NCBI GenBank assembly: GCA_945861465.1
Contig: CAMAVB010000037.1
Location: 1 to 43,463 of the forward strand
Source: Candidatus Kuenenia stuttgartensis
GTDB taxonomy: Bacteria; Planctomycetota; Planctomycetia; Planctomycetales; Planctomycetaceae
Direction of reading: 5' to 3'
Length of the DNA: 43,463 nt
Positions within the stretch are counted from its first letter, which is position 1. Each line of letters opens with the position of its first letter. The position numbers and the translations under genes were made by a program. Positions 1-43,463 of this stretch are shown one piece after another. Under the pieces are notes generated by a model, which was given only the letters and a program-made list of their open reading frames with translations, ran no database searches and had not been told where the DNA came from.

Positions 1-2649
1 CGCATGGATCGAGGCCGGGACTTCATTGATGGGTTGAATCTGGCGACAGGTCTGGCGTTCGGTCACGACGGGGTGTTCGTGCTGAACGTTCCCTACCTGC
101 TGTTTTATCCGGATCGAAATCGCGACGACGTTCCTGACAGCGATCCAGAGGTTCTGTTAACCGGCTTCGGCATGGAGGACGCTCACAGTGTGGCGAACTC
201 TTTAACCTGGGGGCCAGATGGCTGGCTCTATGGATGTCAGGGCAGCACGGTCACTGCCAACATTCGCGGGATTGAATTTCAGCAGGGAGTCTGGCGCTAT
301 CATCCGCAGACGCAGGCGTTTGAATTGTTCTGCGAAGGCGGCGGGAATTCGTGGGGCCTCGATTTCGACAGCCGTGGCAATCTGTTGTACAGCACGAACT
401 ACGGCGGGCATGTCCTCGTGCATGGACTGCAGGGCGGCTACTTTGTGAAGTCCTTTGCCAAGCATGGCGAGCTGCACAATCCTCACAGCTATGGGTTCTT
501 CGACCACGCCACGCACCACAACTTTCGCGGAGGACACGTCACGGTCGGCGGGATCGTCTACCAGGGCGATTCTTTCCCGGAAGCGTTTCGCGGAAAGTAT
601 ATTGCCGGAGATTTGCTCGGTCACGGAGTCTACTGGCACGACATTCAGGCGCAGGGCTCGACGGTAAAGACCTCTCATGGTGGCGAGCTGCTGGTCGCGA
701 ACGATGACTGGTTCGCACCAACCGACGTGACGGCGGGGCCGGACGGCGCGGTGTACGTCTCCGACTGGAACGACAGTCGGACGGCTCACCCCGATCCGGA
801 TGCTGATTGGGATCGGACGAACGGACGTATCTATCGCATCTCCGCCAGAGGAACGAAGTCGGCGGAGCTTCTCGACTTCAGCAAACTCGATGCGAATCAG
901 CTGCTCGAACTGCACAACCATCGAAGCCAGTGGCACGTGCGTCACGCGCGTCAGGAATTGGTCAGACGTTACCTGAACGAGGTCGAGTCGCGAGCATCAG
1001 ACTTCGCGGCAATTCAATCAAAGCTGCTCGAGGCGGCATCGAACCTCGCACAGGCGTCAACGGCCCTCGAAGCGTTGTGGACACTCCAGGCGATCGATCA
1101 GTTCGATGAAGAACTCGCCGGTCCGCTGCTCAGCAGTCCTCATTCCTCCGTAAGAGCCTGGACCGTACGGCTTCTCGGAGATCGTCGTGTTTTGTCACCC
1201 GAGATGGCTCATCGGCTGGACGAGTTCGCCGAGCTTGAACCCGTGGTGGAAGTACGGCAGCAACTGGCCTGCACGGCGGCGAGACTGCCGGCGCAACAGG
1301 CGATGCCGATCATCAATGCCAACATCAACCGCGACATCGACAACGATGATCCTCGCCTGCCATTGCTGTGGTGGTGGGCGGTCGAACGGCACAGCGTTGC
1401 CGGTCGGGACGAAGTGCTCCGTCGGTTTCTGCGTCCCTCGCTTTGGAAATCGAAACTGGGGCGCGAAACGCTGTTACCCCGGTTGATCCGTCGTTATGCC
1501 TCCGAAATGAATCGTGCGGGACTTGATGCGGTTGTGCAGTTATTGAAAGCGACTCCTGACGATGCAGCCCGAAATTTGCTCTGGATGCCGGTTTTGCAGG
1601 GTTGGCAGGAGAGACCCGCAGCTGAAACCAACAGCGAAACATTTGAGCCATCGGAGCATCCTGAATTCCTGAATCTGGTCCTGGCAGCATGGCAGGCTCA
1701 GCCGATGGACTCTACGTTATTAAGGCTGGGAATCGCCCTGGGACTACGCGAGCCACTCGACGCGGCTCGGCACGCAGCATTCGACAGGACAGTCGCAGTT
1801 GCGCAGCGCGTGACGCTGCTCGACATGCTCGCCGAGACCAGCGACCCAACTCTGATCGAACCGTCGCTGGAACTGGTTCTGGCCAATGAAAGCGAACCTG
1901 TCCGCAGCGCTGCATTGCGGGTTTTGTCCCGATCTGACGATCCGCGAATCGTCTTAAACCTGATGGCACTGCAGCAGTCGTCGCCGTCGGTCGTGCTGCA
2001 GGCTCAGATTCGCGACGTCCTGTTGGGACGCAAAGAGTCGGCGCGAGCGTGGCTGACGGCTGTTGATCGTGGTGAACTCGCAGCGACGGCCACGCCGCTC
2101 GAACAGATCCGCAAGGTGGTTTTGTTCGAAGATCCAGACCTGGACGCGCTGGTGGCCAAACATTGGGGGCGCGTCGCGTCGGCGACGCGGGAGGAAAAGC
2201 TGGCTGAAGTCCGCCGACTCAATAACGATCTGAGGGCCGCGCCTGGTAACGAGGACGCAGGGCAGGCTGTCTTCAAAAAGCACTGTGCTGCGTGTCATCA
2301 GATTTTCGGCGAAGGAGCGAAGCTTGGTCCTGAATTGACGTCCGCGAATCGCAAGGACCGGGACTTCCTCCTGATCAGCCTTGTCGATCCGGACAGCGTC
2401 ATTCGGAAAGAATACGTCAGCATGATTGTCGTCACGAAGGACGGACGAGTTCTCACCGGATTGCCAACCGCTCGGAACGAGGCCGGTGTGACGCTGGTCA
2501 ACGCGAAAAACGAACCGCTCGTCATTGCAACAGGGGAAATCGACGAACTGCACGAGTCACCTGTTTCGATGATGCCAGTTGATCTCTACCGACAACTCAC
2601 ACCTCAGGATCTGCGTGATCTGTTTGCCTTCCTGCAGCGGGATGAGTAA
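1..2649 (+). CDS. PVC-type haem-binding CxxCH protein with dehydrogenase-like propeller and HEAT repeats (5' truncated)
   Basis: The frame is open from the first base, so the true start lies upstream; the ATG at 4 is only the first visible one. The first ~290 residues read as a glucose/sorbosone dehydrogenase-like beta-propeller of the planctomycete 'membrane-bound dehydrogenase' type (repeated W-G-P-D-G-x-L-Y and D-x-x-x-G-P-D-G-A-x-Y-V motifs). Residues ~310-700 are alpha-helical HEAT-like repeats. The C-terminal ~130 residues are a class I cytochrome c domain with CAACH at about residue 761 and a downstream MMP motif that could supply the axial Met. Family knowledge places such proteins outside the cytoplasm in oxidative turnover of sugars or polymers; the substrate is unknown. 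It ends 16 bp before repeat F1 copy 1. Confidence 0.9.
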   Translation, partial: RMDRGRDFIDGLNLATGLAFGHDGVFVLNVPYLLFYPDRNRDDVPDSDPEVLLTGFGMEDAHSVANSLTWGPDGWLYGCQGSTVTANIRGIEFQQGVWRYHPQTQAFELFCEGGGNSWGLDFDSRGNLLYSTNYGGHVLVHGLQGGYFVKSFAKHGELHNPHSYGFFDHATHHNFRGGHVTVGGIVYQGDSFPEAFRGKYIAGDLLGHGVYWHDIQAQGSTVKTSHGGELLVANDDWFAPTDVTAGPDGAVYVSDWNDSRTAHPDPDADWDRTNGRIYRISARGTKSAELLDFSKLDANQLLELHNHRSQWHVRHARQELVRRYLNEVESRASDFAAIQSKLLEAASNLAQASTALEALWTLQAIDQFDEELAGPLLSSPHSSVRAWTVRLLGDRRVLSPEMAHRLDEFAELEPVVEVRQQLACTAARLPAQQAMPIINANINRDIDNDDPRLPLLWWWAVERHSVAGRDEVLRRFLRPSLWKSKLGRETLLPRLIRRYASEMNRAGLDAVVQLLKATPDDAARNLLWMPVLQGWQERPAAETNSETFEPSEHPEFLNLVLAAWQAQPMDSTLLRLGIALGLREPLDAARHAAFDRTVAVAQRVTLLDMLAETSDPTLIEPSLELVLANESEPVRSAALRVLSRSDDPRIVLNLMALQQSSPSVVLQAQIRDVLLGRKESARAWLTAVDRGELAATATPLEQIRKVVLFEDPDLDALVAKHWGRVASATREEKLAEVRRLNNDLRAAPGNEDAGQAVFKKHCAACHQIFGEGAKLGPELTSANRKDRDFLLISLVDPDSVIRKEYVSMIVVTKDGRVLTGLPTARNEAGVTLVNAKNEPLVIATGEIDELHESPVSMMPVDLYRQLTPQDLRDLFAFLQRDE

Positions 2650-2664
2650 TGTCGATTCAGGTTC

Positions 2665-2769
2665 TTAGGACCGGCGCAGAAATAACTGTCGTCTTTTGGA
2701 CGTGGGGCACGTTTAAAACGTGCTCGGCACGATGGAATCGTGCCCCACTTATTTCTGTCTCAGTCCTTA
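2665..2769 (+). repeat. F1 foldback element, copy 1
   Basis: About 105 bp, bounded by TTA on both sides (candidate 3-bp target duplication). Ends read GGACCGGCGCAGAAATAA (left) and, reverse-complemented, GGACTGAGACAGAAATAA (right). The centre has two small stem-loops inside a longer GTGGGGCACG/CGTGCCCCAC stem. Other copies start at 25444, 29966 (minus, truncated), 30643 (minus) and 36197. Confidence 0.9.
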
Positions 2770-2861
2770 CCGATCACAGGCGAAATTTGAATGCCGATCC
2801 GTTACACTTCACATGCACGCACGGATCGTTTCTTCGACTTGTGAATTGATGACGCCCTGAT

Positions 2862-4922
2862 ATGACTCGAATTCAGCAACTGGATGCTCACGTTGTCAAC
2901 CGCATAGCCGCCGGGGAAGTGATTGAACGTCCGGCCAGCGTGGTGAAGGAGCTGCTGGAAAACAGCGTCGATGCGCTCGCGACGCGCATCGAAGTTGATA
3001 TCGTGAACGGCGGCATGGATCTGATTCGCATTTCCGACGACGGCGAAGGCATTCATCCGGACGACATCCTGCTGGCAGTGACCAGTCATGCGACCAGCAA
3101 GATTCGCTCGGACGCGGATCTGGATCATGTGAGCACGCTGGGTTTTCGCGGCGAAGCGTTGGCATCCATCGCGTCAGTCGCGAAATTTCGCATTCGCACT
3201 CGTCCCGAAGAATGTCTCGTCGGTCGCGAACTGGACAGTCACGGCGGCCAGATCATCGTCAACCGAGACTGCGGATGTCCGGCTGGCACTGTGATGGAAG
3301 TTCACAATCTTTTTTTCAACACGCCTGCTCGCAGACGATTCCTCAAGAAGGCCACGACAGAATTCGGGCATATCGCCGAGCACTTTTCAAGAATTGCTCT
3401 CGCCAATCCTCGTCTGCACCTTGTGCTGCGGCACAATGAAAAACTTGTGTACGAATTGCCTGCCTCTGCCGAACCGCTGGAACGAATTCGCCGCTTCTTC
3501 GGCAGCGACGTGGCCGACCAGCTGATTGCCGTTTCATCGGAAGCGGACCTGCCCGCCGGCGGCAAAATTCGTGTGTGGGGTTATGTTGGCTCGCCTTCGC
3601 TGAGTCGATCCACACGCAAGGACCAGTTTCTGTTTCTGAACGGCCGCTGGATTCAGGATCGCAGCCTGCAGCATGCTTTGGCAGAAGCCTATCGCGGCCT
3701 GTTGATGGTTGGCCGACATCCCGTCAGCTTTCTGTTCCTTGAACTTCCGCCCGCGCTGGTCGATGTCAACGTGCATCCGACCAAGAGCGAAGTCCGTTTT
3801 CAGGACAGTCAACTTCTGTATCGCCAGTTGCTGAAAACTCTGCGCGACAAATTTCTGACGCTCGAGTTTCGCTCAAACATCGAAGTGTCTGGTGCGGGTC
3901 GTCCGGGTGCGAGTCGTCCGAATGAGTTGCGATTCGATCGCCCGACGACGACCGTGCAGCCTCAGAAAGAGCTCGATCTGTGGGCGTCGCACGCGACTGT
4001 CAGCTCTCCTCCCCGGATCGGTGAATTCGCTCGGTCGTCATCCAACGATCGTGCGGTCTTTACAAACCCCGCCGTGATCGCTGCGCTGGCCGTAGAGCCG
4101 CATCAGCGACGCGGTGCGCTCGATTCTGCGACCGACTTTCCCGGTCCTCCGGTCGTGGAACTGGGCGATTCGGCGAGCGGCAGGGCGTCAGCCCTCCGAG
4201 ATATTTCCGCGTCGCCTGCGGGATCGACAAGCACGCCGGTCAGTGCCGTGGATGCGGAACCGGACTCGGTGACTCCTCCGATGGATCCCATGCCATCCGC
4301 TGCCGATATCGAGCAGGCCTTGAATGTAGCCACGCGGCCCGGCACCGACGAATTTCGCGCGTTCCAGATTCACGACTGCTACCTTGTCGTAGCGAGCGAA
4401 GCGGGTCTGGAAGTTATCGATCAGCACGCCTTGCATGAAAGAATTCTCTATGAACATCTTCGCAAGCGCATCCTGTCGGGCGGCGTTGAACGTCAGCGCC
4501 TGTTGATCCCGGAAACGATCGAATGTTCCGCCACAGAATGTGTGGCACTGCTGGAATCACTCGACCTGCTCAAAGAGATCGGCTTTGAGCTTCAGGAATT
4601 TGGTGGCACGACGATTCTGCTGATGTCGCACCCCACGCTGATTCCCCGAGGCAATCTGATCCGCATCGTGAAGGACTTTGCAGAGCAGTTGATTCAGAAT
4701 GACGGCAAGATGAACCGTCGCGATCTGCTCGATCACATGCTGCACACGATGTCCTGCCGAGCCGCCATCAAATCCGGCCAACGCTTAACGCTGGAAGAAA
4801 TGCAGGAACTTCTCCGGCAGCGGCATCTTGTGGATGACTCCCACCATTGCCCTCACGGTCGCCCCACGGCCCTGACACTCAGTCGCGGCACACTGGATCA
4901 GCAATTCGGCCGACTCGGCTGA
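2862..4922 (+). CDS. mutL: DNA mismatch repair protein MutL
   Basis: The N-terminus has the GHKL ATPase motifs: NRIAAGEVIERPASVVKEL, DDGEGI and GFRGEALASIASV within residues ~15-110. These couple ATP binding to dimer closure in mismatch repair. After a proline/serine-rich linker (~residues 340-490), the C-terminal dimerisation domain carries the DQHA-x2-E-x4-E endonuclease metal motif at residue ~520, an SCRAAIKSGQ motif and CPHGRP at ~663. It is therefore the nicking type of MutL found in bacteria without MutH, expected to act with MutS and the sliding clamp. The ATG gives the canonical N-terminus. It stands alone on its strand, and its last 25 bases overlap the convergent DUF4058 gene. No MutS is in the window. 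Confidence 0.97.
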   Translation: MTRIQQLDAHVVNRIAAGEVIERPASVVKELLENSVDALATRIEVDIVNGGMDLIRISDDGEGIHPDDILLAVTSHATSKIRSDADLDHVSTLGFRGEALASIASVAKFRIRTRPEECLVGRELDSHGGQIIVNRDCGCPAGTVMEVHNLFFNTPARRRFLKKATTEFGHIAEHFSRIALANPRLHLVLRHNEKLVYELPASAEPLERIRRFFGSDVADQLIAVSSEADLPAGGKIRVWGYVGSPSLSRSTRKDQFLFLNGRWIQDRSLQHALAEAYRGLLMVGRHPVSFLFLELPPALVDVNVHPTKSEVRFQDSQLLYRQLLKTLRDKFLTLEFRSNIEVSGAGRPGASRPNELRFDRPTTTVQPQKELDLWASHATVSSPPRIGEFARSSSNDRAVFTNPAVIAALAVEPHQRRGALDSATDFPGPPVVELGDSASGRASALRDISASPAGSTSTPVSAVDAEPDSVTPPMDPMPSAADIEQALNVATRPGTDEFRAFQIHDCYLVVASEAGLEVIDQHALHERILYEHLRKRILSGGVERQRLLIPETIECSATECVALLESLDLLKEIGFELQEFGGTTILLMSHPTLIPRGNLIRIVKDFAEQLIQNDGKMNRRDLLDHMLHTMSCRAAIKSGQRLTLEEMQELLRQRHLVDDSHHCPHGRPTALTLSRGTLDQQFGRLG

Positions 4923-5695
4923 AGTGTTTTCAACAATTCACTGGCCCAGGCGGTGTCGGATTCGTTCAGCGTCGGGACAATCGGTTGCGTGTAGTTGACC
5001 GTGTAGTCGTAGCCCGCGCGGTCGTAGACGGTATCGAACACTGCCTGCAAATCCAGCGGAACTTCACGATCATCGGTGGCCAGCGGGATCGGGATCGTCG
5101 GCAGAGGATGGTTCAACGGCCAGGCATAGACATCCACTTTCCGCCTGCGTCTTGCGCGGCATACGAACGCGAAGAAGTCTCCCGGAGGCAACGGCTCGAC
5201 CGTCGGCAATCTCAGGCCGCCACGCAGCAGGTCGATCTCGACCAGATTCGTTTTGCTCCGCAGAATCTCCTCGCGTTTCGCCAGATATTCCTCTCGACCT
5301 TCGGCGTTCGCACGCTTGTTCGACGGGGAAAGCAGTTCAATGACCGTGATGACTTCTGAAGTTTCTAAATGGCGAATGACGAGGTACGTCTCTTCGATAT
5401 CCACGGGTCCCGGCAGTGTGCGTTCAACGGGTTCAAGCATTGCTGAGGACGAACGTGCAGGTGACCGGCTGCCACGCAACCCCAGCGGGTCGCGGATAAT
5501 TGTCAGGTCGGGGCGAATCAGTCGTGGATCATCATATGGATGCTCGATGTAAATCCGCTTTTCCGCTCGGATCGCGTAGTCTGGACGCAATTTTGGGACA
5601 AGCGTAGACTGAATCGCAGTGATCAGATTGATGTGAAAATCCTCCCATTCATATCCTTCGATGAACGGGTCCATTCCAGGGAAGACGGATGGCAT
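4898..5695 (-). CDS. DUF4058 family protein
   Basis: A 265-residue protein beginning MPSVFPGMDPFIEGYEW, the typical opening of DUF4058, a family of unknown function common in planctomycetes and cyanobacteria. Core features include an E-x-R-x-Y-I-E strand, VITVIELLSPSNK and a basic YLAKREEIL segment. The alternating strands and the acidic E-L-L-S-P-S-N-K motif resemble a restriction-endonuclease-like fold, but that is inference. The ATG at 5695 is preceded by an AAGGAA Shine-Dalgarno-like run about 9 bases upstream. Its stop overlaps the 3' end of mutL by 25 bp in convergent orientation. No signal peptide or membrane segment is visible. Confidence 0.85.
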   Translation of the reverse strand: MPSVFPGMDPFIEGYEWEDFHINLITAIQSTLVPKLRPDYAIRAEKRIYIEHPYDDPRLIRPDLTIIRDPLGLRGSRSPARSSSAMLEPVERTLPGPVDIEETYLVIRHLETSEVITVIELLSPSNKRANAEGREEYLAKREEILRSKTNLVEIDLLRGGLRLPTVEPLPPGDFFAFVCRARRRRKVDVYAWPLNHPLPTIPIPLATDDREVPLDLQAVFDTVYDRAGYDYTVNYTQPIVPTLNESDTAWASELLKTLQPSRPNC

Positions 5696-6095
5696 TGAGT
5701 CAGTTCCTTCGCAATTTGTGACGAGAACCCTGGAAGTGTAACCACTAAAGCGGCTTTCATCGAATATGAAATTCCCCGACTGTACTGTTTTCTATGTGAC
5801 CGCCAATTGAATCGCAGTTGTTGTCGTGCGTAAACCCGTCCACACCATTGTTCGCCGTTCGGTGACTGGTAAATCGCAAAGTAGCCGCCTCGCTCCGCGT
5901 GACACGCCTTGAATTTGGCCACATGATTGATGCTCCCGCGCTGACTGTCCTTCAGCCCCTTGCAACGGGGCTTATCCTGCTTCTTGTGGAGAACCTACGG
6001 GGAATTCTGCTGCAGCTCACCAAGTTTATTGATTCTTAATGAAGTATTGCAACGTCGCCTGGATCACGCTGATTGCGGGTGGTATGATCTCGAAC
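5696..6095. other. Intergenic region between divergent DUF4058 and YgiQ-like genes
   Basis: This gap should hold the promoters of both flanking genes. The only structure seen is a small hairpin at 5954-5972 (AGCCCC/GGGGCT arms) with no U-tract, so it is a weak terminator candidate at best. A 99-codon open frame on the minus strand runs through it into the DUF4058 start but has no recognisable domain and is not called. Confidence 0.4.
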
Positions 6096-8177
6096 ATGAC
6101 AAATTCAACCTCACTCAGCCTGCCGATTCTCAACCTTTCGGACGCCGATTTAGACCCTTTGGCCACTCTGCAGGCGCGAGAACTCACAGCCTGCCAGCGA
6201 AAACCGCTGCCGATGACGATGACAGAGGCTCTCGAACGGGGCTGGGATGAACTCGACGTCGTCTTTGTGACGGGCGATGCCTACATCGACCATCCCAGTT
6301 TTGCCAGCGCCATCCTGGGGCGTGTACTGGAGGCTGGTGGATTTCGCGTCGGCATTGTCAGCCAGCCCGACTGGCGGTCCTGCGACGCATGGCGGACATT
6401 TGGCAAGCCGAGGCTGTACTTCGCGATCAGCGCGGGGAATATGGATTCGATGATCAATCACTACACCGCCAATCGGAAGGTGCGCAATGACGATGCGTAC
6501 TCCCCTGGTGGCCGCATCGGACTGAGACCGGATCGAGCCACGCTCGGATACTGCCAGCGGGCTCGTGAAGCCTATCCCGGTGTCCCTGTCATTGCCGGAG
6601 GAGTTGAAGCTTCGCTGAGGCGACTGGCGCATTACGACTACTGGAGTGACAAAGTTCGCCGCTCCATCCTGCTGGATGCCAAAGCTGACCTTGTCGGGTT
6701 CGGGATGGGGGAAGATACGATTCTGGAAATCTCCAGAAGGCTGGCTGCCGGTGAGACGGTGCGTGACCTGCGCGATATGCGAGGCATGGCGTATGTTCTC
6801 GGGGCCAGGGAATCGGAAGAACGCTTCGGAGATCCGTCCAAAGAGCCGACGTTTCTGCGTCTTCCGAGTTTCGAAACTGTCGCCTCTGACAAGCCGGCTT
6901 TTGCTGAAGCGACAAAGATCATCCATAACGAAACGAATCCATACAATGCCAAAGGACTCGTGCAGTTCCATGATCGACAAGCCGTTGTCTGTAATCCTCC
7001 GCGATTTCCAATTTCGCGGCCGGCCATGGACTCGATCTACGGCTTTCCTTACACCAGAAAACCGCATCCGTCGTACACGGAGAAGATCCCTGCGTTTGAG
7101 ATGATCAAGGATTCCGTGACGATCATGCGTGGCTGTTTCGGTGGCTGCACGTTTTGTTCGATCACCACCCATCAGGGAAGAATCATTCAGTCTCGCAGTC
7201 ATGACTCTGTGATCGGCGAGATTGAAGAGATGACTCGTGACCCGCAGTTCAAAGGTGTGATCAGCGACATCGGCGGTCCGACCGCCAACATGTATGAAAT
7301 GCGTTGCACCCGCCCCGAAGTCGAAGCCAAATGTCGACGTCAGTCCTGCGTGCATCCGACGATCTGCAAGTTGCTGGGAACGGATCACGGGCCGCTGGTG
7401 AAGCTGATGAAGGATGCCCGCGAAACACCAGGCATCAAGAAAGTGTTCGTCGCCAGTGGAATTCGCATGGATCTCGCCCGTCGATCTCCGGAGTACATGC
7501 AGGATCTGGTCCGCCATCATGTGGGCGGTCATCTGAAAGTCGCACCGGAACACTCAGACGCAGGCGTCCTGAATCTGATGCGAAAACCGGACAGTGATGA
7601 TTTTGAACAGTTTGCCGAAGTCTTTGACCGCGAATCGAAGGCTGCTGGAAAGAAGCAGTATATCATTCCGTACTACATCGCCAGCCACCCCGGAAGCGAT
7701 CTCCACGCGATGATAGACCTGGCCCTGTTTCTGAAGCGAAACGGTTACCGTCCGGATCAGGTGCAGGACTTCATTCCGGCTCCGTTCGATGTGGCCACCG
7801 CCATGTATTACACGGGGATCGACCCGTTCACGAAGAAGCCGGTGTATGTGGCTCAGCATCTGCGTGATCGAAAACTGCAGCGCGCCCTGATGCAGTTTTT
7901 CAAGCCGGAAAATTATTTTGACGTACGCAAGGCCCTTGAACAGGCTGGGCGGCAGGATCTGATCGGATCGGGTTGCGACTGTCTGATTCCCTCCAATCCA
8001 CCTCGCGAGGCACTCGACAAGCGCCGGGCGGATGCAAACTCTCGAACCCGCGACGAATACGTCCACACAATACCGGCAACCGGCTCGTCGGCTGCGCGGG
8101 GCAAAACCTCGAAAAAACAATCTCGCCACAAACCCGGAAATGGCTATCGGCCAGGACGTTCCAGCGCCAACGAGTAA
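6096..8177 (+). CDS. YgiQ family radical SAM protein
   Basis: The radical SAM CxxxCxxC cluster motif appears as GCFGGCTFCSITTHQGR near residue 347, followed by SDIGGPTANMY. The N-terminal ~300 residues contain the YgiQ signature DVVFVTGDAYIDHPSF and a B12-binding-like Rossmann segment (GFRVGIVSQPDW). The C-terminal ~60 residues are basic and low in complexity, as in other YgiQ proteins. The family (UPF0313) has no established reaction; a 4Fe-4S cluster and SAM cleavage are expected. An upstream ATG at 6039 is in frame, but 6096 matches the usual N-terminal length better; neither has a strong Shine-Dalgarno. It is a monocistron. After the stop comes a degraded, repeat-rich gap. Confidence 0.92.
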   Translation: MTNSTSLSLPILNLSDADLDPLATLQARELTACQRKPLPMTMTEALERGWDELDVVFVTGDAYIDHPSFASAILGRVLEAGGFRVGIVSQPDWRSCDAWRTFGKPRLYFAISAGNMDSMINHYTANRKVRNDDAYSPGGRIGLRPDRATLGYCQRAREAYPGVPVIAGGVEASLRRLAHYDYWSDKVRRSILLDAKADLVGFGMGEDTILEISRRLAAGETVRDLRDMRGMAYVLGARESEERFGDPSKEPTFLRLPSFETVASDKPAFAEATKIIHNETNPYNAKGLVQFHDRQAVVCNPPRFPISRPAMDSIYGFPYTRKPHPSYTEKIPAFEMIKDSVTIMRGCFGGCTFCSITTHQGRIIQSRSHDSVIGEIEEMTRDPQFKGVISDIGGPTANMYEMRCTRPEVEAKCRRQSCVHPTICKLLGTDHGPLVKLMKDARETPGIKKVFVASGIRMDLARRSPEYMQDLVRHHVGGHLKVAPEHSDAGVLNLMRKPDSDDFEQFAEVFDRESKAAGKKQYIIPYYIASHPGSDLHAMIDLALFLKRNGYRPDQVQDFIPAPFDVATAMYYTGIDPFTKKPVYVAQHLRDRKLQRALMQFFKPENYFDVRKALEQAGRQDLIGSGCDCLIPSNPPREALDKRRADANSRTRDEYVHTIPATGSSAARGKTSKKQSRHKPGNGYRPGRSSANE

Positions 8178-8193
8178 GCGATGGAGCGGATGA

Positions 8194-8280
8194 GACCGGG
8201 CATCACCTGGCGATGAAGTGATTGTTACAGCGAATGACCATCCGGTGGCAAAGATGACGCCAACTCAGGACGTGGCCGCC
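8194..8280 (+). pseudogene. Remnant of a Phd/YefM-type antitoxin
   Basis: The frame reads DRASPGDEVIVTANDHPVAK followed by M-T-P, resembling the conserved 'A-x-x-G-E-x-V-x-I-T-x-x-G-x-P-V-A-x-L-x-P' core of Phd/YefM antitoxins (DNA-binding, toxin-neutralising). A TGA at 8191 lies immediately upstream in frame, so the N-terminal part is missing. Within ~10 bp downstream the sequence changes into a fragment of repeat family F3. No toxin gene follows. A few more codons stay open but do not resemble the family. I read this as a decayed toxin-antitoxin locus, with moderate certainty because the match is short. Confidence 0.45.
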
Positions 8281-8288
8281 CCAATGCC

Positions 8289-8323
8289 CAACGCCGTTAA
8301 AAGATTTATCGTCGTGTCTGTCA
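8289..8323 (+). repeat. F3 internal fragment
   Basis: About 35 bp beginning CAACGCCGTTAA and continuing through GATTTATCGTCGTGT nearly match the interior of the F3 element at about 25996. The F3 ends are absent, so this is a relic or a shared sub-module. Confidence 0.6.
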
Positions 8324-8434
8324 CCGGGATTTGGTTATTGAACAATTCGAATAACGCCGCACGGCAAACCGCGTTACCCCCGCCTCTGGCACTGTTGACA
8401 ACGTGGGTATACTGCACGCGGCTGAGAACGAGGC

Positions 8435-8510
8435 ATCAGCCGGAGTGCGTTAGCACCCGGTTCTTGCATTGCATGCGGACCTAACCGGACGCTAACGCGT
8501 TCCGGCTGAT
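8435..8510. repeat. 76-bp foldback repeat
   Basis: Two inverted arms of about 28 bp, beginning ATCAGCCGG on one side and ending CCGGCTGAT on the other, with a short unrelated loop. Arm mismatches are few. It has neither TWA triplets nor the GAAATAA end motif of families F1 to F4. Confidence 0.75.
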
Positions 8511-8541
8511 AAAGCAGGGCATCATTCCTGACCGCGTGAAG

Positions 8542-8671
8542 TAAGCACCCGTGCAGAAGTTTTTTAGTTTAACGGCGAGCCGTAGGCGTAGGCGGAAGCA
8601 CGCTGGATTCGCCTACGCCTACGGCTCGCCGTTAAACGATTTGTGCCAACTTACTTCTGCACCAGTGCTTA
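8542..8671 (+). repeat. F2 foldback element, copy A
   Basis: 130 bp from TAA to TTA, with ends GCACC-x-GTGCAGAAGT and (reverse complement) GCACTGGTGCAGAAGTAA. The interior is a long palindrome with ~28-bp arms beginning GTTTAACGGCGAGCCGTAGG. It is almost identical to the copy at 30516-30645; a third, shorter copy is at 39757. Confidence 0.92.
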
Positions 8672-8675
8672 TAAT
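8647..8675 (+). promoter_or_regulatory. Possible sigma-70-like promoter at the F2 edge
   Basis: TATAAT at 8670-8675 straddles the F2 right end. A weak -35 candidate (CAACTT, 8647-8652) lies 17 bp upstream. It would drive the GNAT gene starting at 8711. Only the -10 is convincing. Confidence 0.3.
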
Positions 8676-8710
8676 ATCTGGTTTAACGGAAAGTATGCGG
8701 GAAGCGATTC

Positions 8711-9778
8711 ATGAGGAATGATAAGATATCGATCAAATCCTGGCGACGATCCGCAGAAGACCTTGCTGAATTTGTGAACAGGATTTGGGAACATTCGTAC
8801 GCTGGGAAAATGCCTTTTCCCCACTGGACCGCAGAACACCTGAGATGGCAACTGCGGATGGAAGGAAGCACGGAGTCCAGGAACCTGCTGGCTGCGTATG
8901 AAGGCACAAATCCTGTTGGAGTCCTCCTGGGAACAGACTCTGTGTTCAGGTCACCCGCCGGAATCCATCCTGGGTCGCAATGGAGTTGGCTGTCAGTTTG
9001 TCCGGAACATCGCGGACAGGGAATCGCCAAGGCGCTCGACAGGGAGCGTGTCGATCGACAGGAAGCCGCCGGAGCAAGACTCATCGTCAGTTATCGATAT
9101 GTGGGCTCTCGTCATTCTCTGGCAGAACGCCCGGACAGAATCTGTCCGTCACAGAAGTTTCACAGGAAAGTGAGTTCGAGCGTTCGCGTGCTGGATCCAA
9201 CTCGCTTTCGCAAGTGGTGTTCGAATCGGATCCAGGGACTACTTGCGCAACTCGCTGCACCGACATCATGGATACGTCTGCCACGCACAAGTGATTCAGG
9301 GATTCGCGATTTCTCGATGGGAGATCTTGAGGCATGCGTTGAACTGCTGAATGCATCATTCTCTTCCTGCGTACTTGCCATCCACTGGAACAACGAGACG
9401 CTGCGTCATCAGTTATGCGGAAGTTCACTGAGTCAGACCCTGATCCTGGAAGACAAGGGGAGAATTTCCGGACTGGTCAACTTTCATGCACTTCCGTATC
9501 AGGACCGTACCGTTGAGAACATCGGACTGTTCGATCTGATTGCCTTCGGAAACATCCCGACCGACAGCAAGGTCAGGCTGATCAACGCGGCACTCACCCG
9601 AATGACGGAACACGGCATCATTCTGGCGGCAAAACTTCGCTGCGGAGACACTGCCGCATGGCCCATGGCAAGAGCCCGGTTTATTCCGCAGCCCGCCCAG
9701 TCATTCCTTGTTCTGCAGCGGATCGGCGATCCTGTCCACATCCCATCCGACGCGCGAATGCATCTTCTGTGGCGATAA
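8711..9778 (+). CDS. Tandem GNAT-like N-acetyltransferase
   Basis: 355 residues. The first half carries a clear GNAT motif A, SWLSVCPEHRGQGIAKAL (residues ~92-109), whose R-G-Q-G-I-A loop binds the acetyl-CoA pyrophosphate. The second half (from ~200: IRDFSMGDLEACVELLN...) has the fold order of a second, degenerate GNAT domain without a clean motif A. Acceptor unknown. The ATG at 8711 has GGGAAG about 12 bases upstream. A -10-like TATAAT at the F2 edge may be the promoter. The last 78 bases overlap the convergent PKS tail, so the two transcripts are antisense there. Location beside the PKS suggests, but does not prove, a tailoring role. Confidence 0.75.
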   Translation: MRNDKISIKSWRRSAEDLAEFVNRIWEHSYAGKMPFPHWTAEHLRWQLRMEGSTESRNLLAAYEGTNPVGVLLGTDSVFRSPAGIHPGSQWSWLSVCPEHRGQGIAKALDRERVDRQEAAGARLIVSYRYVGSRHSLAERPDRICPSQKFHRKVSSSVRVLDPTRFRKWCSNRIQGLLAQLAAPTSWIRLPRTSDSGIRDFSMGDLEACVELLNASFSSCVLAIHWNNETLRHQLCGSSLSQTLILEDKGRISGLVNFHALPYQDRTVENIGLFDLIAFGNIPTDSKVRLINAALTRMTEHGIILAAKLRCGDTAAWPMARARFIPQPAQSFLVLQRIGDPVHIPSDARMHLLWR

Positions 9779-12700
9779 CGGCGTGGAATTCACGCCTCGA
9801 CTGTCCGATAACATTGGACGAACACTTGCCAAATCGGCATCCGGTGAAGGAACCAGTTTCATGCGGCGCATGAATCCGAGATAGGCGTCGAACAGTCGCG
9901 TGTCGGGCACAGGGCAACTGACGGTCGAATCGAGAAGGGCTGCCTGAGCGCGCTGTGAGTCAAAACGCGGATGGACAGCATGAGAATTGTCGTCTCCCAG
10001 GGCGCGCGGTCCCAACACGTCGGTCAGCATTCGGATGTCGCCGATTCCCATTTCCTCACCCATTCTTAAAAGTCGGTCACGCCACTCGTCATAGGAGACC
10101 ATTTCCAGTCCGAGATTGGACTGCCGCATCCATTCGACAAGTGTCTTTGTCCGCATTGGAATCGGGTTTGTCAGGTGAAACTCGCGGTTGAGTGACTCCG
10201 GCTGGAACGACAGTTCCACAAGTGCTTTTGCCACATAATCAACAGGCGTGACGTCGATTTCGACATCACGCAGTGGTGCTGCCCCCAGTCGCAGGCAGAT
10301 GATCACCAGCGTGTGCAGGAGATCATTGGTGTTGGATGTGCCGGTGATGCTGTCGCCGGTGATGTGCCCCGGTCGGTACAACGTCACAGGGATCCCGCGC
10401 TGACGTGCCTCCCGAGCCAGCTTCTCACCGACCCATTTCGTCTGCGTATAACCGTACAACTGCTTTTCAAACGGTTGAATCGGATCTTCTTCGGTAACGA
10501 GCTGACCTCGATTCTCAGCCGTTGTGTGAACGGCAAATGTGGATACCAGATGCACGGGTTTCGTTCGCGTATCGACCGCAAGCTTGAGCGATTCAATCAC
10601 CCCACCGACGTTTGTGGCTCGGAGAGATGCATACGACAATGCCAGATTGAAGTCGGCCCCGTTGTGGTAGATGACGTCAATTTCAGCAGCCAGTTGCTGC
10701 CAGGATTCGTGGGACAATCCGAAGTCAGGCTTTGAAAAATCGCCCACAACAACTCGTACGCGCTCCTCAAGATCCGGAGGCGTCAGTGAATAGCGATTCA
10801 GATTGTTCATCAGCCGACGTCTGCCGGCGGTTTCATCGGAAGCGCGTATGAGGCAGACGATTTTCGCTGCGGTACGATGGAGCAGTTCGTCCAGCAGGAA
10901 AGCGCCAAGGAATCCAGTGGTCCCGGTGAGCAGGATTTGCTTTGCCATTGCCGTACTGCAAATCGGTGCCGTACCGGACGGAACGATGGCTGGATCCAGA
11001 ACGAGATCCGCAGCCACTTCGTCGGGAACTGGCGGAGCTGCGCGGCGAAGCAGAGGCAGGCGGTGCCAGGAGGAACGCGGGTGGCCATTGCCGCGAACGG
11101 AATCTGCTGAATCCCGCGCTGCAGAGAACGCAATCTCGTGAGTGGGGCAAGCCACGATTTGTTGCAGCAATTCGTGGTAAATCACGTTGATTTGAGCGAC
11201 AGATACAGTCGTAATCAGTTGTGGATTGAAACGCCATTCTCCGAAAATGTGGCCTCGTGCTTCGCTGATCCACAAGGCAATATGCGATTCTTCGTGTGCG
11301 TCGCACGAAGGAAGTTTCACTGCAGAGAATGTCGCCTGCAGCCCGGCCTTGTTGCGGCTGCCCTCAGGCCATTCCAACAGTTGACTCAATTGCGAAAACG
11401 GCAATTGTTGATGGCGTCGCGTCGCGGCCAAGCGCTCGCTCGACGTCGCCAGAAACCGGCCGAACGTGGTGCCCGGTTCAAGTGTGCTCCGGAATGGAAG
11501 GCAGTTCGAAAACTCTCCGACCGCGTTCTGTATTTCATCACGATTCCGGCCATCGAACTCATAGCCGACAAGCAAATCGGGCTGTTCGCAAAAGCGATGA
11601 AGTGTCAGTTGCCATGCGGCGAACAAAACGTCGGAAACGTGCAGACCCATTTCGGCTGAAAATGCCATCAGTTGCAGGAACATATCCACAGACAACGTAA
11701 GCGGCAGGACACTGCCGGAATCAGACCGCCTCTGTTGATCCAGCGGAACAGAAGGCCAGTGCAGACCGACCGGTGCATGCTCGAGCTGGTTCATCCAGAA
11801 TTCCGCCAGGCGCGTTGTCGAATTCTCCGCTGGACCTGAAGTTGTTGAATCTGCTGGATTGACATCCTGTGAGGCGTCAACGATTTTCGCGTTGGCCAGA
11901 ACAAGGCTCAGCAGAGTGCTGGCAAGCTGCCGAACATTGGGACCGGACAGCACGCTGCCCATCGGAATGCTGAGATGCAATTCGCTTTCCAGGCGGTTCA
12001 TCAATTCCACCGCCATCAGCGAATCGAGCCCCATATGAGTCAACGGCGTATCGCGATCGACCTGTGACGCCTCAATTCCGAAGACACGGGCAACCTGTTC
12101 TGCAAGGAACTCTTCAATGACGGCAGCCTGCTCGCCGGATGCTGCGGCGCGCACTCGAGTCGCGACACCACCGCCGGAACGTGTGCTCGACTTTTCGCGG
12201 AAGAGCGGCGTGTACATCGGCAGCGATCCCAGCGCGGGGCTGAATCTTGCCAGTTGCTCCCAATCGGCTTTGGCCACGCAGATCTGTGCGGCTGATCGCT
12301 GCATGAGTTGACGCAGAGCTCGCACCGCATCGGGAACGAACAGCGACCGGAAGCCGAGTTTGTCGAGATATTCCTTAGCCTTAAGGTTTCGTTCGAGATA
12401 TCCCGATCCGCCGATCGCGCCCCAGTTCACAGTCAGAGCCGGAAGGCCGAGAGAATGTCGATACGACGCCAGTGCATCCAGAAAACAGTTCGCGGCGCTG
12501 TAATTTGACTGCTTTGTCGTGCCAATCAGGGCGGACACAGACGAGAAGCATATAAAGTGATCCAGCGGCAGATCAGCCGTGGCTTTGTGCAGATTCCACC
12601 CACCGAGCATTTTGGGATGCAATACGCTGTTGAATCGAGCATTATCAAGTTCGTGGATGAACGTGTCGTCCAGGACCATCGCGGCATGCACGACTCCACG

Positions 12701-13990
12701 GAGTGGCGGAAGTTCCTTTTCAATCCTTGCAATTGCCTTGCCGACATCGTCCGGATTCGTCACGTCGGCCCGGAGATCCATCACTCTGACGCCGGATGCT
12801 CTGATTCGCCCCAAATCAGCGGCGATCTCAGCGCGAGGGCCGCTGCGGCTGATCAAGGCCAGATTGCGTGCTCCTTCGGAGACCATCCATTTGGCAATGT
12901 CCCAGCCAAAGCCACCGGCACCACCGGTGACCAGGTACGTGGCGTCGGCCTTCAGCAGATAACCTTTTTCGCTGCATGGCGCAACGGGAATCTGCTTCCC
13001 CGTAAACGACAGAATATTCTTGCCGACATGTTTTCCCTGCGCCATGTAACGAAACGCATCCACGACTTCGGTGATTGGAAACACCCTGCACGGTAACGGG
13101 CGATAGTCGCCTGCCGCGAATCGCTGTGCCAGCTCGTCGAACATGGCGGCGATGTAATCCGGCTTGGCCGACAAGTGCTGAGCGAGGTCGATCACGAAGT
13201 ACGAAATATTGTCTTTGAGCGAGTTCAGTCGGACCCGCGTGTTTCCGTAGACATCGATCTTGCCGATCTCAAGGAAGCGCCCAAACGGGGCCAGCACGGA
13301 AAGACTCTTCGGGATGAATTCGCGCGCCAGAGAATTGAGGACAGCGTCCACGCCATGCCCATTGGTGATTTCCATGATCTGATCCGCGAACTCCAGAGTT
13401 CGCGAATTCAACACATGTGGCACACCCATGTCGCGCAGCATCTTCCGCTTCTCGACGCTGCCTGCTGTCGCGAAGATCTCCAGTCCGAGGCGCTGGGCGA
13501 CCTGGATCGCAGCCATTCCAACGCCGCCAGTGCCGGCATGAATCAGGATGCTCTCGCCTTTCTGCATTCGTGCCAGTTCATTAATCGCATAGTGGGCGGT
13601 GAGGAAGACGGTCGGTAGTGTCGCTGCGTCAGTGAATGAGATCCGCTTCGGAAGTGTGAACACCTTTTTGCGATCGACTGTCAGAAACGAGCGGAAGCTG
13701 TACGGTGCCAGACCGGTGACTCGGTCACCGGGGGCGAGGTCTTTGACGTTCTTTCCGACGCGCTCCACAACTCCCGAAAAATCGTCGCCGAACCACAACA
13801 GGTCCACCGGATTTCCGGGATACATTCCCATCGCCTTCATCAGGTCGCGGAAGTTGATCCCACCAGCCATGACGCGCACTTCGATTTCGTCCGCCTGCGG
13901 ATCGGTGCGATGTGTTTCATTCAGCGACAGCCGGGTCAGAATTCCGGGCTTACCAGTCTGCAGTCGATACGGTGTACCGTCCCATTCGCC
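9701..13990 (-). CDS. Type I PKS, C-terminal part (ER-KR-ACP-half condensation domain-thioester reductase)
   Basis: This is the downstream part of the PKS interrupted by a frameshift; its frame is open from just after a TGA at 13991-13993. Numbering from the GTG at 13879: enoyl reductase ~1-295 (NADPH loop HAGTGGVGMAA), ketoreductase ~312-490 (TGGAGGFG; catalytic S and YSAAN), acyl carrier protein ~590-665 (THMGLDSLMAVEL, phosphopantetheine Ser620), a C-terminal half of a condensation domain ~690-910 with no HHxxxDG, and a thioester reductase ~978-1345 of the SDR_e type (GTTGFLG, Y1144-x3-K1148). The reductase should release the chain as aldehyde or alcohol instead of acid. Upstream of 13879 the frame reads GTPYRLQTGKPGIL, a normal entry to an ER domain, so 13879 is not a real start. 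The last 78 bp overlap the GNAT gene. Confidence 0.9.
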   Translation of the reverse strand, partial: GEWDGTPYRLQTGKPGILTRLSLNETHRTDPQADEIEVRVMAGGINFRDLMKAMGMYPGNPVDLLWFGDDFSGVVERVGKNVKDLAPGDRVTGLAPYSFRSFLTVDRKKVFTLPKRISFTDAATLPTVFLTAHYAINELARMQKGESILIHAGTGGVGMAAIQVAQRLGLEIFATAGSVEKRKMLRDMGVPHVLNSRTLEFADQIMEITNGHGVDAVLNSLAREFIPKSLSVLAPFGRFLEIGKIDVYGNTRVRLNSLKDNISYFVIDLAQHLSAKPDYIAAMFDELAQRFAAGDYRPLPCRVFPITEVVDAFRYMAQGKHVGKNILSFTGKQIPVAPCSEKGYLLKADATYLVTGGAGGFGWDIAKWMVSEGARNLALISRSGPRAEIAADLGRIRASGVRVMDLRADVTNPDDVGKAIARIEKELPPLRGVVHAAMVLDDTFIHELDNARFNSVLHPKMLGGWNLHKATADLPLDHFICFSSVSALIGTTKQSNYSAANCFLDALASYRHSLGLPALTVNWGAIGGSGYLERNLKAKEYLDKLGFRSLFVPDAVRALRQLMQRSAAQICVAKADWEQLARFSPALGSLPMYTPLFREKSSTRSGGGVATRVRAAASGEQAAVIEEFLAEQVARVFGIEASQVDRDTPLTHMGLDSLMAVELMNRLESELHLSIPMGSVLSGPNVRQLASTLLSLVLANAKIVDASQDVNPADSTTSGPAENSTTRLAEFWMNQLEHAPVGLHWPSVPLDQQRRSDSGSVLPLTLSVDMFLQLMAFSAEMGLHVSDVLFAAWQLTLHRFCEQPDLLVGYEFDGRNRDEIQNAVGEFSNCLPFRSTLEPGTTFGRFLATSSERLAATRRHQQLPFSQLSQLLEWPEGSRNKAGLQATFSAVKLPSCDAHEESHIALWISEARGHIFGEWRFNPQLITTVSVAQINVIYHELLQQIVACPTHEIAFSAARDSADSVRGNGHPRSSWHRLPLLRRAAPPVPDEVAADLVLDPAIVPSGTAPICSTAMAKQILLTGTTGFLGAFLLDELLHRTAAKIVCLIRASDETAGRRRLMNNLNRYSLTPPDLEERVRVVVGDFSKPDFGLSHESWQQLAAEIDVIYHNGADFNLALSYASLRATNVGGVIESLKLAVDTRTKPVHLVSTFAVHTTAENRGQLVTEEDPIQPFEKQLYGYTQTKWVGEKLAREARQRGIPVTLYRPGHITGDSITGTSNTNDLLHTLVIICLRLGAAPLRDVEIDVTPVDYVAKALVELSFQPESLNREFHLTNPIPMRTKTLVEWMRQSNLGLEMVSYDEWRDRLLRMGEEMGIGDIRMLTDVLGPRALGDDNSHAVHPRFDSQRAQAALLDSTVSCPVPDTRLFDAYLGFMRRMKLVPSPDADLASVRPMLSDSRGVNSTPLSPQKMHSRVGWDVDRIADPLQNKE

Positions 13991-16900
13991 TCAACGGCGT
14001 TTCGCGACCGCAGTGTCAATCCGTCTTCCGACACAGGTCGAAGTCGGTTGACGAGTCTCAGACCCTTGCGCAATGCGACTTCTCGCTCGCTGCTTCCGAT
14101 CGTGACTTCATGCAGCAGCGAATCGACTTCGGATTTGTCGCGATGCGGATCGAGATCGATCAGTGTCCAGCGGAACTGTGGCAGTTCATTGTTGGCGACG
14201 CGCAGAAATCCGATCAACGGAGACGACGCGAGCCCGCTTGTCGTGTCATCGCCACCGACCACCTGAGCCCCGCGCGAAACAAAGAAGACTGTCGGTGATT
14301 CAGGCGTTTCCTGCGAACGCAACACCTGCGCAAGATGCAGGGCGCTCAAGACACCAGTTTCCTGAGCTGCCAGCAGAGACTGATTTTTGATTTGCCGTGC
14401 TGCAGCATGGTCAAGGCTCCAGCAGTGGAACACGGTCGTCAGTTTGCTGCCGCCCGCGAGACACAAGTCGATCACGCGACGCAGGCCATCAGCCGAGTCT
14501 GGCGGAATCAGGAATTCCGTGTCGCTCAGCTGTCGGAATTTTTTCCCGGCACGAACCTTAATCGCGGTTTGCCCTCGCCCGGCTATTTCTGCGATCAAGT
14601 GGTCGGCGGTGCCTTGCTTATCGGCGAATACCAGACAGACGTTTTGCTGAGCACCGACGAAATTCGTTGCTGCCGGGGCTTCGGGCAACGGCAACTCTTC
14701 CCACCGAAACTGGTAGAGGCCCGACTCGGATCCATCTGAATTGCGTTTTTGCTCAACCTGAGTGGCCCGAAATCCGAGCACATCGGCGATACGATTTCCG
14801 TGTTCGTCATACACAAAGACGTCGCACAGAATAGATTTCGAATCGCGATTCCTCAGTTTTGCGTGTGCCCAAAGCTCCGCTGGAATATTTGTCTGATACA
14901 ACTGGACTCGCCGAATGGATTCCGGCAGAAAGAAGAAGTCCGGGACTACCATATCGGTGATGACTTCGCGTGTGCCGTGTGTGGCCTGAAAGCAGGCATC
15001 CAGAATCGCCGGATGGAATCGATACCCGGTCGCTGATTCCACGATCGACTCCGGCACAACGATTTTCGCCAGCGACTCGCCGGGCTCACTCGAGACCTGC
15101 TCGATCTGCGAGAACAACGGACCGAACTGGTAACCCATCAGACCAAGCTCAGCGTAGAGCTGTGCGTGAGTCACTTCGTTACCGATGCGCGCCCGGATCT
15201 GCGCCAGATCGACAGATTCCCTGATTGGAATTTCGGACGAAATAAGCACAAGGCGACCGGATGCATGGAGTTCCCAGTCCGGCTTTTCGTCGGCTCGGCT
15301 GAAGATTCGAAATGATCGGTCGTCCGGATCAAAGGTGACCTGAATCGTCGCCACGGCGTCCTGTGACACGAACAACGCCTTGAGCAGCTCAAGTTCTTCG
15401 ACCGCGTACGGCTCTTCAGGAAACAGTTCCCCGGCGACGGCGAGACCAATCTCGGCAAATCCGGCGGCGGGGAAAACAACACCGTCCCACAAGCGATGGT
15501 CCTGCAGCCAGCTGAACACTCTCAGATCCGCGTCGAATTGCCATGTTGGGCGAGCCGCAGAAAGTCGGCTTTGAAGAAACGGATGACGAATTGGAAGGAG
15601 CCGTGACGCCAGATCACCCTGGTCCAGCCAAAACGACTCGTAGTGCCATGGATAACTCGGGAGTCTGACAAACTGACCGGCGCTTTGGTTGACTGCCGCC
15701 CAGTTAATTTCCGCCGAGCCAAAATGAAGCTGTGCGAGATTGGAAAGCATCTGCAATGATTCGTCGGACTTGCGTGACAGCGAATGCAATACCCGGCCCT
15801 CAGTCCCCTGAGCCGTCAGGCAATCATTCAGTGAACTCTGCATCGACGGGTGGGCTCCGACTTCCAGAAACACCGTCGCACCGGACTGAATTGAGGTTGC
15901 AATGGCTGGTTCGAATAAGACCGGCCGTCGCACATTGTGCCACCAATAAGTGGCATCCAGCTGTTCGCCCGGATAGACGCACCCCGTGACCGTTGAGACA
16001 AATGGAATGCTGCCCGCCTGCGGCCTGATTAATGCCAGGCTTTCCAGAAGGTCGCCGCGAATCGGATCCATCTGGTGTGTATGGAAGGCATAGTTCATCT
16101 TCAGCCACCGCATGAAGCGGCCTTCGCGTTCCAGCCGCTCGCCGATCAGCTCCAGCGGGGCTGTATCGCCGCCAAGTGTCACGAGTCCAGGACTGTTGAT
16201 CGCTGTGATATAGACACGATCAGCAAGGTCACCGATCATTTCGCGGGCTTCACGCGGATTGATTCCCGCCGCGAGCATGCGACCGTGGCCTGCGGTTGTG
16301 TCCTGCAGGCGGCTTCTGTGATAAATCACGCGAACGGTATCCTGAAGCGACAGCGCACCCGCGCAATAGGCGGCCGCGACTTCGCCGACGCTGTGACCGA
16401 CAACTCGAGTGGGCGTAATGCCCCACGACTTCCACAGTTCGACCAGCGCAATCTGCAGGGCGCAGATGGCGGGTTGGGCGATGGCTGTGCGATCGATGTT
16501 TGAAAGACCTTCGGACTGCACCATCTCTGCGATGATCGACCAGCCGCTGAGTTCCTGGAACAGGGTGTCCATCTTTTCGATCGTGCTGCGGAACAAGGGC
16601 TCTCGCTGGAGCAACTGCTGCCCCATCGCCCACCATTGACTCCCCTGCCCTGTAAAGACAAAGACCAGTTCTGCAGCGGCATCGCGACGGTGCCCGACAA
16701 TGGCACCGGGAACTTGTTCTTCGCCGTCCAGCCAGTTTTGTAGCCGTTCACGCATTTGCTGAGCATCGTCAGCAATCACGACCAGTCGTTCAGGATGGTG
16801 ATCTTTGTGCGTGCCAGCGGAATAGCAGACATCGGCGAGGTTGAGTGACGAATCCGCGATCAGCTTGCTGTAGGCCGTGGCGTAGTCTCGCAATGCGGTC

Positions 16901-18339
16901 TTGTCGCGCGCAGAAATCGGCAGGACAAATGGCCGTGTTGCTTTGAGCTGTTGCATCGTTGGTTGAGTCTGCACCAATGGCAGCGCCGCTGCCTGCATCA
17001 CGACGTGTGCGTTCGTTCCGCCAAACCCGAACGAGTTCACGGAAGCAACCGGAAGCCGACCCTCTGTTTGCGGCAGCGGACGCAGCTCTTGCACGACTTC
17101 CAGTCCCAGATCGTCAAACGGAATGCGGGGATTCGGAGTCTTGAAATTCTGGTTCGGCGGAACCATCCGGTGATGCAGGACCAGTGCGGCCTTGATCATG
17201 CCGGCAATTCCGGAACCGGATTCGAGGTGACCGATGTTGGTTTTGACCGAGCCGATCAGGCACTTTTTGTCCTCGGCCCGACCTTCCCCGAGAACTCGAC
17301 CCAGGGCTTCTGACTCAATCGGGTCTCCCACGGGAGTACCGGTCCCGTGCGCTTCGATATAGTCCACATCCTGCGGACGAATTCCTGCTTCGCGATAAGC
17401 CTGCCGCAACATCGCCGCCTGACTCTCCACTCCCGGCACCGTCATGGACGATGTATGTCCGTCTGAATTGACAACGGCGGCCCGGACAACGGCATAGATT
17501 CGATCGCCGTCATGCTGGGCTCGCGAGAGTGGCTTGAGATAAACAAGGCCAGCGCCTTCGCCGCGAACGTATCCGTTGGCTCTTTCGTCAAAAGCATAAC
17601 ACTGACCAGTTGGCGAAAGCATGCCTGCCTTGCTGAAGCCGATCGAAGAATTTGGCGAGATCAGAACATTGACACCACCGGTCAGTGCTCCTTCGCATTC
17701 GCCGGACCAGATCGCCTGACAGGCGAGCGAGACTGCAACCAGTGCCGACGAACAGGCGGTGTCGATGGAAAGGCTCGGCCCCCTCAGGTCCAGCATGTAG
17801 GAGACTCGATTGGCGGCGATGCTCAACGTGCCGCCGCTGTTCGTATGCACATCGATGTGGTGCTTGTCGGAAAGTTGCAGAGTGTGGTAGTCATTGGCTG
17901 AGATCCCGACAAACACGCCGGTGGTTGTTCCTCGAAGTGCTGCCGGCGGAACACCTGCGTCTTCAAGAGCCTCCCATGCCGCCTCCAGCAGCCATCGCTG
18001 TTGGGGATCCATGCGCATCGCTTCGCGCGGCGAGATTCCCCAGAAGGATGCGTCAAAGCTCTTCAGTTGATCAACGAAGCCACCCCACTTCGTGACCATC
18101 CGCTCGATCGCCAGAGGGTCAGGATGATAAAAGCGATCCGGGTTCCAGCGATCTGCGGGGACCTCTGCAATCGCCGACTTTCCGCCTGCGATCAGGTCCC
18201 AGAACGTCGCCGCATCCCGTCCGCCGCCCGGGAATCGACAGCCTATCCCCACCAGCGCCAAGGGTTCGCGCGAGCTTGAATTGCTGAATTCACCGTCATC
18301 CTCCGTAACATTGCTTCTGTGGACTGAGGCATGATTCAT
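13936..18339 (-). CDS. Type I PKS, N-terminal part (KS-AT-DH-structural KR)
   Basis: Numbering from an upstream in-frame TTG (18381): ketosynthase ~38-465 with DTACSS (Cys210), EAHGTGT (His345) and NIGHLE (His385); acyltransferase ~570-870 with GHSVGE (Ser664) and a YAFH specificity motif, probably malonyl-type; dehydratase ~930-1210 with HRLWDGVVFP (His962; the usual glycine is shifted by one) and HPAILDACFQ (Asp1128); then a non-catalytic KR-like structural segment ~1220-1450. All core catalytic residues are present, so it looks active. The ATG at 18339 with GGAAG ~12 bases upstream is preferred to the TTG. It ends at TGA 13936-13938 in what should be the DH/KR-to-ER junction; a -1 shift joins it to the next feature, giving one protein of about 2,870 residues. 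The first gene of the divergent operon starts ~270 bp away. Confidence 0.92.
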   Translation of the reverse strand: MNHASVHRSNVTEDDGEFSNSSSREPLALVGIGCRFPGGGRDAATFWDLIAGGKSAIAEVPADRWNPDRFYHPDPLAIERMVTKWGGFVDQLKSFDASFWGISPREAMRMDPQQRWLLEAAWEALEDAGVPPAALRGTTTGVFVGISANDYHTLQLSDKHHIDVHTNSGGTLSIAANRVSYMLDLRGPSLSIDTACSSALVAVSLACQAIWSGECEGALTGGVNVLISPNSSIGFSKAGMLSPTGQCYAFDERANGYVRGEGAGLVYLKPLSRAQHDGDRIYAVVRAAVVNSDGHTSSMTVPGVESQAAMLRQAYREAGIRPQDVDYIEAHGTGTPVGDPIESEALGRVLGEGRAEDKKCLIGSVKTNIGHLESGSGIAGMIKAALVLHHRMVPPNQNFKTPNPRIPFDDLGLEVVQELRPLPQTEGRLPVASVNSFGFGGTNAHVVMQAAALPLVQTQPTMQQLKATRPFVLPISARDKTALRDYATAYSKLIADSSLNLADVCYSAGTHKDHHPERLVVIADDAQQMRERLQNWLDGEEQVPGAIVGHRRDAAAELVFVFTGQGSQWWAMGQQLLQREPLFRSTIEKMDTLFQELSGWSIIAEMVQSEGLSNIDRTAIAQPAICALQIALVELWKSWGITPTRVVGHSVGEVAAAYCAGALSLQDTVRVIYHRSRLQDTTAGHGRMLAAGINPREAREMIGDLADRVYITAINSPGLVTLGGDTAPLELIGERLEREGRFMRWLKMNYAFHTHQMDPIRGDLLESLALIRPQAGSIPFVSTVTGCVYPGEQLDATYWWHNVRRPVLFEPAIATSIQSGATVFLEVGAHPSMQSSLNDCLTAQGTEGRVLHSLSRKSDESLQMLSNLAQLHFGSAEINWAAVNQSAGQFVRLPSYPWHYESFWLDQGDLASRLLPIRHPFLQSRLSAARPTWQFDADLRVFSWLQDHRLWDGVVFPAAGFAEIGLAVAGELFPEEPYAVEELELLKALFVSQDAVATIQVTFDPDDRSFRIFSRADEKPDWELHASGRLVLISSEIPIRESVDLAQIRARIGNEVTHAQLYAELGLMGYQFGPLFSQIEQVSSEPGESLAKIVVPESIVESATGYRFHPAILDACFQATHGTREVITDMVVPDFFFLPESIRRVQLYQTNIPAELWAHAKLRNRDSKSILCDVFVYDEHGNRIADVLGFRATQVEQKRNSDGSESGLYQFRWEELPLPEAPAATNFVGAQQNVCLVFADKQGTADHLIAEIAGRGQTAIKVRAGKKFRQLSDTEFLIPPDSADGLRRVIDLCLAGGSKLTTVFHCWSLDHAAARQIKNQSLLAAQETGVLSALHLAQVLRSQETPESPTVFFVSRGAQVVGGDDTTSGLASSPLIGFLRVANNELPQFRWTLIDLDPHRDKSEVDSLLHEVTIGSSEREVALRKGLRLVNRLRPVSEDGLTLRSRNAVEANGTVHRIDCRLVSPEF

Positions 18340-18410
18340 ACTAACAATTGCTTCCGAAAGCTGGGTCGAAGTCTCGATCAAGTTCTGGCTTCGTCAATTG
18401 AGTTTTGAGA

Positions 18411-18528
18411 TTAGGGAATTGTCCCGAAATAGTTCCCCGATTTGTACGACGGACATCCTTGTCCGTCGCGACAGTTTCGACGGACAAGGATGTCCGTCGT
18501 ACGAAAGTTATTTCGGGACAATTCCTAA
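18411..18528. repeat. F4 foldback element
   Basis: 118 bp from TTA to TAA, with arms of ~50 bp separated by a few bases. Ends read G(G)GAATTGTCCCGAAATA. The centre carries GGACATCCTTGTCC in both arms. It lies in the divergent promoter region of the PKS and the DUF2156 operon. Its end motif aligns without gaps with F1, F2 and F3. Confidence 0.85.
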
Positions 18529-18608
18529 AATGTCTGGCATCGCCGGATTCATGCTTGTCTTGTGGGGGATTCAGCAGTCGAATGCGATGGGAAACGTTAT
18601 GGTTTAGC

Positions 18609-20063
18609 ATGAGATATGGGGCGCGCGACAGCAATGATCCGAGAGAATTGAAAACTTTCCTTGCATTGCTGGCGCCCATTCCGGACGATCGTCCTGCGAA
18701 TGGACAGGACTGTGTTTCCTTCAACTGCAGCATTTGTGGTCAACGTATCGTTAGAATTGTTAAAGTCCGCACCTGCGGCTGCGGAATGATTCAAGTGCAG
18801 TGGATGCCGTTCATTCAACTTCCGAACTGGCGTCTCATAGATACCCTTATTCGAATGACTTCGAACAGCGACTCAGGAAATGTCGGATCGGTTGTCCGCG
18901 CGCTACCGCAGGCCAATGATCAATGCTGTCCATCACCCGTGTGTGCAGGATCTGTTGCTGAGCTCCTGCAGTTCCGCCCTGTAACATCCCTTTCTCCCAT
19001 AGAATTTGCGGCACTGGAACGACTGGCCTTCGAGCACGGTCAGGCTCCCGATTCTTATCTTGCGGTCGAGTCTCATCGTCACTGCTTCCTGGCACCGGAT
19101 CATTCGGCTGCGATGTCGGTCATCGTGTCGGGACGCTACGTGCATATTTCGGGAGGAATTCTGGCTCCGCTCGAAGCCCGCAAGCAGATCATCATTCGAC
19201 TCGGCGAACTGGCAAAGCACACAAAACGGTTGATCAACTGTTACTCGATTGGCGAACAGGATCGTCCATTGTTTGAAGACGCCGGATGGGAAGTGACAAA
19301 ATTCGGCGAAGAAACGTCTTTGAAACTGGCGTCGCTGGGCTGGTCCGGGAAGCCTTACGAGTGGGTTCGAAGACAATTCAACTATTGTCAGCGGATGGGG
19401 CTGTCATGTCGCGAAGTCAGTCAGCAAATGATGGATCAGGAATCGTGGCAGAAACTTACTGACAAGTTATTTGAGATTCAGCGGGACGATTTGAAGAATC
19501 GTATTTATTCGCGCGAGCTGAATCTTCTCGTCGGAAAGCTACAGCTCGCCAGCCTCGGTCGACGCCGACTTTTCATCGCTGAAAACCGTGAGGCAGCGAG
19601 AATTGAAGCCTTTGTTGTGGCAAATCCCATGCGAGGAGGACAAGGCTGGGCCTTCGAAATGTATCGCAAGCGCCGGGATGCTCCCCGCGGAACCGTAACG
19701 TTCCTTATCAAATGGATCGTCGATGCCCTCAAAGTCGAAGGGGTCGGGGAAGCCTCACTTTGTATGCTGCTTTGGAAAGACAGCCAGACGTTCGTGGGGA
19801 AACGCACGAGCCCGCTGATTCGCTGGGGACTGGCAGTTGCATATCACCTTGGCGACGCCTTCTACAATACAAAAGGCATCACTCATTTCAAGACTCGGTT
19901 TCGCCCGGATTTGTCCAACTGTTATGTCTGTGTGACCCCCAAAGCCACCATCCTGTCCTGCATAAATTTCTTCCACACCATTGGGGCGTTTTCGTTCAGC
20001 CCTCGAAATATCTTCCGCAACTCGTGGCAGTGTCTCATCCGCCGCAAGAGCGGAGGAGACTAA
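18609..20063 (+). CDS. DUF2156 / phosphatidylglycerol lysyltransferase C-terminal-like protein with N-terminal zinc ribbon
   Basis: About 484 residues from the ATG at 18609; the frame extends upstream but only through repeat F4, so longer starts are unlikely (18582 is an alternative). Residues ~35-60 contain CSICG-x12-CGCG, a zinc-ribbon-like cluster. From ~120 onward the sequence matches the DUF2156/MprF C-terminal GNAT fold: LAPDHSAAMSVIVSG, ISGGILAP, a WVRRQFNYCQRMGL segment and the late RRDAPRGTVTFLIKWIVDAL block. MprF-type domains transfer an aminoacyl or acyl group to a lipid or sugar. No membrane segments are visible, so it is a soluble stand-alone version. It is the first gene of an operon with the ABC ATPase 38 bp downstream, divergent from the PKS, which makes a tailoring role on the PKS product a reasonable inference. 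Confidence 0.75.
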   Translation: MRYGARDSNDPRELKTFLALLAPIPDDRPANGQDCVSFNCSICGQRIVRIVKVRTCGCGMIQVQWMPFIQLPNWRLIDTLIRMTSNSDSGNVGSVVRALPQANDQCCPSPVCAGSVAELLQFRPVTSLSPIEFAALERLAFEHGQAPDSYLAVESHRHCFLAPDHSAAMSVIVSGRYVHISGGILAPLEARKQIIIRLGELAKHTKRLINCYSIGEQDRPLFEDAGWEVTKFGEETSLKLASLGWSGKPYEWVRRQFNYCQRMGLSCREVSQQMMDQESWQKLTDKLFEIQRDDLKNRIYSRELNLLVGKLQLASLGRRRLFIAENREAARIEAFVVANPMRGGQGWAFEMYRKRRDAPRGTVTFLIKWIVDALKVEGVGEASLCMLLWKDSQTFVGKRTSPLIRWGLAVAYHLGDAFYNTKGITHFKTRFRPDLSNCYVCVTPKATILSCINFFHTIGAFSFSPRNIFRNSWQCLIRRKSGGD

Positions 20064-20101
20064 ACCGGGTCTTCGCAAATTCTGAGAGCCAGAAGTGTCG
20101 C

Positions 20102-20857
20102 ATGACATTATCCATGAATTCACCTGACAAGATCATCCGAGCTGATTGCATCTCAAAAGTCTTTGTTCATGAGGGTGTTGAGATTCGGCCGTTTCATAAT
20201 GTTTCGCTGGAGATCCGCCGGGGCGAGATGCTGGCGATTATGGGCCCGAGTGGTTCCGGAAAGAGCACGCTTCTTCACGTTCTTGGGGGGATTGAGCCTC
20301 CATCCTCCGGAGATATATGGATTGAAGGCCACAACGTTGCAAAACTGAGTGATCGGGATCGAACTCTGCTGCGTCGCCGCCGGATTGGCTTCATTTTTCA
20401 GTCGTTCAATCTCGTCCCGACGCTCACCGTGTCTGAAAACGTGGCGTTGCCGCTGATTCTCGACGGGGTTGCATCCCGGGACGCAGCATCGCGGGCACTG
20501 GCAAGTCTGCAGCGAGTGGGGCTGTCGGATCGTCTGAGTCATCTGCCGACCCAGCTGTCCGGCGGTGAGCAGCAGCGAGTTGCCATCGCGCGGGCCCTGG
20601 TGATCAAACCGGCCCTCGTGCTGGCAGATGAACCTACGGGAAATCTGGATTCTGCCCGCGGTCGTGACATCACCCTGATGCTCCGCGACGTGGCTCATGA
20701 AAACCATCAGACCGTGGTGGTGGTGACGCATGATCTTCGTGTCGCATCACATGCAGATCGGCTGATCGTGCTGCTGGATGGCCGGGTCACCTATAACGGC
20801 AAGCCCGGAACCGATGCCGAGCTGGTGGCCGCTCTGAAACAGGAGATCGACGTTTGA
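20102..20857 (+). CDS. ABC transporter ATP-binding protein, MacB/LolD/YbbA type
   Basis: 251 residues with Walker [10 protein letters not shown] (48-56), Q-loop Gln100, signature LSGGEQQR (152-159), Walker [14 protein letters not shown] (171-183, catalytic Glu177) and H-loop His210. The short length and the E-P-T-G-N-L-D form are typical of type VII (MacB/LolD) ATPases, which drive FtsX-type permeases to move lipids, lipoproteins or lipophilic compounds on the periplasmic side. The ATG at 20102 has AGAAG about 7-11 bases upstream; 20114 is an alternative ATG. The stop overlaps the permease start by 4 bp (TTGA), so the two are translationally coupled. Confidence 0.96.
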
Positions 20858-23373
20858 TACCCTGGGCATTTTTCTGGAACAACCTCAGACTGCGTCCGCT
20901 TCGAACGCTGCTGACAATTCTGAGTGTGGCGGCAGCGGTTGCCGCAGTGGTGTCTGTACTGCAGGCCACTGCCGCCACGCAGATTCAGCTTCAGTCGATT
21001 CACACGACATTCGACTCGCCTGTCGCGATGGAAGTGATCGCGGCAGATACGTCTCCATTTTCTCCCGACGATATCCCGGAGCTTGCGAAGCAACCGGGTG
21101 TCGCGGCTGTAATTCCTGTCTTCCGGGTTTTCACGAAGGCCGTGGCTGGTGGAAAAGACGTGCGATGCCTGACGACAGGGACGGATCTCCAGCAATATCG
21201 AACCATCCGGGACTTCACGCTGCAGTCAGGCCAGATGGCCACAAATCCTGGGGAGGTATCCCTTGAGGCTTCCGTCGCCGATCATCTTGGCGTCCAGCCG
21301 GGATCGGAAATTCGGATTGGAGCACGGGGATTGCCATGGCTGTTGACCATGAGAGTCACCGGGATCTACAAGCTGTCTGCTGCCGACTCCGTCGAGGATA
21401 CTTCAGCAATCATCACAACGCTTGCAGACGCATCGAAACTTGGTCGTGCTCCCGGCAAAGTGAATGCGCTGCAGATCGTGCTTCATGACAGAGCAGAAGA
21501 AGCAGCCGTGGCCGAGCGAATCCGGGCCAGTCTTCCCCGCCACCTGATCGTGACGAAGTCGGCATCAGCCGGGGATCTGAGTCGCCCGACACAGGCGATG
21601 ATCGGTGTCGGGTTGAACGTCGCCGCGCTGCTTTCATTTGTCGCCGCCGTTTTTATTGTCTTCAACTCCTTTCAGATGTCTGTCGCAGAGCGGCAGCGCC
21701 AATTGGCTTTGATGCGGATTGTAGGTGCTACGGTTGAACAGGTCCGAGGGTCCCTTTATCGGGAGGCCGCATTTCTGGGCGGCATCGGAACCGTGCTGGG
21801 AATCATTCCGGGGATGATGGGAAGCAGCTCACTGACGCACAGCATGCAGGAAGTCATGGGATTCAGCAACATGGTCCCGGTCGCCACCCAGCCCCACGCC
21901 GTTCTGGCCGGGCTGCTGTTTGGTCCGCTGGTGACACTGCTGTCGGTTTGGTACCCCGCCCGGGCAGCCTGCGATGTTGAGCCGCTGGTGGCTCTGAAAT
22001 CGACCCATTCAAACCGGCAGCACTTTTCGAGGAAGGTCGCCGCAGTGGCAGGCGTGATGTCGCTGTTGTTCGCCGCGCTGATGTTTACAACGACTTACTT
22101 CGGAATCTATGCAGACACGGCATCCATTCTCGCGATTGCTGCTGTGGAAGTCGGTGGAGCATTTCTGCTTTCCGAGCTGATTAAACCGTGCCTGTGGATC
22201 TACTATCGCATGATTCGCTGTTTTTTTCCGGTGGAGGCTCAGCTTGGGCACCGACAGCTCATTGAAAACTTTGACCGAACGGCCCTGACGGTCGCGGTGC
22301 TGTTTGTTGTTTCGGCCGCCAGTGTCTGCGTGGGCAATACCACGACATCTCTAACCGGCAATATTCAGTCCTGGATGGACCGGACAGTAACCGCCGATTA
22401 CCTGCTACTCGCCAGTCGTCCCACGGTCAATATGTCAGATGCGGAATCGCTTCCGAAGGAACTGGCATCGAGGATTGAGAATATCCCCGGAATCAGAATG
22501 ATTGACGAGATTACGTTTACTCTCGCATCGGTCAACGGGACAGCAGGTCTGCTGTCGGTTCAATTATTTGACGGCTACGAAACACTGCCGATCGATCTGA
22601 TCGATGGCGTGGCTGCAGACCTGCCTCAGCGTTTGCGATCCGGAGAAGCTTTACTGGGCAGTGTGCTTGCCAACCTACTGCACGTGAAGCCAGGTGATAC
22701 CGTCAGTGTTGAAGTTTCCGGAGCAACTCATGTGGTTGGAGTTGCCGGTATTATCAGGGAATATACGGCGGGAGGACTGATGCTGCAGATGGATTCCGTA
22801 GCGGCCCGAGAGCGTTTTCCCCTGCCGTCGGCACATGTTTATGGAATTCGAGCCGACGATTCTGCGAGATCTGCGGTAGGAGAAGAATTGAAGACAGTGG
22901 CACGGGAATACGGTTTGATCTTTCAGTCGCTCGCGGATCTTCAGGAACTCGTCCGCAACCTGGTTTCGGGAATCACGAACCGCCTGTTTCTGATACTGAT
23001 ACTGGCACTCGTGATCGCTGCATTTGCCATTGTGAATTCACAGACGATGAATGTGATTGAACAGAGCAGGCATCTGGGAATGCTGCGTATCGTGGGAATG
23101 CTGCAGTCGCAGGCGTTCCGAATGTTTCTGTTTCAGTCTCTCATTCTGGGGATGCTGGGAATCGTGCCGGGTATAATGATCGGTGTTTTGATGTCATTTC
23201 TGACTATCCTCTCCTTCCAGGGCGTTACGGATCATGGCGTTGAGTTCGTGGCCGATGCCCGCCTGCTTGCAGCGTACCTGGTTTGCGGACTGCTGCTGTC
23301 GCTTTTCGCCGCTGCCCTGCCGGCGATTCGCGCCGCACGACTGAAGCCGCTCGAAGCCATTCATGAAGAATAA
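20854..23373 (+). CDS. FtsX-family ABC transporter permease (YbbP/MacB-like, two FtsX domains)
   Basis: 839 residues starting at a TTG within the ATPase stop. An N-terminal helix (~14-36) is followed by a large extracytoplasmic domain, then three helices of a first FtsX domain (~245-375), a further helix pair and a second periplasmic domain, and a second FtsX domain near 700-835. The architecture and length resemble YbbP-type permeases rather than the 4-helix MacB or LolC. Motif-like blocks such as ALMRIVGATVEQVRGSLYREA and, later, LGMLRIVGMLQSQAFRM repeat the coupling-helix region. With the ATPase it should act as a mechanotransmission or export pump. The TAA stop is also the left TWA triplet of repeat F3 copy 1. 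Confidence 0.93.
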   Translation: MIPWAFFWNNLRLRPLRTLLTILSVAAAVAAVVSVLQATAATQIQLQSIHTTFDSPVAMEVIAADTSPFSPDDIPELAKQPGVAAVIPVFRVFTKAVAGGKDVRCLTTGTDLQQYRTIRDFTLQSGQMATNPGEVSLEASVADHLGVQPGSEIRIGARGLPWLLTMRVTGIYKLSAADSVEDTSAIITTLADASKLGRAPGKVNALQIVLHDRAEEAAVAERIRASLPRHLIVTKSASAGDLSRPTQAMIGVGLNVAALLSFVAAVFIVFNSFQMSVAERQRQLALMRIVGATVEQVRGSLYREAAFLGGIGTVLGIIPGMMGSSSLTHSMQEVMGFSNMVPVATQPHAVLAGLLFGPLVTLLSVWYPARAACDVEPLVALKSTHSNRQHFSRKVAAVAGVMSLLFAALMFTTTYFGIYADTASILAIAAVEVGGAFLLSELIKPCLWIYYRMIRCFFPVEAQLGHRQLIENFDRTALTVAVLFVVSAASVCVGNTTTSLTGNIQSWMDRTVTADYLLLASRPTVNMSDAESLPKELASRIENIPGIRMIDEITFTLASVNGTAGLLSVQLFDGYETLPIDLIDGVAADLPQRLRSGEALLGSVLANLLHVKPGDTVSVEVSGATHVVGVAGIIREYTAGGLMLQMDSVAARERFPLPSAHVYGIRADDSARSAVGEELKTVAREYGLIFQSLADLQELVRNLVSGITNRLFLILILALVIAAFAIVNSQTMNVIEQSRHLGMLRIVGMLQSQAFRMFLFQSLILGMLGIVPGIMIGVLMSFLTILSFQGVTDHGVEFVADARLLAAYLVCGLLLSLFAAALPAIRAARLKPLEAIHEE

Positions 23374-23569
23374 GGACCGTTCGAGAAATAATTGACCGCA
23401 TCCTCGTGTTTTCACACGGTTTCTCGAAGTCCCTTCTCCCCCTGGGAAGGGGGAGAAGGTGGCCGGAGGCCGGATGAGGGGGTTATCCGCTGGATCTGAC
23501 ACTATCAAATACTTAACGGCGTTGGGTGAGGGGTATAAAAAGAGACAGTTATTTCTCGAGCGGTCCTAA
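23371..23569 (+). repeat. F3 element, copy 1
   Basis: 199 bp with TAA on both sides. The left end reads GGACCGTTCGAGAAATAATTG. The right end (reverse complement) GGACCGCTCGAGAAATAACT is intermediate between F3 and F1. The interior contains a GGGAAGGGGGAGAAGG foldback and AACGGCGTT. The left TAA is the stop codon of the permease. Confidence 0.85.
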
Positions 23570-23593
23570 GCCGGACCGTTGAGCTGAGTTGGC

Positions 23594-25075
23594 TCAGCCT
23601 TCCTCCGCAGATCGTCTCAGCCGGGCTACATACCGATCCAGGAACTGCTGAGTCTGCCGAACTCCAAACGTCGCTGGATCACAACGCAGATTGATCATCA
23701 GCCTGCCGCCGAAAATGTAGGTGGCCACCGCTGCATGGGTCCCATAACGCAGCGGCGGGACACACCGGATTTCCGCCAATGTCATATTGCCGACATGGAT
23801 TGTGTCTCCAACCGTCTTAAGCCGACTGCTGATGGAGTTCAGCCGGTTTCCCATATGAGACAGCACAGCCGTGCTCATGCATCGGTATCTCAGTATGCTG
23901 GCTGACAGCGACATCAGAAACGGAATTCTCTGCGCGATCTGGAGACCCTGAACGAACAGCCAGCCGTGCTGGGCCTTCAGGAATTCGCTCATTTCCTCCC
24001 CGAGGTTCGTAAGCAGCACTGCCGAATCCAGCATGTCCCTTCTTTTGCGCACCGGAAATGCGTAACCCAGCACATTTGCGGCCGGTAACTGATCATCGGC
24101 TGGTCCACGCAGGCTGCAGGGGATCAGTACACAGATCAGCTTTCCTCGACGCGCCCCGCCGGACTCGCTGTTCCATTCGTCGAGTGTTTTCATCAGGTCA
24201 CGGGTCAGGATGTCATTCAGCGTCACATTGGTACGACTCGCCACATTTCTCAATCGTCGCGTTGCGGCACGGTCGAGATACTCACTCTGCAGATTGAACT
24301 CCTCAGCTTCCTCACCGCTGTCGTCCCCAGGCATCGCCTTCAGGACTTCCTTCCGTTCCAGAAACAGAAAATCAATGGAATCGCGCAGCATCCTCGCCAA
24401 CCGGCGGGGCAACGAGCCCCGAAGCCGGCCCACACGGCGGGGTCCAGGATCAGCCCGAGTGAGCAGAGCCTCCGGACGCAGCGGTCGGAGCTCTGGCAAT
24501 GGCCCGTCTACTGTCGTCAACCGTGCATAGTAGACAGCGATGTCTTCCAGAAACTGGCTCGCTCCGATTCCGTCACAGCAGGCATGATGAAACTGCAGAG
24601 TGATCTCAGCCTCTGTGTCTGTGACGTCTCCCCATGCGCGAATCCCTGTTTCGATGGCTAGATTGATGGGCTGCATCCAGGGTTTTGCGGCTCGCCAGAC
24701 GTCCGGATTCAGCTCAGCCCTGGAAACGACCTCCGGTGACCAGACCCACCAGTACCGCCCTCCGCGCCGCTCGACTCGGCAGCCAAGCAGAGGATGCCGA
24801 CAAACCGCCTCATTGATGGCCTCATCCAGCGCCGGCAGATTCAGACGTCCCTTTAGCCGAAACTGGATGAAGAAAGTGATGGGGAAGTTGGGATTGTCGT
24901 CCATCAGCATGTACTGCTCGAATGCCGCCAACGGTATCGGAAACAGAGTCGCCGGGTTGTCCGCAGCATGTGCGAGATCCGTGTGACATGCACTGTCGAT
25001 CAAGGGCAGGCCGCCCACACTGTTTGTCTGAAGAAAGCCCGGCGAGAGTTCCGCCTTTATTACCCGGCTATTCAA
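23594..25075 (-). CDS. Free-standing condensation/PapA-like acyltransferase (HHxxxDG)
   Basis: Up to 493 residues. The catalytic motif HHACCDG (His163-His164, Asp168) sits after an N-terminal block FEQYMLMDDNPNFPITFFIQ. A second conserved region, ANVLGYAFPVRKRR, corresponds to the channel motif of the chloramphenicol-acetyltransferase-like superfamily (condensation domains, PapA, WS/DGAT-type enzymes). Such enzymes transfer an acyl thioester to an alcohol or amine. The PKS encodes only the C-terminal half of a condensation domain, without this motif, so this protein could supply the acyl-transfer step. The start is uncertain: the TTG at 25075 is the longest, and no internal ATG precedes the conserved block. 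It is transcribed towards the ABC operon with F3 copy 1 between them. A small hairpin overlaps the stop (23583-23598). Confidence 0.75.
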   Translation of the reverse strand: MNSRVIKAELSPGFLQTNSVGGLPLIDSACHTDLAHAADNPATLFPIPLAAFEQYMLMDDNPNFPITFFIQFRLKGRLNLPALDEAINEAVCRHPLLGCRVERRGGRYWWVWSPEVVSRAELNPDVWRAAKPWMQPINLAIETGIRAWGDVTDTEAEITLQFHHACCDGIGASQFLEDIAVYYARLTTVDGPLPELRPLRPEALLTRADPGPRRVGRLRGSLPRRLARMLRDSIDFLFLERKEVLKAMPGDDSGEEAEEFNLQSEYLDRAATRRLRNVASRTNVTLNDILTRDLMKTLDEWNSESGGARRGKLICVLIPCSLRGPADDQLPAANVLGYAFPVRKRRDMLDSAVLLTNLGEEMSEFLKAQHGWLFVQGLQIAQRIPFLMSLSASILRYRCMSTAVLSHMGNRLNSISSRLKTVGDTIHVGNMTLAEIRCVPPLRYGTHAAVATYIFGGRLMINLRCDPATFGVRQTQQFLDRYVARLRRSAEEG

Positions 25076-25405
25076 GTGATTTCTCCAATCGTTCAGGTGC
25101 GATTCGTTTCGTCATATCAGGTACATTGACCCTGCATCCCGGTCCTCTTCTGAACAACTGAATCTACGCAACACATGAGGAAACAAAGCATTTTGGGTGA
25201 GGTATGCTCCGTTTGGTAGAATAATTCTTGATAAACGCTTTCGAATTCACTTTCTACCTGATCACTTGCGTGTGAATCTGGTGTAGGTACTCGTTATCGC
25301 AAAGACTGATGGTCAATGCCAGTCCTTGAATAACTCACAATTTCGGGACTTGTAATGGCCGTTCCCCCACAATCGTCCAGGGGCAAATAGGACGGGGCCA
25401 AATAG
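25076..25405. other. Intergenic, upstream of the HHxxxDG acyltransferase
   Basis: About 330 bp, AT-richer than its neighbours, presumably holding the promoter of the minus-strand acyltransferase. No gene, RNA or clear repeat was recognised. Confidence 0.35.
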
Positions 25406-25615
25406 TACCAGAGTGGGGCCAATTCAATTCCAACCAAACAGAGTAAGGACCGGCGCAGAAATAACTGTCGTCTTCCGGATGTGGGGCACGTTTTTAACGT
25501 GCCCGGCACGATGGAATCGTGCCCCACTTATTTCTGTCTCAGTCCTAACAACCTCCACGCATTGTGGGATGGACTTCCTGGAACTCGCTACGACGCTGGA
25601 GATATCTTTCCTGTT
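25406..25615 (+). pseudogene. S1/P1-nuclease-like remnant interrupted by F1
   Basis: Before F1 copy 2 the frame reads YQSGANSIPTKQS; after it the frame reads NNLHALWDGLPG and then TRYDAGDI. Removing the element and one of its two flanking TAA triplets joins these into one frame. The G-A-N-S-I...N-L-H-x-L-W-D order matches the S1/P1 nuclease family, where the N-L-H-x-x-W-D aspartate and histidine bind zinc. A TAG stops the frame just upstream, and the family match fades after about 25600, so it is a short decayed piece. Confidence 0.5.
25444..25548 (+). repeat. F1 foldback element, copy 2
   Basis: 105 bp bounded by TAA on both sides. It has the same ends and twin stem-loop core as copy 1, with a different loop centre (CACGTTTTTAACGTG). 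It sits inside the S1/P1-nuclease-like remnant. Confidence 0.92.
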
Positions 25616-25923
25616 TCCACGGCGAGGCATTATGCACGCCACTTCAAGAATATAGCGACACGGGCACGAAATTTCGGTTCTTCGCGATGGCTCCCATCCT
25701 TGATTTCGCAGTGGATGCTGATTGGCGTCGGTATTGCTGTATGTCCGGGAGTTGCCACTCATCGATGGGGGGCAGGAAAGCCACGACGGTGTTGAGAAGG
25801 AGTCTGATCCGGAGACCGTCTGATGACATCACTCATCGAGCTGGAGCCTGCGGTGTGAAGTGAAAAGCAATTCGGTGCCTGTGACCTTGGAGACGTGCGG
25901 CGGACGCTCTCAAAAAATGTGGG
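25616..25923. other. Intergenic, no recognised gene
   Basis: Open frames here are short and have no family resemblance. The region may be further decayed sequence of the nuclease-like remnant. Nothing else was recognised. Confidence 0.3.
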
Positions 25924-26207
25924 TAAGGACCGTTCGAGAAATAATTGCCCGCATCCTCCTCTCCCCTCGAAGGGGAGAGGGCAGGGTGAGGGGCAACGCC
26001 GTTAAGGATTTATCGTCGTGTTTTCACTCGGTTTCTCGAAGTCCCTTCTCCCCCTGGTAAGGGGGAGAAGGTGGCCGAAGGCCGGATGAGGGGGTTATTC
26101 GCTGGATCTGACGCTATCAAATACTTAACGGCGTTGCCCCTCACCCTGCCCTCTCCCCTTACCAAGGGAGAGGAGGATGCGGTCAATTATTTCTCGAACG
26201 GTCCTTA
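25924..26207 (+). repeat. F3 element, copy 2 (long form)
   Basis: 284 bp with ends GGACCGTTCGAGAAATAATTG on both sides (left TAA, right TTA). Longer inverted arms (CCGCATCCTCCTCTCCCCT type) enclose two further foldbacks (CTCTCCCCTCGAAGGGGAGAG and CTCCCCCTGGTAAGGGGGAG). Copy 1 at 23371 lacks part of both arms. Confidence 0.9.
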
Positions 26208-26231
26208 CTCGGTCAAATCCGCGCAGCGTGA

Positions 26232-26290
26232 GCGCATCCTTGTTGCTCGTGTCTCCGACGCGAGTCTCCCCGCCACGGAGTGATGGGCAA
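26232..26290 (+). repeat. 59-bp direct repeat, left copy
   Basis: About 90% identical to 29880-29938 in the same orientation; the core is GTCTCCGACGCGAGTC. The two copies bracket the FG-GAP/TPR operon. Confidence 0.75.
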
Positions 26291-26349
26291 GAACGTCAGC
26301 AAAGGTTGCAGACGCTCTTCGGCAGTTGTTCGAAAGCGGAATACGCAAG

Positions 26350-28173
26350 ATGATCACGTTTCAGAGTCGCCAGAATCACGGAACGACTGTCGATCTGGCC
26401 AAAAGCAGATCTTTTCCAGTGCTGCACCTCGTGCTATCGACTGTCGTCGTGTGGTCAAGTTCAGGTTGTATCCAGGAGGAATCTGCTCCCACATTATCGA
26501 ATGATGGACCAGGGAAATCAGAATCATCGATCCGCCAGCGAAAGGTATTCACGGACGTCGCGAAAGCGGTTGGATTGTCCTTTGTGCATCGTGCGGGCAG
26601 CAGCCAGAGCTACGAATTTCCGCGTTCGATGGGATCTGGCTGCGCGTGGCTGGATGCAAATGGTGATCATCGACTGGATATGCTTCTCGTCAACGGGGGA
26701 GAGGAAATTGACATTGGAAACATCGGGCAAATGGCGAGCCTGTACTTGCAGAATCCTGATGGTCAGTTTATTGACTTCAGCAAAGAATCCGGGCTGACAG
26801 GGACCGGATACGGAATGGGCGTTGCCGTTGGAGATATTGACAACGACGGTGATGTGGATATTTATTTGACAAAATACGGGGCTGACCAATTATTTCTGAA
26901 TGACGGCGAGGGGCACTTTACGGATGAGACACAGGAGTCGGGCATCGTCAATCCTCAGTGGTCCACGGCTGCTGCATTTACGGATATCAATCACGACGGA
27001 TGGCTGGACCTTGTTGTGGCCAACTATGTCGACTATTTCCCCGGAACTTTTTGTGCTGACGCAGGTGGCCGCCAGGACTTTTGTGGACCGCAGGATTTTC
27101 ATGGCACCTCGAATCGCCTCTTCATGAATCTCGGCTCATCCGAAGACGGGAAAGTTCGATTTGAGGATCATTCAGCAACCTCCGGGATTGCCGCAGAACC
27201 AGGCAAGAGTTTGGGAATCGTATGCCGTGACTTCAACTATGACGGAGAGATCGACATCTTCTTTGCGAATGACGGCGAACCCAATCAGCTCTGGATTCAA
27301 CGGAACGGGACGTTCACCAATGAAGCAGTGATCCGTGGTGCGGCCGTGAATCGATTTGGCGAATCTGAAGCCAACATGGGGACAGTGGTTGGTGATTTCT
27401 GTGGCGACGCTGAACCAGACCTGTTAGTGACTCATCTTTCAGGCGAAATGAACACGCTGTGGCAGGGGGACTCAAACGGGAATTTTCGAGACCGAACTTC
27501 TGAATTTCAGTTTGGGTCGGACGGGTTGCCATTCACTGGATTCGGTATTGTCGCAACCGACCTCGACTGCGATGGCGGACTTGACCTGATTGTTGCGAAC
27601 GGGAAAGTGAAGCGAGACCGACATCGAAAGCACGCGACTGACGGTTTTTGGACGGACTACGCGGAACGAAATCAGATCTTTTTGCGGGTCGAAGACGACT
27701 TTCAGGAGTTGAATGACGGAACGGACGGTTTCTGCGGTCCTGCAGAGGTTTCACGCGGGCTGGCCATGGGTGACTTTGATCGCGACGGGGATTTTGATCT
27801 TCTGGTGACAAATGCCGGTGGAATGGCTCGGCTCTATCGAAACGATTCGGAAAAAACGGGTCATTGGCTTACCGTTGCTCTGCAGGATTCGAAACGGCAG
27901 CGAACCGTGCTGGGGGCAAGAGTCACCGTGATTGCGGATGCACGTCAATGGTCAGCCGAAGTCCTGACGCACACAAGCTATTTGAGCAGCCATGAACCAA
28001 CGGTGCATTTTGGGTTGGGAGCCGTGTCGGTGCTGACATCGGTCGAAGTCGTCTGGCCGGACGAACCGTTAATGGTCGAAGTATTTGCAGCACCGGCAAC
28101 CGATCAACGAGTCGATTTGATTCGAGGAAGCGGAATCGAACGTCGCGCGGCCTCAGTGGAAGAGGTGCCGTAA
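26350..28173 (+). CDS. CRTAC1-like FG-GAP / ASPIC-UnbV protein, probable lipoprotein
   Basis: 607 residues from the ATG at 26350 (an in-frame TTG at 26326 is less likely). A hydrophobic stretch ends in WSSSGC, a near-lipobox, so export and lipidation are plausible. The body is a seven-bladed-type FG-GAP propeller with calcium-binding D-x-D-x-D-G-x-x-D loops, for example DIDNDGDVDIY, DINHDGWLDLV, DLDCDGGLDLI and DFDRDGDFDLL. The last ~100 residues are the ASPIC/UnbV domain (GARVTVIADARQWSAEV...VHFGLG). A Cys pair (FCADAGGRQDFCGP) resembles one in the sister proteins. The exact role is unknown; the family is expanded in planctomycetes. The stop TAA overlaps the TPR gene start (TAATG), so they are coupled. 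Confidence 0.9.
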   Translation: MITFQSRQNHGTTVDLAKSRSFPVLHLVLSTVVVWSSSGCIQEESAPTLSNDGPGKSESSIRQRKVFTDVAKAVGLSFVHRAGSSQSYEFPRSMGSGCAWLDANGDHRLDMLLVNGGEEIDIGNIGQMASLYLQNPDGQFIDFSKESGLTGTGYGMGVAVGDIDNDGDVDIYLTKYGADQLFLNDGEGHFTDETQESGIVNPQWSTAAAFTDINHDGWLDLVVANYVDYFPGTFCADAGGRQDFCGPQDFHGTSNRLFMNLGSSEDGKVRFEDHSATSGIAAEPGKSLGIVCRDFNYDGEIDIFFANDGEPNQLWIQRNGTFTNEAVIRGAAVNRFGESEANMGTVVGDFCGDAEPDLLVTHLSGEMNTLWQGDSNGNFRDRTSEFQFGSDGLPFTGFGIVATDLDCDGGLDLIVANGKVKRDRHRKHATDGFWTDYAERNQIFLRVEDDFQELNDGTDGFCGPAEVSRGLAMGDFDRDGDFDLLVTNAGGMARLYRNDSEKTGHWLTVALQDSKRQRTVLGARVTVIADARQWSAEVLTHTSYLSSHEPTVHFGLGAVSVLTSVEVVWPDEPLMVEVFAAPATDQRVDLIRGSGIERRAASVEEVP

Positions 28174-29411
28174 TGTCCGCGCGAAGTCTGTTCACATCCC
28201 GTAGACTGCGGTTTGCTGTCTGCATTTTTTCTGTTGCGGCGATTGCGGTCGTAGCGACGATCAGTCTCTGGTGGCGTCCCGGATCGTCAGAATTTCCCCC
28301 GGAAATGTTTCCTGAGGGCTTGTCGGAGGCGTTGCAGGAAGACATTGCTCTTGCTCGCCAGAGAATTGCGAGAGCTCCGAGTGCCGGATCGTGGGGTGCT
28401 CTCGGGGAATTGTGCATGGCTCACGAACTTCTGCCGCAGGCTGAATGGTGTTTTCGGAAGGCGTCGTCTCTTGCACCGGACGATCCCAGGTGGATTTATC
28501 TGCTGGGTGTGATGGCTGAGGAAGTTGACCTGGTTCAGGCGGTTGCCTCGTATGACCAGGTGCTCAGTCTGGATCGTTCCGTGGCGGCAGTGCATTTTCG
28601 TCGCGGAAGAGCATTGGCCCGTGTCGGGCGATTCGAGGATGCCGAGCAAGCTCTGGTGACTGCCGCGAACATGTCGGAGCAACATCCCCTGGTTCTGAAA
28701 GCGATGGCTCAGCTGAGAATCATGCAAGGTGATGGCGATGCCGCACGTGTTTTGATCGAGCAGGCAGTCAATGACGGTCGAGCGGGCCTCGATGTCGTCG
28801 AAGAAGCAAAACGTCTACTGGCCCGCCAGCCTCAGCAAAATGCGCCGCCGACAATGCCACCGTCCGAAGCAGACTCAGCAAGACCACAGATGACTCAAAT
28901 GCTTCCGGAACCATGGCTGGACGGAGTCGCGCGCCGTTTGCCGCGAAACGGTGAAGTGGCAGCTCAGGCAGATTCACTTGCGTCGCAACAACACTACAAA
29001 GCCGCTCTGGAGATGTACGAGCGGCTGATCCGAATCGAAGATCGCAACTCGCGCGCCCACAACTTCCATGCGATGGTGCTGATGAACACGGGAAATGTTC
29101 AGCAGGCTTTGGCAGAAATCCAGAAAGTCTGCGAGGAATTTCCCCAGGATGCACTGGCGTTCAGCAGTCGAGGAGCCATTGAGGCTCAGATGGGGAACTT
29201 TTCTGCCGCCATCGAGTCACTCCAGGAAGCCGTGCGGCTCAAGCCGGATTTTGCCGATGCTCACAGAGCGTTGCTCATGATTTATCAACTTCAAAAGATG
29301 ACAGATCAGGCCGACGCGCAGTTCAGGATACTGCTTGCGATTGTGCCGGCCGACCGGGAATTGCAGGCACAATATGCAGCGTTTCAACGTGATCGCGGTC
29401 GTTCAAATTGA
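28173..29411 (+). CDS. Membrane-anchored TPR protein
   Basis: 412 residues starting at the ATG overlapping the previous stop. One N-terminal helix (~10-33, RFAVCIFSVAAIAVVATISL) should place the rest outside the cytoplasm. TPR motifs lie at ~60-210 (WCFRKASSLAPDDPRWIYLLG; VHFRRGRALARVGRFEDAEQAL) and again at ~270-405 (YKAALEMYERLIRIEDRNSRAHN; SAAIESLQEAVRLKPDFADAH), separated by a Pro/Gln-rich linker. TPRs bind partner proteins. The partner is probably the upstream FG-GAP protein, because the gene at 33123 fuses the same two modules in one chain. Confidence 0.88.
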   Translation: MSARSLFTSRRLRFAVCIFSVAAIAVVATISLWWRPGSSEFPPEMFPEGLSEALQEDIALARQRIARAPSAGSWGALGELCMAHELLPQAEWCFRKASSLAPDDPRWIYLLGVMAEEVDLVQAVASYDQVLSLDRSVAAVHFRRGRALARVGRFEDAEQALVTAANMSEQHPLVLKAMAQLRIMQGDGDAARVLIEQAVNDGRAGLDVVEEAKRLLARQPQQNAPPTMPPSEADSARPQMTQMLPEPWLDGVARRLPRNGEVAAQADSLASQQHYKAALEMYERLIRIEDRNSRAHNFHAMVLMNTGNVQQALAEIQKVCEEFPQDALAFSSRGAIEAQMGNFSAAIESLQEAVRLKPDFADAHRALLMIYQLQKMTDQADAQFRILLAIVPADRELQAQYAAFQRDRGRSN

Positions 29412-29524
29412 GACGGTTTCCGTCGCTCCATTTCTGCTATCAGCCGGTACGCATTAGCTACGGTTACTTTTCGAAACATGTTGCAGATGAGTCAAGTTTT
29501 GGGTGCGGCGGGGAACGATCGGAT

Positions 29525-29653
29525 GTAGGATGGACATTCATGTCCGTCGCATGACCATGAAACACGGTCGAAGCGAAAGTTATTGTGACTTTGCAGCCGT
29601 TCGATAGTGCGACGGTGCTTGGCCAATGCCTCGGACATGAATGTCCAAGATAC
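29525..29653. repeat. 129-bp foldback repeat
   Basis: Inverted ~22-bp arms containing TGGACATTCATGTCCG, with unrelated middle sequence. The arm centre resembles the GGACATCCTTGTCC core of F4, and an AATAACTTTCG (minus) word recurs, but the F4 ends are absent. Confidence 0.6.
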
Positions 29654-29879
29654 AGGAATCGCAGCTCTGGACTGCGCTTCTCGAACTCGGCCCGTCATCG
29701 TTTCCAGCCACACCGGATTTGGCCATTATGCGCTAAACCTTCGCGGCAGGCCGCCGCGACTGCGATTCGACACGATGTCGGACCGCGCAACGGCGATTTA
29801 CAATCCATTGGTCTGAGGCGAGTGGCGAAGGCCGCGATGACTCGCTGGAATCTTACCCTGTTTTATGGGCGTACCCTGC
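29654..29879. other. Intergenic between repeats
   Basis: No gene, RNA or clear repeat was recognised; the open frames present are short and without domain resemblance. Confidence 0.3.
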
Positions 29880-29938
29880 GCGCATCATTGTTGCTCATGT
29901 CTCCGACGCGAGTCATCCCGACACGGAGTGACGGGCAA
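29880..29938 (+). repeat. 59-bp direct repeat, right copy
   Basis: Same orientation and ~90% identity with 26232-26290, about 3.65 kb away, downstream of the TPR gene. Confidence 0.75.
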
Positions 29939-29965
29939 CTATGGGTTGCGGGCGAAGCCCGCGTT

Positions 29966-30051
29966 AAGTGGGGCACAATTCCATCGTGCCGAGCACGTTG
30001 AAAACGTGCTCCACGTCCGGAAGACGACAGTTATTTCTGCGCTGGTTCTTA
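29966..30051 (-). repeat. F1 foldback element, copy 3 (truncated)
   Basis: 86 bp in reverse orientation. It keeps the twin stem-loop core and the GGACCGGCGC-type end (here GAACCAGCGC) but lacks the outer ~20 bp at its other end. Confidence 0.85.
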
Positions 30052-30250
30052 GCGTCCGGTCTATTCAAAATCACGTGGAAAACCGGATCCTGGCGCACTG
30101 CGGCTGATACAAGTCGATTCCTCGCAGGATTCTTCCTCGTGGAACAGTTATGATCAATGCATTGATTCGGCTAGAATGCCTGTTATTATCCAAAAGAGGT
30201 GGAATTGCTGCCTTTGATGTTGTTTCAAATTTAGTTCCGGAGAATCTCCC

Positions 30251-30436
30251 ATGAAGAATTTTTGCTGTCTTTTGACGTTCGCTCTGATGATTGGCTGCGG
30301 AGCGTCGGATCAGGCTCCTGTCACGCCCGAAGTGCAAGCTGAACTGAATACCCAGATGGATAGCGACATGAAGGAGATGACGGGCAATCTGAACAAGATG
30401 CCGGGGTCACCGGGAGCAGAAGCAGAAGCCAAATAA
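30251..30436 (+). CDS. Small predicted lipoprotein
   Basis: 61 residues: MKNFCCLLTFALMIGCG, then a short acidic, Met-rich and Glu-rich tail (...LNTQMDSDMKEMTGNLNK). The lipobox-like LMIGC at residues 12-16 suggests cleavage and lipidation at Cys16. GGAGAAT lies at a good distance upstream of the ATG. Planctomycetes encode many such small lipoproteins of unknown function. Monocistronic. Confidence 0.65.
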   Translation: MKNFCCLLTFALMIGCGASDQAPVTPEVQAELNTQMDSDMKEMTGNLNKMPGSPGAEAEAK

Positions 30437-30515
30437 TAATGTCAAGCTCTCCTCTGCAGATCGACTGAAATTGGCAACGTGGGCGATTTCAGTTGACTGG
30501 CATTATGTTGTCATC

Positions 30516-30645
30516 TAAGCACCAGTGCAGAAGTTTTTTCGTTTAACGGCGAGCCGTAGGCGTAGGCGGAAGCACGCTGGATTCGCCTACGCCTACGGCT
30601 CGCCGTTAAACGATTTGTGCCAACTTACTTATGCACCAGTGCTTA
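30516..30645 (+). repeat. F2 foldback element, copy B
   Basis: 130 bp from TAA to TTA, nearly identical to copy A at 8542. Its right TTA is shared with the left TTA of F1 copy 4. Confidence 0.92.
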
Positions 30646-30747
30646 GGACTGAGACAGAAATAAGTGGGGCACGATTCCATCGTGCCGGGCACGTTGCAAA
30701 CGTGCCCCACGTCCGAAAGACGACAGTTATTTCTCCGCCGGTCCTTC
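30643..30747 (-). repeat. F1 foldback element, copy 4
   Basis: Reverse orientation; the left triplet TTA is shared with F2 copy B and the right triplet is TTC. Loop variant CACGTTTGCAACGTG. Confidence 0.9.
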
Positions 30748-30754
30748 CTTCGCT

Positions 30755-30787
30755 CGGCCAGGACTGAGGGACGTGTTGTTGAGTGGG
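30755..30787 (+). repeat. 33-bp direct repeat
   Basis: CGGCCAGGACTGAGGGACGT and the following 13 bp recur at 31488-31520 with about three differences. Confidence 0.55.
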
Positions 30788-30859
30788 CGCAGGGCGTTGC
30801 TGCGGGTTGTGCATTCGGTCAGCACCGCCGGCTGGCGCTTTGTCAAGACTTGATATTGA

Positions 30860-30938
30860 TGTAGGCCGGACCAAGCGCAGCGCAGTTCCGGGAATTGGCC
30901 GGCCTGCCGGAGCGGCGCTGCGCTTGGTCCGGCCTACA
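30860..30938. repeat. 79-bp foldback repeat
   Basis: Perfect ~24-bp inverted arms beginning TGTAGGCCGGACCAAGCGCA, with a GC-rich loop. A TCCGGCCTAC fragment recurs near 31243. Confidence 0.85.
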
Positions 30939-31741
30939 GTTTCAACCCAAATTCGCTGGTTTGACGGGGCATTACGCTGTGTTGTGAAACCCGTACCGGG
31001 TTCAATCACAGGATTTCCTGCATCAGGATCTTTCACGACTGAATCGAAAAATGGCTGACTCCTGAACAGAAATGTAGGGAACGACAAGCTCTGATCGGCA
31101 TTGGCAGTCAGCTGCGGTCGCTACCATTCGCCGCCGCGTGTGCCGGAACAGCGCAAACCCGAGTTTTCCGTCGTGATACCTTTGCGGCAGGACCTGTGTT
31201 CGACCAGTGGTCGCCGTCCGGGGTTTTGTCGGGTTTGCTCGGTCCGGCCTACTGTTTTCTTTGCGATCTCTGCGTTCTGTTGCGGCAATTCAAGTGTCTC
31301 GGACGCGGGAGAGTGAAGAAGCGGAATCGCAGTTTATGGCAAGAAGATTACGTGGACGAAAATTAAGCCGCTCCAATTCTGAGTGAACGAGATTCCAGAC
31401 TGCTGGGTCGCATCCCTGAACCAATCCCCGGGCAATGCCTTGGCGGGTTGCGTTCCTGCGTCAACGCTGGTTGAATTATACTCCGGCCGGCCAAGACTGA
31501 GGGACGTGTTATTGAGTGAGCCATAAAAACCACTAAATCAACAGACCGCTATACGGCACTCGGTTGAGGACGGCACATTCGTTCCACCGCGTGGGCAGCG
31601 CCCCGCGCTTCGTATTTCAAATCTCAAATTTCAAATCTCAAATTGAGCAATCGCGGCCCGCTGGGCACGCGGTTAAACGAGCCAATGCCAATTGCGTGCA
31701 GTATAGCTGCCCTGTCAAACCACTTCGTTTATCGTTGAACC
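30939..31741. other. Intergenic, about 800 bp without a recognised gene
   Basis: It contains the second copy of the 33-bp repeat (31488-31520), a short tandem tract (TTTCAAATCTCAAA twice near 31616-31645) and a relic of the 79-bp foldback. No coding region or RNA gene was recognised. Confidence 0.4.
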
Positions 31742-31772
31742 AAAAAAGAAAGCCCGGAATAATCCGGGCTTT
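31742..31772 (-). terminator. Rho-independent terminator of the DUF1559 gene
   Basis: Read on the minus strand: a 10-bp stem AAAGCCCGGA/TCCGGGCTTT with a 4-base loop, followed by a T-rich run (TCTTTTTTG). It lies ~27 bp after the stop. Confidence 0.85.
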
Positions 31773-31798
31773 CAAGGCTTCCTCAATTGGAAACTCAA

Positions 31799-32884
31799 TC
31801 AGAAATTGTTGATTGTTTCACCGCCAGTAAAGGTATTCAGAGCGCCCCAAACTCCTGACCCACTTTCCCAACCGGTGACGTTCTCACCTGGATAGTCGAT
31901 GTTATCGCTGAGGAATCTAACCGAGCCGTCAGCGAGCAGAGTCTGAGCCCCGCCAGGGTGCCTTGAACTTGCACCTGGCCAGTTATTGTTAATGCCAAAA
32001 CAGTGGAGATACGCCGGATGCATGGCATATGGAGCCGCAAAAGAATTCCAGAAAGAACCAGAACCAGAACCGTCGGCGGCCCAAATATTGTGTGCCCCGT
32101 TCGGTCCTGTGTTTTGCGCTACGTCGCTATTGTTGCCAGTGGACACCAGCAACGATCGGAATACTGCATTACCTGCACCGCCCTTCCGTGGGACTCCACC
32201 ACCGTTGTGCCGATGTCCCGGAACTCCGGGATTTGGCTGGAAGCCCGAAGTCGAGCATTCCGTGACCATGATGGTGTTCGACGTACCGTCCACAATCGCC
32301 TGAATTGAACAGTGAGTATTCAAATTGAAAACACCCGAAATCCCATGATTCGGACGTTTCCACCAGTCGTACCCTTCGGCTCCGGCGTAGTTGGTCCAAG
32401 CGATGCCATGCCGGTTCATGCCGCCACCGAAGCCTGGATCGGAGGGACATTCAAAACCTTTCAATCGTATTGATTGAAGTGCCTTGGTCGAATTTCCGGA
32501 CACAATTTGCTGGTTCCAGGATGGAATATTGAAGTTGATAGCCTGGTAGAGCGGCCCCTGTTCCACGTAGGGCAGGATCATAGCGACCCATGTGAAATTG
32601 CGGCGGTCGGTAGCAGCAACGATATTCCCGCTATCAGGACCGAGGTCCATTTCCCTGCCCCAATAATCACACATCGGAAACATTTGATACACATCGTGAT
32701 AGTTATGCAGAGCGAGTCCGATCTGCTTCATGTTATTCTTGCACTGCGTACGCCGTGCAGCCTCGCGTGCCTGCTGCACCGCTGGCAGCAACAACGCAAT
32801 CAAGATCGCAATAATGGCAATCACAACCAACAACTCAATCAGCGTGAAACCAAAACGTAGTCTTTGTCTTTTACCATTTACCAT
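31799..32884 (-). CDS. DUF1559 protein with prepilin-type N-terminus and H-X9-DG motif
   Basis: 361 residues from the ATG at 32884, chosen because GGGGGAG lies 8 bases upstream. The N-terminus [17 protein letters not shown] is a class III (type IV pilin-like) prepilin signal for a leader peptidase (PilD-type), which cuts after the glycine and methylates the Phe. AREAARR and [17 protein letters not shown] are typical of DUF1559. The C-terminal [12 protein letters not shown] is the H-X9-DG motif. DUF1559 proteins are massively expanded in planctomycetes, with no proven function; surface or pseudopilin assembly is inferred. Monocistronic, with its own terminator, divergent from the TPR/FG-GAP fusion gene. 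Confidence 0.95.
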
Positions 32885-33122
32885 GAGCAAACTCCCCCGA
32901 AAAATTCAAAAAACAAAAAGGAACAAGATCTGCGTGCAGCCAGATAGCGAACAGCCAAGGGAGCCGCACGCGATCAGGATGTACATTGATGCAGTTTATC
33001 GAGTCTTCGTCGGCAGTCAATTCCCAGATTTCCAAGTTCTTTCCGAATTTTGAAACAAATTCTTCACCACTTCCACCAATGATGCGGTAGTAAGCAGTCA
33101 CGCTTGGAAACCCGTTTGATTC

Positions 33123-36068
33123 ATGAGTGATTTTGACGTTCGGTCGGCTATGAAACTCTGGAAAAAATCTGCAATTGTCATAGCTTCAGTCTCGTTGGCC
33201 GTTGTTTTTTTTGCTCTCGTGTTCTTGTCTCGTTCGGACCCTGATCGTCTTTTGCGTGAAACAATTCGTGCAGTCAAATCGCAAAATACAGATGAAACAA
33301 TTTCCGATCTGGACGCTATCTTAGACCGTCATCCTGATCATGTGAACACACTTATCGAGCGTGTTGAGTACGCACGTTCGGATGCGGAGTCACTCAATTT
33401 CTTGAGACGAATACAGCAGGGGCCGTCGGAGAAAATCGCAGCGGCTCGGCTGCTTGAGGGCAATCTTCTGCTGAAGCAGAATCGCTGCCAAGAGGCTATT
33501 GCTGCATTTCGTGAAGCCGTGAGGCTCAAGCCATCATTTGATGCGGCACGATACCGCTTGATCCCATTGCTGGCTTTGCTGCGGAAGCCCGCCGCCGTGC
33601 GTGAGCAGTTGGAGGCAATTCGAGAGACTCGACGGCTGACACTTTCTGAAATGGTGCTCTGGGTCACGGCCGACGCACGTCTGACACCGTTTTCTGAGGC
33701 AGTTGGCTACCTTGAAGCGTTTCAGCGTACAGATCCTGAGGATATCGACAGCCTCAGGGCTCACTGCATCTATCTCTCGGAGGAGTCGCAGCAGGATGAG
33801 GCCATTCGGCACCTGAAAGCGGCTTTGCAGAAGTCACCAAACAACCCTGACCTTGTCGCTCTCCTGGGACATTTTCTCCTCGACGGTGGGCAGACGACTG
33901 AGGCCGCTCAAGTCCTCAGTTCCCTGCAGCCTTCGGCAGACTCAAGCGTTGAGCAATGGCATGCACTTGGTCTGCTGGCATTCACTCTGAGGGATCTGGA
34001 GTCTGCCAGAATCGCTTTGGAATTTGCCGCGTTAAGTACTCCATTTGAACGTTCCCGAACCTACCTCTATTATCGCGTATTGAATGCGTTGGGAAATCAC
34101 GAGCAGACGCCGGTGTGGCAAAAGCATTCAGACACACTCAACACACTTTATACCGAAGTGGAGACAGTGGAAGTCACCATTGTCCGCAAGATCGTCGATC
34201 CACGGCCAGTCGTGCGTGTTGCCAGGTTATTGCTGGAACTGAATCGTCCAGTTGAAGCGACAGAGTGGGTTGAGATGGCACAGTCGATGAACGGAGCGGC
34301 GGCGACAAACGGCACCGCAGCGCTGGTAAGCGAACTTTCGCAGCGGTGTGCTGAGCGATTGGCATCTTATCAGGAACCACCGCTGATCGCGCCCGTTTCG
34401 GTATGGAACTCGATTGAGCGTTTGAACCCTTCAGCCGTAACGGCACCGCCACCGGACGAAGGAGCCGCCGCGTCCTCCGGAATCCGGTTGAGGGACAAGG
34501 CTGGTGAAATGGGTCTTGATCACCAGTATGAAAATGGTCACACGGGCCTGAAGTATCTGATTGAAGCGATGGGGGGCGGAGTGAGCGTTGTTGATTTTGA
34601 CCTCGACGGCTGGCCGGATCTTTATTGCCCACAAGGGGGAGTTCTCGGGGAAGGGCCCGAACGTCCTCCCGTCTCGGATCAGCTTTTCCGCAACGAGATG
34701 GGTGCCAGGTTTTCCAATGTCTCTGAGGCCGCACGCATTCGCGAGGTTGGTTATAGCCAGGGAGTTGCGGCTGGAGACATCAACGGAGATGGATTCACTG
34801 ACATTGTTGTGGCAAATGTTGGCCGGAATACACTGTTCCTCAACTGCGGTGACGGGACTTTTGAAGACATCACGAGCGGCTCAGGGCTGGAGATCTCATC
34901 GTCTATGAGTTCCAGCGTGGCACTGGCAGATCTGGACGGTGACACCGATCTGGATGTGTACGTCGTTAACTACGTGGATGGATTAAAGATCTGCCGCGAT
35001 GACAAGCAGCAGATTGCAACCTGCAATCCTGCGTCGCACGGAGCGGCTGCCGATGAGCTTTATGAGAATCTCGGCGATGGTCAATTCCTTGACGTCAGTG
35101 CCGCTTTCAACAGCGGTCACACTTCCGGAAAAGGACTTGGCATCATGATCGCCCGGCTGGACGGTGATCTGCACCCCGACATCTTTATTTCCAACGACAC
35201 AACGCCGAATTTCCTGTTCATCAATCGCTCAAATACGCAAGGCATGCAGTTTGAAGAGCTGGGATTTCCGATGGGCGTCGCTGTCAATGGTACGGGACAG
35301 GTCCACGCCGGCATGGGAATCGCCTGTGCGGATCTGGATCATGATCTGCGGCCCGACCTGTATGTGACAAATTTTCATCTCGAAGCCAACACCCTGTTCC
35401 TGCAACGGGATCCTGGCTTGTTTCAGGATTCAACTGCAGCTGCCGGCCTGCGCGAACCCACTTTGCCTCGTCTGGGGTTTGGTGCACAGGCCGTTGATCT
35501 GGATCTTGACGGATGGATGGAACTGTTTGTCACGAACGGACACATTGATGATCAGACGGATCGTAACGTCGAATGGAAAATGGCTCCGCAATTGTTTCGC
35601 ACTGTCGATGGGCTCGATTGGAGCGATGTTTCCTCACAAGGCGGTCCGTTCATGCACGAGAAAGCACTTGGCCGTGGCGTATCCGTACTGGATGCCAATC
35701 GTGATGGCTGTCAGGACCTGGCCATAGGCTTTCAGGATCGACCATTGGCCCTGCTGATCAACGAAACGCCAAGCCCCGGCAATTCTGTGGTCCTCTGTTT
35801 GCTTGGTGTTTCCTGCAATCGCAGCGCAACCAATACCGTGGTTTACTGGGAAATTGGCGGCCAGCGCATGATGACAGAGCTTCGCGGCGGCGACGGTTAC
35901 TACTGCTGCAATGAACGCAGACTGACTCTGGGGCTTGGCACGTCGGAACTGGCAGAGCTCATTGAGATTCACTGGCCCGACGGCACAATCGACCAGTTAC
36001 GACAGGTCATCGGAAACAAAAGTTACCTGGCTCGTCAGGGCATGCCGCTGGTTGAAGATTCGCTCTGA
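33123..36068 (+). CDS. TPR - FG-GAP - ASPIC/UnbV fusion protein
   Basis: 981 residues. One N-terminal helix (~17-36) should anchor it with the rest outside the cytoplasm. TPR motifs fill ~35-430 (LLLKQNRCQEAIAAFREAVRL; AIRHLKAALQKSPNNPDLVAL). An FG-GAP propeller spans ~460-860 with D-x-D-x-D-G loops (DFDLDGWPDLY, DINGDGFTDIV, DLDGDTDLDVY, DLDLDGWMELF), and ASPIC/UnbV fills the last ~100 residues. It joins in one chain the two modules encoded as separate coupled genes at 26350-29411. The ATG at 33123 is preferred; 33150 is an alternative just before the helix. It ends 3 bp before an inverted repeat. Confidence 0.9.
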   Translation: MSDFDVRSAMKLWKKSAIVIASVSLAVVFFALVFLSRSDPDRLLRETIRAVKSQNTDETISDLDAILDRHPDHVNTLIERVEYARSDAESLNFLRRIQQGPSEKIAAARLLEGNLLLKQNRCQEAIAAFREAVRLKPSFDAARYRLIPLLALLRKPAAVREQLEAIRETRRLTLSEMVLWVTADARLTPFSEAVGYLEAFQRTDPEDIDSLRAHCIYLSEESQQDEAIRHLKAALQKSPNNPDLVALLGHFLLDGGQTTEAAQVLSSLQPSADSSVEQWHALGLLAFTLRDLESARIALEFAALSTPFERSRTYLYYRVLNALGNHEQTPVWQKHSDTLNTLYTEVETVEVTIVRKIVDPRPVVRVARLLLELNRPVEATEWVEMAQSMNGAAATNGTAALVSELSQRCAERLASYQEPPLIAPVSVWNSIERLNPSAVTAPPPDEGAAASSGIRLRDKAGEMGLDHQYENGHTGLKYLIEAMGGGVSVVDFDLDGWPDLYCPQGGVLGEGPERPPVSDQLFRNEMGARFSNVSEAARIREVGYSQGVAAGDINGDGFTDIVVANVGRNTLFLNCGDGTFEDITSGSGLEISSSMSSSVALADLDGDTDLDVYVVNYVDGLKICRDDKQQIATCNPASHGAAADELYENLGDGQFLDVSAAFNSGHTSGKGLGIMIARLDGDLHPDIFISNDTTPNFLFINRSNTQGMQFEELGFPMGVAVNGTGQVHAGMGIACADLDHDLRPDLYVTNFHLEANTLFLQRDPGLFQDSTAAAGLREPTLPRLGFGAQAVDLDLDGWMELFVTNGHIDDQTDRNVEWKMAPQLFRTVDGLDWSDVSSQGGPFMHEKALGRGVSVLDANRDGCQDLAIGFQDRPLALLINETPSPGNSVVLCLLGVSCNRSATNTVVYWEIGGQRMMTELRGGDGYYCCNERRLTLGLGTSELAELIEIHWPDGTIDQLRQVIGNKSYLARQGMPLVEDSL

Positions 36069-36071
36069 CAG

Positions 36072-36196
36072 GCGAGTGCTCTGTCAATCGTGTATTGATG
36101 TGTGCCACTGGCTTTGCCAGTGCTTCCTGGAAATGCAGAGCACTGGCAGAGCCAGTGGCACACAACCCATCAATCCATTGCTGACAGAGCACTCGC
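36072..36196. repeat. F5 foldback repeat
   Basis: 125 bp with outer arms GCGAGTGCTCTGTCA and inner ~25-bp arms starting GTGTGCCACTGGCTTTGCCA. Its right edge abuts the TTA of F1 copy 5. Its ends lack the F1-F4 motif. It could serve as a transcription stop for the upstream gene. Confidence 0.85.
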
Positions 36197-36301
36197 TTAG
36201 GACCGGCGCAGAAATAACTGTCGTCTTTTGGACGTGGGGCACGTTTATAACGTGCCCGGCACGATGGAATCGTGCCCCACTTATTTCTGTCTCAGTCCTT
36301 A
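36197..36301 (+). repeat. F1 foldback element, copy 5
   Basis: 105 bp bounded by TTA on both sides. The right TTA (36299-36301) is, on the minus strand, the TAA stop codon of the Amt-like gene. Loop variant CACGTTTATAACGTG. Confidence 0.92.
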
Positions 36302-37600
36302 TACGGTCTCGTGACGCGGAAGAAACAGTCTAAACAGCAGCCACGTGACCAGCACGGACCACATGACTGTAGCTGCGATCGCCAATCCCTGCAGCGTGAG
36401 TTGATTTGTGTTGCCTTGAATCGCACCGAGAATCTCACGCTCGTCCCATCTCTGACCTCCCACGCCCGACGAGGCAAACATTCCCGCTCCCAGCAGACCC
36501 ATCAGACTGCCGATACCAAGAGTTGAAAACAGTTGTCGCTGCGGATCATGGGGATTCCTCAGCGAGGTCGCATGGAAAACAATGTTGGAGAGCACGACGG
36601 AAGAGCAACCAAGGATGATCGCCGACTGCGGAAGCATGTATCCCGCCCCCGGTGCAATCGCCGCCAGTCCTGCGAGAGTTCCAGCTGCGGTGCTGTCGGT
36701 GAACGGCCGCTTCCACAGAAACGAATTGCAGAAACTCCAGATCAGGATCCCGCAGCCAGTGCCAACCAGCATATTCACCAGTGCGATCATCGCACGACCA
36801 TCAGCGTGAAAAGAGTAACCACTGACGTGGAGCGACATGCCCAGCCACATCAGAAGTACTCCTGTCGCCGAATGCCCGTCCGAGCCGGAACACGCCTGGG
36901 ATTCGTCGTACTTCGGCACGCCAAATAATGCAGAACAACCTGATGCGAGCAGAACCAGTCCCAGACTAAAGTCTATAGCACCGTGCTCCTCCAGCCACCC
37001 ATCACCGGAAATCGCATGCACGACAGGGGCGAAGACCAGCGTACTCCACAGCACTGTGACCAGCCCCAGCCGCAATCCCGTAAGCCGCCGCGACCAAAGT
37101 AGTGTCAACGGCAGCACGACGATCATAAAACTGCACCATCGAAAACAAAATTCCAGCAGGAGTGGCAGATGATGATGCGGACGCTTCGTGGGAAACATTG
37201 GCAGGTCTGGCCCTACGACCGGCATCAGACCGTCCATCGCCAGGTAGTTCAGGTTTCCAAGAATCCCGCCTCGACCATATAAGTGGGACTCGTCCTTTTT
37301 CGCATCTTCAACGGCCATCATCTCCTGCAGCGAAGGCATCGCCTGAGGATTTGGGTCAACGTCTGGTACCGTGCCAATCGAAGGAGCGAATGAAAGGGAG
37401 AAAATCCAAAGTGCCCAGGCGACTGTCAGCATCGCGACATGCAGCGGCAGTGATTTCCAGAGTGACGGGTCTCCGCCTGTGGACGTGGGCGGAAAAAATA
37501 CCAGCACAAATCCAACAATGAACAGGATCAACGACAAAATTGACACTACGGCGATCCATCCGAGATCGCCCGATGAAAATACCGCGTTCCATAAAGTCAT
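36299..37600 (-). CDS. Divergent Amt/ammonium-transporter-like membrane protein lacking both pore histidines
   Basis: 433 residues with ~10-11 hydrophobic segments. Amt landmarks align: SGDLGWIAVVSILSLILFIV (helix 1), VVHAISGDGWLEEHGAIDFS (pore Asp210), SGYSFHADGRAMIALVN, LAAIAPGAGYMLPQSAIILG and LFSTLGIGSLMGLLGAGMFA. In AmtB the pore holds a twin-His pair 8 residues after the Asp and in V-H-G-V-G-G; here both aligned positions are Leu (218 and 361). Normal NH4+/NH3 conduction is therefore unlikely; sensing or another substrate is possible. The start ATG overlaps the stop of the upstream FG-GAP gene (ATGA). Its own TAA stop is the TTA triplet of F1 copy 5. The alignment is by eye, so the His loss needs a profile check. 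Confidence 0.75.
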   Translation of the reverse strand: MTLWNAVFSSGDLGWIAVVSILSLILFIVGFVLVFFPPTSTGGDPSLWKSLPLHVAMLTVAWALWIFSLSFAPSIGTVPDVDPNPQAMPSLQEMMAVEDAKKDESHLYGRGGILGNLNYLAMDGLMPVVGPDLPMFPTKRPHHHLPLLLEFCFRWCSFMIVVLPLTLLWSRRLTGLRLGLVTVLWSTLVFAPVVHAISGDGWLEEHGAIDFSLGLVLLASGCSALFGVPKYDESQACSGSDGHSATGVLLMWLGMSLHVSGYSFHADGRAMIALVNMLVGTGCGILIWSFCNSFLWKRPFTDSTAAGTLAGLAAIAPGAGYMLPQSAIILGCSSVVLSNIVFHATSLRNPHDPQRQLFSTLGIGSLMGLLGAGMFASSGVGGQRWDEREILGAIQGNTNQLTLQGLAIAATVMWSVLVTWLLFRLFLPRHETV

Positions 37601-39507
37601 TGATTTTCTCGCAGTCGCTTACCATGGCCCCGAACAATCTGTAAGTCCCGATCGACAGTGCCGCCAGCAAACTCTTCAACGCATTCTTCGACCGGACCAT
37701 CTGGCCAGCGCACAATAATCCTGTCGATCTGCGTCTGCGTGCCAACTCCAAAATGCACCCGCACATCGTGGCTGGCAAGAAAACTAGTACACGGCGTCAC
37801 GCTTGCCGTCCATCGATCAACACCGCATTCCACAGTCACACGGGCTCCAATCGCATCACGCTTGCGCTCCATGTCCAGCAGCCGCAGCCGAATCCAATGG
37901 CCGGATTTTGGAAACTCGTTCCGGTAAAATCTGGCTCGACTTCCGGAATTCGTGACGAGCAGGTCGATGTCACCATCTTCATCCGGGTCCCCGTACAGCA
38001 GACAGCGAGCTGAACCGACGGCGCGCGTAAAATCGCCACCCTGGTCCTGAGTCGCGTCGCGCAAGAGCCCGGTCCCTGTCGACAGCAGCAGCAGATTTCT
38101 GTCCGCGTAGTCGTTCCAGTAATCTGCGGAATCCTGCACGCTGTCGGAACGTACCTGAAAATTATCGTCGCCATGCGGAGGAAATCCCGAGTGGCACGGA
38201 ATCACGAGTCCATTGGCGAGTGGCAAATCCAGCCAGCCATCATGATCGAGATCGATCATCGCCGCACCCCAGCCTGTATGCCGTCGCGTCCAGAGATTGA
38301 GTCCGGAAAGCTGCGTCGCGTCGGTAAAAAAACCTTTTCCTGAGCTCTGAAACAGGATTGTGCTCTCCGTCGATAAAGTCGAGATCACAAAATCCTGCGA
38401 TTGGTTTCGATCGATATCACCGAATGCGATTCCCATGCTCCCAGAGGCCGAGCCAAATGCGTTGACAGCGACACCGAACGCGACAGCTTGCTCCAAAAAC
38501 GTCCCGTTACGTTGATTTACCCACAATCGATTGGGCTGACTGTCGTTGGCGATCAGAATGTCAGGCCAATCGTCATCCGTAAAGTCAGCTGTGACGACTG
38601 CAAATCCGTAACTGGTGACCTCTGACATTCCAGCCGAGGCGGTCACGTCGGCGAAATGCAACTGTGGTTCCGCCACACCATCCACAAGCTGCAGGCCATC
38701 GTTATGATAAAGACGATCGACCGTCGGAGAGAATTTATGCGGGCCACAGTAGCTGACGATTCCTTTGAGGAATCCGCAGGCCGTCTGATGATCGTATTTG
38801 TCATCATGCGTATAATTTGCGACGACAATGTCCAGAAGTCCGTCTCGATCGTAGTCGAAAAAGCTGACACCGGTCCCCCACTCGGTTTCTACGATGCCCG
38901 CGGCAACAGCAACATCCTGAAATTGAAACTTGCCTTCGTTCAGCAGCAGCCTGTCCTGCTTCACACAGGTGACGTACACATCCGTATCGCCGTCATTGTC
39001 CACATCCCCGACCGCACAGCCCATTCCAAAACCAAGGCCATCAAGTCCAGCCTGAGCAGAAACATCCTGCAATGCTCCATCTGCCATTCCGCGATACAGA
39101 GCCCAGCCGGTTCGTGTCCCTGGTGGAAAATCGCCCTTTGCCTGTGGAGATCGCTCGCCGTTGATCAGCAATAAATCGAGACGCCCGTCGTTGTCAAAAT
39201 CACTCCATGCCGCTCCCGATCCCACGGACTCGGGAACGTAATACGTTCCCACAGGCCCGACTGCGTGAGAATACGTCAGTCCGATTTCGTCCGTGGCATC
39301 GACGAGTGATCGCGAGTCGGCTTCGGGGAGCGGAGCGTCTTTCAGGCAATCGTATCCCGTTGATTTTTTCACTCCTGCGTGCTTCACAGGAGCGTTTGCA
39401 ATTTGAGTCTTCAGGTTGAGGGCCGACACGGAAAGCACCATGATCGCCACAAGCAAGACGCCGATGATTCGCCCCCAGGGCAGTGCCGCTTGTAATTTCT
39501 GAATCAT
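37597..39507 (-). CDS. CRTAC1-like FG-GAP / ASPIC-UnbV protein (first gene of the minus-strand Amt unit)
   Basis: 636 residues from the ATG at 39507, which places a helix (~11-31, GRIIGVLLVAIMVLSVSAL) at the N-terminus; longer in-frame starts lack such logic. FG-GAP loops include DFDNDGRLDLLLIN, DVDNDGDTDVYVT, DYDRDGLLDIVVANY and DLDHDGWLDLPLANG, and ASPIC/UnbV fills the last ~90 residues (GARVTVECGVDRWTASV...VHFGVG). A Cys pair (ACGFLKGIVSYCGP) is shared with its paralogue at 39997. Sequence similarity between these two is strong throughout (for example GDFPPGTR versus GNFPPGTR). Its stop overlaps the Amt-like gene start, indicating coupling; the propeller should be extracytoplasmic and might contact the Amt-like protein. 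Confidence 0.9.
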   Translation of the reverse strand: MIQKLQAALPWGRIIGVLLVAIMVLSVSALNLKTQIANAPVKHAGVKKSTGYDCLKDAPLPEADSRSLVDATDEIGLTYSHAVGPVGTYYVPESVGSGAAWSDFDNDGRLDLLLINGERSPQAKGDFPPGTRTGWALYRGMADGALQDVSAQAGLDGLGFGMGCAVGDVDNDGDTDVYVTCVKQDRLLLNEGKFQFQDVAVAAGIVETEWGTGVSFFDYDRDGLLDIVVANYTHDDKYDHQTACGFLKGIVSYCGPHKFSPTVDRLYHNDGLQLVDGVAEPQLHFADVTASAGMSEVTSYGFAVVTADFTDDDWPDILIANDSQPNRLWVNQRNGTFLEQAVAFGVAVNAFGSASGSMGIAFGDIDRNQSQDFVISTLSTESTILFQSSGKGFFTDATQLSGLNLWTRRHTGWGAAMIDLDHDGWLDLPLANGLVIPCHSGFPPHGDDNFQVRSDSVQDSADYWNDYADRNLLLLSTGTGLLRDATQDQGGDFTRAVGSARCLLYGDPDEDGDIDLLVTNSGSRARFYRNEFPKSGHWIRLRLLDMERKRDAIGARVTVECGVDRWTASVTPCTSFLASHDVRVHFGVGTQTQIDRIIVRWPDGPVEECVEEFAGGTVDRDLQIVRGHGKRLRENQ

Positions 39508-39699
39508 GTAATCACACGCTGGACATGAAAGCCGAGACGCCGCTCGACAACGAACAAAATTGCCGACATGCTTTAGAATTGTATCGAGCGAGAGAGAGAA
39601 CCGATAGCCAGGGCGGAACCGCTTTGCCTGTCGTGATGCAAATTGGCTCATATCCAGACACGGCGACGAATGGTGGTTTTGGCGTTTCGAGTTCGAGCT
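39508..39699. other. Start of the divergent promoter region of the two FG-GAP/Amt units
   Basis: The whole gap is 39508-39996. This part has no recognised gene or repeat and presumably holds the minus-strand promoter; the plus-strand promoter would lie between 39893 and 39996. Confidence 0.35.
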
Positions 39700-39892
39700 T
39701 CTGGAAATTCGCTGAGTCTACCGGATTCTATGTTCAGTAGTTCCTGGCGTCCTTTCGTTTAACGGCGAGCCGTAGGCGCAGGCGGACGAACTAAGGGCAG
39801 AATTCGCCTACGCCTGCGGCTCGCCGTTAAACGATTTCAACTCTAAAATCGCCCTGTGTTTCACATAGAATCCAGTAGGGTCTGGAAATTCG
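39700..39892. repeat. F2 copy C within a larger foldback flanked by 12-bp direct repeats
   Basis: The F2-type palindrome (GTTTAACGGCGAGCCGTAGG arms) spans 39757-39837. Outside it lie ~15-bp inverted arms CTACCGGATTCTATG (39718-39732) and CATAGAATCCAGTAG (39864-39878). Perfect 12-bp direct repeats TCTGGAAATTCG at 39700-39711 and 39881-39892 flank the whole. The typical F2 ends (GCACYRGTGC) are absent. Confidence 0.75.
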
Positions 39893-39996
39893 AAGGGACT
39901 ATTTGTCCGGCCTATATCCGGTTCTTCCGGCCAAATACTGACAAATGGTGAATCCGAGTTCGGCGTTCATTGACAGTATTGAATGCCACGGATGTA

Positions 39997-41952
39997 ATGC
40001 ACGAGAGATACGACAGTGTCAACTCTGTCAGCGACGTTCGCAGCAAGCGTCATGAATACGGTCAACATGCGGAGCGGAGCGTGATTCGGATTTCCCTGTT
40101 CGGACGCATCGCGATTGCATTCGTGTGTTTCGGATTGTTGACGATTCCGCAGATTCTCTGGCTCAGCAGCAGCAGCCAGTTCCTGTCCGAACGCGGTCAG
40201 GCATTCCAGAAGCCTTGTGACAACGTAACGGATGTTCCTGTGAGGTCACACGTCACACAGTCCTTTGTGGATATCACGGACAAGGTCGGACTGGATTTTC
40301 AGCATATCGCGGGGCCGTTGGGCAGCTACTACATGCCCGAGGTCAACGGTACCGGCGGCGCATTCTTTGACTATGATTCCGACGGCGATCTGGATATCTA
40401 TCTGATCAATGCCGGGCGTTCGCCAAAGGCCGCAGGTAATTTCCCCCCGGGGACACGAATCGAGAATCGGATGTTTCGCCAGGAAGCCGACGGACGTTTT
40501 ACAGATGTCACCGAGGAATCAGGGCTGGGTGACACAGGTTTTGGTTCGGGATGCGCAATCGGCGACATCGATAATGACGGTGATCTGGATGTCTATGTCA
40601 CGAACTACGGCCAGGATCGACTCTTTCAGAACAATGGAAACGGAATGTTTCGTGACATCACACTGGCAGTCGGCATCATCGAATCTGATCCTGGAACAGG
40701 AGCTGTCTTTTTTGACTACGACCGTGACGGCCGCCTGGATTTGTTTGTGACCAGTTACGTGTCCGACGCCGTCCACGGCCTTTCCGTGGCGTGCGAATTC
40801 GGAGAAGGCCGCGTTACCTACTGCGGCCCAATGATGTTTTCAGCGACCGCCGCCCGGCTATGGCATAATGAAGGAGTTCATACAGACGCCAGTGGCAATT
40901 CTTCTGTCGCCTTTGCAGACGTGACCATCAAAGCGGGGATGGCTGAGACTAAGGGTGCCGGGTTTACAGCGGTGTCGGCCGACTTTAATCGTGACGGATG
41001 GCCCGATATCTATGTTGCCAATGATTTGTATCCGAACCGTCTTTGGATCAATGGTGCCGACGGAACCTTCAGCGACCAGGGTCATGTGCGCGGGGTGGCA
41101 CTCAATGGAAAAGGCAAATCCGAAGCCAGCATGGGGATAGCCCTTGGTGACGTGAATGGAGACGCAACGTTCGAACTGCTGGTGACAAACCTCACCCACG
41201 AGGCAGATGCACTTTATCTGAATGCCGGAGACGGCTTGTTCGTTGACAGCACGCAGATGTCCGGACTTGGTGAGGTGACATTGCCTCACACTGGATGGGG
41301 AGCCGCATTTCTGGATCTGGATCAGGATCTTGATCTTGATCTGGCACTCGCGAATGGACTTGTAACCCCCTGCGAATGGATGTTTTCCACCCAACGACCG
41401 CGGCCAGTCGCATCCAGCGTGCTGGTTCCGAATCCGGCCACATTTTGGGCCACCTATGCGGATCGTAACCTCTTGCTGGTCAATGATGGGACCGGAATGT
41501 TTCACGACCACAGTGATTTTGGCGGCGACTTCACATCAGAGACCGGGAGCGCACGATCATTGATCTACGGGGACATTGATGAAGATGGTGATCCCGATCT
41601 GCTGGTGACTTACTGCGGCGGCCGAGCCAGACTTTTTCGCAATGATATTCCGAAACGCGGGCACTGGCTGAAGCTGCGTGCGCTGGATCCTCGGCTGCAT
41701 CGGGACGCCTATGGCGCGGAGATTACTGTCAGCGTCGGCGACCGGCGACTCATCAGGCTGGTGAATCCGGCGAGTGGTTACCTTGGGAGCAACGATCCCA
41801 GACCACATTTTGGACTTGGCGACTCAGTCGAATTCGATGCGATACACGTGCTCTGGCCGGATGGACTCTCCGAAGTATTTCCTGGCGGAAAAGGTGACCG
41901 AATGATCGTGTTGCGGCGTGGGGAAGGTCGCCCCAACGGACTCGATGAATGA
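39997..41952 (+). CDS. CRTAC1-like FG-GAP / ASPIC-UnbV protein (first gene of the plus-strand Amt unit)
   Basis: 651 residues from the ATG at 39997 (an in-frame TTG at 39970 is weaker). The N-terminal helix at ~32-54 (ISLFGRIAIAFVCFGLLTIP) anchors it. FG-GAP loops are DYDSDGDLDIYLIN, DIDNDGDLDVYVT, DYDRDGRLDLFVT, DFNRDGWPDIYVAN, DLDQDLDLDLALANG and DIDEDGDPDLLVT. ASPIC/UnbV occupies the end (GAEITVSVGDRRLIRLV...PHFGLG). The Cys pair (ACEFGEGRVTYCGP) corresponds to that of the paralogue at 37597. It is followed after 54 bp by a co-directional Amt gene, mirroring the divergent unit. Receptor, calcium-binding or adhesion roles are possible; none is proven. Confidence 0.9.
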   Translation: MHERYDSVNSVSDVRSKRHEYGQHAERSVIRISLFGRIAIAFVCFGLLTIPQILWLSSSSQFLSERGQAFQKPCDNVTDVPVRSHVTQSFVDITDKVGLDFQHIAGPLGSYYMPEVNGTGGAFFDYDSDGDLDIYLINAGRSPKAAGNFPPGTRIENRMFRQEADGRFTDVTEESGLGDTGFGSGCAIGDIDNDGDLDVYVTNYGQDRLFQNNGNGMFRDITLAVGIIESDPGTGAVFFDYDRDGRLDLFVTSYVSDAVHGLSVACEFGEGRVTYCGPMMFSATAARLWHNEGVHTDASGNSSVAFADVTIKAGMAETKGAGFTAVSADFNRDGWPDIYVANDLYPNRLWINGADGTFSDQGHVRGVALNGKGKSEASMGIALGDVNGDATFELLVTNLTHEADALYLNAGDGLFVDSTQMSGLGEVTLPHTGWGAAFLDLDQDLDLDLALANGLVTPCEWMFSTQRPRPVASSVLVPNPATFWATYADRNLLLVNDGTGMFHDHSDFGGDFTSETGSARSLIYGDIDEDGDPDLLVTYCGGRARLFRNDIPKRGHWLKLRALDPRLHRDAYGAEITVSVGDRRLIRLVNPASGYLGSNDPRPHFGLGDSVEFDAIHVLWPDGLSEVFPGGKGDRMIVLRRGEGRPNGLDE

Positions 41953-42006
41953 ACGCATTCGCTGTTTCGCTGACACAAGACTGGTTCAAGATTGAGATCG
42001 GAATTC

Positions 42007-43463
42007 ATGACAACCATGCAAATCAGGATGATCACTTTTCAACATTCACTCTGCCCACGGCGCATTGCCGGTGGTCTGGTGTGGCTTGCTGTGGTTGCGT
42101 TCTCTTCAGAGTTACTCGCGCAATCGCAGGTGTCTGAAGTACCACCGCCGATCCAGACAGACTATGTGGGCACCGGTGCATCGGACGAATGGGACTCCGG
42201 GCTGAAGCGATTCAACAGTTCGGAATTCGAATCCGGCAACATCGCCTGGATGATGGCAAGCGGGATTTCATGTTTATTTCTGCTCACTCCCGGGCTCCTG
42301 CTTTTTTATTGCGGATTGCTGAAGACGCAAGGTGTGGCAACGGTGATGATTCGATATCTCGGTGTGGTTGCAGTGCTGAGTATGGCGTGGGTGTTGTGGA
42401 TCTATTGTCTTGGGTTCGCTCGAAACTCAACTTCCTCCGACGTGCTGGAGAGCGAGAGAGTTACGGCGACCGGGGAAAAAAATCCCCTGAACCGAATCTT
42501 TGGAAGTTCCAGCCATCTCGGATTTGGAGGGCTGGATTCACAACTCAAAAACGACGGACCCACATACGCTCTTCGAAGGCCAGACGAAACGATACCGCAC
42601 CTGCTCTTTATGACGTGCCAGCTGATGTTTTTCACCAGCGTGCCCGTACCACTTCTGGTGTCGCTGCACGGTCGAATGACTTGGGCTGCGCTGGCAGCCG
42701 GTGCTGTCCTGTGGGGCACTTTCGTTTACGCTCCAACAGCGTATCTGGTCTGGGGCAGCGGATCACAGGGAACGGTGCTGGACTCCGCCGGAGCCTTGCC
42801 AGCCCACGTCAGCCTGGGCTTTTCCGCACTGGTTGCGGCCATGTTTATGAGTCGTGCGCCTCGGTGTGAAGTCGGAACCGAGTCTTCTCGCCGAACTGTC
42901 TTACTGGGTCTGGGTATCGCATTTTTCTGGAGCGGTTCATTAGTCTGGAATGCCAGCCGTTCAATGACGGTCGATGGGTACGCGATGAACGCTTTCGTTG
43001 TCACTCACTTTGCTGCCTGTGGCGGGTTGATTGGCTGGTGCGGAGCCGATTGGATGATCCGTGGCAAGTTGGGGCTCGTGTCGTTGTGTATCGGACCATT
43101 CGTGGGACTTGTTTCAATCGCATCCGGCAGTAGCTACGTAGCACCACAGTCTGCGATTATGATCGGCTTGCTGAGCAGTGCGGTTGCCTGTCTGGCATAT
43201 ACATCTGTCAGGAAACGCTTTCCCGGAAACTCGATGGCGATTGTGTTTGTATTGCATGCTGTGGGAGGTGTCATGGGGATCATGCTGACGGGTGTCTTTG
43301 CGACGGCCTCTGTCGCAGGCCTGGACCGCAGCGGCAACCCGATTGGCGGGCTGGTCGAGGGCAACCTCAGTCGCCCCCTCGACCAGGCTTTTGCTGCGTC
43401 TTTCGCTGCGGGCCTCGCGATACTCGGAACGCTCGCGATCGTGCTGATTTTCCGATTCATCGA
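42007..43463 (+). CDS. Ammonium transporter-like (Amt) protein, 3' truncated
   Basis: At least 485 residues; the frame runs off the window end. The N-terminus has a likely signal peptide (RRIAGGLVWLAVVAFSSELLAQ), as in E. coli AmtB. Helix 1 reads MMASGISCLFLLTPGLLLFYCGLL, an Amt hallmark. GTFVYAPTAYLVWGSGSQG leads to LDSAGALPAH, where Asp259 and His267 keep the 8-residue spacing of AmtB Asp160-His168; FVLHAVGGVMGIMLTGVFA supplies the second pore His (His417). Both key residues are therefore present, and NH4+/NH3 conduction is plausible. A ~45-residue insertion (~140-190) between helices is unusual. GGAAT lies a few bases upstream of the ATG. Probably an operon with the FG-GAP gene 54 bp upstream. 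No GlnK/PII is in view. Confidence 0.88.
   Translation, partial: MTTMQIRMITFQHSLCPRRIAGGLVWLAVVAFSSELLAQSQVSEVPPPIQTDYVGTGASDEWDSGLKRFNSSEFESGNIAWMMASGISCLFLLTPGLLLFYCGLLKTQGVATVMIRYLGVVAVLSMAWVLWIYCLGFARNSTSSDVLESERVTATGEKNPLNRIFGSSSHLGFGGLDSQLKNDGPTYALRRPDETIPHLLFMTCQLMFFTSVPVPLLVSLHGRMTWAALAAGAVLWGTFVYAPTAYLVWGSGSQGTVLDSAGALPAHVSLGFSALVAAMFMSRAPRCEVGTESSRRTVLLGLGIAFFWSGSLVWNASRSMTVDGYAMNAFVVTHFAACGGLIGWCGADWMIRGKLGLVSLCIGPFVGLVSIASGSSYVAPQSAIMIGLLSSAVACLAYTSVRKRFPGNSMAIVFVLHAVGGVMGIMLTGVFATASVAGLDRSGNPIGGLVEGNLSRPLDQAFAASFAAGLAILGTLAIVLIFRFI

Follow-up and report, generated by a model that had tools for sequence, protein, structure and literature searches.

Ammonium transporters of the Amt/Mep/Rh family, such as E. 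coli AmtB, A. fulgidus Amt-1 and fungal Mep2, share their sequence family and predicted fold with AmtM, the membrane protein at the center of this study. AmtM-like proteins differ from these transporters in the absence of the twin-histidine pair, the phenylalanine gate, the S1 serine and D313 (all 18 proteins) and of the PII tail (all 17 with a complete C-terminus), and AmtM is further set apart by an enlarged, conserved periplasmic loop 2-3 and by an ASPIC neighbor. In Amt sensors (Ks-Amt5; structures 6eu6 and 8qj3), as in AmtM, the Amt fold probably does not serve bulk uptake. According to PMC5764959, Ks-Amt5 retains all pore motifs; AmtM, in contrast, is a single Pfam domain with no fused kinase or cyclase and has lost these motifs.

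The partner proteins FGm and FGp share the domains FG-GAP_3 and UnbV_ASPIC with the CRTAC1/ASPIC-UnbV FG-GAP propellers. FGm differs from CRTAC1 in being bacterial and in having an N-terminal hydrophobic helix, a PCHSxFxxHGED insertion and an Amt-like partner. To our knowledge, no clear molecular role has been assigned to ASPIC/CRTAC1 proteins. This genome encodes many of them, mammals have a relative, and a fixed membrane partner would provide a testable interaction. In enediyne clusters, UnbL/UnbV/UnbU form a trio with DUF1702 and RnfD-like partners. There, as in the FG/Amt pairs, the ASPIC gene directly precedes a gene for a polytopic membrane protein; this partner is weakly RnfD-like in the enediyne clusters, whereas it is Amt-like here. 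No DUF1702 match was seen by Pfam among the scanned proteins of the window, and the literature searched yielded no paper treating UnbV and UnbU together. A trio of DUF1702, ASPIC and RnfD-like genes occurs on another contig (C64) of this genome. CRTAC1-family genes also adjoin hydrazine-synthase-like genes in Planctomycetota (PMC12758564); there a CRTAC1-type gene is kept in a planctomycete gene cluster, as it is here, and the term 'ammonium transporter' is absent from the text of that paper.

Gene organization and distribution of the FG-GAP/Amt pairing

The window, i.e. the whole stretch of 43,463 nucleotides that was analysed, is an entire contig (C37 of genome G000). A larger locus (26326-43463) contains both FG/Amt units together with four further genes:

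26326..28173, plus strand: FG26, FG-GAP/ASPIC protein
28173..29411, plus strand: TPR28, TPR protein with an N-terminal hydrophobic helix, one-base overlap with FG26
31799..32890, minus strand: DUF1559 (SBP_bac_10) protein with a pilin-type N-terminal methylation motif, pseudopilin-like (Pfam)
33123..36068, plus strand: TPR-FG, TPR repeats and FG-GAP/ASPIC, N-terminal hydrophobic helix (Pfam)
36299..37600, minus strand: AmtM, Amt-like polytopic membrane protein of 433 aa (Pfam, residue table, AF2 model)
37597..39651, minus strand: FGm, FG-GAP/ASPIC propeller of the CRTAC1 type (Pfam, AF2 model)
39970..41952, plus strand: FGp, paralogue of FGm, FG-GAP/ASPIC propeller of the CRTAC1 type (Pfam)
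42007..43463, plus strand: AmtP, the other Amt-like protein, truncated where the contig ends (Pfam, residue table)

AmtP is incomplete because the window comprises the entire contig. All four open reading frames of the two units were found where the preliminary description had placed them, including the ATGA overlap between FGm and AmtM on the minus strand and the 54 bp that separate the stop of FGp (41952) from the ATG of AmtP (42007). Pfam matches exceeded the curated cut-offs for FG-GAP_3 and UnbV_ASPIC in FGm and FGp and for Ammonium_transp in AmtM and AmtP.

A search of other genomes for FG-GAP/ASPIC-UnbV genes beside Amt genes revealed the pairing in 18 genomes from five genera, and a neighborhood unique to one genome was therefore rejected. 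With scores of 467-567 bits, against 214 for the next best, the AmtM-like proteins constitute a separate family, which occurs in 18 of the 170 genomes of the window's bacterial family. In each of the 18, an FGm-like gene is located directly upstream on the same strand, and 12 of these loci display the four-base overlap. A 19th pair (G395) is divided between contig ends that have 52 bases in common. No ASPIC neighbor was found beside any of 17 labelled ordinary planctomycete Amt matches, which came from 12 of 15 loci (five with two matches; L059, L064 and L156 had no Amt label). The same holds, by the labels assigned, for 69 other loci from a scan of genome contigs, among which 48 Amt genes were labelled and 22 loci lacked an Amt label, probably owing to simple ORF choice. 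The linkage thus exceeds chance; it is real and conserved and, as far as the literature searches show, undescribed. Among the matches listed by the full-text searches there was no account of an FG-GAP/Amt pairing, in line with the earlier remark that the pairing was not familiar as a described system.

A wide distribution of AmtM-like proteins was not supported by larger samples. Of 397 genomes sampled from the class, 14 scored at least 267 bits, all of them within the window's family, and in a phylum sample of 392 genomes AmtM-like scores occurred only in G000 and G116; both searches scored at most four candidates per genome, so that misses are possible. Within the family, 152 of the 170 genomes, some of which are incomplete, yielded no AmtM-like match, indicating that the system is dispensable.

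Channel residues and conservation of the Amt-like proteins

AmtM matched Ammonium_transp (PF00909) with 86 bits (cut-off 23.2) and the NCBI model TIGR00836 with 100 bits, below its cut-off of 343. An AF2 model of AmtM aligned with 1u77 in Foldseek (TMq 0.74/TMt 0.83); ranks 1-40 were structures of AmtB, Amt-1 and Mep2, and the Amt sensors followed as lower-ranked matches (ranks 41-43). The protein is alignable with ordinary Amts across the pore helices, and we compared functional residues using the numbering of E. coli AmtB. None of the 18 AmtM-like proteins keeps both H168 and H318, and the first histidine alone is present in two (G240 and G338). F107 is replaced throughout by S, T, I, V or L and F215 by H, L, M, S or V; S219 of the S1 site and D313 are likewise kept in none. 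W148, also of S1, remains in 14 of the 18 proteins, the window's AmtM not being one of them, and D160 in all. The PII (GlnK) tail GLDxxxHGExxY occurs in E. coli AmtB and in 7 of 8 other ordinary Amts compared; it is absent from every AmtM-like protein with a complete C-terminus, the count leaving out that of G338, which is cut by a contig end.

Judged by sequence, no AmtM-like protein is a functional ammonium channel. The preliminary description had suggested a gated channel, a receptor or a nutrient sensor. A receptor is possible, while a gated ammonium channel or ammonium sensor is not favored for AmtM because the ammonium-channel residues are missing. According to PMC9040831, AmtB variants in the twin-histidine pair conduct K+/NH4+, and loss of the pair alone is therefore no proof of a closed pore.

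Conservation was further compared by membrane side. Sides were assigned from the topology of AmtB and from the AF2 model, where the pLDDT is below 50 over most of loop 2-3. Mean pairwise identity in the AmtM family (14 of 18 rows) was 0.38 on the periplasmic side, 0.29 in the membrane and 0.10 on the cytoplasmic side; the corresponding values for ordinary Amts (16 of 18 rows) were 0.38, 0.55 and 0.59, the periplasmic value covering the 79 of 125 columns common to ordinary Amts. The four AmtM and two ordinary rows left out had been dropped beforehand as near-duplicates. Among the 40 positions with the highest conservation in AmtM, 21 fall on the periplasmic side, 17 in the membrane, two at the N-terminus and none on the cytoplasmic side, and the enlarged loop 2-3 (about residues 72-146) is itself conserved. 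At the level of the aligned sequences, conservation in AmtM is shifted from the pore and the cytoplasmic side to the periplasmic side.

AmtM might still be a working but altered channel, gated by the propeller and passing K+ or another small solute. The predicted Amt fold of AmtM is intact, and both AmtB and Mep2 with the two histidines replaced become K+/NH4+ channels (PMC9040831). However, the pore positions F107 and F215 vary within the family, and membrane segments less conserved than the periplasmic side are unexpected for a selective pore. We consider this explanation improbable.

AmtP retains H168, H318, F107 and W148 and carries the substitutions F215W, S219R and D313I. A complete relative in G011 (L045:13289-14917) lacks the PII tail. 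AmtP/FGp may be viewed as a less eroded version of the AmtM/FGm pair. These residues bear on a further explanation, according to which AmtM (and AmtP) would be a receptor that has kept small-ligand binding at the former S1 vestibule and signals to the propeller or across the membrane. Amt-fold sensors such as Ks-Amt5 exist, the retention of W148 in most and D160 in all AmtM-like proteins and of H168, H318 and F107 in AmtP would suit ligand binding, and the periplasmic side of AmtM is conserved. By contrast, Ks-Amt5 has all functional motifs (PMC5764959) and a fused kinase, and AmtM keeps few of these motifs; the window's AmtM is without W148, and the S1 serine has been exchanged in every one of the 18 proteins, as well as in AmtP, where arginine takes its place. 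An output module is not visible in AmtM because its C-terminal tail is short and its cytoplasmic side is the least conserved part. A receptor function is thus rather unlikely.

FG-GAP partners and history of the two units

FGm and FGp consist of FG-GAP repeats and a C-terminal UnbV_ASPIC domain, with Dx[DN]xDG-type calcium loops and a single N-terminal hydrophobic helix in each; FGm possibly starts at an internal ATG near 39507. Murine CRTAC1 (9etn_A) is the best solved relative of the FGm model (TMq 0.61/TMt 0.75). FGm contains an insertion, PCHSGFPPHGDD in the window, with the motif PC[HK]SxFxxHG[DE]D. The motif was present in 17 of 17 FGm rows, as read from the alignment (a longer regex pattern matched 15; the partial gene of G016 lies outside these rows), and also in G395. 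It occurred in none of 2 FGp, 4 YfhO-branch and 14 FG26-type alignment rows. FGp, the partner of AmtP, accordingly lacks it, and FGm relatives without the insertion adjoin a gene for a YfhO-like membrane protein. The ASPIC lineage of 24 rows comprises 20 with an Amt-like and 4 with a YfhO-like partner, the YfhO-like gene being seen in 3 of the 4, as the fourth contig begins too close.

Over 578 aligned positions, the identity between FGm and FGp is 49%; that between AmtM and AmtP is 27% over 431. The arrangement had been described as an inverted duplication around 39.75 kb. A recent, local event is ruled out, since FGp branches outside the 18 FGm rows of the tree, as does AmtP with respect to the 18 AmtM rows (outgroup: ordinary Amts). 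The trees point to an old paralogous split between the two units. In a first FG tree, long branches among the TPR-FG rows left their placement unsure; a larger tree, from which TPR-FG and four partial or off-type rows were omitted, did not separate the order of its four lineages. An intergenic palindromic REP-like repeat lies at the midpoint between the units.

Tree distances of FGm and AmtM were correlated across the 18 genomes (r 0.90; 0 of 2000 shuffles as high). Correlations were equally high for TPR28 (0.92, 12 genomes) and FG26 (0.90, 13 genomes), indicating shared inheritance of the locus rather than a private contact. Such similar trees would also be expected if the pairing were a passively inherited neighborhood without joint function; all carriers found belong to one bacterial family, in which ASPIC genes are common (21 places in this genome). 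However, the invariable linkage with its 12 four-base overlaps has persisted although identity has fallen to about 25% and the other locus genes have been rearranged, labelled ordinary Amts do not adjoin ASPIC genes, and the insertion tracks the partner type. Passive inheritance is therefore highly improbable.

A putative envelope complex

We consider it fairly probable that AmtM is a dead channel reused as an inner-membrane platform for a predicted periplasmic propeller complex. AmtM would descend from an ammonium transporter; it would sit in the inner membrane with its Amt fold preserved but presumably no longer transport ammonium. The docking platform would be the periplasmic face of AmtM, made up of the N-terminus, the enlarged loop 2-3 and loops 4-5 and 10-11. 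The translationally coupled, calcium-type, CRTAC1-like FGm would be anchored in the membrane through its N-terminal helix, with the propeller facing the periplasm, and may bind AmtM through the PCHSxFxxHGED insertion. Further components, namely FG26 and TPR28 plus, in many genomes, TPR-FG and the pseudopilin-like DUF1559 protein, would assemble on this foundation into an envelope complex.

The order FG26-TPR28-FGm-AmtM is common to 10 of the 18 genomes, the FG26-type gene being the first of a four-gene operon. TPR-FG homologues adjoin several other AmtM loci, and a DUF1559 homologue is present in 10 of the 18. DUF1559 is uncertain as a core part because the genome holds 59 DUF1559 matches, several of them beside other ASPIC genes.

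More generally, we tentatively suggest that CRTAC1-type ASPIC propellers are periplasmic subunits docking on polytopic membrane proteins whose folds are unrelated. Within one lineage, Amt-like and YfhO-like partners would have been swapped, a more distant ASPIC protein pairs with an RnfD-like protein, and the Amt partner described here would be a decayed dead channel around which TPR and pseudopilin-like proteins gather as an envelope complex. The loss of the ammonium-channel hallmarks combined with the strong conservation of one face would make AmtM an unusual example of a transporter family that has become a scaffold or receptor. AmtM-like proteins are likely labelled as ammonium transporters by automatic annotation.

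In G188 and G283 the pair has an SCO1-ASPIC gene as a neighbor. A COX2-like gene was scored in G188 only, its G283 counterpart having no Pfam match, and a link to cytochrome or copper chemistry was set aside. In the window, a PKS cluster (9701-25075) neighbors the larger locus.

Gene order and genomic setting

The four genes of the two divergent FG-GAP/Amt-like units proposed in the preliminary description were recovered at their claimed positions, together with the ATGA overlap on the minus strand and the 54 bp between the FGp stop codon and the AmtP start.

26326-29411, plus strand: FG26 (FG-GAP/ASPIC protein) and TPR28 (TPR protein), upstream on the same contig
31799-32890, minus strand: DUF1559 gene
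33123-36068, plus strand: TPR-FG, a TPR-FG-GAP-ASPIC gene
36299-37600, minus strand: AmtM, Amt-like membrane protein
37597-39651, minus strand: FGm, FG-GAP/ASPIC propeller, overlapping AmtM by ATGA
39970-41952, plus strand: FGp, paralogue of FGm
ATG at 42007 to the contig end, plus strand: AmtP, Amt-like membrane protein, incomplete

The window comprises the entire contig C37 of a genome of 8.2 Mb in 474 contigs. Amt genes occur at four places in this genome, and two of these, on contig C161, are ordinary ammonium transporters. UnbV_ASPIC matches were located at 21 places, of which four fall within the window contig. FGm and FGp are 49% identical, and AmtM and AmtP 27%. A second FG26-TPR28 pair (contig C127, L180 2516-5754), 62-63% identical to the window copy, has no adjoining Amt gene. 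Window positions 9701-25075 hold a PKS-like cluster encoding a KS-AT-DH protein and an ER/KR-ACP-condensation-thioester reductase protein, along with a weak stand-alone condensation-like match, an LPG-synthase-like protein and ABC/MacB-type exporter genes. An interspersed repeat of about 100 bp occurs in both orientations at 25442-25548, 29965-30051, 30643-30749 and 36199-36299 (copies 89-96% alike).

Distribution and history of the FG-Amt pair

With AmtM as query, a search of 79 related genomes yielded clear relatives amid many ordinary Amts. The AmtM family was separated by profile: 18 of 170 genomes of the window's family scored 467-567 bits. A protein of genome G395 came next with 214 bits; AmtP itself reached 199-205, and no ordinary Amt exceeded 196. 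The 18 genomes represent five genera, and 10 of them belong to the window's own genus, of which the set contained 18. Among 397 genomes sampled from the class, 14 reached at least 267 bits, all from the window's family; among 392 sampled from the phylum, AmtM-like scores occurred only in the window's genome and G116, with at most four candidates scored per genome in either sample.

The pairing noticed in the window recurs in other genomes: a search for FG-GAP/ASPIC genes next to Amt genes found it at all AmtM-like loci, an FGm-like ASPIC gene lying directly upstream on the same strand in 18/18 and, when the first possible start is taken, overlapping the AmtM-like gene by exactly 4 bases in 12/18. 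The order FG26-TPR28-FGm-AmtM is uninterrupted in 10 loci, while in the window, G361 and G188 FG26-TPR28 is nearby. The loci of G004 and G016 end inside FGm, the G338 pair sits on a 9 kb contig without FG26-TPR28, the ASPIC/TPR pair of G011 is a more distant one, and no FG26-TPR28 was found within the 30 kb examined in G283. A DUF1559 homologue is present in 10/18 loci. A 19th FG-Amt pair, of the AmtP type, is split in G395 across two contig ends with 52 bases in common. As a control, no ASPIC neighbour was found at 17 labelled Amt hits of ordinary planctomycete Amts (from 12 of 15 loci), nor at 48 labelled Amts from 69 further loci, 22 of which carry no Amt label.

Tree distances of FGm and AmtM were correlated with r = 0.90 (0 of 2000 shuffles as high), and those of TPR28 and FG26 matched AmtM equally well. 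Since these correlations are equally high, they show inheritance of the whole locus as a unit. A mere neighbourhood of the FG and Amt genes appears highly improbable.

The Amt tree divided 21 FG-linked rows from 21 ordinary ones, some of the latter identical, with support 100/100; of the FG-linked rows, AmtP and the G395 protein lie closest to the ordinary Amts. In the simplest scenario, an Amt was recruited once to a place next to an ASPIC gene, followed by an early split of AmtP/FGp from AmtM/FGm and a progressive loss of channel residues along the AmtM line. The two units, previously described as an inverted duplication around 39.75 kb, are two old branches side by side. A REP-like palindrome separates them (39753-39837; further copies at 30539-30613 and 8622-8638), and its 17-mer core occurs 187 times in the genome versus 0 times for the reversed control.

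Channel residues and conserved surfaces of AmtM

The single-chain AF2 model of AmtM (mean pLDDT 70, pTM 0.78) retrieved AmtB, Amt-1 and Mep2 at Foldseek ranks 1-40. Aligned with E. coli AmtB (L065) as reference, all 18 AmtM-like proteins lack F107, F215, S219, D313 and the His pair, the first His alone being retained in two (G240 and G338). D160 is retained in 18/18 and W148 in 14/18, the window's own AmtM not among them. The PII-binding tail is absent from all 17 with a complete end, as well as from the G011 relative of AmtP. AmtP retains H168, H318 and F107 and carries Trp, Arg and Ile in place of F215, S219 and D313. Judged by sequence, AmtM is predicted not to be an ammonium channel. A review terms the twin-His motif highly conserved (PMC10433425). 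AmtB variants with altered twin-His residues are reported to conduct K+ besides ammonium (PMC9040831), which calls for caution in reading AmtM as no channel. An altered channel seems improbable.

Mean pairwise identity was determined by membrane side. Sides were assigned from the helices of the AF2 model and the topology of AmtB, which we take to apply to AmtM. In the AmtM family (14/18 rows, near-duplicates dropped) it was 0.38 for periplasmic, 0.29 for membrane and 0.10 for cytoplasmic positions, compared to 0.38 (79 of the 125 periplasmic columns, those they share), 0.55 and 0.59 in ordinary Amts (16/18 rows). The periplasmic value of AmtM was unchanged at 0.38 when limited to the shared columns. 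No cytoplasmic position ranks among the 40 that are best conserved in AmtM; 21 of these are periplasmic and 2 N-terminal, and the helices account for the other 17. The most striking conserved part is loop 2-3, which has expanded to about 75 residues and carries the pattern FGPSxGTxP...EMM...D...GRGGxxG. Such conservation is expected if a pore and a cytoplasmic regulator were lost and a periplasmic partner was gained.

A conserved periplasmic face might also belong to a ligand receptor, which we consider unlikely; the Amt sensor Ks-Amt5 is reported to keep filter, gate and His pair (PMC5764959), unlike AmtM. Over receptor, altered channel and mere neighbourhood we favour the reading that AmtM is probably a dead-channel platform for FGm; that the two proteins touch, that AmtM does not transport and what the complex serves for are all inferred. 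Among the matches listed from openly licensed papers, no title or abstract opening described a pairing of Amts with ASPIC or FG-GAP proteins, and no such paper combined FG-GAP, ammonium transporter and Planctomycetes.

The propeller and its partner types

FGm is predicted by AF2 to adopt a CRTAC1-like propeller fold (match 9etn_A, TMq 0.61 / TMt 0.75), and it has a single N-terminal hydrophobic helix and five DxDxDG loops. A 2025 paper places CRTAC1-family genes next to hydrazine-synthase-like genes (PMC12758564), a hint that such propellers take part in periplasmic complexes elsewhere too.

The 18 FGm and two FGp proteins formed one clade (support 100/100). In a larger tree the same clade had 24 members: 17 FGm, two FGp, the G395 protein and four from genomes without an AmtM-like match. 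Three of these four adjoin a YfhO-like polytopic protein, and the contig of the fourth begins too close. The YfhO-like gene takes the place of the Amt, flanked by a TPR-FG gene on one side and a close FGp relative on the other:

L167, 9119-11590: YfhO-like protein
L169, 5172-7712: YfhO-like protein
L170, 9953-12490: YfhO-like protein

Two were scanned and matched Pfam YfhO with E 3e-6 and 2e-4, under the curated cut-off, and the third was called by sequence similarity. This branch requires a change of partner, the direction of which the tree leaves undecided. A blade insertion, PC[HK]SxFxxHG[DE]D, is present in 17/17 FGm rows and the G395 protein; at its site all four YfhO-branch proteins carry PCxQGD and FGp a degenerate form, and it is absent from 14/14 FG26-type rows and from the TPR-FG rows covering the site. 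The type of insertion tracks the type of partner.

On contig C64 of the same genome (L183, 6445-10543), an ASPIC gene is flanked by DUF1702 and by a gene whose membrane protein has weak similarity to RnfD (E 1.6e-4), an arrangement reminiscent of UnbL/UnbV/UnbU of enediyne clusters; no openly licensed paper naming UnbV and UnbU together was found. In G188 and G283 a SCO1/SenC-FG-GAP-ASPIC protein adjoins the FG-Amt pair (L148 1960-5327 and L149 6045-9411), a COX2-like gene being scored in L148 only. DUF1559 pseudopilin-like genes lie repeatedly within a few kb of ASPIC genes (contigs C12, C26, C84, C216 and C7 of the window's genome), and this recurrent proximity suggests a wider DUF1559/TPR-ASPIC module.
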